Assembly (NCBI GenBank): GCA_030603745.1
Contig: JAUVXE010000003.1
Span: 1 to 64,000 of the forward strand
From: Coriobacteriia bacterium
GTDB lineage: Bacteria > Actinomycetota > Coriobacteriia > Anaerosomatales > SLCP01
Reading direction: 5' to 3'
Length of the DNA: 64,000 bases
The position numbers and the translations under genes were made by a program. Below, piece after piece: positions 1-64,000 of this stretch. How positions within the stretch are numbered: position 1 is the first letter of the stretch; every line of letters begins with the position of its first letter. Below the pieces are notes generated by a model that saw only the letters and a program-made list of their open reading frames with translations, searched no databases and was not told the DNA's origin.

Positions 1-261
1 CCTCCGCGGCCAGTTCGCGAACGGCCGCGCTCGTCATGATCGCGTCCTTCGCGACGAACGCCGCGAACAGGACGGCGAGCAGTGCCCACGCCTCAGGGAG
101 GGTCCACTCGGCCGGCCGCGCGGCGCGCACCGCGCCCTCGGCCCCGCCGGCCGAGTGGACCCTCCCTGAGGCGTGGGCACTGCTCGCCGTCCTGTTCGCG
201 GCGTTCGTCGCGAAGGACGCGATCATGACGAGCGCGGCCGTTCGCGAACTGGCCGCGGAGG
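1..261. repeat. Perfect fold-back inverted repeat at window start
   Basis: Bases 1-116 are the exact reverse complement of bases 146-261, with a 29-base spacer (117-145). The left arm begins at the first base of the window, so the palindrome may be even longer. The right arm reads as normal coding sequence for the first membrane helix of the CPBP protease, and the left arm is its antisense copy. A perfect 116-bp palindrome lying inside a coding region at a sequence end is typical of a chimeric inverted read or assembly fold-back. A real hairpin is possible but less likely. Confidence 0.9.
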
Positions 262-851
262 CCGCCGTCTTCGCCCGCGTCGCGGTCCTCTTCGGCTTCT
301 ATGCGATCCAGGCCGGCGTGCTCTGGCTGCTCGCCGCGCGTCGCGGGCTCGCGCTGCCGGACGCGTTCCGACTGCGCGTCGCCGAGGTCTCGTGGGGCGC
401 GCGCCTCTCCTCGGCGGCGCTCGTGGTGGGGCTGCTCGTGGCGGTACGGCTGACCGGGTGGGCGTACGGGCTCATCGCGCAGGCGCTCGGGTGGGACCCG
501 CCGGTGCGCGAGGTCGCCGACCTGACGCAGGTGTTCGGGCCCACCGTGTGGGGACTGCTGCTCTCGGTCGGGCTCGTGGTGGTCGTCGCGCCGCTCGTGG
601 AGGAGGTCGTCTTCCGGGGCGTGCTGCAGGGCGCGTTCGTGGCGCACTGGGGCCGCAGGCTCGGGATCGGCGTGGCGGCCGGGCTCTTCGCGCTCTACCA
701 CTTCACGCCGTGGCTGTTCCTCCCGCTGTTCGTGCTCGGCGTGGCGTGCGGCTGGCTCGCCGAGACGCGCCGCTCGCTCATCCCGGCGATCTCGCTGCAC
801 GGCGCCTACAACGTGGTGCCGGTCGTGATCGCCTTCTACCTCGTGTGGTAG
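36..851 (+). CDS. CPBP family intramembrane metalloprotease (Abi), N-terminus unreliable
   Basis: This is a polytopic membrane protein of the CPBP/Abi (type II CAAX prenyl endopeptidase-like) family. The family signature is visible: an EEVVFRG motif about two thirds along (the glutamate pair of motif 1), a LYHF motif with the second-site histidine, and a C-terminal LHGAYN motif. About six hydrophobic segments are present. The first roughly 40 residues come from the left arm and spacer of the 1-261 fold-back and do not look like a natural protein. The true protein is therefore only supported from about base 146 (the WTLPEAW segment) onward, and its real start may lie outside this window. Members of the family process peptides within the membrane or protect against bacteriocins. 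The substrate cannot be told here. Confidence 0.75.
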   Translation: MIASFATNAANRTASSAHASGRVHSAGRAARTAPSAPPAEWTLPEAWALLAVLFAAFVAKDAIMTSAAVRELAAEAAVFARVAVLFGFYAIQAGVLWLLAARRGLALPDAFRLRVAEVSWGARLSSAALVVGLLVAVRLTGWAYGLIAQALGWDPPVREVADLTQVFGPTVWGLLLSVGLVVVVAPLVEEVVFRGVLQGAFVAHWGRRLGIGVAAGLFALYHFTPWLFLPLFVLGVACGWLAETRRSLIPAISLHGAYNVVPVVIAFYLVW

Positions 852-939
852 GCGCGGCCGGTCGGGTATCATTACTCGCGTTCGCAGGAACGGCCCGCAC
901 CCCCGGGCCTTCGACCACCCGTCGCGGAGGGATCGCCCC

Positions 940-1242
940 ATGGCCATATCCGAGGAGCAGGTTCGCCACGTGGCCCTGCTGGCTCGCCTCAAGCTGACAG
1001 ACGAGCAGGTCGCCTCGCTCGGCGAGGACCTGAACTCGATCCTCGGCCATATCGACACGATCCAGCAGCTCGACCTCGAGGGCGTTGAGCCCACCGCGCA
1101 CGCGCTCGACGTGGTCAACGAGACCCGGGCCGACGAGGTCCGTCCCGGCCTGCCACGCGAGCTCGCCCTCAGGAACGCTCCCGAGGCGACCCCGGACGCG
1201 TTCGTGATCCCGCGCATCGTGGGTGGAGGTGACGGGGCGTGA
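940..1242 (+). CDS. gatC: Asp-tRNA(Asn)/Glu-tRNA(Gln) amidotransferase subunit C
   Basis: This 100-residue protein has the standard GatC length and pattern: an N-terminal helix with VRHVALLARLKLTDEQV, a central QLDLEGVEPTAHALD segment, and a C-terminal LRNAPEATPDAFVIPRIV tail that wraps GatA. GatC stabilises the GatA-GatB interface in the enzyme that converts misacylated Glu-tRNA(Gln) or Asp-tRNA(Asn) to the correct aminoacyl-tRNA. The ATG is preceded by a GCGGAGGGA ribosome-binding site. The stop overlaps the gatA start (GTGA), so the two are translationally coupled. A possible -10 element (TATCAT) lies at 867-872, just after the CPBP gene. Confidence 0.96.
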   Translation: MAISEEQVRHVALLARLKLTDEQVASLGEDLNSILGHIDTIQQLDLEGVEPTAHALDVVNETRADEVRPGLPRELALRNAPEATPDAFVIPRIVGGGDGA

Positions 1243-2723
1243 TCGACCTCTCCCGGCTCACCGCGACGCAGATCCGCGACGGCATCGCCGACAAGCTCTT
1301 CACCGCCCGTGAGGTCGCCGAGGCCGCCCTCGGCAGGATCGAGGCCCTCGACGGTCAGGTGCACGCGTTCAACCAGGTCACAGCCGAGCTGGCGTACGCC
1401 GCCGCCGAGCGCATCGACGACGCGGTCGCCTCCGGCGTGGTGCTGCCGGTGCTCGCGGGCGTGCCGGTCGCGCTCAAGGACAACATGAACCTCGTGGGCA
1501 CGCGCACCACGTGCAGCGCCGCCATCCTCGAGGGCCACGAGTCGGTCTACGACTGCACCGCGGTCCACCGCCTGCTGGAGGCGGGAGCCCTTCCCGTGGG
1601 GAAGTGCAACATGGACGAGTTCGCGTTCGGTTCCTCCACCGAGAACTCCGCGTTCGGGCCAACCCGCAACCCGTGGGACCTCGACCGCGTGCCGGGCGGC
1701 TCCTCCGGCGGCTCGGCGGCCGCGGTCGCAGCGGGCATGGCGACCCTGACGCTCGGCTCCGACACCGGCGGCTCGATCCGCCAGCCGGGTGCGCTCACCG
1801 GCACGGTGGCGCTCAAGCCGACCTACGGCCGCGTGTCGCGCTACGGCTGCGTCGCGTTCGCCTCCTCGCTCGACCAGATCGGGCCGTTCGCCAAGACGGT
1901 CGAGGAGTGTGCGGTCGCGCTCGGCGCGATCAGCGGCAAGGACCCGATGGACGCCACGAGCGTCGATCGTCCCGCCGAGGATTTCACCGCGGCCCTCCAC
2001 GAGGGCGTGCGGGGCCTCAGGGTGGGCGTGGTCACCGACCTGCTCGAAGCCGAGGGCTGCTCCGCCGAGGTCCGCGACTCGATCAGTGCCGCCGCCGAGG
2101 TCTTCGCTTCGCTCGGCGCCGAGGTGGGCGAGGTCGAGCTCCCGAGCACCGCGCACGGGCTGTCGGCCTACTACGTGATCGGCCCCGCCGAGGCCTCCTC
2201 CAACCTCGCGCGTTTCGACGGCATCCGCTACGGCCGACGCGCCGAGGAGGCCGAGGACGTCCTCGACCTCTACATGCGCTCCCGCGCCGAGGGGTTCGGC
2301 CCCGAGACGATCCGCCGGGTGATGCTCGGCACGTACGCGCTCTCCGCCGGCTACTACGACGCCTACTACGGTCAGGCGCAGAAGGCGCGCACGCTCATCA
2401 AGCGCGACTTCGAGACGGCGTTCTCGCGGTTCGACGTGCTCCTCACGCCCACCGCGCCCACGACGGCGTTCCGAATCGGCGAGAAGTCGAGCGACCCGCT
2501 CTCGATGTACCTCTCCGACATCTACACGATCCCCGTCAACCTCGCGGGGAACTGCGCGATCAGCGTGCCGAGCGGCCTGGGCGCCGAGACCGGCCTGCCG
2601 ATCGGCCTGCAGATCATCGGCACCCACTTCGCCGAGGCGGTCGTGCTGCGCGCGGCGGCCGCGTTCGAGGCCGCGGTCGGGTTCGACCCCACGCCGCCGC
2701 TCGTGCGCGAGGTGCAGGGGTAG
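1239..2723 (+). CDS. gatA: Asp-tRNA(Asn)/Glu-tRNA(Gln) amidotransferase subunit A
   Basis: This is the glutaminase/amidase subunit of GatCAB, 494 residues, which is full family length. It releases ammonia from glutamine (or asparagine) and channels it to GatB. The amidase-signature triad is visible: the lysine in VALKDNM (about K80), the cis-serine in PGGSSGGS (about S155) and the nucleophile serine in SDTGGS (about S179). The start is a GTG overlapping the gatC stop by four bases. gatB is not adjacent. It lies 2.3 kb downstream beyond a phasin-like gene and a UbiB-family gene, all on the same strand. Confidence 0.97.
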   Translation: MIDLSRLTATQIRDGIADKLFTAREVAEAALGRIEALDGQVHAFNQVTAELAYAAAERIDDAVASGVVLPVLAGVPVALKDNMNLVGTRTTCSAAILEGHESVYDCTAVHRLLEAGALPVGKCNMDEFAFGSSTENSAFGPTRNPWDLDRVPGGSSGGSAAAVAAGMATLTLGSDTGGSIRQPGALTGTVALKPTYGRVSRYGCVAFASSLDQIGPFAKTVEECAVALGAISGKDPMDATSVDRPAEDFTAALHEGVRGLRVGVVTDLLEAEGCSAEVRDSISAAAEVFASLGAEVGEVELPSTAHGLSAYYVIGPAEASSNLARFDGIRYGRRAEEAEDVLDLYMRSRAEGFGPETIRRVMLGTYALSAGYYDAYYGQAQKARTLIKRDFETAFSRFDVLLTPTAPTTAFRIGEKSSDPLSMYLSDIYTIPVNLAGNCAISVPSGLGAETGLPIGLQIIGTHFAEAVVLRAAAAFEAAVGFDPTPPLVREVQG

Positions 2724-2819
2724 GGCGTACGCGTCCCCTGGAGATGCCGCCGCAGATACGGCGCCTGTTCGGGAATAGACTGTGTGACCCGACGTCGAGA
2801 TGGAAGCGGGGGATACACC

Positions 2820-3212
2820 GTGTCCGAGCATGAGACCAGCGAGAGCACCGGCCACGCGCAGGCACCAGGCGCGACCTCCGGCGAGGCGAGCATCATCGAG
2901 AAGGCGTTCCTCATGGGCCTCGGCGCCGCGTTCCTCGCCAAGGACAAGGCCGAGGAGCTCGCCGAGGAGCTCGTGAAGCGCGGCGAGATGACCAAGGACG
3001 AGTCGGGCACGTTCGTCGGCAAGGTCGCCACCCAGGCGAAGGACGCCACGTCGAGCGCCCGCAAGACCGTCTCCGAGGAGTCGGCCAAGGTCGCCGAGGG
3101 CCTCGGCCTCGTCTCAAGGAAGGACTTCGACCGGCTTGAGGCCGAGATCGCCGAGCTCAAGGCGCTCATCGCCTCGCTCAAGCCGCAGGGAACCGCCGCC
3201 GGCGACTCGTGA
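2820..3212 (+). CDS. Phasin-like small helical protein
   Basis: This is a roughly 130-residue, mostly alpha-helical, charged protein. After a disordered N-terminus rich in Ser/Thr/Gly it has a conserved-looking segment IEKAFLMGLGAAFLAKDKAEE, followed by a KRGEMTKDES segment and a C-terminal heptad-like stretch (KDFDRLEAEIAELKALIASL) that should form a coiled coil. This layout matches phasin / PHA-granule-associated and poly-hydroxyalkanoate synthesis regulator proteins (PhaF/PhaI-like), which often sit next to UbiB-family genes. I chose the GTG at 2820 over the upstream GTG at 2784 because AGCGGGGG precedes it at a suitable distance and the extra residues look random. Granule binding is inferred. 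No PHA synthase is in the window. Confidence 0.72.
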   Translation: MSEHETSESTGHAQAPGATSGEASIIEKAFLMGLGAAFLAKDKAEELAEELVKRGEMTKDESGTFVGKVATQAKDATSSARKTVSEESAKVAEGLGLVSRKDFDRLEAEIAELKALIASLKPQGTAAGDS

Positions 3213-3225
3213 GCGGGACTCCCAG

Positions 3226-4920
3226 GTGAGCTCGCCACCGCAGATCAGGAAGCACCTCAACCGTCATCGCCAGATCGCGACCGTCCTGGCCGAGGAGGGC
3301 CTGTTCGCGACGCTCGACGTCACCGGGCTCGGCAAGCTCGCCCCCTCGCGCGCGCGTCGCGCGTCGCGCGGCACCGCGACGCCGGGCTCGCCCGGCGACC
3401 CGCTCACGACCGAGCAGCACGTCCGGCGCGCGCTCGAGCGCCTCGGCCCGACCTTCATCAAGGCGGGACAGGCGGTCGCGACCCGCATCGACGTCATCCC
3501 GCCCGAGCTCGCCCGAGAGTTGCGCAAGTTGCAGGACGAGGTCCCGGCGGAGCCGTTCGAGACGGTCAAGGCGGTCATCGAGGCGGATTTCGAGACGCCT
3601 CTCCAGGAGCTCTTCGCGACGTTCGATCCCGAGCCCGCCGCGGCGGCCTCGCTCGGCCAGGTCCACTGGGCCACGCTCGACGACGGCACTCGCGTCGCGG
3701 TGAAGGTCCAGCGCCCCGCGGCGCGCCGGCAGGTCGAGGTCGACATCGACATCGCGCTCACGCAGGCCCGCTGGGTCGCCGAGCGAACGGACCTGTTCGG
3801 GGACCTCGACCTCGTCGCCATCGCCGAGGAGTTCGCGTGCGCGGTGCGCGACGAGCTCGACTACCTCAAGGAGGCGGGCAACGCCGACCGCCTGTGGCGC
3901 GCCTTCCGCGACGACCACACCGTCGCGTTCCCCCGCGTCTACTGGGAGCGGACCACCGGCCGGGTGCTCACCCTCGATCGGCTCGACGGCGTGAGCATGA
4001 ACCGGGTCGACCTGCTGGACGAGGGCGGTTTCGACCGGTCCGAGCTCGCGCGGCGGGGCATCAGTTGCTACCTGCGTCAGATGTTCGAGCTCGGCTTCTT
4101 CCACGCCGACCCGCACCCCGGCAACTACCTCGCGCTCCCCGACGGCAGGGTGGGGTTCACCGACTTCGGTCGGGTGGGGCGCATCTCGGACGCGTCGCGC
4201 GACCGCTTCGTCGACCTGGTGTGGGCGGCCGTCAACCGGGACCCGCAGCTCGCCACCGACACGCTCGTGGCCGTGAGCGGCAATCTCGACGTGGACGAAC
4301 GTGAGCTCCACCGTGAGGTCTCGCGGCTCATCGGCAAGTACCACGGGGTCGAGCTCGGGCGCATCGAGTTCGGCGAGCTCATGACCGAGACGCTCGGGCT
4401 CATCCGCGGCTATCGTCTCGGGGTCCCGAGCGACTTCGCGCTCCTGCTCGGCACGCTCGTGGTGCTCGAGGGGGTCGGCACGATGCTCGACCCGGGCTTC
4501 GACTTCGCGACCAACGCCAAGCCCTTCGCCGACCGGGTCGTCGCCGATCGGCTCCGGCCGGAGGCGGTCTTCGGCCGGGCCACGAACTCGTGGCGTCGCG
4601 CGGTGCGCCTCATCGACGCGATCCCCGACACGGCCGACCGCGTGCTGCGCCGGCTCGCGCACGGCGAGGCGACGATCAACATCCGTCCCACCGGTTACCG
4701 GGTGCTCCTCGACGAGCTGCACGAGCTCGTCAATCGCCTTGCGTTCGCGCTCGTGGTGGCGGCGCTCGTCATCGGCTTCTCGACGCTCCTCGGCCAGACC
4801 GGGGTGCCCTCGTGGGCGCGGACCGTGGGCGAGGTCGGGCTCGTGCTCGCGTTCGTCGTCACGCTGTGGTTCTTCGGCTCGATCATCTTCGCGCATCACC
4901 GGCGGCGTCGGCGGGACTGA
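3226..4920 (+). CDS. UbiB/ABC1/ADCK-family atypical kinase
   Basis: This is a protein kinase-like protein of the UbiB/AarF/COQ8 family, about 564 residues. The diagnostic KxGQ motif is present (FIKAGQAVATRIDVIP), followed by the alanine-rich nucleotide loop (AAASLGQVHWA), the VAVKVQRP lysine, and catalytic/metal motifs HADPHPGN and FTDFGRVG. Two hydrophobic helices end the protein (FALVVAALVIGFSTLL and GLVLAFVVTLWFFGSIIF), so it is anchored in the membrane. In other bacteria such proteins are needed for isoprenoid quinone synthesis or lipid handling, and in an organism likely to use menaquinone that role fits. I chose the GTG at 3226, 14 bases after the phasin-like gene, because family homology begins near there. 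The region upstream in frame is arginine/serine-rich shadow sequence. Confidence 0.9.
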   Translation: MSSPPQIRKHLNRHRQIATVLAEEGLFATLDVTGLGKLAPSRARRASRGTATPGSPGDPLTTEQHVRRALERLGPTFIKAGQAVATRIDVIPPELARELRKLQDEVPAEPFETVKAVIEADFETPLQELFATFDPEPAAAASLGQVHWATLDDGTRVAVKVQRPAARRQVEVDIDIALTQARWVAERTDLFGDLDLVAIAEEFACAVRDELDYLKEAGNADRLWRAFRDDHTVAFPRVYWERTTGRVLTLDRLDGVSMNRVDLLDEGGFDRSELARRGISCYLRQMFELGFFHADPHPGNYLALPDGRVGFTDFGRVGRISDASRDRFVDLVWAAVNRDPQLATDTLVAVSGNLDVDERELHREVSRLIGKYHGVELGRIEFGELMTETLGLIRGYRLGVPSDFALLLGTLVVLEGVGTMLDPGFDFATNAKPFADRVVADRLRPEAVFGRATNSWRRAVRLIDAIPDTADRVLRRLAHGEATINIRPTGYRVLLDELHELVNRLAFALVVAALVIGFSTLLGQTGVPSWARTVGEVGLVLAFVVTLWFFGSIIFAHHRRRRRD

Positions 4921-5028
4921 TGCGCCGCGACCGGCCCGGGCTGCGATAGAATCGGCGGGTGACCTGTCCGCGGTCTCGCGTGCCCGGCGCGCGGGAGCCG
5001 CTCTCTCGACCGAGAAGGAGTGCTCGAG

Positions 5029-6558
5029 GTGGCCAAGGACCGTCTGCGAGAGGTGCTCGAGGAGTGGGAGGCCGTCATCGGCCTCGAGGTCCACACTGAG
5101 CTCACGACGCTCGCGACCAAGATGTTCTGCGGGTGCCCGGTGGAGTTCGGCGGCGAGCCCAACACCCGGGTCTGCCCGGTCTGCCTCGGCCTCCCCGGCG
5201 CGCTGCCGGTACCCAACGAGGCGGCGATCGAGGCCACCGTGCTCGCCGGGCTCGCCACGGGGTGTGAGATCGCGCCGTGGAGCCAGTTCCACCGCAAGAA
5301 CTACTTCTATCCCGACATGCCCAAGAACTACCAGATCTCCCAGTACGACCTGCCGTTCTGTTCGGACGGGATGGTCGAGGTCGACATCGAGGCCGACCGC
5401 GGCGGCCCGCAGCGCCCGGACCGTGACGGTGACTACGTCACGCCCATCGGCATCACGCGCATCCACCTCGAGGAGGACACCGGCAAGATGGTGCACGTGG
5501 GCGGGAGCGAGGGCCGGATCGCGGGCGCCACGCACTCGCACGTGGACTTCAACCGTGCGGGGACCGGGCTCATGGAGCTCGTGACCGAGCCCGACATCCG
5601 CACGCCCGAGGAGGCGCGCCGGTTCGCGCAGAAGCTGCGGCTGATCTGGCTCTCCCTCGGCGTGTCGGACTGCAACATGGAGGAGGGCTCCATGCGCGTC
5701 GATGCCAACGTGAGCGTGCGCCGCAGGGGCGAGACCGCGTTCGGCACCAAGGCCGAGATCAAGAACATGAACTCCTTCAAGTCGCTGCACGACGCGCTCG
5801 CCCACGAGATCGTCCGCCAGGTCGAGCTGCTCGAGCAGGGCGGCAGCGTGGTGCAGGAGACCCGCCACTGGGACGCGGGGGCCAAGCGGACGAGCTCGCT
5901 TCGGGGCAAGGAGGAGGCGCACGACTACCGCTACTTCCCCGAGCCGGACATGGTGCCGTTCGAGTTCTCGGCCGAGTGGGTCGAGGGCGTGCGGGCCAAG
6001 CTGCCCGAACTCCCGGACGCCCGCAAGGCGCGGTTCATGGCCGACTACCGCTTGCCGGCCCACGACGCCACGGTGCTCACCGGCGACCTGACCCTGGCGG
6101 CGTTCTTCGAGGCGGCGGTCACGATCGCCGGCGTCGAGCGGGCCAAGCCGATCAGCAACGTGATCCTCAACGACCTGTCCATGCTCCTCAACGCCGAGGG
6201 AATCTCGGTCGCCGAGACCAGGATCGTGCCGTCGATGGTCGCCGAGCTCGTGGTGCTCGTCGAGGACGGGGTCATCTCCAGCAAGCAGGCCAAGGAGGTC
6301 TTCGCCGAGATGGCCGAGACCGGCGACGCGCCCGGCGCGATCGTCGAGCTCCGCGGCATGCAGCAGGTGAGCGACACCGGTGCGATCGAGGCAGTGGTCG
6401 ACCGCGTGATCGCGGCCAATCCCGCGCAGGTCGAACAGTACCGGGGCGGCAAGCAGGGCGTCCTGGGCTACTTCGTGGGGCAGGTCATGCGGGAGATGGG
6501 CGGGCAGGCCAACCCCACGGTCGTGAACGAACTGCTCCGCGAGAAGCTCGACGCGTAG
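5029..6558 (+). CDS. gatB: Asp-tRNA(Asn)/Glu-tRNA(Gln) amidotransferase subunit B
   Basis: This is the tRNA-dependent kinase/transamidase subunit of GatCAB, about 509 residues. It activates the misacylated tRNA with ATP and accepts ammonia from GatA. Visible family signatures are EAVIGLEVHTEL near the N-terminus, the zinc-site cysteines in MFCGC and CPVC, YFYPDMPKNYQISQYD, DFNRAGTGLMELVTEPD, and a C-terminal YqeY-like tail (VLGYFVGQVMREMGGQANP). I chose the GTG at 5029 because AAGGAG ends eight bases upstream. A GTG at 5020 is also possible. A -10-like TAGAAT at 4947-4952 suggests its own promoter despite being in line with gatCA. The presence of GatCAB suggests indirect synthesis of Gln-tRNA and/or Asn-tRNA. 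Confidence 0.97.
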   Translation: MAKDRLREVLEEWEAVIGLEVHTELTTLATKMFCGCPVEFGGEPNTRVCPVCLGLPGALPVPNEAAIEATVLAGLATGCEIAPWSQFHRKNYFYPDMPKNYQISQYDLPFCSDGMVEVDIEADRGGPQRPDRDGDYVTPIGITRIHLEEDTGKMVHVGGSEGRIAGATHSHVDFNRAGTGLMELVTEPDIRTPEEARRFAQKLRLIWLSLGVSDCNMEEGSMRVDANVSVRRRGETAFGTKAEIKNMNSFKSLHDALAHEIVRQVELLEQGGSVVQETRHWDAGAKRTSSLRGKEEAHDYRYFPEPDMVPFEFSAEWVEGVRAKLPELPDARKARFMADYRLPAHDATVLTGDLTLAAFFEAAVTIAGVERAKPISNVILNDLSMLLNAEGISVAETRIVPSMVAELVVLVEDGVISSKQAKEVFAEMAETGDAPGAIVELRGMQQVSDTGAIEAVVDRVIAANPAQVEQYRGGKQGVLGYFVGQVMREMGGQANPTVVNELLREKLDA

Positions 6559-6621
6559 CGGCGTCCGCGGGCCGCGACCGTCCGCGCCGGCGTCTCGGCA
6601 GCCCGCACAGGCTTGGCGCCC

Positions 6622-8103
6622 TTACTCGCCCGCCTGCTGCAAGAGCATGTCGAGCAGGCGGGCCATCGCCAGCGTGTCGAGCTTGCAGTACTCCCGCAGG
6701 TGGGCGTGGAGCTCCGCGCGCTCGCCCGGGGTCAGCTCGCCGCGAACGCCGCGCAGGTAGCGCACGCTCGCCGTTGTGCCGTCCCCGATCTCGAGACCCT
6801 CGTAGGACAGGTCCGGGCACCACGCGGGCAGCACGTGCTTGATGCTCGTGCGCCCGTTCGTGTGCGGGTGCAGGGTATGCCGCCGCACGATCGGCTCGAG
6901 GTCGACGAGGCGGTCGGTGATCGCCTCGAGCGGGCCGGCGAGCCCCGGCAGGTCCCGTGCGAGTTCGGCGATCCGGGTCCGCTCGAAGGAGCTGTAGTGC
7001 ATGATCGACCCCGCCGACCCGAGGTCCTCCACGAGGTGGGCGACGAGCGTGCGGCGGGGGTCGCCGGTGCCGGGGTGGAGGTACTCCCGGTGCTCCAGCG
7101 AGCCGTCCTCATGGTGCGTGTGCACCGAGTACTGGAAGGGGATCGCCTGGTAGGGCCTCGTGCCGGGCCAGAGGGGGAGCGCGGGGTTGACGGTCTCGAA
7201 GTCGAGGTGCCTCACCGGCCACTCGAGGCGCGAGAGCGCCCGTGCGAGCCCGTCGGCGTCCACCCACGGCTCGCCGCTCTTCACCGCGCGGACCACGCCG
7301 GCCTGCGCCGGGGTCAGCAGCTCGAACTCCTCGGGGATGTCGCGGATGGAGGTCACCCCGAGGTCGAGGAGCGCGTGGAACGCGCGCTCGGACAGCCGGG
7401 GGAGCGCGGTCACCGGGTGGCGTTGGGGCAGGAAGCCGTGGCAGTGCTCGGCGAAGTCGCACCCGTAGGGCTTCCGGCACCGATCGCCCGGGCGGACCTC
7501 GGGCTCGGCTCCCGCCAGCACGGCCCGCAACCTCGCGACCTCGGCTGGGATCCCGGGAGCGATCCGCATGACGGCCCCCGTGACGTCCTCGATCGTGAAG
7601 AGGCGCTCGACGTCGTAGTCGCCTCCCTCCCACACGTAGGAGGTGTCGAGGTGTACGATGTGCGTCCGGCGGACCGGGATCCCGGCGCCGATGAGCACGT
7701 ACCGCTGCACCGCCGCGTCCGTGATGTTCTCGGGCTTGACCCGGCCCCCGGACTTGACCTCGTAGAGGTCCCACATGCCGTCCCCGACCCACACGAGGAT
7801 GTCGACGCGCACGAGGACGTCATCGTGCGTGAACGCCGGCTCGTAGAGCACCGTGGCGCCGTCGGCGATGAGCCGCGCGGTGGTGGCGAGGGCCTGCTCG
7901 GTCTCACGGGGTCCCTCGGCCACCTCGATCCCGCACGGGAAGAGCCGCTGCGCGAGCACCCCGACCTCGTGTCCCTGGTCGAAGACCCACTGCGTGGACT
8001 CGGTGACCGGGGCGGCGAGCGCCGGCTCGTGGACGGAGAGCCACAGCGCCCGCTCGCACTGCAGGCCCCTCTGGAACCGTGATTTCGAGAGTCGCGTCTT
8101 CAT
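6622..8103 (-). CDS. DUF2779 protein: RecB-like nuclease plus RNase H-fold domain
   Basis: This protein of about 493 residues belongs to the DUF2779 family. The N-terminus (KTRLSKSRFQRGLQCERALWL) is typical of Cas4/RecB-type PD-(D/E)xK proteins, and its catalytic pattern is visible as VRVDILVWVG followed by YEVKSG. Cysteines (one near the N-terminus and CRKPYGC...C about residue 240) could form the Cas4/AddB-like iron-sulfur site. The C-terminal half begins HLDFETVNPALPLW, an acidic DFE motif of a DEDD exonuclease-like fold. The biological role is unknown; DNA repair or defence have been suggested for relatives. I see no defence neighbours. The ATG at 8103 gives the usual family N-terminus. 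It converges with gatB. Confidence 0.85.
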   Translation of the reverse strand: MKTRLSKSRFQRGLQCERALWLSVHEPALAAPVTESTQWVFDQGHEVGVLAQRLFPCGIEVAEGPRETEQALATTARLIADGATVLYEPAFTHDDVLVRVDILVWVGDGMWDLYEVKSGGRVKPENITDAAVQRYVLIGAGIPVRRTHIVHLDTSYVWEGGDYDVERLFTIEDVTGAVMRIAPGIPAEVARLRAVLAGAEPEVRPGDRCRKPYGCDFAEHCHGFLPQRHPVTALPRLSERAFHALLDLGVTSIRDIPEEFELLTPAQAGVVRAVKSGEPWVDADGLARALSRLEWPVRHLDFETVNPALPLWPGTRPYQAIPFQYSVHTHHEDGSLEHREYLHPGTGDPRRTLVAHLVEDLGSAGSIMHYSSFERTRIAELARDLPGLAGPLEAITDRLVDLEPIVRRHTLHPHTNGRTSIKHVLPAWCPDLSYEGLEIGDGTTASVRYLRGVRGELTPGERAELHAHLREYCKLDTLAMARLLDMLLQQAGE

Positions 8104-8265
8104 GTGGAAAGCGTACCCGCACGGTCTGACACGAACGCCCAAGCCCATACTCCTCGGGGGGAACGCCTGCTCAGGCCGCTGATGCCTCGCGCTTCATCAC
8201 GTAGGCGAGGATCGCGACGAGCGAGGCCGACATCAGTGCCCTCGGTGACGCCATCCCCGCACGCA

Positions 8266-8299
8266 CGAAGGCCGGCGGGCGTGACCCTGCCGGCCTTCG
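8266..8299. terminator. Stem-loop between DUF2779 and membrane protein genes
   Basis: An 11-bp perfect stem (CGAAGGCCGGC at 8266-8276 pairing with 8289-8299) has a 12-base loop. It lies just downstream of the minus-strand membrane protein gene that ends at 8321, where an intrinsic terminator is expected. No clear U-run follows on either strand, so efficiency is uncertain. Confidence 0.6.
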
Positions 8300-8320
8300 G
8301 TAGAACACCGTGCACGAGCG

Positions 8321-8881
8321 CTACTGGGTGCGCGCCTCCGCGAACGCCAGTTCAGGCTGCAGCGAGAGCGCGAGCTCGAGCGCCTCCTGGTCGCGGCGGG
8401 CCATCCAGAACAGCACGCTCGCGGTCAGCATCGGCCCGATCAGGAACACCGCCATGATGCCCCATACGCCGAGTTCGAACTGGTAGATGATGCCCCATGC
8501 GACGACGCCCACCGAGGCGAGCGCGAGCAGCGCCGCGGCCACGCGCTCGTAGTACCAGCCGATGATCAGCGTCGCGGCGATGGCCACGAGCGGGATACCG
8601 GCGGCGAACAGCGCGTTGGGCAGACCGCTGTCGCTGAACACGTAGAGCCCGGCGAAGCTGGCGACCGACCAGAACACGCCTCCCGCGATCACGAACCCGC
8701 GGGCGACGTTGCGCTCCATCGAGATTCGCAGCCGGGTGTCAGCCACCTCGGCCGGGGAGATCTCACGCGACCGGGTCAGGTCCCACGCCATCAGTCCGAA
8801 GAGTGCCGGCACCGCGACCGCCACGAGGACCGCTCCGACGAGCGCCACCAGAAGCGCTATGCCTGCGAATATGGCTGACAT
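8321..8881 (-). CDS. Multi-pass membrane protein of unknown function
   Basis: This is a 186-residue protein with an N-terminal helix (IFAGIALLVALVGAVLVAVA) and about five to six hydrophobic segments in total, ending in a short hydrophilic tail. I do not recognise the family. The ATG at 8881 is preceded by GGAGGGAGAGAGA. A longer in-frame version from 8938 is possible but its added residues are arginine-rich and unlike protein. It is transcribed in the same direction as the two-component system upstream (gap about 150 bases), so a signalling link is possible but not shown. Confidence 0.7.
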   Translation of the reverse strand: MSAIFAGIALLVALVGAVLVAVAVPALFGLMAWDLTRSREISPAEVADTRLRISMERNVARGFVIAGGVFWSVASFAGLYVFSDSGLPNALFAAGIPLVAIAATLIIGWYYERVAAALLALASVGVVAWGIIYQFELGVWGIMAVFLIGPMLTASVLFWMARRDQEALELALSLQPELAFAEARTQ

Positions 8882-9036
8882 GTCTCTCTCCCTCCATCGG
8901 TCCGAGCCGCGCGCGGCCCTCGAGCCGCCGTGGCTCATGAACCCTACAGAGAGTATGGCCCCGGCAGGGGCGAGGCGGGTTCGGAGCCGGTTCGGGCTCT
9001 GTTAGGGTTTCGTGAAGAGGGCCGCGCGGCCGGTCA

Positions 9037-10896
9037 CTACCCCTCGCCCGCACCGTCCGGGGCGCTCTCGAGCGGGAGCGTGAACGCGAACGCGGTGCCC
9101 TTGCCGCGCGCCGAGTCGACCTCGATCGACGAACCGTGCGCCTCCACGATCTCCCTCGCGATCGCAAGGCCGAGCCCGGCCCCGCCCCGACCCGGCCGCG
9201 CCGAGTCGGCCTGGTAGAACCGCTCGAACACGCGCTCCACGTGCTCGGCGGCGATGCCCGGGCCCTGGTCGCTCACGACGAACCGCACGCGGCCCCCGTC
9301 CTCCACGCGCGCGCCGAGCCGCACCACCCGCTCGCCGGGGTCGCCATCCGCCCTGTCCCCGTCCCCGGTCGCCCCTGTGCCGGCCGCGCCCCCTCCCGCC
9401 GAGGAGTGCTTGATCGCGTTGTCGGTGAGGCCGAGGAGCACCTGTACCACGCGGTCCCGGTCGCAGAGCACGCGCGCGTCACGACCCGGTCGCTCCACCT
9501 CGAGACGCACGTCGGCCTGCGCGGCGAGGGTCCGCATGATCCGCGCGACGTCGTCGAGCAGGCCGCCCGCGTCGTGGGGCTCCACTGTGAGCCGCATGCT
9601 CCCCGCGTCGATCTGCGCGAGCGTGAGCAGGTCGGCGACGAGCCGCCCGAGCCGGTCGGTCTCGATCTGCATCGTCGCGATGAAGTCGTCGCGCACCTCC
9701 GGATCCTCGGCAGCCCCGTCGCCGAGGAGCTCGAGGATGCCCTTGAGCGCGGCGATCGGGGTCCGCATCTCGTGGCTCGCGTCGGCGACGAAACGCCGCT
9801 GCGCCTCCTCGATCCTTCGCTGTTCGGTGACGTCGGTGAGCAGGAGGACGGCGCCGTCGACGCGGCCCTCGGCGTCGAAGAGGGTCGTGCAGTTGAGCAG
9901 GCACGTGAACGTGCCGAGGCGGGCGATCCGTGCGGTGCTCTGGCCCTCGAGCGCGGCATCGACCACGGTCCGCACGTCCGGGTAGGCGGCCGCGACCTCC
10001 TCGGCGGGCTGCCCGACCGACCCGTCGCCGGTCAGCCCGAGCAGCCGCTCGGCCTCCGGGTTCATCACCCGCACCGTACCCGTCGCATCGAAGGCGACCA
10101 CGCCCTCGGCCATCGACTGGACCACCGCGGCGATCTGGCGCCGGCTCTCCTCGATCGCGCCGAACGCCGCCCCGAGCCGGACCGCCATCTGGTTGTAGGA
10201 GACCGCGAGGTCACCGATCTCGTCGGGCACCATGCCGACGGGTACGCGCTGCTCGAAGTCGCCGGCGGCGATGGCCGCGGCCGCGCCGAGCATGCTGTCG
10301 ACGCGCCGGCGGATGATCTCGGAGAAGGCGAAGCCGATGAGGCCCGCGATGCCGAGCGAGATCCAGAAGGTGATCCAGAGACGGTGGCGCACCGCGTCGA
10401 GGATGCGCAGCGAGTCGTCGACGGGGCTCGCCGTCACCACCACGCCCTCGCGGGCGCCGTCGGCACCGAAGATGGTGCGGGCCGCGACCGACCAGCCGCC
10501 CGGCCGCAGGTCGACCTCCGCGTAGGCGGCGGTGCCCTCGAGCGCTCCCCGGCGCGCCGCCGCGAGCACCGGCTCGCTCGGTCCGGTGTCGTAGGAGGAG
10601 TGCACGAGCAGCTCGCCGCGGTCGTAGACCCAGATGCCCGCCCCGTAGACGCTGCGGTACTCGAGCAGGACCTCGTCCACCCGGTCGCTGCTCTCAGCGT
10701 CGAGGGGGAACTCCGGGCCGAGGCGACGGGCGAGCGCGGAGGCGTTGCGGGCCTCGGCGCTGCGGCTCATCTCGGAGAGCGTGGCCTGCAGCCCCGCTGA
10801 GAGCGAACCGGAGAGGATGAGGATCGCCACGACGATGACGACGACGAACAGCCCCGTCTGCCAGAAGCGGATCGACGCGCGCCGACGGGGGGCCAT
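9037..10896 (-). CDS. Membrane sensor histidine kinase (HAMP-PAS-HisKA-HATPase)
   Basis: This 619-residue kinase has the PhoR/WalK-type layout. It has a first helix (about residues 14-35), an extracytoplasmic sensor loop of about 135 residues, a second helix (about 174-195), HAMP to about 245, then a PAS domain (about 255-360). The dimerisation/phosphoacceptor region follows with VADASHEMRTP (His about 375). The ATPase domain has its N box at LTDNAIKHSS, a Gly/Ala/Asp-rich insert right after it, and G boxes DQGPGIA and GGAGLGLAIA. It is encoded three bases downstream of its response regulator. Divergent orientation from the multiheme cytochrome operon makes that operon a plausible target, though this is inferred only from position. 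Confidence 0.94.
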   Translation of the reverse strand: MAPRRRASIRFWQTGLFVVVIVVAILILSGSLSAGLQATLSEMSRSAEARNASALARRLGPEFPLDAESSDRVDEVLLEYRSVYGAGIWVYDRGELLVHSSYDTGPSEPVLAAARRGALEGTAAYAEVDLRPGGWSVAARTIFGADGAREGVVVTASPVDDSLRILDAVRHRLWITFWISLGIAGLIGFAFSEIIRRRVDSMLGAAAAIAAGDFEQRVPVGMVPDEIGDLAVSYNQMAVRLGAAFGAIEESRRQIAAVVQSMAEGVVAFDATGTVRVMNPEAERLLGLTGDGSVGQPAEEVAAAYPDVRTVVDAALEGQSTARIARLGTFTCLLNCTTLFDAEGRVDGAVLLLTDVTEQRRIEEAQRRFVADASHEMRTPIAALKGILELLGDGAAEDPEVRDDFIATMQIETDRLGRLVADLLTLAQIDAGSMRLTVEPHDAGGLLDDVARIMRTLAAQADVRLEVERPGRDARVLCDRDRVVQVLLGLTDNAIKHSSAGGGAAGTGATGDGDRADGDPGERVVRLGARVEDGGRVRFVVSDQGPGIAAEHVERVFERFYQADSARPGRGGAGLGLAIAREIVEAHGSSIEVDSARGKGTAFAFTLPLESAPDGAGEG

Positions 10897-10899
10897 CGC

Positions 10900-11580
10900 C
10901 TACGGCTCCCTGAGCCGGTAGCCGTACCCGCGCACCGTGAGGACGTAGTGCGGGTCCTTGGGGTCGCTCTCGAGCTTCTCGCGGATGTTGTGGATGTGCA
11001 CGTCCACGGCGCGCTCGTCGCCCACCGGTGACTCGTCCCACAGCGCCGCGAGGATCGCCTGGCGCGAGTAGGCGGTGCCGGGCTGCTTGGCGAGATGGAG
11101 GAGGATGCCATACTCCGACGTGGTGAGGTGGATCGGCTGGCCGGCGAGCTTGACCTGCCGCGCCCGCGTGTCGATCTCAAGCTCGCCCACCCGGATCACG
11201 GCCTTGCCGGCGGTCGAGCCCTCGGTCCGCCTGAGGATCGCCTTCACCCGGCTCACGAGCTCGCGGGGGGAAAAGGGCTTGGTCACGTAGTCGTCCGCCC
11301 CGAACTCGAGGCCCAAGACCCGGTCGACCTCGTCGCCGCGCGCCGAGAGCATGATGATCGGCGTGTCGGAGTGGGTGCGCAGCTCGCGCGCTACGTCGAG
11401 CCCGGACTTGCCCGGCAGCATGATGTCGAGCACCACGAGGTCGGGGTCGACCTCCGAGAACATGAACTCTGCCCCGGCGGCGTCGGTCGCGGTGTGGACC
11501 TCGTAGCCGGCCTGCGTGAGCGCGTAGGAGACGACCTTGAGGATCGACTCCTCGTCATCGACCACCAGAACACGTGTCAC
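10900..11580 (-). CDS. OmpR/PhoB-family response regulator
   Basis: This 226-residue regulator has an N-terminal receiver with the acidic pair D8/D9, phosphoacceptor D52 (LVVLDIMLPG) and the conserved lysine in YVTKPFSPRE, followed by a winged-helix DNA-binding domain (YSRQAILAALWDE, ERAVDVHIHNIREKLE, TVRGYGYRL). It is first in a two-gene operon with the sensor kinase. The divergent intergenic region to the cytochrome operon carries paired 6-bp direct repeats spaced 11 bp start-to-start at 11645-11661. That spacing is the one this class of regulator uses, so autoregulation is likely. Confidence 0.95.
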   Translation of the reverse strand: MTRVLVVDDEESILKVVSYALTQAGYEVHTATDAAGAEFMFSEVDPDLVVLDIMLPGKSGLDVARELRTHSDTPIIMLSARGDEVDRVLGLEFGADDYVTKPFSPRELVSRVKAILRRTEGSTAGKAVIRVGELEIDTRARQVKLAGQPIHLTTSEYGILLHLAKQPGTAYSRQAILAALWDESPVGDERAVDVHIHNIREKLESDPKDPHYVLTVRGYGYRLREP

Positions 11581-11644
11581 CGCATGCCTCCTCGGCCGGA
11601 GTCACGAAACAACAGGAGGATAGCCCATCTGTTGGGGTATACCG

Positions 11645-11661
11645 CTAACACAACCCTAACA
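11645..11661. promoter_or_regulatory. Candidate OmpR/PhoB-type direct-repeat operator
   Basis: The hexamer CTAACA occurs at 11645-11650 and again at 11656-11661, an 11-bp period (on the other strand TGTTAG repeated). Tandem half-sites about one helical turn apart are characteristic of OmpR/PhoB-type binding. The site lies 65-80 bases from the response-regulator start and about 90 bases from the cytochrome operon start. A related TGTTAGGGTT occurs once more at 9000-9009, upstream of the membrane protein gene. Confidence 0.45.
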
Positions 11662-11747
11662 CTACGGTAATGCGCCGCGAACGGACCTGGGGGAGACGGT
11701 TGCTACTGTCATATCGAGCCAGCTGACCGTCCGGATATCGAGGTGGT

Positions 11748-12446
11748 GTGAGTGCCATAGAAGCGACGCGACCTGCCACACCGGCCGTAGCGCACGCGCG
11801 ATCGGCAGTGCTCTGCGCGATCGCGGCCGTGCTCGGGGCCGCCCTCCTGCTCCTCGCGCCCCCGCCCGCCGGCGCGGTCGGCCAGGCCGCCTCGGGCGAG
11901 ACGCTCTTCTATCCGTGCACGAGCTGTCATCCGGTCGGCCCGCAGGGGACGGCGACCGGGCTGCCCAACGACTTCCCCGGACACCAGGTCGTCCTCATCG
12001 GCCACGACGCGCTCGGCGAGGGATCGGCCGCCTGCCTCGTCTGTCACGACGACCCCGCACGCGACCCGGGCAAGCTCGTGCTCCTCGACGGCTCGCTCGT
12101 CGACATCACCGGCGACGTCCCGGCGCTCTGTTTCACCTGCCACTCGGAACGCTACCGCGAGTGGGCCGCCGGCACCCACGGCCGCAACCAGCCCTCCTGC
12201 ACCTCCTCGGGCTGCCACGACCCGCACACCCCGGCGTGGGTCTACGGCGACCCGCTCCTGCCCTTCGTGGGGACCGGCTTCCAGGTGAGGTCCGTCTCGG
12301 ACCGCCAGGCCTTCACCCCGCTCGCCGGCCCGCCGGTCAAGGCGCCCGTCGTCACCCCTTCGTGGCTCGTGCTCGCGACGCTGCTCGTCGCGTTCCTGGC
12401 CACCGGAATCGTCGGCTATCTCGTCCGAGGAAGGTCTGCGCGATGA
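11748..12446 (+). CDS. Tetraheme c-type cytochrome with signal peptide and C-terminal anchor
   Basis: This 232-residue exported cytochrome opens the large electron-transfer operon. An N-terminal signal helix (about residues 17-43, ending PPPAGA) leads to an extracytoplasmic domain with three CxxCH sites (CTSCH, CLVCH, CFTCH) and one CxxxxCH site (CTSSGCH), then a single C-terminal membrane helix (LVLATLLVAFLATGIVGYLV) and a short positive tail. Proteins of this build partner ferredoxin and NrfD subunits in quinone-linked complexes. The GTG start is preceded by GAGGTGGT. The stop overlaps the next gene (ATGA). An 8-bp direct repeat (ATATCGAG at 11711 and 11735) lies just upstream and may be regulatory. 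Confidence 0.9.
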   Translation: MSAIEATRPATPAVAHARSAVLCAIAAVLGAALLLLAPPPAGAVGQAASGETLFYPCTSCHPVGPQGTATGLPNDFPGHQVVLIGHDALGEGSAACLVCHDDPARDPGKLVLLDGSLVDITGDVPALCFTCHSERYREWAAGTHGRNQPSCTSSGCHDPHTPAWVYGDPLLPFVGTGFQVRSVSDRQAFTPLAGPPVKAPVVTPSWLVLATLLVAFLATGIVGYLVRGRSAR

Positions 12447-13417
12447 GTGAACCCACCGCTCCCGTGCCTCCGCGTCCGCTCGGGTCCGCCGAGGCGGACA
12501 CGCCGGTGCGGCCCGGTGCCGCACCGCCCCCCGGCGCGACCGTCCCCGAGGGGCTCACGGTCTCGCGACGCCGTTTCCTCGAGGGCATCGGCGCCACCGC
12601 GGGCCTGCTCGCCGCAGGCGTGCTCCCGGCGCTCGCCTCGGCGCTCCCCAAGCGCGCGCAGGCGGCCGAGCCTGCTTCCGCCGAGGGGGTCGCGGACGAC
12701 CCGATCGCTCGGATCGCCGAGCGTAACGCCCCGGTGAACTACCCCGGGCGCCCGGTCTCCTACGCCAAGCCCGCGGGCGACGAGAAGTGGGCGATGGTCA
12801 TCGACGCGACCGCGTGCATCGGCTGTCGTCGCTGCGTGTACGCGTGCGTGCGTGAGAACAACATCGGCCGTGACTCCGGCTTCACCTACATCAAGATCCT
12901 CGAGATGGATGCGGGATCGATCGACATCGAGCACGCCAAGCTCGACTACAAGAAGGGCGGGCAGCCGGGCAAGTGGTACCTGCCCGTGCAGTGCATGCAG
13001 TGCGCCAAGCCCACCTGCGTCTACGGATGCCCCGTCATCGCGACGTGGAAGGAGCCCGACGGCATCGTGGTGATGGACCACGACAAGTGCATCGCGTGCC
13101 GCAACTGCCTCATCACCTGCCCGTACGGCGCCCGGCACTTCAACTGGGTCCACCCGTACGTGCCCGAGGCCGAGGTCAACCCCGACCTTCCCTACGAGGA
13201 GAAGGAGGGGACGGTCGAGAAGTGCCACTTCTGCCTCCACCGCACCCGCAACGGCAACGCCACCACGGCGTGTACCGAGGCGTGCCCGGTGGGTGCGCGG
13301 ACCTTCGGTGACCTGAACGACCCCGACAGCGCGGTGGCCCGCCTCCTGCGCACGCGCCGGGCGTTCCGCCTGAAAGAGGAGCTCGGGAACGAGCCGATGA
13401 TCTGGTATGTGGGGTGA
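12443..13417 (+). CDS. Tat-exported 4x[4Fe-4S] ferredoxin subunit (DmsB/NrfC/HybA type)
   Basis: This 324-residue electron-transfer subunit has a twin-arginine signal (SRRRFLEGIG at about 41-50 followed by a hydrophobic stretch), so it is exported folded. The mature part has the four-cluster pattern of the DMSO-reductase beta subunit family: CIGCRRCVYACVREN, CMQCAKPTCVYGCP, CIACRNCLITCPYGA and CHFCLHRTRNGN...CTEACPVGA. It would pass electrons between the NrfD-type quinone subunit encoded next and the cytochromes. Both junctions overlap (ATGA upstream, start overlap downstream). No molybdopterin catalytic subunit is encoded in the window, so the pair probably serves the cytochromes directly, as in Hmc- or Qrc-like complexes. 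Confidence 0.94.
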   Translation: MSEPTAPVPPRPLGSAEADTPVRPGAAPPPGATVPEGLTVSRRRFLEGIGATAGLLAAGVLPALASALPKRAQAAEPASAEGVADDPIARIAERNAPVNYPGRPVSYAKPAGDEKWAMVIDATACIGCRRCVYACVRENNIGRDSGFTYIKILEMDAGSIDIEHAKLDYKKGGQPGKWYLPVQCMQCAKPTCVYGCPVIATWKEPDGIVVMDHDKCIACRNCLITCPYGARHFNWVHPYVPEAEVNPDLPYEEKEGTVEKCHFCLHRTRNGNATTACTEACPVGARTFGDLNDPDSAVARLLRTRRAFRLKEELGNEPMIWYVG

Positions 13418-13422
13418 TGCGG

Positions 13423-14724
13423 ATGGCTGAGCACGCTACCGTGGCCGCCCCGCCCCGTCCGGGCGTGGTGCGCTTCATCGGCATCGACTGGGACTTCGGG
13501 GCGCTCAAGAGCGCGAGCCCGCGCTACTGGGCGTTCGTCTCGCTCCTCGCGAGCCTCTTCCTCCTCGGCCTGATGGCCTACGCGACCTTCATGACACGGG
13601 GCGGCGAGGTCTTCGCGATGCGCGACGACTACCCTTGGGGCCTGTGGTTCACGAACTACATGTACTACGTGGGCCTCTCGGCGGGCGGCCTGATCGTCTA
13701 CGCGAGCGTGCACCTCTTCGGCGCCGAGCAGTTCCGTCCGCTCTCGCGGCTCGCGGTGCTGATGGCGGGCGTGCTCGTGCTCATGGCGCTCCTCGGCATC
13801 ATCACCGACATGGAGCGGCCGTGGCGCGCGGCGTGGATGCTGCTCACGCCCAACCCCAACTCGCCGTTCGTCTACACCGGTAGCGCGGCCAACATCTACA
13901 TGCTCATCTGCTTCGCGGACCTGTGGGTGCTGCTCACGGGCAAGGGCGGGGAGAAGCTCGCGCATCGCATGACGCTCATCGCGCTGCCCTTCGCCATCTA
14001 CCTCCACACGACCACGGCGTTCGTGCTCGCGCTCAACAAGTCCCGCGAGCTGTGGAACACCGCGGTCATGGTGCCGATCTTCCTGACCTCGGCCACGGCG
14101 TCGGGCATCGCGCTCCTCATGATCGTCGCCTACCTGATGCAGCGGCTCGGCGTGATGCGCTTCAAGCCGAGCATGTTCCGCTCGCTCTCGACGCTGCTCG
14201 CGACGGTCATCATCATCGACCTGTTCCTCATCGCGGTGGAGATCCTCTCGGTCTTCTGGCCCACCTCGTCGCACCCCGGCCACGCGGCCCGGCTCGCGCT
14301 CTTCTTCGAGTCGCCCTACGGGTGGACGTTCATCCCGGTGCTGCTGCTCGGCGCCGGCGCGTTCGCGCTGCTCGCTCCGCGGCGCACCCGGCACCTGCCG
14401 GCGATACAGCTCACAGCGGCCACGATGTACGTGCTGGCGATCTTCCTGAAGCGCTACGCGCTCATGGCCATGGGGTTCGCGATCGATCCCCTCGGCCAGT
14501 TCGCCCCGCCCTACACGCCGAGCCTCGTGGAGGTGCTCATCGCGGTGATGATCCTCTCGATCGGCCTGCTGATCATGACTGCGGCGGCGAAGGTCCTGCC
14601 GCTCCAGGTGCCAGAGGAGGAGATCCTCGCGCACGCGACGGCGCCGGGCCACCTGCACGGGCACGCCTCCGCACCGGTCCCCCTCGAGCCGGCGCCCGCA
14701 CCCGCGGCGCCCGAGGCGGGGTGA
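13423..14724 (+). CDS. NrfD/PsrC-family quinone-interacting integral membrane subunit
   Basis: This polytopic membrane protein has about ten hydrophobic segments and roughly 433 residues. Family marks include the first-helix region after a WDFGALKSASPRYW loop, DDYPWGLWFTNYMYYVGLSAGG (the PWG motif near the quinone site), and ITDMERPWRAAWMLLTPNPNSP. NrfD/PsrC proteins bind menaquinol or menaquinone at the outer membrane face and exchange electrons with a ferredoxin subunit, here the preceding gene. Starts at 13414 (GTG) and 13417 (ATG) overlap the upstream stop. I chose ATG 13423 because GGGGTGA precedes it. The C-terminus is His/Pro/Ala-rich. Seven bases separate it from the next cytochrome. 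Confidence 0.92.
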   Translation: MAEHATVAAPPRPGVVRFIGIDWDFGALKSASPRYWAFVSLLASLFLLGLMAYATFMTRGGEVFAMRDDYPWGLWFTNYMYYVGLSAGGLIVYASVHLFGAEQFRPLSRLAVLMAGVLVLMALLGIITDMERPWRAAWMLLTPNPNSPFVYTGSAANIYMLICFADLWVLLTGKGGEKLAHRMTLIALPFAIYLHTTTAFVLALNKSRELWNTAVMVPIFLTSATASGIALLMIVAYLMQRLGVMRFKPSMFRSLSTLLATVIIIDLFLIAVEILSVFWPTSSHPGHAARLALFFESPYGWTFIPVLLLGAGAFALLAPRRTRHLPAIQLTAATMYVLAIFLKRYALMAMGFAIDPLGQFAPPYTPSLVEVLIAVMILSIGLLIMTAAAKVLPLQVPEEEILAHATAPGHLHGHASAPVPLEPAPAPAAPEAG

Positions 14725-14731
14725 CGGCCCG

Positions 14732-15748
14732 ATGACCCCGCTCACCGACCTGCTCCGCCGCGCAGGCGCCGCGCTCGCGCGCCACCGGGTCCCGATCGCC
14801 TTCGGCGTGCTCGCGCTCGTGGTGCTGCTCGCGGTCCCGCTCGTGGCGACCTCCGTCTCGCCGGCGTTCTTCGGCAGGTATCACGATCTGACGCAGGACG
14901 TCGACGCGTTGCAGGCCTCGATGCACGCGGGCATCCCGTGCGCGAGCTGTCACGCCGACACCCGCCCCCCCGTCGTCGCCACCCTCGCGCTCGCCGGCGA
15001 GTTCTACGCCGGACTCGTCCGTCCTCCGCGCGAGCCGCGCTTCCTGACGTTCGACCCGCCGAGGAGACAGGCGTGCCTCGCGTGTCACGAGACCGCCTGG
15101 AGCCACGACAACGAGCGCACCATGCGCATCCCGCACCCGGTGCACCTGCGCCTGGCCGACGAGACCCGTGAGTGCGTCGAGTGCCACAAGTGGACGGCGC
15201 ACGACGAGGTCCAGATCGAGCCGCACAAGGAGATGCCGTTCTCGGGCGTGTGCGTCGCCTACGGGTGCCACGTGGGCTTCCGCGCCGCCGACGAGTGCAC
15301 GAGCTGCCACCACGCGCTGCGCGAGGGGCCGCTCACCTGGGCCGAGGAACACCCGGTCGTCGCTCGCACCATCGGCATCAACGCGTGCCTCGAGGCGTGC
15401 CACGACGCCGACCAGTGCCGCCTCTGTCACACGACCGGCGAGCGGCCCGTCTTCGACGGCCTGCGGACCGAGACGGGGCTCGAGGCGATCGAGCGCCTGC
15501 ACGTACGGCCGGACTGGACCGACTCGCATGGGCCGATCGCCTTCGAGGACCAGGCCGCGTGCATGCGCTGCCACGTCACCGACAACGAGTGCCGCTCGTG
15601 CCACGCGCACCGGCCGGCCTCCCACGACCCCGTCGAGACGTGGATCAGCCGCCACAAGGACGTCGTGGAGGACGAGCGCCGCTGCCTGACCTGCCACGAG
15701 GAGTCCTGGTGCCAGGAGTGTCACGACCAGTTCAAGGAGATGCGCTAG
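14732..15748 (+). CDS. Membrane-anchored undecaheme c-type cytochrome
   Basis: This 338-residue protein has a single N-terminal uncleaved helix (about 20-42) followed by the SPAFFGRY motif shared with the next two genes. I count nine CxxCH sites plus one CxxxCH (CLEACH) and one CxxxxCH (CVAYGCH), giving 11 possible haems. A RPASH motif and then the C-terminal module W-x3-H ... CLTCHEESWCQECH end the protein. Many free histidines could serve as distal ligands. The layout places the haem domain outside the cytoplasmic membrane, fed by the NrfD/ferredoxin pair. The following gene starts immediately at the stop. I do not recognise an exact named family. Confidence 0.92.
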   Translation: MTPLTDLLRRAGAALARHRVPIAFGVLALVVLLAVPLVATSVSPAFFGRYHDLTQDVDALQASMHAGIPCASCHADTRPPVVATLALAGEFYAGLVRPPREPRFLTFDPPRRQACLACHETAWSHDNERTMRIPHPVHLRLADETRECVECHKWTAHDEVQIEPHKEMPFSGVCVAYGCHVGFRAADECTSCHHALREGPLTWAEEHPVVARTIGINACLEACHDADQCRLCHTTGERPVFDGLRTETGLEAIERLHVRPDWTDSHGPIAFEDQAACMRCHVTDNECRSCHAHRPASHDPVETWISRHKDVVEDERRCLTCHEESWCQECHDQFKEMR

Positions 15749-16609
15749 GTGACCGCGCACGAGACGCCGCACCCTCCCGGCGAGGGCGGAGCGCCTGACC
15801 CCGCGGGGACTCCCGCGGGTCCGGCCGCGCCGGCGCCCGGGCGCCGGCGGCGCGCCGTGGTGGCGGTCGCGCTCGTCGTGGTGCTGCTCGCGCTCCTCGT
15901 CGTGCCGCTCGTCTCGACGCTGCAGCCCGCCTACTATGCGCGCTACCCCGGCCTCGGCGAGCGGATGGACAACTGGGCGGTCTCGACCCACAGCCGCATG
16001 AGCTGCGTGAGCTGCCATGTCCACCCGGGCGCGCGAGGTTTCGCCGCCTTCGCCGTCCGCTCGATCCCCGCGTTCTACTCGCGGCTCGTCTTCGGGCCGA
16101 GCGAGGACAACCTCCTCGAGGCGCCGGACCGCGACATGTGCCAGACCTGCCACACCGCCTACCGGCAGGTGTCCGCCGACGGCGACCTGCTCATCCCGCA
16201 CCGGGCCCACGTCGAGATCCTCGAGGTCGACTGCGTGGTCTGCCACCGCGACCTCGTGCACGCGGAAAGCCCCGAGGGCTTCAACCGTCCGCAGATGCGC
16301 ATGTGCCTGGAGGAGTGCCACAACGGCGAGATCGCCGGGAACGAGTGCGTGAAGTGCCACACGCGCAAGCACGTCCCCGACGACCACCTCCGCGACGATT
16401 GGCTCCAGATACACGCCGAGCGGGCGGACACCGAGGAGTGCGGCTCGTGTCATGAGTGGACGCCCGACTACTGCGAGGACTGCCACAGCCAGCGGCCCGC
16501 CTCCCACGTGGGCAACTGGAAGTCGGGCCACGCCGAGCGGGCCCGCACCCACGGTTCAGGGTGCCTCGTCTGTCACGGCGGCGCGGCCTTCTGCGAGGAG
16601 TGTCACTGA
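15749..16609 (+). CDS. Membrane-anchored nonaheme c-type cytochrome
   Basis: This 286-residue protein has a Pro/Gly/Ala-rich N-terminus of about 35 residues, then one membrane helix (VVAVALVVVLLALLVVPLV) and the motif QPAYYARYPGL. There are eight CxxCH sites and one CxxxCH (CLEECH), nine possible haems. The final haem motif is followed directly by the stop codon. It is clearly a paralogue of the next protein: both share SRMSCVSCH/ARVSCRSCH, a GDLLIPHRAHVE block, a RPASH motif and the same C-terminal diheme module. The GTG start abuts the preceding stop. The stop overlaps the next ATG (TGATG). Confidence 0.92.
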   Translation: MTAHETPHPPGEGGAPDPAGTPAGPAAPAPGRRRRAVVAVALVVVLLALLVVPLVSTLQPAYYARYPGLGERMDNWAVSTHSRMSCVSCHVHPGARGFAAFAVRSIPAFYSRLVFGPSEDNLLEAPDRDMCQTCHTAYRQVSADGDLLIPHRAHVEILEVDCVVCHRDLVHAESPEGFNRPQMRMCLEECHNGEIAGNECVKCHTRKHVPDDHLRDDWLQIHAERADTEECGSCHEWTPDYCEDCHSQRPASHVGNWKSGHAERARTHGSGCLVCHGGAAFCEECH

Positions 16610-17472
16610 TGCGCGCACCGTGGGCACGTCGTCTCGAAGGGAGGACACCGGCCGAGCGCCGCTGGTTCTTCGCGCGCCTCGGCCTGGCCACGCTCGCGGT
16701 GGTCGTGCTCGTGATCGCGCCGGCGTACCTGGCGTCGCAGCCCTCGTTCCTCTCCCGCTACGCCGGCTACGAGCACGCCTACGACACGTGGACCGAGTCC
16801 CTCCACGCGCGCGTCTCGTGCCGGTCCTGCCACGTCGAGCCGGGGCTGGTGGCGCAGGCCGGCTACTCCGCGCGGATGTTCGGGGAGTTCTACCTCTCGA
16901 TCGTGCGCCCGGCCCGCGAGCCCGACGTCATGGCCCGGCCCACCAACGAGGCGTGTTCGCGCTGTCACGCCGAGCTGCGCGTGGTGTCTCCCACCGGCGA
17001 CCTGTTGATCCCGCACCGCGCGCACGTCGAGATGCTCGGCATGGAGTGCGTCGAGTGCCACGACTACCTCGTGCACGAGGTGACCGCCGACGGCGTCCAC
17101 ACCCCGCCGATGAGCGGCTGCCTGACCTGCCACGACGGGGTGACCGCCAAGAAGGAGTGCTCGGCGTGCCACACCGACAAGGACCAGCCCGCGAGCCACG
17201 AGGAGCCCGGCTGGCTCGTCGCGCACGCCTCCTCGGCCCCCGACGACCCCGAGTGCACCACCTGCCATGAGTGGACGGAGCACTGGTGCGCCGACTGCCA
17301 CGACGTCCGTCCCGCCTCCCACGGAGAGCAGTGGCGGGCCCAGCACCGCGCGGTGGTGGCCGCGTCCGACCGCCGCAACTGCGAAGCCTGCCACGAGGGA
17401 CCGTTCTGCGTGCGGTGCCACGGCGTGGTGCCGCTGCTCAACCTCGATCCGACGCTTCGGCGGGCGCAGTGA
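16609..17472 (+). CDS. Membrane-anchored nonaheme c-type cytochrome (paralogue of preceding)
   Basis: This 287-residue protein has an N-terminal helix (about 26-46) followed by SQPSFLSRYAGY. It has nine regular CxxCH sites. It aligns along its whole length with the upstream nonaheme protein, including TGDLLIPHRAHVEML, the CxDCHxVRPASH motif and the ending W-x3-H ... CEACHEGPFCVRCH, so the two arose by tandem duplication, with the undecaheme protein a more distant third copy. The ATG at 16609 overlaps the previous stop. The in-frame ORF extends further upstream but only as out-of-frame shadow of the previous gene. Confidence 0.93.
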   Translation: MRAPWARRLEGRTPAERRWFFARLGLATLAVVVLVIAPAYLASQPSFLSRYAGYEHAYDTWTESLHARVSCRSCHVEPGLVAQAGYSARMFGEFYLSIVRPAREPDVMARPTNEACSRCHAELRVVSPTGDLLIPHRAHVEMLGMECVECHDYLVHEVTADGVHTPPMSGCLTCHDGVTAKKECSACHTDKDQPASHEEPGWLVAHASSAPDDPECTTCHEWTEHWCADCHDVRPASHGEQWRAQHRAVVAASDRRNCEACHEGPFCVRCHGVVPLLNLDPTLRRAQ

Positions 17473-17473
17473 G

Positions 17474-18487
17474 GTGGCCGAGGTGACCGAGCCTGTCGCC
17501 GAGCGCCGAGGACCGTTCGCCACCAGGGGCCGGATCGCCCTGATCGTCGTGGTGGGCGTGCTCGCGCTCGTGGCGGTGGCCGACGCGGTCACCGGCTCCC
17601 CGGCGCTCTGCGGCTCGTGTCACGAGATGGAGCCCGCGGCGGCGGCCTGGGCCGAGTCGGCGCACGTGAACGTGGGGTGCGTGTCGTGTCACGAGACGCC
17701 GAGGGCCTGGTACGCCCGTCCGATGCGCCTCGCGGAGCGGGGCCGCCTGCTCGCGCGTGACGTCACCCGCCACCTCCAGGGCCGCTACGGCGAGCCCGCC
17801 GACCCGAGCGCGGTCGGGCGCACCTCGCCCATGCCCGACGAGGTCTGCCTCCAGTGCCACACCGCCGACCGTCGCGCGACGTCGGGCTTCCGGATCCTCA
17901 TCGACCACGTGGAGCACGCCGAGCGGACCGGCTCGTGCGTGGCGTGCCACGTCTACACCGCCCACCCCGACGCCGAGCTCGGGCGGCCACTCTCGCTCAT
18001 GACCCGGTGCTTCGACTGCCACGGGACCGCCGCCGAGCCTGCCGCGTCGGCCGCGTGCGCGACCTGTCATCCCGCCGACTTCGACCTGCGTCCGCCCTCG
18101 CACCTCGCGGACCCCTGGATGCGCGATCACGGCCTTCCCGCCGAGGCGAACCGAGAGCTGTGCGCGATGTGCCACCAGCAGGCGTACTGCGACTCGTGCC
18201 ACGGCGTGGAGATGCCGCACCCGGAGGCGTGGGGCGGCCCCGGCCCCGCGGGACACGGGCCCGTCGGGACCGCGCGACCGGAGGTCTGCATCCGCTGCCA
18301 TACCGAGCGGCCCGATCCCTGCAGCGCCTGCCACCACGTGGGCTACGACGCCGCCGAGGGCCCCTGGCTCGAGCAGCACGCCGTGGTGGCGCGGGGTGAG
18401 GGGACCGCGTCGTGCATGGAGTGCCACGAGCCGACCGCCTGCGCGCGTTGTCACCGTCAGCCCCCGGCACCTGCCGAGGAGCCGTAG
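17474..18487 (+). CDS. NapC/NrfH-like dodecaheme c-type cytochrome
   Basis: This protein of about 337 residues has one N-terminal helix (IALIVVVGVLALVAVADAV). The first haem site, CGSCHEMEP, and the following SAHVNVGCVSCHE are the classical start of NapC/NrfH quinol dehydrogenases. Twelve CxxCH sites are present in total. A CDSCHGVEMPHP motif is shared with the distant cytochrome at 23522, and the C-terminal module W-x3-H ... CMECHEPTACARCH is shared with all of the anchored cytochromes here. It probably takes electrons from menaquinol or from the NrfD complex. The start is a GTG just after the preceding stop; GTG 17483 is an alternative. It ends the operon. Confidence 0.92.
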   Translation: MAEVTEPVAERRGPFATRGRIALIVVVGVLALVAVADAVTGSPALCGSCHEMEPAAAAWAESAHVNVGCVSCHETPRAWYARPMRLAERGRLLARDVTRHLQGRYGEPADPSAVGRTSPMPDEVCLQCHTADRRATSGFRILIDHVEHAERTGSCVACHVYTAHPDAELGRPLSLMTRCFDCHGTAAEPAASAACATCHPADFDLRPPSHLADPWMRDHGLPAEANRELCAMCHQQAYCDSCHGVEMPHPEAWGGPGPAGHGPVGTARPEVCIRCHTERPDPCSACHHVGYDAAEGPWLEQHAVVARGEGTASCMECHEPTACARCHRQPPAPAEEP

Positions 18488-18592
18488 TCGCGCATCCCGG
18501 CCTCACTCTTGCTAGACTGCTGGTGCCGGCCGGTCGCGTGCGTCCGCTGTCGACCGCCGGCATCCGAGAGCGCTGTCGCGGAGGTTCCCCTG

Positions 18593-18877
18593 GTGCGCGT
18601 CACCACTCTGCTGTCGTTGCTGGTCATCGCCACGCTGCTCGTCACGGTCGTCGCCCCCTGTGAGGAGGCGGCCTGTTCGAGCACGTGCTGCGAGGAGCTC
18701 GCGCCCGCGCAACCGCTCGCCGCGACCACGCAGCCGTGCCCGGCGGCCCCGCCGACCGAGCTGGTCGCGCCCGCGCCGTCCGCCGCGTCCCTCGGATGCG
18801 GGGACGGGCCGTGCGTGCCGCCCGTGGCGGCGCCGGTCGTCCCACCCGATCACGCGGTCGCGCGACTGAGGGTCTGA
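18593..18877 (+). CDS. Small exported cysteine-rich protein, unknown
   Basis: This 94-residue protein starts at a GTG with GGAGG eight bases upstream. The first 22 residues form a signal helix (VTTLLSLLVIATLLVTVVA) followed by a Cys-rich stretch, CEEAACSSTCCEE, then a Pro/Ala-rich segment with more cysteines (CPAAPP, LGCGDGPCVPP). No CxxCH is present, so haem is not predicted. The cysteines could bind a metal or form disulfides. It lies between the cytochrome operon and a lipoprotein/ABC transporter set, so a role in metal handling or assembly is possible but is a guess. A -10-like TAGACT at 18513-18518 may be its promoter. Confidence 0.6.
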   Translation: MRVTTLLSLLVIATLLVTVVAPCEEAACSSTCCEELAPAQPLAATTQPCPAAPPTELVAPAPSAASLGCGDGPCVPPVAAPVVPPDHAVARLRV

Positions 18878-18952
18878 GGAGGCCGCGCCCCGCGCGCAGG
18901 CGGCCCGCCGCCACGCCCTGGAGCCAGCCACTCAGACCGATCGGAGTCACCC

Positions 18953-19423
18953 ATGCGTGTCACCCTCCCGGCCGCACGCGGCCGCCGGTTCGCACCCTTC
19001 ATCGCCCTGTCCGCGCTCGCCCTCTCCCTGTCCGTCCTCGCCGGCTGCGCCGGCGGCGCCTCGGCCGACGACGCGATCGGCGTGAACGCCCTGACCGCCG
19101 ACCCGCAGGCGTTCAGCGGCGAGATCGCCGTCGTGGGCGTGGTGCAGGACGTCTCGGCCGACTCCTCGGCCATCACGCTCATCGACCTGACCGAGTACGA
19201 GACCTGCGGCCTCACCCCGTGCGGCGGCGCGGGGATCCTGCCGCTCTTCCTTCCCACGTCCGGCACCCCGGCGCCCTCCGGCGCGCTCTACGAGGGCTCC
19301 CTGCCCGCGCTCGAGGACCAGGTGGTCGTCACCGGCACGATCCGCTCCGCCGAGAGCGGCCTTTACTTCGATGTCGAGCGCGTCGACCGCGGGTCGGCCA
19401 CGCTCATGACCAAGCAGCGGTAG
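18953..19423 (+). CDS. Lipoprotein with possible OB-fold-like domain
   Basis: This 156-residue lipoprotein has a positively charged N-terminus, a hydrophobic stretch and the lipobox SVLAGC (Cys about residue 30). The mature region is beta-rich (AVVGVVQDVSADSSAITLIDL, VVVTGTIRSAESGLYFDVERV) and resembles small OB-fold nucleic-acid/haem-chaperone-like domains by pattern only. A CGLTPCGG pair of cysteines sits in the middle and could bind metal. The next gene, a MacB-type permease, follows nine bases after the stop, and the ATPase overlaps that, so these three form an operon. The transported substrate is unknown. Confidence 0.7.
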   Translation: MRVTLPAARGRRFAPFIALSALALSLSVLAGCAGGASADDAIGVNALTADPQAFSGEIAVVGVVQDVSADSSAITLIDLTEYETCGLTPCGGAGILPLFLPTSGTPAPSGALYEGSLPALEDQVVVTGTIRSAESGLYFDVERVDRGSATLMTKQR

Positions 19424-19432
19424 GGCGGGCCG

Positions 19433-20596
19433 ATGAACGACTTCAAGCTCGTCGTCCGCAACCTCCTCGGGAGCAGGAGCCGCTTCGCGCTCACGCTCGT
19501 GGGGATCACGCTCGGCATCACCTCGCTCGTGGTGATGATGAGCCTCGGCGCGGGCCTGCGCGCCCAGATCGACAAGCAGGCGGCCGACCTCGGCGCGAAC
19601 CTCATCGTCACGCCCAAGGGCTGGTGCGCTTACGAGCAGGTCAAGGTACTCTCGGGCACCCAGCTACCCGACGCGATCCCCGCCGAGGACCTCGCCGCCA
19701 TCGAACAACTCGAGGGCATCCGCGTGCTGCCGTACCTCACGGTCGGCTCGGCGATCGACAACGAGCCGGTCCCCGTGACCGGGATCCGCATGGACGAGAC
19801 GGTCGCCTCCAAGCGGTGGAGCCTCGCCGAGGGAGAGGTCCCGCAGGCCGAGGAGGCGCTCGAGGTGCTCGCCGGCGCCGCCGTCGCCGACTCGTTCGGG
19901 CTCGCGGTGGGCGACGCGCTCACGCTGCGGGGGGCGACCTTCACGGTCGCCGGCGTACTCGAGGCGGCTGGGACCGGTGACGACGGGGTGCTCTTCATCC
20001 CGCTCGCGGCGGCGCAGAAGGTCTACGAGACCGACGGCCGGATCTCGTTCGCGGCCGTGCAGGTCGACGACCTCGACGCGGTGGACCTCGCCGCGCAGCG
20101 CATCACCGACGCCGCCAACGTCGCGGTCGTCTCCGACCGCCAGCTGCTCGCCTCGGTGCTCAGCGTCGTCAACACCGTGAGCACCACGCTGCGCATCATC
20201 GCGGCCGTCGCCGTGCTCACCGCCGCCTTCGGCATCGTGAACACGATGCTCATGGCCACCTTCGAGCGGCGCCGTGAGATCGGCATCATGAAGTCGATCG
20301 GGAGTTCGAACGCCCGGATCTTCCGTACCTTCATGGCCGAGGCCGCGACCTACGGGGTGGTGGGCGGTCTCATCGGCCTTGCGGTAGGCACGGGGGTGTC
20401 CCGTCTGCTCACCCCGCTCATCGCGCAGAACGAGTTCACCGCGTTCGTGGGCGGTGCGCGGGTCGACGCCGTGCCGCCGCTCGCCGACATGGCGCTCATC
20501 CTCGGCGGGGCGGTCGTCGTGGCCACGCTCGCCGGCGTCTATCCCGCGTGGCGCGCAGCGCGCCTGACCCCGGTGGAGGCGATCAGCTATGAGTAG
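19433..20596 (+). CDS. MacB/FtsX-type ABC transporter permease
   Basis: This 387-residue permease has the MacB topology: one N-terminal helix (FALTLVGITLGITSLVVMMSL), a large extracytoplasmic domain of about 210 residues, then three helices at the C-terminus (ending VVVATLAGVYPAWRAARLTPVEAI). The cytoplasmic coupling segment FERRREIGIMKSIGSSNARIF is the expected FtsX motif. The stop overlaps the ATPase start. Such transporters work as mechanotransmitters or lipid/peptide/haem exporters rather than typical importers. Given the lipoprotein upstream and the cytochromes on both sides, a role in envelope assembly is plausible. Confidence 0.9.
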   Translation: MNDFKLVVRNLLGSRSRFALTLVGITLGITSLVVMMSLGAGLRAQIDKQAADLGANLIVTPKGWCAYEQVKVLSGTQLPDAIPAEDLAAIEQLEGIRVLPYLTVGSAIDNEPVPVTGIRMDETVASKRWSLAEGEVPQAEEALEVLAGAAVADSFGLAVGDALTLRGATFTVAGVLEAAGTGDDGVLFIPLAAAQKVYETDGRISFAAVQVDDLDAVDLAAQRITDAANVAVVSDRQLLASVLSVVNTVSTTLRIIAAVAVLTAAFGIVNTMLMATFERRREIGIMKSIGSSNARIFRTFMAEAATYGVVGGLIGLAVGTGVSRLLTPLIAQNEFTAFVGGARVDAVPPLADMALILGGAVVVATLAGVYPAWRAARLTPVEAISYE

Positions 20597-21311
20597 CGCA
20601 CCGATGGGAGCCGCGATCACCGGCGGGACCACCGCCGCGCGAGAGCACGTCATGACCGTGCGCGACGCCCACAAGACCTACGAGGGGAGAGGCGTGCCGG
20701 TCCATGCGCTACGCGGCGTGGACCTCGACATCGACACCGGCTCGTTCACCTGCCTCATCGGGCCGTCCGGCCACGGCAAGAGCACGCTGCTGCATCTCCT
20801 CGGCGGGCTGGACCGGCCGAGCAGCGGGAGCGTGACCGTGCTCGGCGAGCACATCGAGCGGATGAGCGACGCCCAGCTCGCGCGGTTCCGCGCGCACCGG
20901 ATCGGGTTCGTGTTCCAGTTCTTCAACCTGCTCAAGGGCCTCACCGTGGCCGAGAACGTCCAGCTCGCCATGTCGTTCGCCGGTGCGTCCGCCCGCGAGC
21001 AGCGGAGCCGCACCGACGAGTTGCTCGCGTCGGTCGGCCTCTCGGCGAAGCGGGACGCCCGCGCCAACGAGCTCTCCGGCGGCCAGATGCAGCGGGTCGC
21101 GATCGCGCGGGCGCTCGCGAACGACCCGGAGGTGCTCCTGCTCGACGAGCCCACCGGCAACCTCGACTCGGCCTCCGAGTCCGAGGTGCTGGGCATCCTC
21201 GACGGGCTGCACGCCGAGGGCCGCACCATCGTGATGGTCACGCACAGCCTCGAGATCGCCGCGCGCGCCGAACGCATCGTCGAGGTGCACGACGGCCGGG
21301 TGCTCGCCTAG
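20589..21311 (+). CDS. ABC transporter ATP-binding protein (MacB/LolD type)
   Basis: This 240-residue ATPase of the LolD/MacB branch has Walker A GPSGHGKST (with His in place of the common Ser or Cys), a Q-loop in FVFQFFNLLKGLTV, signature LSGGQMQRV, Walker B VLLLDEPTGNLD and the H-loop VTHS. It pairs with the permease encoded immediately upstream, with an 8-base overlap. A strong stem-loop follows 10 bases after the stop, closing the lipoprotein-permease-ATPase transcription unit. Confidence 0.93.
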   Translation: MSSAPMGAAITGGTTAAREHVMTVRDAHKTYEGRGVPVHALRGVDLDIDTGSFTCLIGPSGHGKSTLLHLLGGLDRPSSGSVTVLGEHIERMSDAQLARFRAHRIGFVFQFFNLLKGLTVAENVQLAMSFAGASAREQRSRTDELLASVGLSAKRDARANELSGGQMQRVAIARALANDPEVLLLDEPTGNLDSASESEVLGILDGLHAEGRTIVMVTHSLEIAARAERIVEVHDGRVLA

Positions 21312-21321
21312 CCTCACCCCC

Positions 21322-21353
21322 GCCGAGGAGGTCCGGCGCCGGATCTCCTCGGC
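21322..21353 (+). terminator. Stem-loop terminator after ABC ATPase gene
   Basis: This is a nearly perfect 32-base palindrome: GCCGAGGAG at 21322-21330 pairs with CTCCTCGGC at 21345-21353, and the centre (CCGGCGCCGG) extends the stem. No strong U-tract follows. It is positioned directly after the ABC ATPase stop. Confidence 0.65.
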
Positions 21354-21493
21354 TGCGGGGGGAAGGGGGGTGGAAGTGCCGTTCACGAACCTATAGCGAC
21401 CGTAGGGCGGTGTAGGGCGACCGTTCGTCAGCACGTGCGGCGACTTTCCCAGAATCGCTTGCGCGCCGTCCACGGCTGGGATAGAGTCGGTCT

Positions 21494-21667
21494 TGTCCCG
21501 AGAGGTTGAACCGGGCGAACCGCCCAAGCCAGCGTACCAGTAGCTGCCGGCGGGGCACTGACGGAGCGGCTCAGCGCGAGCGAAGGTCTGCCCGTCCGGT
21601 GGTCCCAAAGGTGTGAAACGGGAAGCTGTGGGAGTAGCGGATCTCGCAGGGGAGATTTCTCGGGACA
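21494..21667 (+). ncRNA. Candidate structured RNA, class unknown
   Basis: This 174-base intergenic block is bounded by a perfect 10-bp pairing: 21494-21503 (TGTCCCGAGA) and 21658-21667 (TCTCGGGACA). Inside are local hairpins such as GGGCGAACCGCCC, GCTC-AGCGC-GAGC and ATCTC-GCAGGG-GAGAT, plus GGGCA/TGCCC pairing. It lies in the 400-base gene-free stretch between the ABC ATPase terminator and a lipoprotein gene whose start is 51 bases downstream. I tried to match SRP RNA, tmRNA, RNase P, 6S, cobalamin, SAM, yybP and c-di-GMP classes and none fits. It could be a riboswitch for the lipoprotein gene or an independent RNA. Strand is inferred from the downstream gene. Confidence 0.4.
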
Positions 21668-21718
21668 CTTGTGTATCCTGGAGATGCACCGGTCAGTCGC
21701 CTGGAGGGGGGCGCCACC

Positions 21719-22294
21719 GTGGACGCTACTCGGTACCGCACGCGCACACGCGCGGTCCTGGTCGCACTCGGGCTCACCATCGTGCTCCTCGGCGTGCCCG
21801 CGTGCACCCTCGGCGAGCCCGAGGTCCCGGTCGGGGAGGACCAGGTGCCCGCTCCGACCCTCCCGCCGGACGAGATCCCCACCGAGCCGCCCGTGGCCGA
21901 GCCTCCGGTCGCGGTGACCGGCACGGTGGGCGAGACGGTGGCAGCCGGTTCCTGGCGCCTGACCGTGCGGGAGGTCGAGGAGCGCGACCGGGTGGGCGAC
22001 ACGGCCGCCGGCGCGGACCTGCTGCTTGAGATCGAGGTCGACCTCGCCAACACGACAGCCGGGGTCCTCCGGGTCTCGCCGAGCGACTTCACGCTGGCAG
22101 CCGGTGACGCGTCGCTCTTCCCGCTCGACGTGGGCGACCCGGGCCGCATGCCGGCGCGCGAGTACTCCCCCGGCGACCTCGAGGACGTCAAAGCGGTGTT
22201 CCGCGTGCCCGCGGAGCTCGCCGCCGACCCGCTCGTCCTCGTCTTCGAGCCCGCCGAGGGCGGCCCTGCCCGCATCGAGATCGCGGTGCGCTGA
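21719..22294 (+). CDS. Putative lipoprotein with DUF4352-like beta domain
   Basis: This protein of about 191 residues starts at a GTG preceded by GGAGGGGG. A hydrophobic signal (VALGLTIVLLGVPAC) ends in a cysteine that could be lipidated, although Pro at -2 is unusual. A Pro/Glu-rich linker follows, then a beta-rich domain (VAAGSWRLTVREVEER, DLLLEIEVDLANTTAG, LEDVKAVFRVP) resembling DUF4352/telokin-like extracellular Ig domains. The exact role is unknown. The upstream 400 bases carry the candidate structured RNA. The next gene follows three bases after the stop. Confidence 0.65.
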   Translation: MDATRYRTRTRAVLVALGLTIVLLGVPACTLGEPEVPVGEDQVPAPTLPPDEIPTEPPVAEPPVAVTGTVGETVAAGSWRLTVREVEERDRVGDTAAGADLLLEIEVDLANTTAGVLRVSPSDFTLAAGDASLFPLDVGDPGRMPAREYSPGDLEDVKAVFRVPAELAADPLVLVFEPAEGGPARIEIAVR

Positions 22295-22297
22295 GCG

Positions 22298-22738
22298 ATG
22301 CGGGCCCGGGCCTCGATCATCGTCGACCGTCCGCCTGCGGAGGTCTTCGACTTCGTCGCCGACTTCGCCTCGCACCCGAAGTGGAGGAGCGAGGTCCTCT
22401 CCTCCAAGGTCATGGGCGACCCGGGCGTGGGGATGCGGGTCTTCCAGCGCATCAAGCTCCAGGGGCGGCACTCGCTCATCGAGGCCCGGGTCTCGGAGTG
22501 GGAGCCCCCCGAGAAGATCTCGTTCCGCTACGACGGCCCGCCGAGGGTCCGGGGCGGGTTCCTGCTCAGGCCCGAGAGCGGGGGAGCGAAGACCCAGCTC
22601 ACGGTGTTCGCCACCGTCGCGCTCGAGCGGGGTGCCGATCTCGTCGAGGAACGGATCCAGGGAGTCCTCGAGGGTGAGGCCCGTCGCGACCTCGCCCGGC
22701 TCAAGGCGTGGATCGAGCGAGGGGAGGGGCCTGGGTAG
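22298..22738 (+). CDS. SRPBCC / START-like superfamily protein
   Basis: This 146-residue protein has the polyketide cyclase/dehydrase START-like pattern: the N-terminal strand RASIIVDRPPAEVFDFVADF, the helix motif HPKWRSEV, further strands GMRVFQRIKLQGR and EARVSEWEPPEKISFRYD, and a long C-terminal helix (RDLARLKAWIERGEG). These helix-grip folds bind small hydrophobic ligands. The ligand is unknown. It probably shares a transcript with the lipoprotein gene upstream. Confidence 0.82.
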   Translation: MRARASIIVDRPPAEVFDFVADFASHPKWRSEVLSSKVMGDPGVGMRVFQRIKLQGRHSLIEARVSEWEPPEKISFRYDGPPRVRGGFLLRPESGGAKTQLTVFATVALERGADLVEERIQGVLEGEARRDLARLKAWIERGEGPG

Positions 22739-22843
22739 CATGAGGGTCGACGTTCGTGTCAGACCCCTCGGGTAGGGTGGGACCGAACGGACATCTCATG
22801 GCATCGGCGGGGGGCCGGTGCCGGGAGCATGGAGGGGGATGCT

Positions 22844-23386
22844 ATGCCACGACCTACGCAGCTCGATCGTGTGATCGGCTGGCTCGAGCGCATGCTCGTG
22901 CACGAGGAGGCGATCGTGCGGGCACGGGCGGTCGCGCTGCTCGAGCACGTCGAGTTCGACCGGCGGGCCGCCTGGCTCGAGTGCGCCTCGCATGACCCGG
23001 ACGAGTCGGTGCGCGACACGGCGCTGTGCGTCCGCTGCACGCTCGACACGCCGGCAGAGGACGCGGCGGCCACCCTGCTGCCCGAGCAACTCGCCGCAGA
23101 CGACCGGGACGGCCTCGACCCCAAGCTCAAGTGGCGCTGGGAGCACTACTTCGAGCTGTGGTCGGAGGGTGGCTATCTCGCCTGGACCACCCTCGTCTGG
23201 ACCGACGAGTACGACGAGGAGCTCGCGCGGGAGCAGGCCGCCCGCAAGCTGGAAGACCCGCAGGGCGGACAGCCGTATCCGGTCCTGACGCACTCCCGGT
23301 TCGTCAACGAGTACACCCGCAGCGCCACAAGTTACGCGGAGGCGATGATGTGGCACGCGCAGGGGAGGCCCAAGCCGCCCGAATAG
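22844..23386 (+). CDS. Hypothetical protein with HEAT-like N-terminus
   Basis: This is a 180-residue soluble protein. The first 80 residues have two short helical repeats (VIGWLERMLVHEEAIVRARA, EHVEFDRRAAWLECASHDPD) resembling HEAT/PBS-lyase repeats. The rest is acidic and rich in Trp and Tyr (WRWEHYFELWSEGGYLAWTT) and I do not recognise it. I chose ATG 22844 with GGAGGGGG just upstream. ATG 22829 is also in frame, but its codons are that Shine-Dalgarno itself. Confidence 0.65.
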   Translation: MPRPTQLDRVIGWLERMLVHEEAIVRARAVALLEHVEFDRRAAWLECASHDPDESVRDTALCVRCTLDTPAEDAAATLLPEQLAADDRDGLDPKLKWRWEHYFELWSEGGYLAWTTLVWTDEYDEELAREQAARKLEDPQGGQPYPVLTHSRFVNEYTRSATSYAEAMMWHAQGRPKPPE

Positions 23387-23390
23387 CGCC

Positions 23391-23416
23391 CCGGACTTGA
23401 CCTCGGTCAAATCCGG
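23391..23416. promoter_or_regulatory. CRP/FNR-like dyad or terminator stem upstream of cytochrome gene
   Basis: The core TTGAC-CTCG-GTCAA (23397-23410) is a perfect inverted repeat with four-base spacing, the geometry of CRP/FNR-family sites. Flanks CCGGA (23391-23395) and TCCGG (23412-23416) extend the dyad to 26 bases. It lies five bases after the preceding stop and about 105 bases before the 12-haem cytochrome start. It could be an operator, a stem-loop terminator, or both. Confidence 0.45.
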
Positions 23417-23521
23417 CCGGTCCCGCTTCACCTAGACTTCTCGCGGAGTGCAGGTGACGCTGGTCACGAGCCGGTGGTCCGTTCGGGTATCCTGTATCCA
23501 GGAGCCCGCCGAGGAGGAACG

Positions 23522-24724
23522 ATGCGCAACCCGCTTGCCGGCTATGCCGACCCTGTGCGAAGGCCGCGCTTCATCGTATGGACGGCTGTCGGGGTCATCC
23601 TGCTCGTGACGGTCCTGATCGGTTCGCTCGCGGGGACCTCCACCCGCTGGTTCTGCAACGAGGTGTGCCATGTCGTGCACTACGACAACGCCCGCCAGTA
23701 CGAGGCGTCCACGCACTCCAACGTCTCGTGTCTGGCCTGTCACATCCCGGCCAACCTCGACGGCATCCGCTTCACGGCCGAGAAGGCGGAGAAGCTGCCC
23801 GACGTCTGGGAGGTGCTCACGAACACGTTCCACCTGCCGCTCAACGAGGCGTCCTACCTCGCACTCTCCATGCCCGAGGTCCAGTGCACCCAGTGCCACA
23901 GCATGGCGAACCGGCCGGCGACGCCGAGCGAGGGCATCGTGATCGATCACGCGGTCCACTCGGAGGCCGGCATCGCCTGCGCCGTGTGTCACAACCGCGT
24001 GGCCCACGCGCAGGTCGAGGAACTCACGCTTCCGGGCAACGCCTACTACGAAGAGTTCATGTCGATGACCGCCTGCTACCGGTGCCACACTCTCACCGGC
24101 GACTCCCCGAGCGAGTTCGTCGCGACCGGTGAGTGCGCTGCCTGCCACACGCCTGGTTTCGAACTCAAGCCCCCCAGCCACTTCGAGCCGGGCTTCTACA
24201 CGCAGTACGGCGACTCGCGCGGACACGCCGAACTCGCGAACGCCGAGCTCGAGAAGGTGGCCGCCGCCGAGGAGTACTGGGCCGAGGTCGGGCCCAAGTT
24301 GCGCGACAAGAAACCCAAGCCGATCTCGCGCCTGCTCCGCATCCCGCACGGCGAGTTCCTCGACCTGCCGCCGGTCGCCGCGGTGGACGAGTGCGGCACG
24401 TGCCACGTGCGCGACACGTTCTGCGACGGGTGTCACACGCTCGAGATGCCCCACCCCGCGAACTTCACCGAGCAGCACGCCGCCCTCGGCGACGCGGACC
24501 CGGAGAGTTGCGCGCTGTGCCACAACAAGACGGGCGACCCCGCACTGAACGCCACCTCGTGTGACCAGTGCCACCATCCCGCAGGCAATCCGCGCCAGCC
24601 GTGGCTCGCCCAGCATGACGACGCGGCGCGCGCGACCGATATCCGGACCGACTGCTACGCCTGTCACGAGGAGATCTTCTGCTCCGTGTGTCACGTGCGC
24701 GGGGTCAAGCCGAGCAGGTACTGA
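23522..24724 (+). CDS. NapC/NrfH-like dodecaheme c-type cytochrome
   Basis: This 400-residue protein has one N-terminal helix (FIVWTAVGVILLVTVLIGSL). The first haem site is CxxxCH (CNEVCH), followed by HSNVSCLACHIPA. With 11 CxxCH sites, 12 haems are possible. A charged stretch of about 60 residues without haem motifs (roughly 240-300) splits the protein. CDGCHTLEMPHP is shared with the dodecaheme protein at 17474, and the C-terminal module W-x3-H ... CYACHEEIFCSVCH is shared with all five anchored cytochromes. ATG 23522 has GAGGAAC upstream. A TATCCT at 23488-23493 could be the -10. It is followed by a strong terminator, so it is monocistronic. Confidence 0.92.
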   Translation: MRNPLAGYADPVRRPRFIVWTAVGVILLVTVLIGSLAGTSTRWFCNEVCHVVHYDNARQYEASTHSNVSCLACHIPANLDGIRFTAEKAEKLPDVWEVLTNTFHLPLNEASYLALSMPEVQCTQCHSMANRPATPSEGIVIDHAVHSEAGIACAVCHNRVAHAQVEELTLPGNAYYEEFMSMTACYRCHTLTGDSPSEFVATGECAACHTPGFELKPPSHFEPGFYTQYGDSRGHAELANAELEKVAAAEEYWAEVGPKLRDKKPKPISRLLRIPHGEFLDLPPVAAVDECGTCHVRDTFCDGCHTLEMPHPANFTEQHAALGDADPESCALCHNKTGDPALNATSCDQCHHPAGNPRQPWLAQHDDAARATDIRTDCYACHEEIFCSVCHVRGVKPSRY

Positions 24725-24752
24725 CGCCGCTCGCACACAGGAACGCGTTCGA

Positions 24753-24778
24753 GAAGACCCCCGCTCGCGGGGGTCTTC
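24753..24778 (+). terminator. Strong intrinsic terminator after cytochrome gene
   Basis: A 12-bp perfect stem, GAAGACCCCCGC at 24753-24764 with GCGGGGGTCTTC at 24767-24778, closes on a CTCG-type tetraloop. It lies 28 bases after the dodecaheme cytochrome stop. Confidence 0.85.
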
Positions 24779-24833
24779 GTGTCTCGGGCCCCGCCCCGAC
24801 GGGTCACGGGGACCCGTCTCCCGCGGGAGGGGG

Positions 24834-24871
24834 TTGACGGTTGCCCCCCGTGCGCTTAGTATTGGCTAAGC
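24834..24871 (+). promoter_or_regulatory. Sigma70-type promoter overlapped by dyad operator (iron-box-like)
   Basis: TTGACG at 24834-24839, then exactly 17 bases, then TAGTAT at 24857-24862, form a good housekeeping promoter for the iron ABC operon. A perfect inverted repeat, GCTTAG at 24854-24859 and CTAAGC at 24866-24871 with a six-base spacer, covers the -10. This resembles the TTAG...CTAA frame of DtxR/IdeR iron boxes. Repression by an iron-loaded regulator is inferred. The start codon is about 75 bases downstream. Confidence 0.65.
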
Positions 24872-24939
24872 CATACGCCGATAGTGTGCGAAGCATCGCC
24901 CTCTCGGCCAGCCCCATCACCCCGCACAAGGAGGACCGC

Positions 24940-26040
24940 ATGACCCGCACGCTCACCGCGCCCGGCACCGGCCGGCGCCTCCGTCACCTCGCTTCTCTCG
25001 CCGGGATCCTGGCACTCGTTCTCGCGCTCGGTCTCACCGGTTGCGCCACCACCTCCGATGCGCCTCCGGCGACCTCGGACGACGAGGCCTCCGGCGAGCT
25101 CGTGGTCTACTCGTCGCGCAACGAGAAGTTCGTCGACCCGCTCCTCGAGAAGTTCACGGCCGACACCGGGATCGCCGTGCGTGCGCTGCACGCCGGTGAC
25201 ACCGTGGTCAACAAGCTGCGCGAGGAGTCGGCGAACGTTCAGGCCGACATCGTGATCGCCAACGACATCGGCGCGCTCGAATACCTCAGGCTCGAGGGCC
25301 TGCTCGCCGAGCCGGGAGCGCTCGAGGGCATCGACTCGATCGATCCGGCCTACCGGGCCCAGGACGACTCCTGGATCGCGCTCTCCGCCCGGACGCGGGT
25401 GCTCATGTACAACGCCGATCTCGTCTCGGCCGATGAGATCCCGTCCCGCATCGAGGACCTGGCCGATCCAGCGTACGAGGGCATGTTCGCCATCACCCGC
25501 GGCGGTAACGGCGGCATGATCGGACACGTCTCCGCGCTGCGCGCCGAGTGGGGCGACGAGCGCACCGAGGAGTGGGTCGCCGCCGTCAAGGAGAACGCCG
25601 GCGCGATCATGGAGGGTCACGGCGACATCCGCAAGGCCGTGGGCGCGGGCGAGTTCGCCTTCGGCCTGGTGAACAACTACTACTACCACCAGCAGCTGCG
25701 TGAGCCGAGCGACAACAACGTCGGCGTGGTCTATCCGGACCAGGGTGCCGGCGAGATGGGCGCGGTGGTCAACGCCGCCGGCGTGGGCCTTGTCGCCGGC
25801 GCGCCCAACGCGGACAACGCGCGGGTCTTCCTCGAGTGGCTCCTGCTCCCCGAGAACCAGAAGGAGTTCAGCTTCGCGTCCCTCGAGGTGCCGATCAACC
25901 CCGAGATCGAGGCCGTCGAGGAGGCCACCCCCATCTCCGGGTATCGTGTACATGGCATGCCGCTCTCCCGCCTCGGCGAGGTATGGGAGGACACCCGCTC
26001 GCTCATCGAGCGCGCTGGGCTGGACCTGGAGCTCAAGTAA
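24940..26040 (+). CDS. Iron(III) ABC transporter substrate-binding lipoprotein
   Basis: This 366-residue solute-binding protein of the FbpA/AfuA (periplasmic-binding type 2) family has a perfect AAGGAGGAC site before the ATG. A signal peptide ends in the lipobox LGLTGC, so it is tethered to the outer face of the membrane. Family marks are GELVVYSSRNEKFVDPLLEKF, FTADTGIAVRALHAG and RTRVLMYNADLV, with NNYYYHQQL holding the adjacent tyrosines that coordinate ferric iron in FbpA proteins. It begins a three-gene importer operon with permease and ATPase. The dyad over its promoter suggests iron control. Confidence 0.92.
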   Translation: MTRTLTAPGTGRRLRHLASLAGILALVLALGLTGCATTSDAPPATSDDEASGELVVYSSRNEKFVDPLLEKFTADTGIAVRALHAGDTVVNKLREESANVQADIVIANDIGALEYLRLEGLLAEPGALEGIDSIDPAYRAQDDSWIALSARTRVLMYNADLVSADEIPSRIEDLADPAYEGMFAITRGGNGGMIGHVSALRAEWGDERTEEWVAAVKENAGAIMEGHGDIRKAVGAGEFAFGLVNNYYYHQQLREPSDNNVGVVYPDQGAGEMGAVVNAAGVGLVAGAPNADNARVFLEWLLLPENQKEFSFASLEVPINPEIEAVEEATPISGYRVHGMPLSRLGEVWEDTRSLIERAGLDLELK

Positions 26041-26043
26041 CGG

Positions 26044-27636
26044 ATGACGCGCACCACGCGACCGATCGCGGGCCTGTGGGCCCGCGCCTGGCGGGGGCAG
26101 CCACCTGACCGGTGGCTGCTCCTCGTCGCCTCTCTCGTCGCGGTGGTCATGGCGGCGCCGGTCGTCTACGTCGTGTGGCGCTCCGCGTTCGCCGGCGCCG
26201 AGCGCTGGGCCCGCCTGCTCGACGACCGGATCCCCGGCCTGCTGTGGAGCACGCTCTCGCTCGCCACGGTCGTGACGGCCGTCGCGCTCGCGATCGGCGT
26301 GGCGGCGGCCTGGCTGGTCGCCCGCACCGATCTTCCCGGACGACGCATGTGGCGCTGGCTGCTCGCGCTGCCCCTCGCGGTCCCGCCTTACGTGGGGGCG
26401 ATGACCTACGTGGTGGTCTTCGGGCCGAGGGGCTGGGTGCGGGAGTGGCTCGGTGCGAGCCCGGTGGACGTCTACACCTTCGGCGGGGTCGCCTTCGTGC
26501 TCGCCGCCTTCACCTACCCGTACGTCTTCCTCGTCGCCGGCGCGGCCCTCTCGCGCTCGGGGCGTGCCCACGAGGAGGCCGCCCGCACCCTCGGCCTCGG
26601 CCCGCTCGCGGTACTCGCGCGCGTCACGCTCCCGCTGCTGCGCCCCGCGATGGGCGCCGGCGGGTTGCTCGTGGCGCTCTACGTGCTCTCCGACTTCGGC
26701 GTCGTCGCGCTGTTGCGCTACACCACGTTCACCTCGGCCATCTACTACCAGATGGGCGGCTTCGACACGCTGTCCGCCACGGTGCTCTCGACCGTGCTGA
26801 TCGCGCTCACGCTCATCATCCTCGCCGCCGAGGCCGCGGGCCGCCGCCGGGCCCGCTACCACACCACGAGCGCGCCGCGCCCCTTCGAGCCCGTCGAGCT
26901 CGGGCGGTGGCGTTCGGTCGCGCTCGGGTTCCTCGGCGTGGTGTTCGGCCTGTCGGTGCTGCTGCCGGTCTCGGTGCTCGTCTACTGGTCCGGCGTGGGC
27001 CTGGCCGAGGGGGTCCTCGACGCGCGGTTCCTCGGCTTCGCGCTCAACACGGGGATGGTGGCCGGGGCGGCGGCGCTCGCGTGCATGGCGGCGGCGCTGC
27101 CCGTGGTCTACCTGCGCTCCCGGCACCCTTCGGCGGCGAGCGTGGCGCTCGAGCGGCTCGCCTACGCGGGCTACGCGCTTCCCGGCGTGATCGTGGCGCT
27201 CGGGCTCATCTTCTTCGGCGTGCGGTACCTGCCGTGGGTCTACGGCGGCGCGGGGATGCTCGTGATCGCCTACGTGGTGCGCTTCCTGCCGCAGGCGATG
27301 CAGTCGGCCGGCGCGAGTCTCGCGCAGGTCTCGCCGAGGGTCGACGAGGCGGCCCGGATGGCCGGCCTCGCCCCGCTCGCGGTCATCGCGCGCGTGATCG
27401 CGCCGCTCACCGCGCCGGGCGTGCTCGCCGGCGGCGCGCTCGTGTTCGTGAGCGCGATCAAGGAGCTGCCCGCCACGCTCCTGCTCCGCCCGAGCGGGTT
27501 CGACACGCTCGCGATCCGCGTGTGGGTCGAGGCGAGCGAGTCCCTCTACCACCTCGCCGCCCCCGCCGCGCTCGTGATCGTGGCGTTCTCCGTCCTGCCC
27601 CTGAAGTGGATGCTCGACCGATACGAGGAGGCCTGA
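26044..27636 (+). CDS. Iron(III) ABC transporter permease, fused two-domain
   Basis: This 530-residue FbpB-type permease has about 12 transmembrane helices made of two duplicated BPD_transp_1 halves. Each half carries an EAA-loop: EEAARTLGLGPLAVLARVTLP in the first and DEAARMAGLAPLAVIARVIAP in the second. These loops dock with the ATPase. The ATG starts four bases after the binding-protein stop, and the ATPase gene follows at once. Confidence 0.93.
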   Translation: MTRTTRPIAGLWARAWRGQPPDRWLLLVASLVAVVMAAPVVYVVWRSAFAGAERWARLLDDRIPGLLWSTLSLATVVTAVALAIGVAAAWLVARTDLPGRRMWRWLLALPLAVPPYVGAMTYVVVFGPRGWVREWLGASPVDVYTFGGVAFVLAAFTYPYVFLVAGAALSRSGRAHEEAARTLGLGPLAVLARVTLPLLRPAMGAGGLLVALYVLSDFGVVALLRYTTFTSAIYYQMGGFDTLSATVLSTVLIALTLIILAAEAAGRRRARYHTTSAPRPFEPVELGRWRSVALGFLGVVFGLSVLLPVSVLVYWSGVGLAEGVLDARFLGFALNTGMVAGAAALACMAAALPVVYLRSRHPSAASVALERLAYAGYALPGVIVALGLIFFGVRYLPWVYGGAGMLVIAYVVRFLPQAMQSAGASLAQVSPRVDEAARMAGLAPLAVIARVIAPLTAPGVLAGGALVFVSAIKELPATLLLRPSGFDTLAIRVWVEASESLYHLAAPAALVIVAFSVLPLKWMLDRYEEA

Positions 27637-27637
27637 G

Positions 27638-28774
27638 ATGGCTGTCCGTCCGAGTGAGCGCCCGTCCGCTCCTGCCATCGAACTCGCGGGGGTGTCCAAG
27701 ACCTACCCCGGCACGTCCGCCCCGGCCGTCGACGACCTCACGCTCGCCATCGAGCCGGGGACGATCACGACGCTCCTCGGCCCGAGCGGGTGCGGCAAGA
27801 CCACCACCCTTCGCCTGATCGCCGGGTTCGAGCGACCGGACGCCGGGAGCATCGAGCTCGCCGGGGTCACCGTCGCCGGTCCCGGCGCATGGGTGGCGCC
27901 CGAGCGGCGGGGGATCGGCATGGTCTTCCAGGAGCACGCCCTCTTCCCGCACCTCGACGTGAGCCGCAACGTCGGCTTCAACCTGCGCGGCCGGGAGCGC
28001 GACCGGCGGGTCGCCGAGGTGCTCGACGTGGTGGGGCTCTCCGGGTTCGCGCGCCGGATGCCGCACGAGCTCTCGGGCGGCCAGCAGCAGCGGGTCGCGC
28101 TCGCCCGCGCGCTCGCGCACGAGCCGGTGGTGGTGCTCTTCGACGAGCCGTTCTCGAGTCTCGACGCCGACCTGCGCGTGCACATGCGCGCCGAGATGCG
28201 CCGGATCCTCACCGGCACCGGGACGACCGCCGTCTTCGTCTCCCACGACCAGTCCGACGCGCTCGCGATCTCCGACCGCATCGTCGTGATGCGCGAGGGC
28301 CGCATCGAGCAGCAGGGGAGCCCGCGCGAGATCTACCAGTTCCCGCATACGCGCTTCGTCGCGGACTTCGTGGGCCGGACCAACCTGCTCACCGGCCGGA
28401 TCGGCGCCGACGCGTCCTCCATCGACACCGACCTCGGTGCGATCGCCTGCCGCCACACGCACGACCTCCCGCCGGGCACCCCGGTCGTGGTCTCCGTGCG
28501 TGCCGACAGCCTCGAGCTCGACGCCGAGGGGCCCGTGCGCGGGCGTATCAAGGAGACCACCTACACCGGCCGCTCGATCGACGCGGTCGTCGAGGTCGAG
28601 CTCGCCGAGGGCCGGACCGCCGACCTCATGGTCCACGCGCACCCCGAGCAGGTGGTCGAGTGCGGCGATGAGGTGCGCTTCCGGGTGCTGCCCGACTTCG
28701 TCGCGGTGATCGCCGACGGGGACGCGTCGGCCGCCGCCTGCCGTGCCTGTCCGCCGGCCGAGCCTACCCGGTAG
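27638..28774 (+). CDS. Iron(III) ABC transporter ATP-binding protein
   Basis: This 378-residue ATPase of the FbpC/PotA branch has Walker A GPSGCGKTT, Q-loop MVFQEHALFPHLDV, signature LSGGQQQRVALARAL, Walker B VVVLFDEPFSSLD and H-loop FVSHD, with a C-terminal TOBE region (about 245-360). It completes the iron import operon. The convergent MFS gene ends only four bases downstream, so no separate terminator lies between them. Confidence 0.94.
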   Translation: MAVRPSERPSAPAIELAGVSKTYPGTSAPAVDDLTLAIEPGTITTLLGPSGCGKTTTLRLIAGFERPDAGSIELAGVTVAGPGAWVAPERRGIGMVFQEHALFPHLDVSRNVGFNLRGRERDRRVAEVLDVVGLSGFARRMPHELSGGQQQRVALARALAHEPVVVLFDEPFSSLDADLRVHMRAEMRRILTGTGTTAVFVSHDQSDALAISDRIVVMREGRIEQQGSPREIYQFPHTRFVADFVGRTNLLTGRIGADASSIDTDLGAIACRHTHDLPPGTPVVVSVRADSLELDAEGPVRGRIKETTYTGRSIDAVVEVELAEGRTADLMVHAHPEQVVECGDEVRFRVLPDFVAVIADGDASAAACRACPPAEPTR

Positions 28775-28777
28775 TCT

Positions 28778-30097
28778 CTAGGGGAGCGGCGAGACGGGTT
28801 CCTCGGCGGGGGTGAGCGGCGCGATGCCGTCGGGCGGCAGGGGGCGCACACCGAGCGCCCGGTCGATCGCGCCCGCCTCGCGCAGCGAGAGCAACGCGAT
28901 CACCGAGGCGATGAGCGCGCCGCCGATCATCGTCGCCTGCAGCCCGATGAGCGCGGCGACCGCCGGTGCGATGGCGAGGGGCAGCAACTCGCCGCCGCGC
29001 CGGTGCACCTCGGCGGTGCTGACCACGCGGCCGACCGCGTCGTGCGGCGCGTCGCGGTGGATGAGCGTGCGCAGGAGCGGCTCGAGCGCCCCGATCACGA
29101 GTCCCCACAGGAGTGCGCCGAGGAAGATCACCGGCAGGCGCGGGGTGCCCACATAGAGCACCGCGCCGAGGCCGTTCAGCGAGACGAAGACCGCGAGCCC
29201 GCGCGCAGAGATCACCCGCGGGCCGAGGCGGCCGAGGAGCACCGCGCCGAGCAGCATCCCGAACCCGAACATCGTGTTGACCCATCCGAGCATCTCGATG
29301 TCTGCGAGCACGATGTCGCGGAAGAAGAGCGGCTCGAGCACGCCGAAGGCGCCGAAACTCAGCCAGACCACCGTACCGGCGAGCACGTAGTAACGCAGCG
29401 GGCGCAGGCCGTAGGCGAGCCGCATGCCCTCGGCGAACTCCCGGAGGGGGTTTCGAGTCGTCCGGGAGGCGCGCGTGTCGGGCGTGGCCGGGGAGTCCGA
29501 CCCCAGCGCGGCGGCCTCGGCGGCCCGGACGGCGGCGGGCCGGGAGCTCAGCCGGGCGCGCCACACGATCACCGCGGCGAGGAGCGAGGTCACCGCGTCG
29601 ATGATGAAGACCCAGTCGACGTGGGCGTAGCGCACGATGACGGCGCCGAGCGCCGGCCCGAGCACGAACGCGGCCGACCCGCCCGCCTCGATGAGCGAGT
29701 TCACCCGCTTGAGCTCGACGGGGTCGTCGGTGAGGTAGGGCGCGAAGGAGCCGCCCGCCGTCATGACCGGCGCGCCGACGAACGCCCAGACCGCGCTCAC
29801 CGCCATGAGCGCGACGAGCGAGTCGGCCCAGATGAAGGCGAGCGCGGCGGGGACGAAGATGACCTCCGCCACGCCGAGGACCACGCGCGGGCCGTGACGG
29901 TCGATGAGCACGCCAGAGACCGCGCTGCCGAGCAGCAGCGGGACGGAGAGCGCGAGCATGACCCAGGCGAGGTCGCCCGGGGTCGCGTCGAGGACGTATG
30001 CTGCCTTGCCCCATACACCCACGAAGAAGGCAGCCTCGCTGCCCACGCGGGAGAGGAAGCGCGCGGCGACTACTCTGAACAGGTCTATCGGGCGCAT
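28778..30097 (-). CDS. MFS transporter
   Basis: This 439-residue major facilitator protein has about 12 hydrophobic helices in two sixes with a central hydrophilic loop (about residues 185-215). The motif-A-like loop between helices 2 and 3 is visible as GVLIDRHGPRVVLGV, and in the second half LGRLGPRVISARGL. Pattern and length fit drug/multi-solute exporters of the MFS_1/MFS_3 type (enterobactin exporter-like). The substrate cannot be told. A GATACGATAG stretch at about 30159-30168 lies upstream in the intergenic space. Confidence 0.85.
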   Translation of the reverse strand: MRPIDLFRVVAARFLSRVGSEAAFFVGVWGKAAYVLDATPGDLAWVMLALSVPLLLGSAVSGVLIDRHGPRVVLGVAEVIFVPAALAFIWADSLVALMAVSAVWAFVGAPVMTAGGSFAPYLTDDPVELKRVNSLIEAGGSAAFVLGPALGAVIVRYAHVDWVFIIDAVTSLLAAVIVWRARLSSRPAAVRAAEAAALGSDSPATPDTRASRTTRNPLREFAEGMRLAYGLRPLRYYVLAGTVVWLSFGAFGVLEPLFFRDIVLADIEMLGWVNTMFGFGMLLGAVLLGRLGPRVISARGLAVFVSLNGLGAVLYVGTPRLPVIFLGALLWGLVIGALEPLLRTLIHRDAPHDAVGRVVSTAEVHRRGGELLPLAIAPAVAALIGLQATMIGGALIASVIALLSLREAGAIDRALGVRPLPPDGIAPLTPAEEPVSPLP

Positions 30098-30239
30098 GCG
30101 ATGGCTTTCGGGGTCGTGCGGAAGGGTGCGCGCGTATGCGTTCTAGGCGCGACGCGATACGATAGCACAGCAGCGGGATCTGCCGGCGGCGGAGTTCGTG
30201 CCGGAGCGGGACGCGCGCGGAGTGCGCGCGATCCCGGGC

Positions 30240-30434
30240 TTAGCGGTCGCGGGCGATGAGGTCCTCGAGGGACTCACGGCGACGCTGTCGCTCCGCGCGC
30301 GCGTAGAGGTCGTCGGCGAGGTCGGCGGCGCGCATCGCGAGGTCTTCGGCAGGCGGCTCCGTGGCGTCCGCACGGCGCGCGGCCATGGTCGGGTCGCTGG
30401 TGGCGCGGTCCAGGTCGCTCATCGGTTCCCCCAC
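30240..30434 (-). CDS. Small charged hypothetical protein
   Basis: This 64-residue protein, mostly helical by composition, has ADLADDLYARAERQRRRESL followed by an acidic/basic tail. There is no signal or membrane segment. A shorter start at 30422 (MSDLDR) is possible. I do not recognise it, and the ORF is supported mainly by good codon character and the lack of any other gene in the gap. It lies upstream of and divergent from pncB. Confidence 0.45.
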   Translation of the reverse strand: MGEPMSDLDRATSDPTMAARRADATEPPAEDLAMRAADLADDLYARAERQRRRESLEDLIARDR

Positions 30435-30667
30435 TCGACTGCAACAGTGCCGAATCGCATATACCCCTCGGCAGGTCTCCTCACGCGCCGCTCACGGGAT
30501 AGGGCCTGGGCACGGGAGCGCGGCCGCCCGCGCCGAGCACGGCCCGCACGCGCCCCTCGCGGGAAGCGGGTCCGGGGCGGGTGGGCGGGTCACGTGATGG
30601 GTAGGTTCGCAGGAGACCGATGGGCGCATCCGGCGCCCGCGGCACCTTCCGGCGAGGGGGGCTGCAT

Positions 30668-32146
30668 GTGAGTACCGAGGCATGGCGCGGGTCACCGGGA
30701 CTGTTCACCGACCTCTACCAGCTCACCATGGCTCAGGGCTATCTCGCGGCCGGCGTGGCGGAGACGGAGGCCTGCTTCCACCTGTCGTTTCGGGGCAACC
30801 CGTTCGCGGGCGGGTACGCGGTCGCGGCCGGACTCGAGCAGGCGCTCGAGTACCTTGAGGCGCTCACCTTCGGCGGCGCCGACCTCGAATATCTCGCGTC
30901 GCTTCGCGGCAACGACGGCGAGCGGCTGTTCAGCGAGGGATTCCTCGGCCACCTGGAGGGGTTCCGCTTCGTCGCCGACGTCGACGCGGTGCCGGAGGGC
31001 ACGGTGGTCTTCCCGCATGAGCCGCTCGTGCGGGTGAGCGGGCCGGTGGTCGCGTGCCAGCTCGTCGAGACGGCGCTGCTCAACACGATCAACTTCCAGA
31101 CGCTCGTGGCGACCAAGGCCGCCCGGGTCTGCCAGGCGGCGGACGGCGACCCGGTGGTCGAGTTCGGGCTGCGACGCGCGCAGGGTCCTGATGGCGGGCT
31201 TTCGGCTGCTCGCGCCGCCTACGTGGGCGGGTGTGCCGCGACCTCCAACACGCTCGCGGGACGCGTGTACGGCATCCCGGTCGCCGGGACGCACGCCCAC
31301 AGCTGGGTGATGCTCTTCGACAGCGAGCCCGAGGCGTTCGCCGCCTACGCCCGCGCGATGCCCAACAACGCGACCTTCCTGGTGGATACCTACGACACGC
31401 TGGCCGGCGTGCGCGCGGCCGCCGAGGAGGGGGTGCGGCTGCGCGAGCGCGGTCACGCCATGATCGGGGTGCGGATCGACTCGGGGGACCTCGCCTGGCT
31501 CAGCCAGCGGGCCCGGGAGATCCTCGATGCGGCGGGGCTCTCCTCGGCGAAGGTGGTCGCCTCCAACGAACTCGACGAGCACCTCATCGAGAGCCTGAAG
31601 GACCAGGGCGCGGCGATCGACGTGTGGGGCGTGGGCACCAAGCTCGTGACCGCTGCCGACCAGCCGGCGCTCGGCGGCGTGTACAAGCTCTCCGCGGTGC
31701 GGCGCCCCGGCGGGGAGTGGGAGCCGCGGGTGAAGGTCAGCGAGCAGACGGCGAAGGTGACCACGCCGGGCGTCCTCGGCGTGCGGCGGTTCCTCGCCGA
31801 GGACGGACGGCCGCTCGCCGACATGGTCTACGACACGTGTCACCCGCCCGATGGCGACCGAGACGTGGTGATGATCGACCCGGCCGACCCGACCCGCCGC
31901 AAGCGGTTCGAGGCGGGGGCTCCCCACGAGGAGCTGCTCGTCCCCGTGGTGCGTGGCGGGACGCGTGTCTACGAGCCCCCGGCGCTGCCGGGGATCGCGG
32001 CGCGCACGCGCGAGCAGCTCGGCCGGCTCGATCCCACGCAGCGGCGCTTCCTCAACCCGCACACCTATCCGGTGGGGCTCGAGCGTGGCGCTCATGCGGT
32101 GCGCACGCGCCTGATCGTGCGCACTCGGGAGGGTATGAAGGGGTAG
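30668..32146 (+). CDS. pncB: Nicotinate phosphoribosyltransferase
   Basis: This is the NAD-salvage enzyme that joins nicotinate and PRPP, using ATP, to make nicotinate mononucleotide. It has 492 residues, normal for the family. Visible marks are LFTDLYQLTMAQGYLAAGV at the N-terminus, EFGLRRAQGPDGG, and AGTHAHSWVM containing the histidine that is phosphorylated. The C-terminal DPADPTRRKRF segment is also typical. The GTG at 30668 follows a run GAGGGGGG. The nicotinamidase gene lies 71 bases downstream on the same strand, so the two form a nicotinamide-to-NAMN unit. Confidence 0.95.
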   Translation: MSTEAWRGSPGLFTDLYQLTMAQGYLAAGVAETEACFHLSFRGNPFAGGYAVAAGLEQALEYLEALTFGGADLEYLASLRGNDGERLFSEGFLGHLEGFRFVADVDAVPEGTVVFPHEPLVRVSGPVVACQLVETALLNTINFQTLVATKAARVCQAADGDPVVEFGLRRAQGPDGGLSAARAAYVGGCAATSNTLAGRVYGIPVAGTHAHSWVMLFDSEPEAFAAYARAMPNNATFLVDTYDTLAGVRAAAEEGVRLRERGHAMIGVRIDSGDLAWLSQRAREILDAAGLSSAKVVASNELDEHLIESLKDQGAAIDVWGVGTKLVTAADQPALGGVYKLSAVRRPGGEWEPRVKVSEQTAKVTTPGVLGVRRFLAEDGRPLADMVYDTCHPPDGDRDVVMIDPADPTRRKRFEAGAPHEELLVPVVRGGTRVYEPPALPGIAARTREQLGRLDPTQRRFLNPHTYPVGLERGAHAVRTRLIVRTREGMKG

Positions 32147-32217
32147 GGTCGCCGCGACGGCGGAGCGAGCAGCGAGGTGCCGCCGCCCGCGACGGCCGCG
32201 ACGGAGGGAGACGGACC

Positions 32218-32838
32218 GTGGAAGCACTCGTGCTCGTGGACGTACAGAACGACTTCATGCCCTTCGGCGCGCTGCCGGTCGCCGAGGGAGACCTCGTGGT
32301 ACCGGTCGCGAACCGGCTGGCGGCGCACCACGCGATCGTGGTCGCGACCCAGGACTGGCACCCCGCTGACCACGGGAGCTTCGCGGTCAACCACGCGGGG
32401 AAGTCCCCCGGGGACGTGATCGAGCTCGGAGGGACCGAGCAGGTGCTCTGGCCGCCCCACTGCGTGCAGGGGACGCCGGGGGCGAGCTTCCACTCGGCGC
32501 TCGACGTGGGGCGCGTCACGCAGGTGGTCCGCAAGGGCGCCGATCCGCTCGTCGACTCGTACTCCGGCTTCTTCGACAACGACCACCGCTCCGCGACCGG
32601 GCTCGAGGCCCTGCTGCGCGCACGTGGGGTGGACTCGCTCGTGATCTGCGGGCTGGCCACCGACTACTGTGTCAACTACACGGCGCTCGACGCGCGCGAG
32701 CTCGGGTTCCGGGTCACGGTGGTCGCCGATGGCTGCCGCGCGGTCGACCTCGCCGCCGGGGACGGCGAGCGGGCGCTCGCGGCGATGGCCGGGGCGGGCT
32801 GCGTGGTGACGACGAGCGCCGAACTCCTCGGCGGGTGA
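32218..32838 (+). CDS. pncA: Nicotinamidase
   Basis: This isochorismatase-family enzyme converts nicotinamide to nicotinate, the substrate of PncB encoded upstream. It has 206 residues. The catalytic triad is visible: Asp in VDVQNDF, Lys in VVRKGAD, and nucleophile Cys in ATDYCVNYT. The metal site is visible in QDWHPADHGSF. The GTG start has GGAGGGAG upstream. Confidence 0.95.
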   Translation: MEALVLVDVQNDFMPFGALPVAEGDLVVPVANRLAAHHAIVVATQDWHPADHGSFAVNHAGKSPGDVIELGGTEQVLWPPHCVQGTPGASFHSALDVGRVTQVVRKGADPLVDSYSGFFDNDHRSATGLEALLRARGVDSLVICGLATDYCVNYTALDARELGFRVTVVADGCRAVDLAAGDGERALAAMAGAGCVVTTSAELLGG

Positions 32839-32848
32839 GGGCGCGGGC

Positions 32849-33421
32849 CTAGAAGAGGCCGTCGAGTCCCTCGATGGTCTCCCGGGCGTACTCGAGGTGC
32901 CAGTCGTCGACCGAGAGGTAGAGGGTCGGGTTGAAGACCATGCCCATCGCCTTGACCACCTCGATGACCGCTTCGAAGAGGTGGTCGCTCTCGATGATGT
33001 GGCAGACGAGCGCGGGGTCGACCAGGTCCTCGGTCGCAGGCACCGGCGTCCAGAAGTGCTTCTCGCCCTCCACCTTGACGATGAGGTCGAGCACGAGGTT
33101 GCCCGCGGTGGTCACGATGACCGAGTAGCCATCGGGGGTCTCGCGCTTGAAGCAGGCGAGGTCCTTGGTCAGCCCGCCCGTGCGGATGAGCACATCCTCG
33201 TCGACCGCCATGCGGAACGGGGTCGGCGGGATGGCCTTGATGGCCTCGCGGAGGTTCACGCACGCGACGAGCGCCTTGTCGGGGACCGTCTTGGACAGCA
33301 GGTCGAGTGCGATGTTCGCCTCCACGACCGAGGTCGCGGCGAGGAGGACCTGGAACAGGTAGCGCGAGTCCTCGTCGTAGTGAGGACGTATGCGGGGCAG
33401 TCCCTTGACGGCGGTCAGCAT
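32849..33421 (-). CDS. Conserved-looking hypothetical protein
   Basis: This is a 190-residue soluble alpha/beta protein with no signal, membrane helix or familiar motif. Notable segments are PHYDEDSRYLFQVLLAATSVVEA, LIRTGGLTKDLACFKRE and LVCHIIESDHLFEAVIEV. Codon use and a GAGGTG site before the ATG support a real gene. It stands alone between pncA (convergent) and the GGDEF/EAL gene. I cannot assign a function. Confidence 0.75.
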   Translation of the reverse strand: MLTAVKGLPRIRPHYDEDSRYLFQVLLAATSVVEANIALDLLSKTVPDKALVACVNLREAIKAIPPTPFRMAVDEDVLIRTGGLTKDLACFKRETPDGYSVIVTTAGNLVLDLIVKVEGEKHFWTPVPATEDLVDPALVCHIIESDHLFEAVIEVVKAMGMVFNPTLYLSVDDWHLEYARETIEGLDGLF

Positions 33422-33524
33422 GCGGGCACCTCTGTCGCGAGCGGAGTACTCATCGTGTGCATCGGCACGATGTCGTCTGAGCGTGAACGGTAGTCGACAG
33501 GTGGCGCTGCCGCTGTGACCGTTC

Positions 33525-35621
33525 TCACTCGAAGAGCGTCGTCACGTCGAGCGGCATACCGAGATGATACCCCTGCGCGTGGTCGACGCCGATGGCGGCG
33601 AGGAGCTCGAGCGTCTCCGCGTCACCCACGAACTCGGCGGTCGTGGTGATGCCGAGTCCCCGGCACATCTCGACGATGGCTCTGACCAGGTGCTGGTCGA
33701 CCGGCGCGTTCGTCAGGTCGCGGATGTAGGTCCCGTCGATCTTGAGGCGGTCGACCGGCAGGTGGCGCAGGTAGAAGAATGAGGAGAAGCCGGTGCCGAA
33801 GTCGTCGAGCGAGAAGCGGCACCCGATCTCTCGGAGCCGGCCGATGAACTCCTCGGCCTTGGCCATGTCGAGGATCGCCGCGGTCTCGGTGACCTCCATG
33901 CCGAGGCGGTCCGGTGAGACCCCGTGCTCCTCGAGCGTGCTCGCGACGTGGCCGAGGAGCCCCTCGTCGTCGAAGGCGCGGCCCGAGAGGTTCACGTCGA
34001 GGTGGAGCGAGCCGCCGCGCCGCGCGTCGCGCGCGAGCATCCCCGCCGCGCACCCGATCATCCAGCGGTCGATCTCGTGGATGAGCCCGAACCGCTCCGC
34101 CGCGGGCAGGAACGTGGCGGGCGGGATCAGCTCGCCGGCGTCGCCCCGCAGCCGTATGAGCAGCTCGTAGCGATCGACGGCGCCGGTCGCGATCGAGCGG
34201 ATCGGCTGCGCGTGCACCGCGAAGCCGTCGCTCTCGAGCGCTGCGGTGATGCGCTCGGCCCAGGCCACGCGGTCGCGCATCCGCTCGCGGCGGTCGCCGG
34301 TCGCGCGGTAGGGGAGCGCGCGGCCCCCGCCTTCGGCCTTCGCCTGGTACATGGCGAGGTCGGCCTTGGCGAGCAGCTCGTCGGGGCTCGAGCCCTCATC
34401 CGGGTAGGTGATCACCCCGATGCTCGCGTTCACGCGCACGCGGTGCTCGCCCACGTGGTGGTCCTCGGCGCGAAGCGCTGCGAGGATCCGCGCGGCCGCC
34501 TCCAGTCCCTCGCTCTCGCCTGCGTGCGGGAGCAGGACCGCGAACTCGTCCCCGCCGATGCGGGCGAGCGTGCTGTACCCGCGGGTGACCCCGGCGAGGC
34601 GGGCCGCGAAGCTCGAGAGCAGCTGGTCGCCCGCCGCGTGGCCGAACGAGTCGTTGGTCTCCTTGAAGTGGTCGATATCGAGCCAGAGCACGCACCCGCT
34701 CTCGCCGTGCCGCTCGCACTCGCGGATCTCGCGCGCGAGCTCCTCCTCGAACCGTCGTCGGTTGAACAGGCCGGTGAGGTGGTCGTGGTCCGCGACGTGG
34801 ATGAGCCGCTCCTCGTACCGGCGCCGCTCCGAGACGTCCCGGGCGATCCACTGGTAGCCCTCGGGCCGGCCCTTGAGGTCGAAGACCCCCGCCTGGCTGA
34901 GCTCGACGGGCACGACGTCCCCCGCGCCGGTGAGCAGCTGGGTCTCGAAGATCACCCGCGCCGAGGGCGCGCGCTGGGCGAGATGGTCGCTCACCTGGCC
35001 GAGGTGGGCCGGTTCGACGATGTCGGTGTAGGAGAGCAGCGTGATGCGGTCGACCGGCATCTCCAGGAGCCGCTCCGCTGCGGCGTTGGCGAAGGTGAAG
35101 TTCCCGGCGTGGTCGAGGATGAGGAGCGCGTCGGGGATGGTGTCCACGAGCGCCTGCAGCCGCTGCTCGGTCGCCGAGTGGTCGGAGCGCGCGCGGTGGC
35201 GGGCCCTCATCTCCTCCCGCAGCGCCTCGTTGGCGGTCGCGAGCTCGGCGGTACGCTCCGCGACACGCTCCTCGAGGCGCAGGTGCGACTCGCGCACCTC
35301 CTGTTCCGAGGCGCGCAGCGCCGCGAGCATCGCGTTGATCCGCGCGCCGAGCTCGGCGATCTCGTCGGAGCCCTCGGCCACGACCCAGGTGTCGTCGTCG
35401 CCTTCGAGCACGACGCGCTCGACATCGTCCGTGAGGCGGAGCAGCCTCCTGGCCACCACCCGGATCAGCGTGACGTGCGCGAGGAGCGCGATCGCGAGGG
35501 TGGCGAGGATGGACGGGATCAGCCGGACGAAGCCCTCGACCCCTTCGAGGAGCAGGAGCGCGGTGACGAAGAGGGCCGAAGCGCCGAGGACGATCGCAGT
35601 GATCTTCAGGCGGAGGGACAC
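33525..35621 (-). CDS. Membrane-bound GGDEF-EAL c-di-GMP protein with HAMP and PAS
   Basis: This 698-residue protein has two N-terminal helices (about 5-27 and 30-52), HAMP (to about 105), a coiled coil, PAS (about 160-275), GGDEF (about 280-440) and EAL (about 450-695). The diguanylate cyclase signature is intact (RIGGDEFAVLLP). In the phosphodiesterase domain the EAL triplet reads ELL, but the other key residues are present: DVNLSG, EVTET, DDFGTG, LKIDGT and TTAEFVG. Either or both activities are possible. I chose GTG 35621, with GAGGGAG upstream, five bases after the carbamate kinase stop. A longer frame (to 35756) overlaps carbamate kinase and is arginine-rich shadow. Confidence 0.9.
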   Translation of the reverse strand: MSLRLKITAIVLGASALFVTALLLLEGVEGFVRLIPSILATLAIALLAHVTLIRVVARRLLRLTDDVERVVLEGDDDTWVVAEGSDEIAELGARINAMLAALRASEQEVRESHLRLEERVAERTAELATANEALREEMRARHRARSDHSATEQRLQALVDTIPDALLILDHAGNFTFANAAAERLLEMPVDRITLLSYTDIVEPAHLGQVSDHLAQRAPSARVIFETQLLTGAGDVVPVELSQAGVFDLKGRPEGYQWIARDVSERRRYEERLIHVADHDHLTGLFNRRRFEEELAREIRECERHGESGCVLWLDIDHFKETNDSFGHAAGDQLLSSFAARLAGVTRGYSTLARIGGDEFAVLLPHAGESEGLEAAARILAALRAEDHHVGEHRVRVNASIGVITYPDEGSSPDELLAKADLAMYQAKAEGGGRALPYRATGDRRERMRDRVAWAERITAALESDGFAVHAQPIRSIATGAVDRYELLIRLRGDAGELIPPATFLPAAERFGLIHEIDRWMIGCAAGMLARDARRGGSLHLDVNLSGRAFDDEGLLGHVASTLEEHGVSPDRLGMEVTETAAILDMAKAEEFIGRLREIGCRFSLDDFGTGFSSFFYLRHLPVDRLKIDGTYIRDLTNAPVDQHLVRAIVEMCRGLGITTTAEFVGDAETLELLAAIGVDHAQGYHLGMPLDVTTLFE

Positions 35622-35626
35622 CGGCC

Positions 35627-36628
35627 TCACTCCCTCGATATCCGGGTCCCGGCGCGGCCGGCGAGCGCGTCGGCGAGCGCGTCCGAGGCGCAGATGACCG
35701 CTTCGGCGGGGGCGTGCCCGGCGCTCGCGCGGCACTCGGCGGCGAACCAGGCGCACGCGGCAACCTTGGGCGCGATGCTCCCACGGGCGAGCGAGCCGCC
35801 GTCGATGAGCTCGCGGGCCTCGGTCACCGTGAGACGCTCGATCCGCTCGGCCGTGGGCGTGCCCCAGTCGCGGTAGAGCCCGTCGGCCTCCATGAGCACT
35901 GCGAGGGCCGACGCGCCGATCTCGCAGGCGAGCAGTGCGCTCGTCCAGTCCTTGTCCACCACCGCCTCGACCGGCTCGAGGGTGCCGTCCGGCCGCTCGA
36001 CCACGGGCACGCCGCCTCCGCCGGCCGCGATCACGACCTGGCCGGCCGCGGCGAGGGTCCCGACCGCCGGCGCCTCGACCACGCGAAGGGGCCGGGGGCT
36101 CGGCACAACCCGGCGCAGCGGCCCGTCCCCGGCCTCTGCGAAGCTCCAGCCGCGCTCGGCGCCGAGCAGGTCGGCCTCCGGGCGGCCCAGGTACGGGCCG
36201 ATCGGCTTGTCCGCGATGCCGAACGCGGGGTCGGCCGGGTCGACCACCACCTGGGTCACGAGCGTGACCACCGGCCGGGGGAGGTCGCGCTCGGCGAGCA
36301 GGTTGTGGAGCGTGTTCTGGAGCATGAAGCCGATGCCGCCCTCGGAGTCGGCGCCCGCGATGTAGAGCGGCATGGGCGGGACGATGTCGCGGGCGGCCTC
36401 GTTGCGCATGATGATGTTGCCCACCACCGGCCCGTTCCCGTGGGTCAGCACCACGCTGCGCCCGGCGGCCACGAGGTCGGCCACGGGGGTCAGCGCCTCT
36501 CGCGCGCGGAGCGCCTGCTGCTCGATCGTCCCGCTCTCGCCGCGCCTGACGATCGCGTTCCCGCCGAGGGCGACCACGATGGGCGGGTCGGAGGCTCCGT
36601 GCCCGATGGCTGGCGGGTGGGCGCGCAT
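35627..36628 (-). CDS. arcC: Carbamate kinase
   Basis: This 333-residue amino acid kinase-fold enzyme makes ATP from carbamoyl phosphate and ADP (or the reverse). Family marks are VVALGGNAI at the N-terminus, VLTHGNGPVVGNI, the long NTLHNLL...VVTLVTQVVVD segment, VIAAGGGGVPVV and VVDKDWTSALLA. Carbamate kinase usually follows a carbamoyltransferase, but none is in the window. Instead the upstream gene is a cyclic 2,3-diphosphoglycerate synthetase-like GTPase, separated by a single base, so the two are co-expressed. This suggests a role outside the classic arginine deiminase path. Confidence 0.93.
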   Translation of the reverse strand: MRAHPPAIGHGASDPPIVVALGGNAIVRRGESGTIEQQALRAREALTPVADLVAAGRSVVLTHGNGPVVGNIIMRNEAARDIVPPMPLYIAGADSEGGIGFMLQNTLHNLLAERDLPRPVVTLVTQVVVDPADPAFGIADKPIGPYLGRPEADLLGAERGWSFAEAGDGPLRRVVPSPRPLRVVEAPAVGTLAAAGQVVIAAGGGGVPVVERPDGTLEPVEAVVDKDWTSALLACEIGASALAVLMEADGLYRDWGTPTAERIERLTVTEARELIDGGSLARGSIAPKVAACAWFAAECRASAGHAPAEAVICASDALADALAGRAGTRISRE

Positions 36629-36629
36629 C

Positions 36630-38000
36630 TCACGCCACCCCGGCGCCGGACGTGCCGGCGAGCCCCTGCTCGGCGATGAACCGCGTGACGATCCCGGCGA
36701 GCGTCGGGTCTCCGGCATCGGCCACCCCGTAGGTGACGCGCACGGTCGGCTGCTCGATACGGACGAGGCGCGAGAGGTCGATGGGCGTGCCGACGACCAC
36801 CACGTCCGCCGGGGTCGCCGCGATCGTCGCCTCGAGGTCGGCCAGTTGCGCGGGCGAGTACCCCATCGCCGGGACCACGTCGGTGAGGTGCGGGTTCTGC
36901 GCGAAGACCTCCGTGAGCGACCCGGCGGCGTAGGGCCGGGGGTCGACGAGGCCGGCCGCGCCGTGACGACGCGCCGCGATGGCGCCGGCGCCGTACCCCA
37001 TGCCGCCGTGCGTGACGGTGGGCCCGTCCTCCACCACGAGCACGCGCGCGCCCTCGAGCGCGGCGGGGTCGTCGGCGAGGATCGTCGAGGCGGTGTGCAC
37101 CACCGTCGCGTCCGGGTTGTGCCGTGCCGCGGCATCCGTGAGCGCCCGCACCGCGCTCTCCCCGGCGGTGTCGACCTTGTTGATGACGAGCACGTCGGCG
37201 CGCAGGAAGTTCGCCTCGCCGGGGTGGTAGAGCCGCTCGTGGCCCGCACGGTGGGGGTCGAGCACCACGATCTCGAGGTCGGGGCGGATGAAGGGCATGT
37301 CGTTGTTGCCGCCGTCCCAGATGATGACGTCGGCCTCCTCCTCGGCGGCGCGCAGGATCGCCTCGTAGTCCACGCCCGCGAACACGGTCGCGCCCAGCTC
37401 GATGAGGTGCTCGTACTCCTCGCGCTCCTCGATGGTCACGCCGAGCCGGTCGAGGTCGTCGAGCGAGGCGTAGCGCTCGACGCGCATCCGGGAGAGGTCG
37501 CGGTAGGGCATCGGGTGGCGGATGTCGACGCCGTGCACTCCCGCGTCGCGGAGCAGCTCCCAGACCCGCCGGGAGACGCCGCTCTTGCCCGCCCCGGTGC
37601 GCACCGCGCAGATCGACACCACCGGCTTGGCCGAGGAGAGCATCGTGCGCGCGGGCCCGGCGAGCGTGAAGTCGGCTCCGGCGGCGAGCACGCGGGAGGC
37701 GTGGTGCATCACGGTCTCGTGGCTGACATCGCTGTAGGCGAAGACGACGAGGTCGACCCCACGCTCGGCGATCAGCTCCTCGAGGCGTTCCTCGGCCAGG
37801 ATGGGGATGCCCTCGGGGTAGAACGGGCCGGCGAGGTCGGCCGGGAAGGTGCGGTCGGCGATGCCGGGGATCTGCGTGGCGGTGAAGGCGACGACCTCGG
37901 TGGTGGGGTCGTCGCGGTAGCAGGTGGCGAAGACGTGGAAGTCGCGGCCAGCCGCTCCCATGATGAGCACGCGCGTGCGGTCGACGGGCAAGCGGTCCAT
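36630..38000 (-). CDS. Cyclic 2,3-diphosphoglycerate synthetase-like GTPase/ATPase
   Basis: This protein of about 456 residues resembles the cyclic 2,3-diphosphoglycerate synthetase family known from thermophilic archaea, which also has many bacterial members of unknown role. It begins with a Rossmann-like segment RVLIMGAAGRDFHVF, has a Walker-type loop AVRTGAGKSGVSRR, WDGGNNDMPFI and VLVINKVDTA (an NKxD guanine motif). Without archaeal context the product could be another acyl- or cyclic-phosphate. Partnership with carbamate kinase one base downstream suggests a carbamoyl- or phosphoryl-transfer pathway. ATG 38000 has AGGAGGCAGG upstream. Frames starting further up are unlikely. Confidence 0.82.
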   Translation of the reverse strand: MDRLPVDRTRVLIMGAAGRDFHVFATCYRDDPTTEVVAFTATQIPGIADRTFPADLAGPFYPEGIPILAEERLEELIAERGVDLVVFAYSDVSHETVMHHASRVLAAGADFTLAGPARTMLSSAKPVVSICAVRTGAGKSGVSRRVWELLRDAGVHGVDIRHPMPYRDLSRMRVERYASLDDLDRLGVTIEEREEYEHLIELGATVFAGVDYEAILRAAEEEADVIIWDGGNNDMPFIRPDLEIVVLDPHRAGHERLYHPGEANFLRADVLVINKVDTAGESAVRALTDAAARHNPDATVVHTASTILADDPAALEGARVLVVEDGPTVTHGGMGYGAGAIAARRHGAAGLVDPRPYAAGSLTEVFAQNPHLTDVVPAMGYSPAQLADLEATIAATPADVVVVGTPIDLSRLVRIEQPTVRVTYGVADAGDPTLAGIVTRFIAEQGLAGTSGAGVA

Positions 38001-38194
38001 CCTGCCTCCTCGGGCTTCGGGGCGGGCGCTTGCCCGCGGGGGTCGTTCTGCATGTAGTGATTCCCGAAACGCATCATCTTCGCGCACGCGCGTCGCGTAC
38101 CGGCCCCGCCGCGCGCCCGGGGGAGCCCGGCACGGTTCGGGTACAATCGCGGGGTGTCCGCTCTCGCCCGCATCAGACCGAGGAGGGGGTCCGT

Positions 38195-39061
38195 GTGGCG
38201 GTTCGTATAGTCACCGATTCGACGTCGTACCTTCCCGCCGCCGACCGTGAGCGCCACGGCATCGCCGTGGTGACGCTCTCGGTCAACTTCGGCACCGAGA
38301 CCTACCCGGAGGACGGCCTCGACAGCCGCTGGTTCTACGAGCGTATGGCCGCCGAGGCCGAGGTCCCCACCTCCTCGCAGCCCTCCGTGAGCGACCTCGC
38401 CGAGGCGTTCCGCGCCATCGTGGCCGCTGGGGACGAGGTCTGCGGCGTCTTCATCTCCTCGGAGATGGGCGGCACGTTCGCCACCGCCGCGATCGCGCGC
38501 GACCATGTGCGCGAGGAGTACCCCGACGCCGCGATCGAGCTCGTCGACTCCCGCTCGAACTGTATGCAGCTCGGCTTCGCCGCGCTCGAGGCGGCGCGAG
38601 CGGCCGAGGCGGGCGCGTCGCTCGCGGAGGTGGCCGCCGCCGCGCGTGCCGTCACCACCCGCTCGCGCTTCCTCTTCGTCCCGCACACGCTCGACTACCT
38701 TCGCAAGGGCGGCCGTATCGGCGGGGCCTCCGCGCTCCTCGGCTCGCTGTTGCAGATCCGCCCGGTGCTCACCGTCACCGACGGGAAGACCGACGTGTGG
38801 GGCAAGGTCCGCACGAAGCGCCGCGCGCTCACCGAGATCGCGGACGCCGTCGCCGCCCTCGGCGAGAAGGGCGGGGGTGTCGAGGAGGTCGTCGTCCACC
38901 ACATCGATGACGAGGACGAGGGCCGCATCCTCGCCTCGCTGCTGACCGAGCGGCTCGGCCGCGAGGTGCCCGTGTCCCCCATCGGCGCCGTGATCGGCCT
39001 GCACGTCGGGCCCGGGACCGCCGGCGCCGTCGTGAGAACCCGTGAGGAGCTGCCCGCATGA
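38195..39061 (+). CDS. DegV-family fatty acid-binding protein
   Basis: This 288-residue protein begins IVTDSTSYLP, the hallmark DegV N-terminus, and has TSSQPSVSDLAEAF, SSEMGGTFATA, DSRSNCMQLG, LDYLRKGGRIGGASALLGSLLQIRPVLT and IGLHVGPGTAG. DegV proteins bind long-chain fatty acids and, with FakA, present them for phosphorylation. No FakA partner is in the window. The GTG at 38195 has GAGGAGGGGG upstream, and a TACAAT at 38142-38147 is a good -10 candidate. It overlaps the next gene by four bases. Confidence 0.93.
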   Translation: MAVRIVTDSTSYLPAADRERHGIAVVTLSVNFGTETYPEDGLDSRWFYERMAAEAEVPTSSQPSVSDLAEAFRAIVAAGDEVCGVFISSEMGGTFATAAIARDHVREEYPDAAIELVDSRSNCMQLGFAALEAARAAEAGASLAEVAAAARAVTTRSRFLFVPHTLDYLRKGGRIGGASALLGSLLQIRPVLTVTDGKTDVWGKVRTKRRALTEIADAVAALGEKGGGVEEVVVHHIDDEDEGRILASLLTERLGREVPVSPIGAVIGLHVGPGTAGAVVRTREELPA

Positions 39062-39651
39062 GCGAGAACCGTCCACTGAGCGTCGTCGCCGTCAACGGCT
39101 CGCCGAGGCGCGACGGCAACACCTCGATCCTCGTCGAGACCGCTTTCGGGCCGCTGCGCGAAGCCGGCGTCGAGTGCGAGCAGATCTCGCTCGCCGGGGC
39201 CACCATCGGCGGGTGCACGGCGTGCGGGGTGTGCCGCAAGGTCGCCGACCGCCGGTGTCACGGGCGGGACGATTTCGGCAACGAGGTCATCGCCCGGCTC
39301 GACGCCGCCGACGGGATCCTGCTCGCCTCGCCGGTCTACTTCGCCGACATCACGCCCGAGCTCAAGGCGGTCATCGACCGCGCGGGCTACGTGGCCCGGG
39401 GCAACGACGGGATGCTCGTGCGCAGGCCCGGCGCGGGCATCGTCACCCACCGGCGCGCCGGCGCGATCCACGCGCTCGACTCGATCAACCACTTCTTCCT
39501 CATCGGCCAGATGATCGTCGTGGGATCGAGCTACTGGAACCTCGGGGTGGGCGGCGCGAAGGGTGACGTCGCCGCCGATGCCGAAGGGCTCGCGACGATG
39601 CGCACCCTCGGCGAGAACATGGCATGGCTGCTCGGGAAGGTGAACGGCTGA
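39058..39651 (+). CDS. Iron-sulfur flavoprotein-like NADPH-dependent FMN reductase
   Basis: This 197-residue flavodoxin-fold protein has the FMN phosphate loop in AVNGSPRRDGNTSIL. A compact cysteine motif CTACGVCRKVADRRC (CX2CX2CX7C) matches the [4Fe-4S] motif of archaeal iron-sulfur flavoproteins (Isf). ASPVYFADITPELKAVIDR is also typical of the family. It probably moves electrons between ferredoxin and oxygen, peroxide or quinone-like acceptors in an anaerobe. It overlaps the DegV stop (ATGA), and its own stop overlaps the next gene. Confidence 0.85.
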   Translation: MSENRPLSVVAVNGSPRRDGNTSILVETAFGPLREAGVECEQISLAGATIGGCTACGVCRKVADRRCHGRDDFGNEVIARLDAADGILLASPVYFADITPELKAVIDRAGYVARGNDGMLVRRPGAGIVTHRRAGAIHALDSINHFFLIGQMIVVGSSYWNLGVGGAKGDVAADAEGLATMRTLGENMAWLLGKVNG

Positions 39652-40541
39652 TGCTCGCGCCGGGGCGTTCGCGGATCGGGTTCATCGGCATCGGCGTGAT
39701 GGGCGCGCCCATGGCCGGGCACGCGCTCGACGCGGGCTTCGAGCTCGCGATCTGGGCCCGTTCCCGGGAGAAGGCCGCGCCGCTGCTCGAGCGCGGGGCC
39801 GCGTGGGCGGCGAGCCCCGCCGAGCTCGCCGCGGGCTGCGACGCGGTGGTGACGATCGTGGGCTACCCCGCCGACGTCGAGGATCTCTACCTCGCCGCCG
39901 ACGGGCTCGTCGCCTCCGCCCTCCCGGGCGCCTACCTCATCGACATGACCACGTCGTCCCCCGCGCTCGCCATGAGGATCGCCGAGGCGGGGGCCGCGCG
40001 CGGGATCCGGGTGCTCGACGCGCCGGTCACCGGCGGCGACGTGGGCGCCCGCGAGGCGCGGCTCTCCGTGATGGCAGGAGGGGCCGAGGAGGACTTCGCC
40101 GCGGTCGAGCCGCTGCTGCGCGTGTTCGGCCCGAGGGTCGTCCGGCAGGGTGGACCGGGCAGCGGCCAGCACGCCAAGGCGGCCAACCAGATCGCGATCG
40201 CCGCCTCGATGATCGGCGTGTGCGAGTCGCTCTCCTACGCCCGGGCGGCCGGGCTCGACCCCGTCCGCGTGCTCGAGTCGATCTCGGCGGGCTCGGCGGG
40301 CAGCTGGTCGCTCAGCAACCTCGCGCCGCGCATCATCGGCGGCGACTTCGCGCCGGGCTTCTTCATCAAGCACTTCGTGAAGGACCTCGGTATCGCGCTC
40401 GCGTCCGCCGCCGACCTCGGTATCGAGTTGCCCGGGGCCGACCTCGCCGCACGCCTCTACCGCGAGCTCGAGGCGGCAGGGTTCGGCGAGTCGGGCACGC
40501 AGGCGCTGTGGTTCCACTACACCGGCGCGCCGGAGGCGTGA
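39651..40541 (+). CDS. NAD(P)-dependent beta-hydroxyacid dehydrogenase (HIBADH/GarR family)
   Basis: This 296-residue oxidoreductase has the N-terminal Rossmann signature IGFIGIGVMGAPMAGHALDAGF, substrate loop DAPVTGGDVGAREA, and catalytic lysine in QHAKAANQI. Members reduce tartronate semialdehyde, methylmalonate or succinate semialdehydes, or oxidise 3-hydroxyisobutyrate, so the substrate cannot be fixed by sequence alone. ATG 39651 overlaps the flavoprotein stop (TGATG), and a small membrane protein gene starts one base after the stop. Confidence 0.88.
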   Translation: MLAPGRSRIGFIGIGVMGAPMAGHALDAGFELAIWARSREKAAPLLERGAAWAASPAELAAGCDAVVTIVGYPADVEDLYLAADGLVASALPGAYLIDMTTSSPALAMRIAEAGAARGIRVLDAPVTGGDVGAREARLSVMAGGAEEDFAAVEPLLRVFGPRVVRQGGPGSGQHAKAANQIAIAASMIGVCESLSYARAAGLDPVRVLESISAGSAGSWSLSNLAPRIIGGDFAPGFFIKHFVKDLGIALASAADLGIELPGADLAARLYRELEAAGFGESGTQALWFHYTGAPEA

Positions 40542-40542
40542 C

Positions 40543-40860
40543 GTGATCGAGGTCCTCCTGCTCGTCATCGGCGCGCTGCTCGGACTCGGCGCAGGCGTGT
40601 GGCTCGGACTCAGGTGGGGGATGCGCCTGGCCGAGGCGCCGGCGTGGAGGTACTGGGCCGCCAACGCGGTGGTGTCGCTCGCGGGACTCGCGGTCGCGAT
40701 CGTCGGTCAGTTCCTCGGGCAGATGTGGTCGGCGGTCGCCGGGCTCGGCATCATGGGCGGCGGCATCACGGGACTCAAGTACGGGTACGGCAGGAACCCC
40801 GGGGTGTGGGCGGTCCACGACCGGCTGATGGGCATCGACGACGACGGGCGGGACGGCTGA
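40543..40860 (+). CDS. Small two- to three-helix membrane protein, unknown
   Basis: This 105-residue protein has an N-terminal helix (LLLVIGALLGLGAGVWLGL), a second helix (AANAVVSLAGLAVAIVGQFLG) and a Gly-rich third stretch (AVAGLGIMGGGITGLKYG), with a hydrophilic C-terminus. I do not recognise the family. The GTG starts one base after the dehydrogenase stop, so it is the last gene of the DegV-flavoprotein-dehydrogenase transcript. Confidence 0.65.
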   Translation: MIEVLLLVIGALLGLGAGVWLGLRWGMRLAEAPAWRYWAANAVVSLAGLAVAIVGQFLGQMWSAVAGLGIMGGGITGLKYGYGRNPGVWAVHDRLMGIDDDGRDG

Positions 40861-40910
40861 GCGCCACCCCGCCCGTCGCGGACGTCCTGGTCGTGTGTCC
40901 CGCGGCTCGC

Positions 40911-41351
40911 CTAGTGCAGGCCGAGCGACTCGTCGACCTCCTCGACCGCCTCGTCGAACGCGTCGATCTGCGGCTGGATGGCCGCGACCGCCGCGGGCGC
41001 CGAGAGGCCCGGGTCGAGCTCGTCGGTCGCGCGCACGAGGTCGGCGAGCGCGGCCTCGGCCTCCGAGAGGTCGACGCCGTCGATGCCCTCGGCCTTCTCG
41101 CGCACGGTCTCCCAGGTGGTGACCACGCGGGAGGTCACGCGCGCGACCTCCTCGGCGGTTCCGGCTGAGTCGACGGTGAGGTAGCGGGCGAGCGCGTTCT
41201 CGACGTCGTGGATCGCGTCGTCGAGTTCCTCGAGGAGTCGCTGTTCCTCGTTCGCGCACCCGCCGAGGGCGAGCGAGGCGAACAGGAGCACGAACGCCGC
41301 GAGCAGGGCGAACAGGGTCCGTGCGTGCGGGTGACGGTTCGTGCGGGTCAT
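40911..41351 (-). CDS. Small helical lipoprotein
   Basis: This 146-residue lipoprotein has a signal (LFALLAAFVLLFASLALGGC) with lipobox LGGC. The mature part is acidic and helical (EEQRLLEELDDAIHDVENALA, ARVTSRVVTTWETVREKAEG), consistent with a coiled-coil or substrate-tethering protein. No function is known. It overlaps the stop of the glutaredoxin gene (ATGA), so the two are co-transcribed. Confidence 0.75.
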   Translation of the reverse strand: MTRTNRHPHARTLFALLAAFVLLFASLALGGCANEEQRLLEELDDAIHDVENALARYLTVDSAGTAEEVARVTSRVVTTWETVREKAEGIDGVDLSEAEAALADLVRATDELDPGLSAPAAVAAIQPQIDAFDEAVEEVDESLGLH

Positions 41352-41623
41352 CGGTCCACTCCCAACAGTTCGCTCAGACGGTCAGGGTAGAAGTCTACAC
41401 AAACGCCGTTGCCGAGTTCGAAGGTGGGGGTGTGGAGGCGGCCCTCGTTGTGGTCGGCGGCACGGCGCCGGGCGTCGGGGTCACGGGAGACGTCGATCTC
41501 GCGGTAGGTGATCCCGTGGGCGTCGAGCCACTCGCGCGCCCGACGGCAGTCGGGGCAGTACTGCGTGCAGTACATGATCAGCTCGGGCTGGTCCGGGGTG
41601 GTGGGGTGCGCGTGCTCCGGCAT
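41348..41623 (-). CDS. Glutaredoxin-like thiol-disulfide protein
   Basis: This 91-residue protein has the thioredoxin fold with a CPDC active site (YCTQYCPDCRRAREWLDAHG) and the TPTF cis-proline motif. EIDVSRDPDARRRAADH and a C-terminal helix complete the NrdH/Grx3-like layout. CPDC rather than CPYC is common in actinobacterial relatives. It probably reduces disulfides using thioredoxin reductase or a low-molecular-weight thiol. ATG 41623 is the only start with family-length N-terminus and a GGAG site. Confidence 0.88.
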   Translation of the reverse strand: MPEHAHPTTPDQPELIMYCTQYCPDCRRAREWLDAHGITYREIDVSRDPDARRRAADHNEGRLHTPTFELGNGVCVDFYPDRLSELLGVDR

Positions 41624-41822
41624 GGTTGGCTCCTCGGGCCGTGGGGTACTCCTCGGCGGGTATGTACCCCACGGCGGCGGCGCTGGCGGGGCACGCGAGG
41701 CGCGAGCCGGAGAGACGGGCAAGAACCGCCGCGATTGTGTCATCATCGAGGGGAGGATCCGCGGCGCTTCCGCCTGTGGGCAGGAGGAGCCGCTCCACAC
41801 GACGTCCCAGGGAGGAACGTCC

Positions 41823-42644
41823 ATGCCAGACGAAGCACACGCACTCGCGGTGTTCATCGACTTCGAGAACCTGGCGGTCGGCGCGGAGAAGTCCGCCTCG
41901 GGCCGTTCGAACGGCCGCCGGGCGGGAGCCGCGGCGCGCAAGAAGACGCCGGCGACCGCCTCGGCGGAGCTCTTCGATATGAAGCGCGTCCTCGAGCGCC
42001 TCGTGGAGAAGGGCAAGATCGTGGCCAAGCGCGCGTACGCGGACTGGGCGCGCTTCCCCGAGTACGTCACGCCCCTCCATGAGCTCGGCATCGAACTCAC
42101 GGAGATCCCCGAGCGGGGGATGACGGGCAAGAACTCCGCCGACATCCGGCTCGTGGTCGACGCGATGGAGCTCTCCTACACCAAGGAGCACATCGACACC
42201 TTCTGCATCGTGTCGGGCGACAGCGACTTCACGCCGCTCGTGGGCAAGCTCAAGGAGAACGGCAAGACCGTGATCGGGCTCGGCATGAAGGACTCCACAA
42301 GCGACCTGCTCGCGGCCAACTGCGACGAGTTCATCTACTACGAGGACCTCGGCCGGGCGGGGACCGGCGCCCCGGCACTCGGCGACAAGGTGCCCGCCGC
42401 CAAGAAGGCCGCGTACCAACTGCTCTTCGACACCATCGACGCGCTGCTGCGCGAGAACGTCGACGTCATCCACGCCTCGATGGTCAAGGACACCATGAAG
42501 CGCAAGCAGCCCTCGTTCACCGAGTCGAACTACGGCTACCGCTCCTTCACCCAGCTCCTCGAGGACGCCCAGAAGAGCGGGTTCATCACCCTGCGCAAGG
42601 ACCAGCGCTCGGGAACGTACGTGGTCGAGGGCTTCACCGGCTGA
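41823..42644 (+). CDS. NYN-domain ribonuclease-like protein with LOTUS/OST-HTH domain
   Basis: This 273-residue protein opens with an NYN (PIN-like) domain: AVFIDFENL (catalytic Asp), then IRLVVDAMEL, FCIVSGDSDFTPLVGKLKENG and FIYYEDL. The C-terminal part (about 195-273) has the OST-HTH/LOTUS pattern, with helices around LLFDTIDALLREN and a winged segment SFTQLLEDAQKSGFITLRKD, which often binds RNA G-quadruplexes or proteins. An insert of about 25 residues in the NYN domain is Arg/Ala-rich. It likely cuts or binds RNA. ATG 41823 has GGAGGAAC upstream. Confidence 0.9.
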   Translation: MPDEAHALAVFIDFENLAVGAEKSASGRSNGRRAGAAARKKTPATASAELFDMKRVLERLVEKGKIVAKRAYADWARFPEYVTPLHELGIELTEIPERGMTGKNSADIRLVVDAMELSYTKEHIDTFCIVSGDSDFTPLVGKLKENGKTVIGLGMKDSTSDLLAANCDEFIYYEDLGRAGTGAPALGDKVPAAKKAAYQLLFDTIDALLRENVDVIHASMVKDTMKRKQPSFTESNYGYRSFTQLLEDAQKSGFITLRKDQRSGTYVVEGFTG

Positions 42645-42645
42645 C

Positions 42646-44856
42646 GTGGGCGGCCCCGCACACCAGCTGTTCGCGCCCGTCCCGCTCGGCCTCGAGCGCG
42701 TACTCGCCGAGGAGATCCGCGCCCTCGGCGCCTCGCACGTGCGGCAGGTGCGGGCGGGCGTGTCGTTCACCGGGCCGCTCGAGACCGCCTATCGGGTGTG
42801 CCTCTGGTCGCGGGTCGCGTCGCGGGTGCTGCTCCGCCTCGGCGAGGTGCCCGCGTCCGACACCGACGCGCTCTACGAGGGGGTCGCCGCCCTGCCGTGG
42901 GAGGACCACGTGCCGCCGGATGGCACCCTCGCGATCGACGTCACGGCGTCCCGCTCGCCGATCACGCACACGGGCTTCGCCACGCTGCGGGTCAAAGACG
43001 CCGTGGTCGACCGGCTGCGCGAACGGTTCGGGGTGCGTCCCGACATCGACACCGTCTCGCCGGACGTCCGTCTCAACGTGGCGCTGCGCGGCGAGCGCGC
43101 CACGCTCGCGCTCGACCTCGGCGGGGAGGGGCTGCACCGGCGCGGCTATCGCGCGCCCGGCGAGCAGGCCGCCGCCCCGCTCAAGGAGACGCTCGCGGCC
43201 GGTGTCCTGCTGCTCGCCGGATGGCCGTCGATCCGGGCGCGCGAGGGCGCGGCGTTCGTCGACCCGATGTGCGGTTCGGGCACCCTCGTGCTCGAGGCCG
43301 CGCTCATGGCGTGCGACATCGCGCCGGGGCTCCTGCGCGAGCGATGGGGCTTCTCGGCGTGGCGTGGGCACGACGCGGACGCCTGGGCCGCACTGCTCGC
43401 CGAGGCGGGCGAGCGGCGGAGCGAAGGACTCGCGCGCGGCGGGCTGTTCGTGGGCGGTGACGTCGACCGCCGGGCGGTGGGGCTCGCGAAAGCGAGCGCC
43501 GGGCGCGCCGGGGTCTCGCGCGTGGTCCGCTTCGAGGTCGCCGACGTGGCGGCCGTCGCGCCGCCCCGCGGCGGGGCGGGCGGGCTCGTCGCGGTCAACC
43601 CCCCGTACGGCGAGCGGCTCGGCGGGGCGGAGCTGCGCGACCTCTATGCCGCGCTCGGCGAGACGCTGCGTGCGCGGTTCGGCGGATGGCGCGCGTGCGT
43701 GGTCACGGGCGCCGAGGACCTCATCGGGGCGCTCGGACTCGTGCCCGCGGCCGAGCACGAGACCTTCAACGGGCGCATCCCGGTGCGCGTGTTCGTGTCC
43801 GACATCCCCGCACCGGCCGCCGACGGCACAGGCGCCGCCGTGTCTTCCGGGGTCGCGCCGGCCGGCTCGGGCGCCGAGATGTTCGCGAACCGGCTCCGCA
43901 AGAACGCGCGGCACCTCGGCAAGTGGGCGCGTCGGACCGGCGTCACCTGCTACCGCGTCTACGACGCCGACCTGCCAGAGTACGCCGTCGCGATCGACCT
44001 CTACGCGGGCGCGGGCCCCGACGAGGGCCGTCTTGCGGCGCACGTCGCGGAGTACGCGCCGCCGGCGAGCGTCGATCCGGCGCTCGCGCGCCGCCGGCTG
44101 CGCGAGGCGGTCGCGGTCACGGCCGACGTCCTCGGCATCGCTCCCGCCGACGTGCACCTCAAGGTGCGCCGCCGCCAGAAGGGGAGCGCGCAGTACACGC
44201 GTCAGGGACGGGAGCGCGACGTGATGACCGTCGCGGAGGGTGGACTGCTCTTCGAGGTCAACCTCTCCGACTACCTCGACACCGGGCTCTTCCTCGACCA
44301 TCGCCTGACGCGAGGGATGGTCCGGGACGCGGCGGACGGCGCGCGCTTCCTGAACCTCTTCGCCTACACCGGCACCGCGAGCGTCTACGCGGCCGCCGGC
44401 GGCGCCCGGGCCACGACCACCGTCGACCTCTCGGCCACCTACCTCGACTGGGCCGAGCGCAACATGCTCATGAACGGGATCACCGGCGGCCACCACACCA
44501 GGGTCCGCGCCGATGCGCTCGAGTGGCTCGCCACGGCCGCGCGCGGCGGGGTGCGCCCGTTCGACCTCGTCTTCTGCGATCCGCCCACCTTCTCGAACTC
44601 GAAGCGCATGGAGGGCACCTTCGACGTCCAGCGCGACCATCCCGCGCTCATCGCGGCCATCGAGCCCCTGCTCGCTCCCGACGGCACCCTGCTCTTCTCG
44701 AACAACCGTCGGCGCTTCGACCTCGACACCGCCTCGCTCGAGGCGCTCGGCCTCGCCTCCGAGGACCTCACGGCGGCGTCGATCCCGCCCGACTTCGAGC
44801 GCAACCCGCGGGTGCACACCCTGTGGAGGATCACCCGCCGAGGAGGCGGCTCGTGA
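42646..44856 (+). CDS. rlmKL: Bifunctional 23S rRNA methyltransferase RlmK/L
   Basis: This 736-residue fusion has an N-terminal THUMP region (about 60-160), a first SAM-dependent methyltransferase with NPPYGER (RlmL, N2-methylation of a 23S guanine), and a second methyltransferase (from about residue 450) with CDPPTFSNSKR (RlmK, N7-methylation). The order is that of the E. coli bifunctional enzyme. The GTG start lies one base after the previous stop. The stop overlaps the following gene. Confidence 0.92.
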   Translation: MGGPAHQLFAPVPLGLERVLAEEIRALGASHVRQVRAGVSFTGPLETAYRVCLWSRVASRVLLRLGEVPASDTDALYEGVAALPWEDHVPPDGTLAIDVTASRSPITHTGFATLRVKDAVVDRLRERFGVRPDIDTVSPDVRLNVALRGERATLALDLGGEGLHRRGYRAPGEQAAAPLKETLAAGVLLLAGWPSIRAREGAAFVDPMCGSGTLVLEAALMACDIAPGLLRERWGFSAWRGHDADAWAALLAEAGERRSEGLARGGLFVGGDVDRRAVGLAKASAGRAGVSRVVRFEVADVAAVAPPRGGAGGLVAVNPPYGERLGGAELRDLYAALGETLRARFGGWRACVVTGAEDLIGALGLVPAAEHETFNGRIPVRVFVSDIPAPAADGTGAAVSSGVAPAGSGAEMFANRLRKNARHLGKWARRTGVTCYRVYDADLPEYAVAIDLYAGAGPDEGRLAAHVAEYAPPASVDPALARRRLREAVAVTADVLGIAPADVHLKVRRRQKGSAQYTRQGRERDVMTVAEGGLLFEVNLSDYLDTGLFLDHRLTRGMVRDAADGARFLNLFAYTGTASVYAAAGGARATTTVDLSATYLDWAERNMLMNGITGGHHTRVRADALEWLATAARGGVRPFDLVFCDPPTFSNSKRMEGTFDVQRDHPALIAAIEPLLAPDGTLLFSNNRRRFDLDTASLEALGLASEDLTAASIPPDFERNPRVHTLWRITRRGGGS

Positions 44857-45626
44857 ACGCTTCCGCACTCTCAGACGAGCGCACGGTGACGGTCGCCTGC
44901 GGGCGCGCCGTCGACTACCGCGTGCGCCGCAGCCCGCGGGCGAGACGCGTGCGGCTCACGGTGAGCGCGCGCGACGGCCTCGTCGTCACGTTGCCGCGCG
45001 GTCTGGCCGAGGACCACGCGAGACGCGCCGTGCTCTCGCGGCAGGAGTGGGCGCTCGGCGCGCTCTCGCGCGTGGCGGCGCGCCGGGCGCTCTCGTGCGC
45101 CCCGGCCGCCGAGCGGCTTCCCGACGAGGTCGCTCTCGCGGCGCTCGGCCGCACGCTGCCGGTGACCTACCGCTCAGGCGGCTCGCGGAGCGTGGCTCGC
45201 GAGGCCGGCGGCGAGCTCGTGGTGAGCGCCCCGGGCGGCCGCGACGACGCCGAGTCGTGCCTCGCCGCGCTCAGGCGCTGGCACGCGCGCGCCGCCCGCG
45301 AGGCGCTGCCGCCCCTGCTCGATCGCGTCGCGGCGGAGGCCGGCACCCGACGCCCCGCCCGCGTCACCGTGCGCGGACAGCGCACCCGCTGGGGGAGCTG
45401 CTCGCACTCAGGGACCGTCTCCCTCAACCGCGACCTGCTCTTCCTCCCGCCGCACCTCGTCCGCTACGTGCTCGTGCACGAGCTCGCGCACCTCACCCAC
45501 CTCGACCACTCCCCGCGCTTCTGGCGTCTCGTCGACCGTCTCTGCCTCGACCCCTCCGCCGAGGAGTGCCGGGCCTCGTTGCGCGCCGCGCGCGAGACGT
45601 TCGTCCCGGTGTGGGCCGATGCCTGA
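44853..45626 (+). CDS. YgjP-like M48-type metalloprotease (DUF45)
   Basis: This 257-residue protein of the WLM/DUF45 type carries a zinc-binding HExxH motif in LVHELAHLTHLDHSPRFW, preceded by TRWGSCSHSGTVSLN, the YgjP hallmark. The N-terminal half is beta-rich and basic. Relatives are cytosolic metallopeptidases of unclear role, sometimes linked to restriction or protein quality control. The GTG overlaps the RlmKL stop, with AGGAGGCGG upstream. The next gene overlaps its stop by eight bases. Confidence 0.87.
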   Translation: MNASALSDERTVTVACGRAVDYRVRRSPRARRVRLTVSARDGLVVTLPRGLAEDHARRAVLSRQEWALGALSRVAARRALSCAPAAERLPDEVALAALGRTLPVTYRSGGSRSVAREAGGELVVSAPGGRDDAESCLAALRRWHARAAREALPPLLDRVAAEAGTRRPARVTVRGQRTRWGSCSHSGTVSLNRDLLFLPPHLVRYVLVHELAHLTHLDHSPRFWRLVDRLCLDPSAEECRASLRAARETFVPVWADA

Positions 45627-46527
45627 GCGCCTCGGTGACAGACTCGACCGGCTGCCGTTGCCGGGTCCCGTGCGCGCGGGCGCCGAGATCGTCGCGCGCA
45701 CCGTCGACGACTTCCTCGAGGACGGTGGCCCGCGCCTCTCGGCCGCGCTCGCGTACTATCTGCTGATCGCGCTCGCGCCCCTCCTCATCCTGGTGGTGAG
45801 CGTGGCGGGCCTGCTCTTCGAGCGCGCCGAGGTGCGCGACGCGATCCTGCTCGGCGCCTACCGTTTCCTCGGCGACGAGGGGGTCGTGGCCATCGACCAG
45901 GTGCTGCGCGGCGTCATGAGCGCGCGCGCCGGCGGCGGGACGGCGCTCCTCGGCGTGGCGGTGGCGATCTTCGGCGCCTCTGCGGCGTTCTCGCAGCTCC
46001 AAGCGGCGATCAACATCGCGTGGGACATCCGCCCGCGGCCGGAGGGGTTCCGCGAGTTCCTCAGGCGCCGCTCGCTGACCTTCCTGCTCGTGCTCGTGGT
46101 CGGGGTGCTGCTGCTCTTCGTGGCCGTGCTCTTCGGCGCGGGCTTCTCCGACGCGCTCGTCGCGGTCGTGCCGGACTTCACCGGGATGGCGTGGCTCGCG
46201 GAGAAGTCGATCTCGGTGCTGGGCGCCGCCCTGCTCTTCGCCATCGTCTTCACCATCCTGCCCGACCGGCGGGTGGCGTGGCAGGACACGCTCGTGGGGG
46301 CGCTCGTGACCGCGCTCCTCTTCAACGCGGGCTCGGTCGCGCTCGGCGCGTACCTCGCCCGCAGCAGCATCGGCTCGGTCTACGGCGCCGCGGGCTCGTT
46401 CGCCGTGGTGCTCGTGTGGCTCTACTACTCCACGCAGGTCTTCCTGCTCGGCGCCGAGTTCACGCACGTGTGGGCCACGCGTCGCCGGGCGATCCGCGCC
46501 GCCCGCGCGGCGCGCTCACCGGAGTAG
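45619..46527 (+). CDS. YihY/BrkB-family inner membrane protein
   Basis: This 302-residue membrane protein has about six helices, and family marks include SAALAYYLLIALAPLLILVVS in helix one, the LLGVAVAIFGASAAFSQLQAAINIAWDI segment and a final AGSFAVVLVWLYYSTQVFLLGAEFTHVWA. The family was once called RNase BN but is not a nuclease. It is a suspected transporter. The AcuC-like gene converges on it seven bases away. Confidence 0.92.
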   Translation: MPERLGDRLDRLPLPGPVRAGAEIVARTVDDFLEDGGPRLSAALAYYLLIALAPLLILVVSVAGLLFERAEVRDAILLGAYRFLGDEGVVAIDQVLRGVMSARAGGGTALLGVAVAIFGASAAFSQLQAAINIAWDIRPRPEGFREFLRRRSLTFLLVLVVGVLLLFVAVLFGAGFSDALVAVVPDFTGMAWLAEKSISVLGAALLFAIVFTILPDRRVAWQDTLVGALVTALLFNAGSVALGAYLARSSIGSVYGAAGSFAVVLVWLYYSTQVFLLGAEFTHVWATRRRAIRAARAARSPE

Positions 46528-46534
46528 GGGGCGC

Positions 46535-47629
46535 TCACTCCCCGCTGAGCGTCAGGGGCGCCGCCGTCCCGGAGAGCGCCGAGGAGAGCGCGCGCCACGA
46601 CTCCGGCAACCGCTCGTCGAGCGTGATCTCCGCGAGCTCGGCGGCGAGCAGCGTCCAGGCGCGGGGCACCACCGAGTAGGTCCCGTAGCCGCCGCCTCCC
46701 GTGCAGAGCAGCCGCCCGCCCGCGTGCTCCTCGGCCAGGCCGATGACGCGGCGGTAGAGGTCGCGCATCGCGGGCAGCGTGAGGCCGAGGTGGGTGAGCG
46801 GGTCGTCGACGTGGGCGTCGGCGCCGCACTGCGCGACCAGGGCGTGGGGGCGGAAGGACGCGAGCGCGGGGGCGACCGCGCGGTCGAACGCCTCGGCGTA
46901 CTCGCCCGCGCCCGCGGGGGGGGAGAGCGGCACGTTGACCGAGAAGCCCGCTCCCGCGCCCGCACCGGTCTCGGACGCCGCGCCCGTGCCGGGGAAGAGG
47001 AAGCGGCCGGACTCGTGTACCGAGATGGTGAGCACGTCGGGGGAGTCGTAGACGGCCTCCGGCACGCCGTCGCCGTGGTGCGCGTCGATGTCGCGGTAGG
47101 CGATGCGCGTGCCCGGCCGGTCGCGCAGCGCCACGGCGATGGCGACCGCGGGGTCGTTGTAGACGCAGAACCCCGCCGCCCGGTCCCGGTGCGCGTGGTG
47201 CAGGCCCCCGGCGGGCGCGAACGCGCGCGTCGACCGCGAGCCGGGGGCGGCGTCGAGCACGCGCGCGAGCGCCTCGACGGTCCCGCCGGCGATGAGCGCC
47301 GCGGCGTCGTGGAGGCCGGGGGCCGCGGGAGTGTCGCCCGGGCCGATGCCGCGCTCCGTGCGCCACGCGAAGCGCGCCGGGTCCGCCGAGGCCGCCCGCA
47401 CGGTCTCGAGGTAGGCGCGGTCGTGCACGAGCGCGAGCTCGTCGTCGCTGGCCGGGCGGGCGGGCCGCACGAGCTCGAGCGGGGCGCGCGGGTCCTCCTC
47501 GGCGACGAGGCCGTAGGCGCGCATCAGCTCGACGGCGAGCGTGAACCGCTCCGGCTTGAGCGGGTGTGCGGGCCCGAGGTCGTAGGCGGCCATCGCGGGG
47601 TCGTAGACGAGGGCGGGGCGAGGGTGCAT
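46535..47629 (-). CDS. AcuC/histone deacetylase-family protein
   Basis: This 364-residue zinc-dependent deacylase is related to AcuC, which deacetylates acetyl-CoA synthetase, and to HDAC-like amidohydrolases. Signature segments are PLKPERFTLAVELM, AGGLHHAHRDRAAGFCVYNDPA, and the zinc/catalytic YRDIDAHHGDGVPEAVYD. GADAHVDDPLTHL holds further metal ligands. ATG 47629 has GGAGGTGG upstream. It is divergent from the leuC operon, and the space between holds a dyad over the leuC -10. Confidence 0.9.
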   Translation of the reverse strand: MHPRPALVYDPAMAAYDLGPAHPLKPERFTLAVELMRAYGLVAEEDPRAPLELVRPARPASDDELALVHDRAYLETVRAASADPARFAWRTERGIGPGDTPAAPGLHDAAALIAGGTVEALARVLDAAPGSRSTRAFAPAGGLHHAHRDRAAGFCVYNDPAVAIAVALRDRPGTRIAYRDIDAHHGDGVPEAVYDSPDVLTISVHESGRFLFPGTGAASETGAGAGAGFSVNVPLSPPAGAGEYAEAFDRAVAPALASFRPHALVAQCGADAHVDDPLTHLGLTLPAMRDLYRRVIGLAEEHAGGRLLCTGGGGYGTYSVVPRAWTLLAAELAEITLDERLPESWRALSSALSGTAAPLTLSGE

Positions 47630-47716
47630 GCGGGCGCCACCTCCGGTGGGCACGGGTGCGGACACGGGGTACGTACCCTTTGACGCCCGCCGCGCCGCCC
47701 GCTGCCCGGGCTGACG

Positions 47717-47752
47717 TTGTGAGCGCATGGCCACGTGTCGTAAACTACACGT
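47717..47752 (+). promoter_or_regulatory. Promoter with dyad operator upstream of leuC-like gene
   Basis: TTGTGA at 47717-47722, an 18-base spacer and TAAACT at 47741-47746 form a plausible promoter. The inverted repeat ACGTGT (47733-47738) and ACACGT (47747-47752) flanks the -10 with an eight-base spacer, so a repressor binding here would block the promoter. The regulator is not known. It lies about 100 bases upstream of the first in-frame start. Confidence 0.5.
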
Positions 47753-47844
47753 CTGCCCTCGGACCTCCGCGCGCGTCGCGGTCGCGCGTGAGGTGCGCGC
47801 CACGGTCCGGTTCGGCCGCCCACGGGGCGGGCCGGCGGTGAGGC

Positions 47845-49143
47845 GTGCTGCAGCAGACAGACCGACCAGGGAGGCTGATCGCCATTTCCGGCAAGACGAT
47901 CGCCGAGAAGATCTTCTCGGCCCACTCAGGGACCGACGCGCGGGCGGGCGACATCGTCGTCGCCGACGTGGACTTCGTGATGGGGCAGGACGGCACCTCG
48001 CCGCTCGCCATCCGGGCGCTCGACAACATGGGCGTGGCCGAGGTCTTCGACCCGCAGAAGGTCGCGCTCGTCATCGACCACTCCTCGCCGAGCCCGATCG
48101 AGGGCGTGAGCGCGCTCCACACGATCATGCGCGACTTCGGCAAGCGGACCGGCGCCAAGGTCTACGACATCGCCGAGGGAGTCTGCCACCAGGTGGTCCC
48201 CGAGCACGGGCACGTGGTGCCGGGCGACCTGATGGTCGGCTGTGACTCCCACACCTGCACCTACGGCGCGCTCAACGTCTTCTCCACCGGCGTAGGCTCG
48301 ACCGACGGCGCCGCCGCGATGGCCTCGGGCAAGCTGTGGTTCAAGGTGCCCGACACCATGAAGGTGACCTACGAGGGCTCGCTGCAGCCGGGCGTCTTCA
48401 GCAAGGACCTGATCCTCTACCTCGCCGGCCAGATCGGCGTGGACGGGGCCACCTACGAGGCCATCGAGTTCCACGGGCCCGTCATCGACGAGCTGTCCGT
48501 GGACGCTCGCATGACCATCTCCAACATGGCGATCGAGGTCGGCGCGAAGGCGGGGCTCATGAAGGCCGACGACAAGACGCTCGCGTGGTTCGAGGGCCGC
48601 GGCACGCGCACTCCGGCGCCGGTCGACCCGGATGCCGACGCGGTCTACGCGAGCGAGCGGGTGATCGACGCCTCGGCGGTCGGCCCCCAGGTCGCCAAGC
48701 CGCACGCGGTCGACAACGTCTCGCCGATCGAGGAGGTCGAGGGCACGCCGATCGCCCAGGGCGTGCTCGGCACGTGCACCAACGGACGCCTCGAGGACCT
48801 CGGGATCGCGGCGCGGATGCTCGAGGGGCGCCGCGTCCACCCGGATGTGCGCTTCATCGTGGCCCCGGCCTCCAAGCAGACCTACCTCGACGCCATGGCC
48901 GCGGGCTACATCCAGACGCTCGTCGAGGCGGGCGCCGCGGTCGTGACCCCCGGGTGCGGCCCGTGCGTGGGCACGCACAACGGCGTGCCGAGTGACGGCG
49001 AGAACGTGATCTCCACGGCGAACCGCAACTTCAAGGGCCGCATGGGCAACAGCAACGCCTTCATCTACCTCGGCAGTCCCGCGACGGTGGTGGCCTCGGT
49101 GATCGAGGGCAGGATCACCGACCCGCGGAAGTACTTCGGGTAG
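47845..49143 (+). CDS. leuC: 3-isopropylmalate/homoaconitate-type hydro-lyase, large subunit
   Basis: This aconitase-superfamily large subunit has up to 432 residues. The [4Fe-4S] cysteines are visible in LGTCTNGRLEDL and TPGCGPCVGTHNG. The GCDSHTCTYGALNVFSTGVGS segment marks the LeuC2/homoaconitase (archaeal-type) branch, not the long bacterial aconitase. Substrate may be isopropylmalate, homocitrate or citrate. Citrate is attractive because an isocitrate dehydrogenase is encoded downstream. Start is uncertain: GTG 47845 lacks a site, while AGGGAGG (47868-47874) points to an ATT codon at 47884, exactly where family homology (SGKTIAEKIFSAHSG) begins. Confidence 0.9.
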   Translation: MLQQTDRPGRLIAISGKTIAEKIFSAHSGTDARAGDIVVADVDFVMGQDGTSPLAIRALDNMGVAEVFDPQKVALVIDHSSPSPIEGVSALHTIMRDFGKRTGAKVYDIAEGVCHQVVPEHGHVVPGDLMVGCDSHTCTYGALNVFSTGVGSTDGAAAMASGKLWFKVPDTMKVTYEGSLQPGVFSKDLILYLAGQIGVDGATYEAIEFHGPVIDELSVDARMTISNMAIEVGAKAGLMKADDKTLAWFEGRGTRTPAPVDPDADAVYASERVIDASAVGPQVAKPHAVDNVSPIEEVEGTPIAQGVLGTCTNGRLEDLGIAARMLEGRRVHPDVRFIVAPASKQTYLDAMAAGYIQTLVEAGAAVVTPGCGPCVGTHNGVPSDGENVISTANRNFKGRMGNSNAFIYLGSPATVVASVIEGRITDPRKYFG

Positions 49144-49216
49144 CGGACAGGCGCGACCGGCGCACCACGCGACACGACGGCTCACGGACGGCGGAGACAC
49201 AGAGGAGAGCACAGCG

Positions 49217-49720
49217 ATGACTGGACTCAAGGCGAAGGCCTTCAAGTACGGCGACGACATCAACACCGACTACATCATCAGCGGCAAGTACAAGTTCAAG
49301 TCGGCGGACATGGAGGCCATGGCGGTCCACGCGATGGAGGACCTCGACCCGGACTACCATGACAAGGTCAAGCCGAACGGCGGGTTCCTCGTGGCCGGCA
49401 AGAACTTCGGCATGGGCTCCTCGCGGGAGCAGGCGCCGCTCGTGCTCATCCACAGCAACACCAAGGCGGTGCTCGCCAAGAGCTTCGCGCGCATCTTCTA
49501 CCGCAACGCGATCAACACCGGCCTGCCGGTCGTCGAGTGCGACACCGACCTGATCGACGACGGCGACGAGCTCGTGGTCGACCTTGAGGCGGGCGTGGTC
49601 CGCAACGTCACGCAGGGGAGCGAGATCCCCTTCCCGCCGCTGCCCCCGGTCATGGCGCAGCTGCTTGCCGACGGCGGTCTGGTGGAACACTTCAAGAAGC
49701 ACGGAGGCTTCAACCTCTAG
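49217..49720 (+). CDS. leuD: 3-isopropylmalate/homoaconitate-type hydro-lyase, small subunit
   Basis: This 167-residue swivelling-domain subunit pairs with the LeuC-like protein. Family marks are YGDDINTDYIISGKYK near the N-terminus, AGKNFGMGSSREQAPLVLI (the GSSRE substrate-binding motif) and FARIFYRNAINTGLP. The short length and YIISGKY loop are those of the archaeal/homoaconitase branch. In that branch the loop controls the substrate, so it should be compared with isopropylmalate- and aconitate-specific proteins. AGAGGAGAG precedes the ATG. Confidence 0.92.
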   Translation: MTGLKAKAFKYGDDINTDYIISGKYKFKSADMEAMAVHAMEDLDPDYHDKVKPNGGFLVAGKNFGMGSSREQAPLVLIHSNTKAVLAKSFARIFYRNAINTGLPVVECDTDLIDDGDELVVDLEAGVVRNVTQGSEIPFPPLPPVMAQLLADGGLVEHFKKHGGFNL

Positions 49721-49733
49721 GAGGCGTGGGCCC

Positions 49734-50408
49734 ATGGCGGCCAAGACCAAGACGACCACACCGGTCGAGATCGAGCTGCTCGACTTCGAGAAGGACGAAC
49801 TCGCCGAGCAGGCGGCCGCCGACGAGGCGGTTCTCGGCGTGCTCGTGCATGCGCTCTCCGGCGACGACCGCCCGCGCAGAATCGCGGCCGCGCGCGCGGT
49901 CCACGCGCTCGCCATCCGCGAGCCCGCCGCGCTCAAGCCGTTCGGCGCCGAGCTCGCCGACGCGCTCGGCCGGCCCGAGGCCCAGACGCGCTGGGAGATC
50001 CTCGGCGCGCTCGAGAAGGTGGTGGGCGCCGACGCGCGGGTCGTCGACAAGGCGCTGCAGCCCGCCATCGAGGCGCTGCACGACGCCGAGTCCGGCGTGG
50101 TGCGCCTGGCTGCCTTCCGGCTGCTGACCGCGTACGGCGCGACCACCGCGACGCGCTCCGAGAAGGTGTGGCCCTACGTGGACGAGGCGATCCGCGTCTA
50201 CCACGGCGACCCGGAGTTCCCGGCGATGCTCATCGGCGTGATCCGGATGGTCAGCGGCTCGGCCTCCGACGAGGTCAAGATCGCCGCCGCCGAGCGGATG
50301 CTCTTCGACTCCGAGCACGGCAAGGGGCTGCTCGCCCGTCGCGCGAAGAAGATCGTGGGTTGCGCGCCCAAGAGACGCGCCAAGGCCAAGAAGAAGGCCG
50401 AGGAGTAG
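49734..50408 (+). CDS. HEAT-repeat protein
   Basis: This 224-residue helical protein has HEAT-like repeats (RIAAARAVHALAIREPAALKP, RWEILGALEKVVGADARVV, GVVRLAAFRLLTAYG). The C-terminus is very basic (KRRAKAKKKAEE). Adapters of this kind mediate protein binding. It lies between the leuCD pair and the isocitrate dehydrogenase gene, so it might assist one of these enzymes, but there is no direct evidence. AGGAGGCG lies before the ATG. A hairpin (GTACCA 50414-50419 with TGGTAC 50434-50439) follows the stop. Confidence 0.8.
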   Translation: MAAKTKTTTPVEIELLDFEKDELAEQAAADEAVLGVLVHALSGDDRPRRIAAARAVHALAIREPAALKPFGAELADALGRPEAQTRWEILGALEKVVGADARVVDKALQPAIEALHDAESGVVRLAAFRLLTAYGATTATRSEKVWPYVDEAIRVYHGDPEFPAMLIGVIRMVSGSASDEVKIAAAERMLFDSEHGKGLLARRAKKIVGCAPKRRAKAKKKAEE

Positions 50409-50513
50409 ACCTCGTACCAAGAGCGCACCATCGTGGTACCACCTCGCGCCGACGGGACCTCTGCGGCCGCCACGCCCACGACCTCCGACTTCGCCGAACG
50501 TGGCCGCATCGCG

Positions 50514-50519
50514 TACAAT
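50514..50519 (+). promoter_or_regulatory. Candidate -10 element for isocitrate dehydrogenase gene
   Basis: TACAAT at 50514-50519 is a good -10 hexamer 40 bases before the ATG. The best -35 at 18-base spacing is a weak TTCGCC. It supports a separate transcript for the dehydrogenase gene. Confidence 0.45.
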
Positions 50520-50559
50520 CTCGTGACACCGTACGCGATCCCGATGGAGGTACGACCGC

Positions 50560-51651
50560 ATGGCCAAGCACACCGTGACACTGATCCCCGGCGACGGCAT
50601 CGGCCCTGAGCTGACCACCGCGATGACCCGCGTCGTCGAAGCCACCGGCGTCGACATCGAGTGGGAGGTCGCCGAGGCAGGCGCGGACGTGATGGACAAG
50701 TACGGCACGCCGCTGCCCGAGCACGTGCTCGAGTCGGTCCGCAAGAACAAGGTCGCCATCAAGGGCCCGATCACCACGCCGGTCGGCACCGGGTTCCGCA
50801 GCGTCAACGTCGCGCTCCGCAAGGAACTCGACCTCTACGCCTGCCTGCGTCCCGCCTTCTCGATCCCCGGCAACGGCTCGCGTTATGAGGACATCGACCT
50901 GGTGATCGTCCGCGAGAACACGGAAGACCTCTACGCCGGCATCGAGTTCGAGCAGGGCTCCGAGGGCGCCGCGGACCTCATCAAGTTCGCCGCCGACCAC
51001 GGTGCGGGGACCATCCGCCCCGACTCCGGCCTCTCGCTCAAGCCGATCTCCATCTCGGGCACCCAGCGGATCGTCCGTCACGCGTTCGACTACGCGATCG
51101 CCAACGGCCGCAAGAAGGTCACCGCGGTCCACAAGGCCAACATCCTCAAGATGAGCGACGGTCTCTTCCTCAAGGTCGCCCGTGAGGTCGCCGAGGAGTA
51201 CGCCGACTCCGGCATCGAGTTCGACGACTACATCGTCGACGCGACCTGCATGCAGCTCGTGCTCCACCCCGAGTGGTGGGACGTCCTCGTGATGCCCAAC
51301 CTCTACGGCGACATCCTGAGCGACCTCTCGGCCGGTCTCATCGGCGGACTCGGCATCGCGCCGGGCGCCAACATCGGCGACGAGTGCGCGCTCTTCGAGC
51401 CGGTCCACGGCTCGGCGCCCAAGTACGCCGGCAAGGACCTCGCCAACCCCACCGCCGAGATCCTCTCGGCGATGCTCATGCTCCGCCACCTCGGTGAGAC
51501 CGATGCGGCCGACCGCGTGCTCGACGCCGTCAGGACCGTCATCGGCGAGGGCGAGCGGGTCACCTACGACATCAAGCGTTCTCGCTTCGGCACCACCGAG
51601 GGCTCGGTCGGGACCCAGGCCTACGCCGACGCGCTCATCGAGCACCTCTAG
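50560..51651 (+). CDS. icd: Isocitrate dehydrogenase, predicted NADP-dependent
   Basis: This 363-residue member of the isocitrate/isopropylmalate dehydrogenase family has GFRSVNVALRKELDLYACLRP (S81 and N83, the isocitrate-recognition pattern) and VRENTEDLYAGIE, which separate it from isopropylmalate dehydrogenase. Four NADP determinants of the E. coli enzyme (K344, Y345, Y391, R395) appear conserved here as K288 and Y289 (HGSAPKYAG) and Y336 and R340 (VTYDIKR). NAD enzymes have DI in place of KY. It is therefore likely NADP-linked despite its short, IDH3-like length. With the upstream leuCD-like genes it could complete citrate to 2-oxoglutarate. Homoisocitrate as substrate is not excluded. 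Confidence 0.88.
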   Translation: MAKHTVTLIPGDGIGPELTTAMTRVVEATGVDIEWEVAEAGADVMDKYGTPLPEHVLESVRKNKVAIKGPITTPVGTGFRSVNVALRKELDLYACLRPAFSIPGNGSRYEDIDLVIVRENTEDLYAGIEFEQGSEGAADLIKFAADHGAGTIRPDSGLSLKPISISGTQRIVRHAFDYAIANGRKKVTAVHKANILKMSDGLFLKVAREVAEEYADSGIEFDDYIVDATCMQLVLHPEWWDVLVMPNLYGDILSDLSAGLIGGLGIAPGANIGDECALFEPVHGSAPKYAGKDLANPTAEILSAMLMLRHLGETDAADRVLDAVRTVIGEGERVTYDIKRSRFGTTEGSVGTQAYADALIEHL

Positions 51652-51699
51652 CACCGGACCGTACCGCACGTTCGCACCGATTCCGGCCGAGGGGACGAC

Positions 51700-52941
51700 G
51701 TGGACGAGGCGCCCGTACCGATCCCCACCTCCTGGTGGGAGCGCATGCTCGCCGACCGTCGGCGCCTCGCGGCGCTGGCGGTCGCGGCGCTCGTGCTCCT
51801 CGGCCTGGTCGGGTTCGGTGTCGCGCGTGCGCTGACCTCGGGCGAAGGCGCCGATCGCGGTGGCGCCGACCTCGAGCTGCCGCCGGCCGATCCGCCGTCG
51901 GTCGAGGAGACGGTCGCTCCAGGCGCCGAGGAGACCTCCTCGGCGGGACCCGGCGGGACGGGAGGGGCGGTCGCCGACCCCGACGACGACGGCGCCACCC
52001 CGGGGGCCGCGCCGTCCGTCGCCCGCAGGGCCCCGCTCGTCGCCTACCGGCTCGGCGGGGAGGTCTTCGTCGCGCGCGAGGACGGCAGCCAGCCGGTCAG
52101 GGTGGCCGCCTCGGCGGAGGGGGTGTTCGCGCTCTCGCCCGACGGGCGCACGCTCGCGCTCGTCGAGGGGGGCGAGCTCTCGTTCGTCGCGGTCGACGGC
52201 TCGGGGCGCACCCCGGCCGGCCCCGCCGCGGCGACGGCGATCGCCTGGTGGCCGGACTCCTCGGCCGTGGCCGTGGTCAGGCCCTCCACGGGCGCCCCGG
52301 ACGTCACGGAGGTCTGGCGGGTGCCGCTTCGCGGAGGCTCGCCTGCCCGGGTCCTCGACGCGGGCGCACCCTCGATCGGCCCCGATGGCACGCTCGCGGC
52401 CCCGGCTCCCGCGTCGGCGGACGCGGGCGGCGCACCGCGCGGATCGGTGTGGGTCGTGCCCCGGGGAGGGACCGCCTCGGCGGTGCCGGTCTCCGGGCAT
52501 CCCACGGAGTGCGCCCCGGGTGCGGGGAGCGTGGTGTTCGCCCTGCAGGGGGTCGCCCCGGGCGCCGCGACGCCGGCGATCGAGCCGGGCGTGTGGGCGA
52601 TGCGACCCGACGGCGCCTCACAGCGCCGCATCGTGGGCCCGCCCGCCTCGCCGATCCCCTTCGGCTACGGCCGTCTCTCGCTCTCGCCCGACGGGCGGAC
52701 GCTCCTCTTCGCCGAGGTGGGGGACGACGGCTACTCGCGCGCGTTCACCGTCCCGGTCGCCGGGGGGACGCCGCGCCCGCTCACCGTGCGCCGCGACACC
52801 TACCCGCTCGGCTGGAGCTCAGACGGCGCCAGGGTCTTCTTCGTCGAGGGCAACGCCTTCCAGGGCGAGCCCACGAGCCTCATGAGCGCCGCGCCGGACG
52901 GCACCGGCCGCAGGGTGGTGGTCGAGGGGGCGGGGCTGTGA
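51700..52941 (+). CDS. Membrane-anchored TolB-like beta-propeller protein
   Basis: This 413-residue protein has a short cytoplasmic N-terminus, one helix (LAALAVAALVLLGLVGFGVA, about 26-46), a Pro/Glu/Gly-rich linker of about 65 residues and then an extracytoplasmic beta-propeller with repeated SPDGRTLAL, GPDGTLAAP, SPDGRTLLFAE and SSDGARVFFVEG blades. TolB/PD40 propellers bind proteins or sense ligands. No partner is evident. The GTG start has GAGGGGACG upstream. It ends just before the T-box leader of the ilv operon. Confidence 0.82.
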   Translation: MDEAPVPIPTSWWERMLADRRRLAALAVAALVLLGLVGFGVARALTSGEGADRGGADLELPPADPPSVEETVAPGAEETSSAGPGGTGGAVADPDDDGATPGAAPSVARRAPLVAYRLGGEVFVAREDGSQPVRVAASAEGVFALSPDGRTLALVEGGELSFVAVDGSGRTPAGPAAATAIAWWPDSSAVAVVRPSTGAPDVTEVWRVPLRGGSPARVLDAGAPSIGPDGTLAAPAPASADAGGAPRGSVWVVPRGGTASAVPVSGHPTECAPGAGSVVFALQGVAPGAATPAIEPGVWAMRPDGASQRRIVGPPASPIPFGYGRLSLSPDGRTLLFAEVGDDGYSRAFTVPVAGGTPRPLTVRRDTYPLGWSSDGARVFFVEGNAFQGEPTSLMSAAPDGTGRRVVVEGAGL

Positions 52942-52987
52942 CATCGGCCGGCTTCCCACCTGCGGCGGGCTCGGCTATACTCCCGAC

Positions 52988-53325
52988 CTACAACCGTATA
53001 CGGTGAGTGGCGCTGACGGGGAGTAGTAGAGGCCAATCCTCGCTCCCAGAGAGCCGGGTCATGCTGGAAGCCCGGCGCAGGACGCTTCGAACGTGTCCCC
53101 CGAGCCACCCGGAAGAACGTACCGGACCCTCCCGCGCGGACGACCTCCGACGGAGTCCGGGACCAGTAGGCCGGGTCGGTGGCATCCGTTACCTGCCGCA
53201 CGAGTGGGCGCACACGCGCACCGCCGGCTTCCCCGCCTTCACGCGGAGGGCCGGGGCGCACCGTGTGCCAAGCGGGGTGGTACCGCGGGAGGCATGACTT
53301 CTCGTCCCGGCGACGGGAGGAGTCT
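52988..53325 (+). promoter_or_regulatory. T-box leader of the ilvD operon, predicted valine specifier
   Basis: The T-box proper is GGGGTGGTACCGCGGG at 53274-53289, with TGGT to pair with the tRNA end. Stem I elements are present: AGTA at 53022-53025, AGAGAG at 53048-53053 followed by a GCCGGG/CCCGGC hairpin, and GAAC at 53089-53092. The GAA S-turn is followed by GTG (53093-53095) before the CCCC (53097-53100) that closes with GGGG (53018-53021), so the specifier reads as a valine codon. A terminator stem follows (TCCCG-GCGA-CGGGA). A TATACT at 52976-52981 is the likely -10. A second hairpin lies at 53358-53382. Uncharged tRNA(Val) would turn on the operon. Confidence 0.85.
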
Positions 53326-53502
53326 GTCCTGACCGCGGTTTTCGCGTCTTCAGGGGCCGGTCTCCTCGGCCGAGGAGGACCGTCGCGAACCGCCACCGCA
53401 TCGCCTGTCAGGCGATCCGCCCTCGCGACCGTCGGCGTCCTGCCGGCGCTCTCGGCTCGTGCGGCCGCCCGGACGCCGCCACCCGCGAAGGGAAGGTGGA
53501 CG

Positions 53503-55167
53503 ATGGAGCTGAAGAGCACCTCGATGAAGGGCGGCATGGCCAAGGCGCCGCACCGCAGCCTGCTCAAGGCTGACGGGCTCACCGACGAGGAGATCAGCCG
53601 GCCGCTCGTCGCGGTCGTCAACTCCGTGAACGACGTCATCCCCGGCCACCTCATGCTCGGCCAGCTCGCCGACGCGGTGAAGGCCGGGATCCGCATGGCC
53701 GGCGGCACCCCGCTCGAGTTCGCGACGATCGGCGTGTGCGACGGGATCGCGATGAACCACGCCGGCATGCGCTACTCGCTCGCGAGCCGCGAGGTCATCG
53801 CCGACAGCGTCGAGCTCGCCATCCAGGCCCACGCCTTCGACGCGATGGTCATGATCCCCAACTGCGACAAGGTCACGCCAGGCATGCTCATGGCCGCCGC
53901 CCGCCTCGACATCCCCACCGTGGTGGTCTCCGGCGGGCCGATGCTCGCCGGGAAGTACCGTGGCGCGCCCGTCGACCTCGACACCGTGTTCACCGCGGTG
54001 GGCAAGGTCAAGGCGGGCGAGATGACCGAGGCCGAGCTCTGCAAGCTCGAGGAGGCGGCCTGCCCCACGTGCGGCTCGTGCGCGGGACTCTTCACCGCCA
54101 ACTCCATGAACTGCCTCACCGAGGCGATCGGGATGGGACTTCCCGGCAACGGCACGGTGCCGGCGGTCTACTCGGAGCGCATCCGGCTCGCCAAGCGCGC
54201 GGGCATGAAGGTCATGGAGCTGTTCGAGGCCGGCGTCACGGCCCGGCAGATCATCACGCCGGCGGCGATCCGCAACGCGATGACGCTCGACATGGCTTTC
54301 GGCGGCTCGTCGAACACCGTGCTGCACCTCACCGCGATCGCGCACGAGGCGGGCACCCCGATCACGCTCGACGACTGGGCCGAGGTCTCGGCGCGCACGC
54401 CCAACATCTGCCGCATCTCGCCCGCGAGCGACTACCACATGGAGGACCTCTACGCCGCCGGCGGCGTGGGCGCGATCTTCTCCGAGCTCGACAAGCGCGG
54501 GCTCATGGAGCGCGACACGCCCACGGTCTCCGGCATGACGATGGGCGAGGTCATCGACGCGTCCGAGAACCTCGACACCGCGGTGGTCCGCCCGATCGAC
54601 GACCCCTACTATCCCGAGGGCGGCCTGCGCGTGCTGCGCGGCAACCTCGCGCCTAAGGGGTGCGTGGTCAAGCAGTCCGCCGTCCCCGCCGGGATGCGGC
54701 AGCACACCGGCCCCGCGCGCGTCTTCGACTCCGAGGAGACCGCGGTCGAGGCCATCTTCGGCGGGAGGATCGTCGAGGGCGACGTCGTGGTGATCCGGTA
54801 CGAGGGCCCGCAGGGCGGCCCGGGCATGCGCGAGATGCTCACGCCCACCTCGGCGATCAGCGGCATGGGTCTCTCCACGAGCGTCGCGCTCGTCACCGAC
54901 GGCCGCTTCTCCGGCGCAACCAAGGGCCCCGCGGTGGGGCACGTCTCGCCCGAGGCGGCCGCCGGCGGGCCGATCGCGTTCGTGGAGGAGGGGGACGAGA
55001 TCACGCTCGACCTCGACGCGGGCACGATCACGGTGGCGCTCACCGAGGAGCGGATGGCGCACCGTCGCCGCCAATGGACCGCGCCCGAGCCTGCGGTCAC
55101 GACCGGGTATCTCGCCCGCTACGCACGGATGGTCTCGAGCGCCGACGAAGGGGCGGTGGTGTCATGA
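53503..55167 (+). CDS. ilvD: Dihydroxy-acid dehydratase
   Basis: This 554-residue iron-sulfur enzyme makes 2-keto acids from 2,3-dihydroxy acids in valine/isoleucine synthesis. The cluster cysteines are visible in [12 protein letters not shown] and [39 protein letters not shown] is the conserved C-terminal motif. ATG 53503 gives the usual start ([20 protein letters not shown]) with GGGAAGG upstream. In-frame extension to 53179 runs through the T-box leader and is not protein. It is the first gene after the T-box and overlaps ilvB by four bases. Confidence 0.97.
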
Positions 55168-56924
55168 CACAACGTATCACCGGGGCGGAGGCTCTCGTCA
55201 AAGCCCTGCAGGCCGAGGGGGTCGACATCATGTTCGGCTACCCGGGCGGCGTGGTGCTGCCCATCTACGACGCGCTCTACGACGCCGAGGACATCAAGCA
55301 CGTCCTCGTGCGCCACGAGCAGGGCGCGATCCATGCCGCCGACGGCTACGCGCGGGCGACCGGCCGTCCCGGCGTCGCGCTCGTCACGAGCGGTCCGGGC
55401 GCGACCAACACGGTGACCGGGATCGCGAACGCCTACATGGACTCGATCCCGCTCGTGGTCTTCACCGGGCAGGTCGCAACGAGCGTCATCGGCACCGACG
55501 CGTTCCAGGAGTCCGACATCACGGGCATCACGATGCCCATCACCAAGCACAACTACCTGGTGAAGGACGCGGCCGAGCTGCCCGAGGTCATCAAGGAGGC
55601 GTTCCACATCGCCACCACCGGGCGCCCCGGTCCCGTGCTCATCGACGTGCCGGTCGATGTGAGCAAGGGCGAGGTCGACTTCGCCTATCCCGAGACGGTG
55701 AACCTGCCCGGCTACAAGCCGACCTACCGGGGGCACGCCAAGCAGATCAAGCAGGCCTCCAACCTCATCGCCAAGGCGCGCAAGCCGCTCCTCTACGTGG
55801 GCGGCGGCGTGATCGCGAGCGGGGCGGCCAGAGAGGTCAAGGAGCTCGCCGAGCTCATGCAGCTCCCGGTCACCTGCACGCTCATGGGCAAGGGCGCGTT
55901 CCCCGAGGACCACCACCTCTTCATCGGCATGCCCGGGATGCACGGCGCCAAGTACACCAACTACTCGATCACCGAGACCGACCTGCTCATCGGCGTGGGC
56001 GTGCGCTTCGACGACCGGGTGACCGGCAAGCTCTCGGCGTTCGCGAGCAAGGCCAAGGTCATCCACGTCGACATCGACCCGGCCGAGATCGGCAAGAACA
56101 AGCCGGTCGACGTGCCGATCGTGGGCGACGCCAGACACATCGTCGCCGCGCTCGTGGAGGAGCTCCGCAAGATGGACGCCGCGCCGCGCACGGACGCCTG
56201 GATGCGCGCGATCGACGACTGGCGCAACCGCTTCCCGCTCCACTACTCGGGCGAGACCGGCACGATCATGCCGCAGCGGGTCGTGCAGCGCATCGACGCG
56301 ATCGCGAACGAGATGGGCCGTGAGCTCATCGTCTGCACCGAGGTCGGCCAGAACCAGATGTGGGCGATGCAGTTCCACACCTGCCGCTCGCCCCGCACCT
56401 GGGTCTCCTCGGGAGGACTCGGCACGATGGGCTTCGGGTTTCCCGCGTCCATCGGCGCGCAGGCCGGCCGGCCCGACGCGCTCGTGGTCGACATCGCGGG
56501 CGACGGCTCGTTCCAGATGGTGAGCCAGGAGCTCGCGACCGCCAAGGTCCACGACCTGCCGGTCAAGGTCGTCATCCTCAACAACGGCTACCTCGGCATG
56601 GTGCGCCAGTGGCAGGAGCTCTTCTACGGCAAGCGCTACAGCCAGTCGGTCCTGCCGCAGGACTGCCCGGACTTCGTGAAGCTCGCCGAGGCGTACGGGT
56701 GCTTCGGCGTGCGGGCCGAGAAGCCCGAGGACGTCGACCAGGCGCTCGCCGCGGCGTTCGCCTACGACGGGCCCGCGGTGGTGGACTGCCGGGTCGAGGC
56801 CGAGGAGTGCGTGTTCCCGATGGTCGCGCCCGGCGGCTCGATCGACGAGATGCTCGGCGGGATCCCCGGGTGCCCGGTCTCGGAGATGCTCGACGACGAA
56901 CTCCTCGAGGAGGTGTGGGAGTAG
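55164..56924 (+). CDS. ilvB: Acetolactate synthase large subunit
   Basis: This 586-residue ThDP- and FAD-dependent synthase condenses pyruvate with pyruvate or 2-ketobutyrate. The activating glutamate is in [18 protein letters not shown]. The ThDP-binding GDGSF and the asparagine-rich [17 protein letters not shown] are in the C-terminal domain. ATG 55164 overlaps the ilvD stop (ATGA), and the small subunit follows with no gap, so the two subunits are co-translated. Confidence 0.97.
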
Positions 56925-57410
56925 ATGCAGCACACACTGTCGGTTCTCGTGGAGAACAAGCCGGGCGTGCTCACGCGCGTGACCGCGCTCTTCTCGCGGC
57001 GCGGGTTCAACATCGACTCGCTGGCGGTGGGCGTGACGGAGGACCCCACGCTCTCGCGCATCACGATGGTGGTGAGCGCGGCTGACGTGCCGCTCGAGCA
57101 GATCACCAAACAGCTCCACAAGCTCGTGAACGTGCTCAAGATCAACGACCTCGACCCGGCCGAGATGGTCGACCGGGAGCTCGTGCTCTTCAAGGTCAAC
57201 GCGCCGCCCGACCGCCGGCACGAGGTCATCGAGGTCACGAACGTGTTCCGCGCCAAGATCATCGACGTGGGCAAGAACAGTCTCACGATCGAGGCGACGG
57301 GCACGAGCGAGAAGCTCGCGGCGATGGAGGACCTGCTGCGGGCGTACGGCATCAAGGAGATGGCACGGACCGGACGGATCGCTCTGGCGCGCGGGTCGCG
57401 CGAGAGCTAA
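56925..57410 (+). CDS. ilvN: Acetolactate synthase small (regulatory) subunit
   Basis: This 161-residue regulatory subunit has an N-terminal ACT domain (LSVLVENKPGVLTRVTALFSRRGFNIDSL) and a C-terminal ALS_ss_C domain. It confers valine feedback on IlvB. The ATG starts directly after the ilvB stop. Confidence 0.96.
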   Translation: MQHTLSVLVENKPGVLTRVTALFSRRGFNIDSLAVGVTEDPTLSRITMVVSAADVPLEQITKQLHKLVNVLKINDLDPAEMVDRELVLFKVNAPPDRRHEVIEVTNVFRAKIIDVGKNSLTIEATGTSEKLAAMEDLLRAYGIKEMARTGRIALARGSRES

Positions 57411-58430
<1,020 letters not shown>

Positions 58431-58438
58431 GGGGAGCG

Positions 58439-59587
58439 ATGCAGAAGAAGTACCTGATGACGCCGGGCCCCACCCCGGTCCCCGCCGAGGTCCTGCTCGC
58501 GCAGGCCCGGCCGATGATCCACCACCGCACGCCGGACTTCTCGGCCATCTTCATGGAGGCGGTCGAGGGGCTCAAGTACGTCTTCCAGACCGAGGCGTCC
58601 GACGCCCTCATCATGTCGTGCTCGGGCACGGGCGTGATGGAGTCCGCGTTCGCCAACTGCTTCTGCGCCGGTGACACGGTGGTCGTGGCCCGCAACGGCA
58701 AGTTCGGCGACCGCATGGGCCAGCTCGCGAAGGCCTACGGGCTCGACGTGATCGACCTGGCCTACGAGTGGACCTCCACGGTCGACCCGGCCGATATCGC
58801 GACCGCGCTCGAGGCGAACCCCGGCGTGCGGGGCGTGGTCGTGGTGCAGTCGGAGACCTCGAGCGGCGTCCTGAACGACGTCGAGGCGATCGGCGCGATC
58901 GTCGCGGAGTACCCCGAGTGCGTGTTCATCGTCGACTCGATCACCGGGATCGGCGCGGTCGAGTGCAAGACCGACGAGTGGAACCTCGACGTGGTCATGA
59001 CCGGCTCCCAGAAGGGGCTCATGCTCCCGCCCGGGCTCGCCGCGCTCACCGTCTCGCCCAAGGCGTGGCGTGCCTACGAGCGCTCCACCCTGCCCAAGTT
59101 CTACTTCGACTGGATGCGCTACAAGAAGAACATCGAGAAGGAGACCACGCCGTTCACGCCGCCGGTCTCGCTCATCATCGGCCTGGCCGAGGCGCTCAGG
59201 ATGATCCGCGAGGAGGGCATCGAGAACACGGTGGCCCGTCACGCGCGCCTCGCCGAGGCGACCCGCCGCGGCTGCGAGGCGCTCGGCCTCGAGCTCTTCG
59301 CGCCGGCCGACGGCCGCGGGTCGGCGGTCACGCCGGTATGGGTGCCGGAGGGCGTCGACGGCAAGCGGATCGTCAAGGTCATGAAGGACACCTACGGCGT
59401 GACGATCGCCGGCGGCCAGGACGACTACGCCGGCCGGATCTTCCGGGTGGGCCACCTCGGCTACTTCGGCGAGTTCGACATCATCACCACGCTCGCGGCG
59501 CTCGAGATGACGCTCGCGGGGCTTGGCTACCAGTTCGAGCGCGGCGCCGGGATCAGCGCCGCCGAAGCCGTCTTCATGGGCGAGTAG
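58439..59587 (+). CDS. Class V aminotransferase (serine-glyoxylate / phosphoserine type)
   Basis: This 382-residue PLP-dependent aminotransferase of the alanine-glyoxylate/serine-pyruvate branch has TPGPTPVPAEV at the start, DSITGIGAVECKTDEWNLDVV, and the PLP lysine in TGSQKGLMLPPGLA. Pairing with serA directly downstream (14-base gap) suggests it serves as the phosphoserine aminotransferase, as archaeal-type relatives do; glyoxylate use is also possible. GGGGAGCG lies before the ATG. It shares the T-box-led transcript with the ilv genes, or may have its own promoter. Confidence 0.88.
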   Translation: MQKKYLMTPGPTPVPAEVLLAQARPMIHHRTPDFSAIFMEAVEGLKYVFQTEASDALIMSCSGTGVMESAFANCFCAGDTVVVARNGKFGDRMGQLAKAYGLDVIDLAYEWTSTVDPADIATALEANPGVRGVVVVQSETSSGVLNDVEAIGAIVAEYPECVFIVDSITGIGAVECKTDEWNLDVVMTGSQKGLMLPPGLAALTVSPKAWRAYERSTLPKFYFDWMRYKKNIEKETTPFTPPVSLIIGLAEALRMIREEGIENTVARHARLAEATRRGCEALGLELFAPADGRGSAVTPVWVPEGVDGKRIVKVMKDTYGVTIAGGQDDYAGRIFRVGHLGYFGEFDIITTLAALEMTLAGLGYQFERGAGISAAEAVFMGE

Positions 59588-59601
59588 GGGGTCACCGGAA
59601 G

Positions 59602-61194
59602 ATGACACAGCACATGAAAGTCCTCGTCGCCGAGAAGATCGCCGAGAGCGGCGTCGAGATGCTCAAGGGGCACTTCGACGTCGACGTGAGCCTCGGCCTG
59701 ACGCCTGAGGAGCTCGTGGCGGCCATCCCGGCCTACGACGCGCTCATCGTGCGCTCGGCCACGCGCGCGACGCGCGAGGTCATCGAGGCGGGCGTGCGGC
59801 TCAAGATCATCGGCCGGGCGGGCGTGGGCGTGGACAACGTCGACGTCCAGGCCGCGACCGAGCGCGGCATCATCGTGTGCAACGCGCCCACGAGCAACAT
59901 CGTCTCGGCAGCCGAGCACACCGTCGCGCTCATGCTCGCGCAGGCGCGCAGCATCGCGCAGGCGAACGCGAGCATGAAGGAGTGCAAGTGGGAGCGCTCC
60001 AAGTTCACCGGCACCGAGGTCTACGAGAAGACGCTCGCGATCTTCGGCCTCGGCAGGATCGGGTCGCTCGTGGCCGAGCGCGCCCGTGGCCTCGGCATGC
60101 GGCTGATCGGCTTCGACCCCTACCTCACCGAGGAGCGGGCGCAGTCGATGGGCGTGGAGCTGTTCGCGGACGTGAACGAGATCCTGCCGCAGGCGGACTT
60201 CATCACGGTGCACCTGCCCAAGACCAAAGAGACGATCGGCATGTTCGGGGCGGAGCAGTTCGCCCTCATGAAGGACGGCGTGCGGCTCGTGAACACCGCG
60301 CGCGGCGGCATCTATCAGATGGACGCGCTCCGCGAGGCGCTCGAGAGCGGCAAGGTCGCCTCGGCGGCCATCGACGTCTTCGAGGTCGAGCCGTGCACCG
60401 ACTCGCCGCTGATCGGCTACGAGAACGTGATCCTCACGCCGCACCTCGGGGCGTCGACCGCCGAGGCGCAGGACCGCGCCGGCGAGCAGATCGCCGAGTA
60501 CGTGAGCGCGGGGCTCCTCGGCAAGATGGTGCCCACGGCGGTCAACATCGCGCCCATCGCGCCCGACGTGCTCGACCAGGTGGGACCCTACATCGAGCCC
60601 GCCGAGGACCTCGGCAAGATGGTGGCCCAGATGGCGCGGGGAGGCGTGGAGTCGATCGACGTGCTGCTCGTGGGCGGCCTGGCCGACATGGACACGCGCA
60701 TCCTGCGCACGGCGGTCCTCAAGGGGCTGCTCACGGTGGTGGGCGCGGAGAGCGTCAACTTCGTGAACGCGGACTACTACGCCGAACAGCGGGGGCTGCG
60801 GGTCACCGAGACCAATCGGGCCGAGACGCACGACTTCGTGTCGATGGTCGTGGTGCGTGCCGTGACGCCGGAGGGCCCGGTCGAGATCGGGGCGGCGCTC
60901 GTGGGCAAGAAGAACGAGCCGCGGCTCGTCACCGTGCTCGACTACGACGTGGACCTCAAGCCGGCGCGCAACATGGCGTTCTTCCTCTACCCCGACCGTC
61001 CCGGGATGATCGGCAAGGTGGGCACGATCCTCGGCGGGGAGGGCATCAACATCGGCTCGATGCAGGTGGCACGCAAGGAGAAGGGCGGCGAGGCGCTCAT
61101 GTGCCTCACGGTCGACACGCCGCTCACCCGCGAGCTGCTCGACCGCATCGTGACCGAGGCGGAGATGACGACCGCCTGGAGCGTGGAGCTCTAG
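59602..61194 (+). CDS. serA: D-3-phosphoglycerate dehydrogenase (long form)
   Basis: This 530-residue enzyme oxidises 3-phosphoglycerate, the first step of serine synthesis. The NAD site is [21 protein letters not shown], the catalytic residues lie in VNTARGGI and [15 protein letters not shown], and the intervening allosteric (ASB) domain and C-terminal ACT domain ([21 protein letters not shown]) mark the long actinobacterial-like form. ATG 59602 may be replaced by 59614 ([13 protein letters not shown]). It ends the operon just before a bidirectional terminator. Confidence 0.96.
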
Positions 61195-61218
61195 CGGCGG
61201 TCAGAGCGGCGACCGTGA

Positions 61219-61265
61219 AGGGCCGCGGTGCGTTCCCGGCGTTCGCCGGTGCGTGCCGCGGCCCT
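61219..61265. terminator. Bidirectional stem-loop between serA and GGDEF/EAL gene
   Basis: AGGGCCGCGG at 61219-61228 pairs with CCGCGGCCCT at 61256-61265, with a second inner hairpin CCGGCG-TTCG-CCGG. The position, between two converging genes and touching the stop of the minus-strand gene, fits a shared terminator. Confidence 0.65.
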
Positions 61266-63598
61266 CAGCCGTTCGCGTGGCAGGACAGGTCGTCGGCGGC
61301 GAGGAAGCGGGAGATCTCCTCGGCCGGGCGCGGGGGGCAGCAGAGATTCCCCTGGATCACGCCGCATCCGTGCGCCCGCAGGAACTCAAGCTGCGAGCGG
61401 CGCTCCACGCCCTCGGCCACCACGTCGAGGCCGTGCAGGCGACAGAGCTCGATGATCGCGATGGCCACGCCGGCGCTGCGGGTGTCCGTGTCGACCTCGG
61501 CGACGATCGCCTGGGCGATCTTGAGCGCGTGCACGGGGAACCGCTTGAGGTCCGAGAGCGGCGAGCGCCCGGTGCCGAAGTCGTCGATGGAGATGCGCAC
61601 GCCGAGCTCCGAGAGCTCCCCGAGCGTGGTGATCGAGCGGTCGAACGTGACGCTCGCGGCGTCCTCGGTGACCTCGATCTCGAGTCGGTCGGGCGAGAGT
61701 CTCGAGGCGTGGAGCGAGGAGGCGACACGTTCGACGATCCCCGGCTGCGCGAGCTCCTCGGCGCACATGTTGACCGCGATGCGCCCGTAGGCCGCACCCT
61801 CGCGCTCCCACGCGCTCGCCTGCGCGCAGGCCGCGCCGAGGACCCAGGCCCCGAGCTCGCCCATCAGTCCGCTCTGCTTCGCGACCGGGAGGAACTCGCC
61901 CGGCGCGAGGACGCCGCGCGCCGGGTGGCGCCACCTCAGCAGCGCCTCGACGGCGACGGGCCGGCCGAGCGCGGGCGCGACCTGCGGCTGGAAGGCGAGC
62001 TCGAAGCCGTGCGACTCCAGGGCCCTCCGCATCTGCGACTCCATCTCGAGCCGCTCGCGCGCCTCGTCGCCCATCGCGTGCTCGTAGAGCGTGTACGAGC
62101 AGGAGCGGGGGTCTTTCGAGGCATACATGGCGGTGTCCGCGCTCATGATGAGCGCGTCGGGGTCGGCGCCGTGCTCGGGGAAGAGCGCGAGCCCCATGCT
62201 CGCGGTGATGCGGAGCGTCTGCCCCTCGATCTCGAACGGCTCGGAGATGCTGTCGAGCACGCGCCGCGCGAGCACGTGCGCGTCGTCGGTGTCGCCAAGG
62301 TGCGCCACCACCGTGAACTCGTCGCCCGAGATCCGGGCGACCGTGTCCCGTTCGCGCACCGCGCGGCGGATCCGCTCGCCCACGAGCTTGAGGAGCGAGT
62401 CGCCCACCGCATGCGTGAGCGTGTCGTTGACGAGCTTGAAATCGTCGAGGTCGAGAAAGGCGACCGCGAGCACGGTACCCGCGTCGCGGGCCTCCTCGAC
62501 GGCGCGCTCAAGCCGGTCGAGGAAGAGCGTGCGGTTGGGGAGCTCGGTCAGCGGGTCGTAGTAGGCCATCGTGCGGATGGTGCGCAGCGTCTCGATCCGC
62601 TCGGTGATGTCGCGCGCGACGTACTGGAGGATCTCGCGACCCTCGCCACCGGTCATCCGGGTGCCGGTGAGCTCGACATCCACGCACGTGCCGTCGGGGC
62701 GGCAGAGGCTCATCGGGACCGGGCGCGCGAACGCCCCGGGTGCGGCCGAGGGCCGGAAGCCGTCGCCGCCGGTGGTGTCGCTCGCGACGAACAGATCGTC
62801 GATCGGCGTCCCGAGGACCGGGTGTGGCGAGTCGACGCCCAGCAACAGCTGGCCCGCGGTGTTCACGAACGACACGATCCCGTTCTCCGCCACCACGATC
62901 ATGTCCGGAGACTGCTCGACGAGCAGCCGGTGGCGCGTGCGCGACTCCCGAAGCGCGCTCGCCGCGGCGCGCTTGGCCTCCCGGAGCTCGGTCACGTCAT
63001 GCACGACCTCCACCGCCGAGGAGACCGTGCCGTCCTCGTCGAACAGCGGGTAGGAGGTGCAGCTGAGCCAGCGCTCCTCGCCCGAGCGCAGCGTAGCGCG
63101 GAACGTGCGCTCCCGGGACTCGGCCGCCTCCAGCGTGTCGCCGATGCAGCACCCCTCGCACGGCTCGGGCGTGCCGAGGAGCGCCTCGTGGCAGGGCGCG
63201 CCGGCCATCTCGGCGCCCGGGATGCCGGCCAGCTCCGCCGCCCGCGCGTTGGCGAAGGTCACCGTGAGGTCGCGGTCGACGCAGAGCACCGCGTCGGGGC
63301 TGTTCTCGTAGGCGAGCCGGGTCCGCGCCCGCTCGAGCGCGAGCGCGTGCTCGACCACGGTGCGACGGGTGAGCCCCGCCTGCACGACCGCGGTGCCGAT
63401 CAGGATGGGGAGGACGAGCAGCAGGCGGGTCCACACCGACTCCGGATCGGGGCGCAGGAGCGCGTCGATGAACGGCTCACCGCGGAAGAGCGCGCCGTCG
63501 ACCCCGGCGTGCAGCAGCCACGACAGAGCCGAGAGCGCCAGGCCGCCGAGCGCGACCAGTGCGACCCTCTCGGGCAGCGTGCGAGTCTGATCCCCCAC
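61265..63598 (-). CDS. PAS-PAS-GGDEF-EAL c-di-GMP protein
   Basis: This 777-residue protein has two N-terminal membrane segments (about 12-32 and 58-76) and two PAS domains. The first PAS carries a cysteine-rich insert, [18 protein letters not shown], which could bind a metal or cluster. The GGDEF domain reads ISGDEF, with Ser in place of the first Gly. The EAL domain is intact at [28 protein letters not shown] and VVAEGVE, although the Asp that usually follows LKI is Ala. Phosphodiesterase activity is likely and cyclase activity uncertain. It stands opposite serA. Confidence 0.88.
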
Positions 63599-63710
63599 GT
63601 CGGATCGTCTCCCCCCCAGGTGACGTCATCTTCTACTATCGGCGGAACCGATGGCCGACTTGACCCCCGGACATCACGTCCTCGCTGCTCCGATGCGCTA
63701 TACTTCCGCC

Positions 63711-63782
63711 ATGTATGCGACCACTCACATCCTTGGACTCGGCGCCACGGCGCGACTTACGGGGCCGGCCGTCACCCACTAG
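63711..63782 (+). promoter_or_regulatory. Candidate leuA leader peptide and hairpin
   Basis: A 23-codon ORF starting at ATG 63711 ([20 protein letters not shown]) and ending at TAG 63780-63782 lies between a -10-like TATACT (63699-63704) and leuA. It has three Leu codons plus Ile and Val. An imperfect GC-rich stem begins near its end and runs to about 63799 (GCCGG...CCGGC arms). Leader peptides of this kind attenuate leuA in actinobacteria. The Leu codons are not clustered, so support is modest. Confidence 0.4.
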
Positions 63783-63841
63783 CGTGGTGGCCCGCCGGCA
63801 TCATCGCAGCCCGCTCTGACACGCTGAACAAGGAGACTCCC

Positions 63842-64000
63842 GTGAGCATCCCCGACACCACCGGCTTCGAAACGGTCCGCATCTTCGACACCACCCTGCG
63901 CGACGGCGAGCAGTCGCCCGGCGCGAGCATGAACACCGAGGAGAAGCTCGAGATCGCCCGACAGCTCGTCCGCCTCGGCGTGGACGTGATAGAGGCCGGG
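63842..64000 (+). CDS. leuA: 2-isopropylmalate synthase, N-terminal part (runs off window)
   Basis: Only 53 codons are visible. They begin at GTG 63842 with AAGGAG at 63829-63834. The sequence [20 protein letters not shown] is the hallmark HMGL-like motif of LeuA, with the catalytic Arg-Asp and metal Asp, followed by [21 protein letters not shown]. Citramalate synthase or homocitrate synthase share the motif, but the SPGASM form and the position after the ilv operon favour LeuA. The gene continues beyond base 64000. Confidence 0.85.

Follow-up and report, generated by a model that had tools for sequence, protein, structure and literature searches.

A conserved seven-gene, 45-haem operon joining an NrfD/ferredoxin module to four anchored cytochromes in uncultured Actinomycetota

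We describe a seven-gene operon, located in a 64,000-nucleotide stretch of DNA (the window), whose parts are all of known kinds, while the combination, conserved among relatives, is as yet unnamed: a tetrahaem cytochrome, an exported iron-sulfur (FeS) subunit and an NrfD-type membrane protein (g1-g2-g3), followed by four multihaem cytochromes anchored in the membrane (g4-g7). A fixed set of four such "wire" cytochromes added to an NrfD/FeS module appears to be undescribed. With moderate confidence, we propose that the product of the operon is a membrane-bound quinol dehydrogenase that passes electrons into an outward haem wire, towards a separately encoded acceptor. A quinol-to-haem conduit had already been proposed in the initial annotation and is still the best reading suggested by the sequence; the accompanying idea of a new respiratory complex is better put as a novel form of a module already known.

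The host genome (a draft assembly of 28 contigs and 2.14 Mb) belongs to the class Coriobacteriia and, very probably, to the order Anaerosomatales. Isolates of this order have a Gram-positive cell wall (PMC9686372), in agreement with the single-membrane host that had been assumed, and carriers of the operon are so far only uncultured relatives of gut actinobacteria.

Gene content and haem inventory

Gene order, the inventory of haems and clusters, family membership, conserved quinone-site residues and conservation across families can be read directly from the DNA. The seven genes occupy positions 11748 to 18487 of the + strand and overlap or abut, each junction being either an overlap (ATGA or TGATG) or a gap no longer than 7 nt (Table 1); three genes, g2, g6 and g7, start within longer ORFs, near 12443, 16609 and 17474, respectively. 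All ORFs were found as initially placed, and the motif count gave the expected five cytochromes and 45 haem sites (41 CXXCH, 2 CX4CH and 2 CX3CH), distributed as 4/11/9/9/12 over g1, g4, g5, g6 and g7, with 41 of the 45 in g4-g7. No Rfam element or tRNA was detected in the window by Rfam and tRNA scans.

Table 1. Genes of the operon and of the adjacent two-component system (positions in the window)
Feature	Position	Strand	Remarks
g1: tetrahaem cytochrome c	11748..12446	+	motifs, PF09699, N-terminal signal/TM and weak C-terminal TM-like segment
g2: Tat-exported ferredoxin-like subunit, four [4Fe-4S]-type cysteine sets	12443..13417	+	nearest curated models DsrO and QrcC, both below cut-off
g3: NrfD/PsrC-family membrane subunit, ActC-like fold	13417..14724	+	predicted quinone site Asp131, Ser149
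g4: 11-haem membrane-anchored cytochrome	14732..15748	+	9 CXXCH + CX4CH + CX3CH; NapC-type paralogue without first haem
g5: 9-haem membrane-anchored cytochrome	15749..16609	+	8 CXXCH + CX3CH; NapC-type paralogue without first haem
g6: 9-haem membrane-anchored cytochrome	16609..17472	+	9 haem motifs; NapC-type paralogue without first haem
g7: 12-haem NapC/NirT-type cytochrome with CXXCHEM first haem	17474..18487	+	PF03264
OmpR-type response regulator	10900..11580	-	divergent from g1; adjoins operon in most relatives; likely regulator
PAS/HAMP sensor histidine kinase	9037..10896	-	partner of OmpR-type response regulator

Since the source is a draft assembly, an assembly artefact or a chance cluster of CXXCH-like codons was considered, and its probability is negligible. 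The reversed motif pattern, used as a control, gave 105 matches genome-wide (2.14 Mb, both strands), from which ~0.2 chance matches are expected on the + strand of the operon, compared to the 41 CXXCH matches that were seen. Furthermore, the same gene order and haem motif types recur in ~20 other genomes from two classes, which refutes this explanation.

The g1 cytochrome contains 3 CXXCH motifs and one CX4CH, the latter being present in 19/19 four-wire relatives, and it matches PF09699 in a profile search. As for its ends, an N-terminal TM-like segment was found, while the C-terminal anchor initially annotated is seen as a weaker TM-like segment. The g2 protein (324 aa) carries a twin-arginine signal, conserved in an alignment of 15 sequences, and 16 cysteines that are invariant in the same alignment, indicating four clusters, as had been described. 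The g3 protein belongs to the NrfD family of membrane subunits, which have 8-10 helices (PF03916 at 112 bits for a cut-off of 25.8 in a profile search), as also annotated, and its predicted model resembles the ActC chains of alternative complex III (TM ~0.75). The published quinone site consists of an acidic residue and a Ser located 18 residues apart (PMC8076601). In g3, Asp131 is found in 13 of 14 aligned sequences (Glu in the remaining one) and Ser149 in 11 (Ala in the other three); these two residues align with His139 and Ser164 of ActC.

The g4-g7 cytochromes each display one N-terminal TM-like segment, consistent with the anchored proteins of 11, 9, 9 and 12 haem motifs that had been annotated. 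They are mutually paralogous and of the NapC/NirT type. Among the four, only g7 has the CXXCHEM first haem, together with a PF03264 match at 35.4 bits (cut-off 24.1, profile search); this motif is found in the window and in the homologues of 15 of 17 relatives (L045 and L046 being the exceptions). The CX3CH sites of g4 and g5 swap with CXXCH among relatives, and no CXXCK motif was found in the four-wire cytochromes of the operon or its relatives. The predicted structure of g4 (pLDDT 49) was too poor for a fold search.

Distribution and relation to named systems

Searching other genomes for the gene order, as first suggested with the initial annotation, showed that synteny of the six-gene core extends to 19 related loci, with the 4/11/9/9 haem counts kept almost motif for motif, and that all seven genes (4/11/9/9/12 haems) are also present in another class of Actinomycetota. 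Carriers represent ~30 of the 69 genomes of the order, and all the named ones are uncultured MAGs. A plasmid origin was rejected: plasmid NrfD proteins are just 25-29% identical and nearly all haloarchaeal.

Around ~20 loci, nothing is shared in the neighbourhood except the two-component system and cytochromes. The reported absence of a molybdoenzyme from the cluster extends, at these loci, to any other catalytic subunit. This absence had been taken as unusual, a view that does not stand: NrfD/FeS modules devoid of a catalytic subunit are known from Shewanella (SirCD) and Geobacter (CbcSTU) (PMC11434368, PMC8524038), and such a pair may "operate alone" (PMC6303296). SirCD, which is reported to supply several pathways with electrons from quinol and to stand in partly for CymA (PMC11434368, PMC8524038), resembles the operon by architecture alone (an NrfD-type protein and an exported 4Fe-4S subunit, with no catalytic subunit); however, it feeds periplasmic carriers of a diderm, whereas the operon co-encodes a tetrahaem and four anchored multihaem cytochromes in a lineage whose walls are of the Gram-positive kind. 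Cbc4 (CbcSTU) of Geobacter, which has been described as a menaquinol:ferricytochrome c oxidoreductase with a link to extracellular electron transfer, resembles the trio, again by published architecture alone (a cytochrome c, a CbcT/DsrO-type FeS subunit and an NrfD-type membrane protein; PMC11434368), but it consists of three genes and lacks the fixed four-cytochrome set.

It is highly improbable that the operon represents a diverged form of one of the named complexes (Dsr, Hmc, Qrc, Nrf, alternative complex III or Cbc4), despite the architecture that the trio shares with CbcSTU and despite the cytochrome-FeS-NrfD gene order that it shares with DsrJOP, DsrO and DsrP being the curated models that g2 and g3 match best. 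DsrJ has been described as a trihaem protein whereas g1 has four haem motifs, and, compared to DsrMKJOP, the operon lacks DsrM and DsrK and adds four cytochromes; no DsrM/DsrK-like gene is shared around the ~20 loci. All curated cut-offs were missed: DsrO reached 172 of 200 bits and DsrP 149 of 350; QrcC 149.9 of 400 and QrcD 55.4 of 570, with no QrcB/ActB-like protein found in the cluster; NrfC 112 of 378 and NrfD 24 of 348; and, at best, HmcA 24.6 of 400, HmcB 94.6 of 420 and HmcC 57.0 of 550, HmcA itself being a 16-haem protein whose cut-off no operon cytochrome reaches. Nrf and octahaem nitrite reductase systems do share a cytochrome-FeS-NrfD module with the operon, but their CXXCK catalytic haem is missing from its cytochromes and the host genome has no NrfA. 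Concerning alternative complex III, g2 is far from the 933-1039 aa of ActB chains, and this complex has a second NrfD-like subunit, ActF, whereas the host genome has one NrfD gene only. None of the six includes the four additional cytochromes. On the basis of cut-offs and missing genes, the operon was thus rejected as a member of the Dsr, Qrc, Hmc, Nrf and alternative complex III systems.

With an N-terminal domain that scores higher than the Pfam cut-off and with its CXXCHxM first haem, g7 also resembles the NapC/NirT quinol dehydrogenases CymA and NrfH, but its 12 haems are far above those of the small NapC/NrfH proteins, and g4-g6 lack the first haem. We know of no homologous operon in the extracellular electron transfer systems of Carboxydothermus ferrireducens and Thermincola (OcwA). 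These Gram-positive systems use quinol-oxidising membrane multihaem cytochromes, followed by wall and surface ones (PMC7829351, PMC6703420); NrfD goes unmentioned in the text of PMC7829351.

Proposed electron route

In the proposed quinol dehydrogenase, g3 would bind quinol close to the outward side of the membrane and the exported g2 would pass its electrons to g1, then to g4-g7 and finally to a separately encoded acceptor. The most likely acceptor is at least one of the numerous further multihaem cytochromes that the genome encodes, with an ultimate destination outside the cell. The NapC/NrfH-type first haem of g7 may provide a second quinol entry, and the neighbouring two-component system probably controls operon expression. 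The direction of electron flow, the physical complex, proton coupling and the final acceptor are what we infer here.

A natural variant bears on this model. In family f6 of the same order, the cytochrome-FeS-NrfD trio is followed by an octahaem nitrite reductase whose fourth motif is CXXCK. Since this reductase takes the place of the four cytochromes, g1-g2-g3 would be marked as an exchangeable quinol-linked module, and since an octahaem nitrite reductase needs electrons from such a module, the pairing supports the quinol-dehydrogenase reading. Also in its favour, the host genome encodes cytochrome c assembly of the system II type (ResB/CcsB), one MqnA/MqnD-family protein and a UbiE/MenG methylase, and carriers are richer in CXXCH pairs. 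Excluding the 17 pairs of the operon, the median number of CXXCH pairs per genome is 96 in carriers and 65 in non-carriers (p = 0.003, uncorrected for phylogeny). Other observations argue against the model: no respiratory quinones were detectable in isolates of the order (PMC9686372), a single PF02621 protein was found per genome, and Ser149 is not invariant. Across the order, the association of PF02621, a menaquinone marker, with the operon is weak and not significant.

There is a real, if minor, chance that electrons flow the other way, from outside sources (an exported formate dehydrogenase, a hydrogenase, partner cells or minerals) through the multihaem chain and g1-g2-g3 to the quinone pool. 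Qrc works in this opposite direction with the same kind of module (PMC6303296), as does Nhc, both being cytochrome:quinone oxidoreductases (PMC6303296, PMC8076601); moreover, the genome encodes an exported, probably selenocysteine-containing formate dehydrogenase beside 20-, 13- and 7-haem cytochromes, and isolates of the order grow on H2 or formate (PMC9686372). Yet, this formate dehydrogenase has its own cytochrome b561 subunit, so that no Qrc substitute is needed, the QrcC and QrcD scores are too low, and the f6 pairing points to quinol oxidation.

It is improbable that the wires lead to a single dedicated soluble reductase encoded elsewhere (for nitrite, sulfur or another substrate), in a split-locus anaerobic respiration rather than an extracellular conduit. 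Such reductases accompany several NrfD-containing systems (PMC8076601), and f6 ties the trio to one of them. Nevertheless, no PF02335 reductase (NrfA) was found in the host genome, and NrfA-type enzymes, the only reductases screened for co-occurrence, are present in 7/30 carriers and 9/37 non-carriers, showing no association across the order; NrfA was thus rejected as a hidden co-conserved catalytic subunit. The conserved neighbourhood of the ~20 loci offers no such candidate either.

Within the preferred quinol-dehydrogenase reading, extracellular delivery is plausible, and only that, since the operon was not found in two genomes fitting the cultured Fe(III)-reducing and sulfur-reducing isolates of the order, the former an obligate Fe(III) reducer. 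More tentatively, possible rather than probable in our view, one NrfD quinol dehydrogenase may be permanently coupled to a fixed set of four NapC-derived anchored cytochromes. They would form a novel and ancient respiratory complex in Actinomycetota which lacks its own catalytic subunit and takes electrons out across the wall of a Gram-positive-type cell.

Significance for actinobacterial respiration

Because genomes fitting cultured members of the order, an obligate Fe(III) reducer among them, lack the operon, Fe(III) reduction in this order probably does not require it, and the potential for this process cannot be tied to it. Family f6 offers a natural comparison, with the same quinol module and another output. 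Respiratory electron transfer across a thick Gram-positive-type wall has been documented in very few organisms, and a concrete, testable candidate for it is this fixed seven-gene, 45-haem set, which is conserved across one actinobacterial order and also occurs in a second class.

Gene content and spread of the operon

The initial annotation had described seven tightly packed genes with 45 haem motifs, and open reading frames, junctions and motif counts bear this out: g1 to g7 are joined by overlaps (ATGA, TGATG) or separated by gaps of at most 7 bases, and the five cytochromes hold 4+11+9+9+12 = 45 haem sites. The CXXCH-coding pattern has 41 matches within the operon, and since the same pattern reversed, used as a control, gave 105 matches genome-wide (2.14 Mb, both strands), about 0.2 chance motifs are expected there. 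The seven-gene multihaem operon is thus real. Its g2 product is a Tat-exported FeS protein with 16 invariant cysteines, and g3 is the sole NrfD-family gene of this genome. ABC ATPases like the one 3' of the operon also lie near some relatives' loci.

Coordinates and haem motifs of the operon and of other loci mentioned in the text
Feature	Position	Source	Description
Operon g1-g7	11748-18487 (+)	window	
g1		window	cytochrome; 3 CXXCH + one CX4CH
g4		window	cytochrome; 9 CXXCH + one CX4CH + one CX3CH
g5		window	cytochrome; 8 CXXCH + one CX3CH
g6		window	cytochrome; 9 CXXCH
g7		window	cytochrome; 12 CXXCH
Transport genes	18953-21311 (+)	window	directly 3' of operon; lipoprotein-like gene, then MacB-type permease and ABC ATPase
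NapC-like cytochrome	23522-24724 (+)	window	11 haems; just upstream of the ABC transporter below
ABC transporter	24841-28774	window	solute-binding protein, permease, ATPase
g7 homologue	L049 2-817	G053	
f6 trio and octahaem protein	L050 10449-15087 and L056 3624-7627	G073, G141	
Multihaem protein	L052 5075-10474	own genome (G000), contig 10	~1,800 residues; 38 CXXCH + 5 longer motifs
Formate dehydrogenase	L095 5914-9549	own genome (G000), contig 20	exported; in-frame stop QARI*H

A search for this gene order found the core g1 to g6 in identical order in 19 loci of relatives, across which haem motifs are retained site by site. The CX4CH motifs of g1 and g4 are universal, and the CX3CH motifs of g4 and g5 are probably true haem sites, since they interchange with CXXCH in a few genomes. 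The g7 gene either follows g6 or lies divergently upstream of g1, an arrangement that turns up in several places of the g1-g6 tree, in which the window groups with relative L031 at full support; no intact g7 was seen near the operon in L044 and L048. In G053, g7 is 69% identical to that of the window, compared with 47-63% for the other genes of the operon, a hint that g7 has recombined or been exchanged. Most copies have genes for a response regulator and a histidine kinase next to them. Since the neighbourhood comparison found no other gene, cytochromes aside, that is common to most loci, no catalytic subunit is co-encoded, in agreement with the initial annotation.

Within the Anaerosomatales, formerly OPB41, an NrfD of the type found with four such cytochromes occurs in 30 of 69 genomes and a variant in 2, and all named carriers are uncultured MAGs or similar uncultured assemblies. 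Scanning 396 genomes of the phylum revealed one further full copy outside the order, in G527, the single carrier among 36 genomes of another class, with seven genes ordered as in the window, haem counts of 4/11/9/9/12 and 39-54% protein identity. Copies in other phyla are possible, as 84,980 species genomes were screened with just two short g3 peptide patterns, which did not recover G527 itself.

The cytochrome-FeS-NrfD trio

In one family of the order (f6), homologues of g1-g2-g3 (37-46% identity in L050) have no four-cytochrome set after them; in its place stands a single protein of ~660 residues that has eight haem motifs, of which the fourth is CXXCK, and matches PF02335 and solved eight-haem nitrite reductases (4e-24). 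This looks like an undescribed Nrf-like arrangement. The trio thus serves an octahaem nitrite reductase in one case and the four cytochromes in the other, which is the strongest sign that it is a quinol-linked electron source and that the four cytochromes stand in for a catalytic subunit.

Curated models for DsrO/P, QrcC/D, HmcA/B/C, NrfC/D and HybA/B each scored below their own cut-offs, so that the operon was not recognised as a named Hmc or Qrc variant. DsrO and DsrP came nearest, and DsrJOP has the gene order of g1-g2-g3. By published description, the trio also resembles SirCD, which feeds several pathways (PMC11434368, PMC8524038), and CbcSTU, described as a menaquinol:ferricytochrome c oxidoreductase (PMC11434368). 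In the passages covered by a limited literature search, which took in the order and extracellular electron transfer linked to NrfD, the seven-gene set is not described.

The g3 structure model (pLDDT 75, pTM 0.77) resembles C subunits of alternative complex III (TM ~0.75) and, more weakly, PsrC. According to a table in PMC8076601, the quinone site of most families has an acidic residue or His, with a Ser ~18 residues further on. Asp131 and Ser149 of g3 fit this spacing, and their aligned residues in Rhodothermus ActC are His139 and Ser164. Of 14 sequences compared, 13 have Asp131, the remaining one having Glu, and 11 have Ser149. The invariant His197 and Arg346 align to the proton-path residue His247 and to Arg395 of ActC, and ActC Asp169 and Asp253 have no equivalent in g3.

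Four cytochromes and a candidate electron path

The g4-g7 products and the NapC-like cytochrome of the window align over their whole length and look, from their sequences, like NapC/NirT-type paralogues. Among them only g7 retains the CXXCHEM first haem, and g4-g6 have lost the cysteines of that haem, which in NapC/NrfH is the one closest to the quinol. Since g7, like its G527 counterpart, also scores above the Pfam NapC/NirT cut-off, we infer that it could be a second quinol entry.

The same genome encodes many further multihaem proteins, including the 38-CXXCH protein, which adjoins a ResB/CcsB cytochrome assembly pair, another with 21 CXXCH motifs, and 20-, 13- and 7-haem cytochromes in the formate dehydrogenase cluster. 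That cluster also holds TPR and NHL proteins and a cytochrome b561, and formate dehydrogenases often carry selenocysteine at the position of its in-frame stop. Carriers have more CXXCH pairs per genome than non-carriers, even with the operon subtracted (medians 96 vs 65; p = 0.003 with 17 pairs subtracted and p = 0.04 with 27, uncorrected for phylogeny).

For menaquinone, a UbiE/MenG-type methylase and one MqnA/MqnD-family protein form a partial candidate gene set; the futalosine marker PF02621 (MqnA or MqnD, never both) is present once per genome where found and is missing from 29 of 69 genomes. PMC9686372 reports no detectable quinones in isolates of the order. Its two isolates have Gram-positive cell walls and grow with H2 or formate as well as sulfur compounds or Fe(III), and Parvivirga hydrogeniphila lacks both the FeS subunit and the anchor subunit of CISM complexes. 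An obligatory role of the operon in Fe(III) respiration is disfavoured, because among the order genomes searched it is absent from G005 and G016, probably those of P. hydrogeniphila and Anaerosoma tenue.

The interpretation in the initial annotation is partly supported, its underlying observation being confirmed: quinol oxidation by an NrfD/FeS pair has direct precedent in SirCD and CbcSTU, and such pairs may 'operate alone' (PMC6303296), whereas the four-cytochrome wire we only infer. In the best supported path, electrons would pass from quinol at the g3 site through the g2 clusters to g1, then through g4-g7 to other multihaem proteins, and from these to an acceptor that is probably extracellular.
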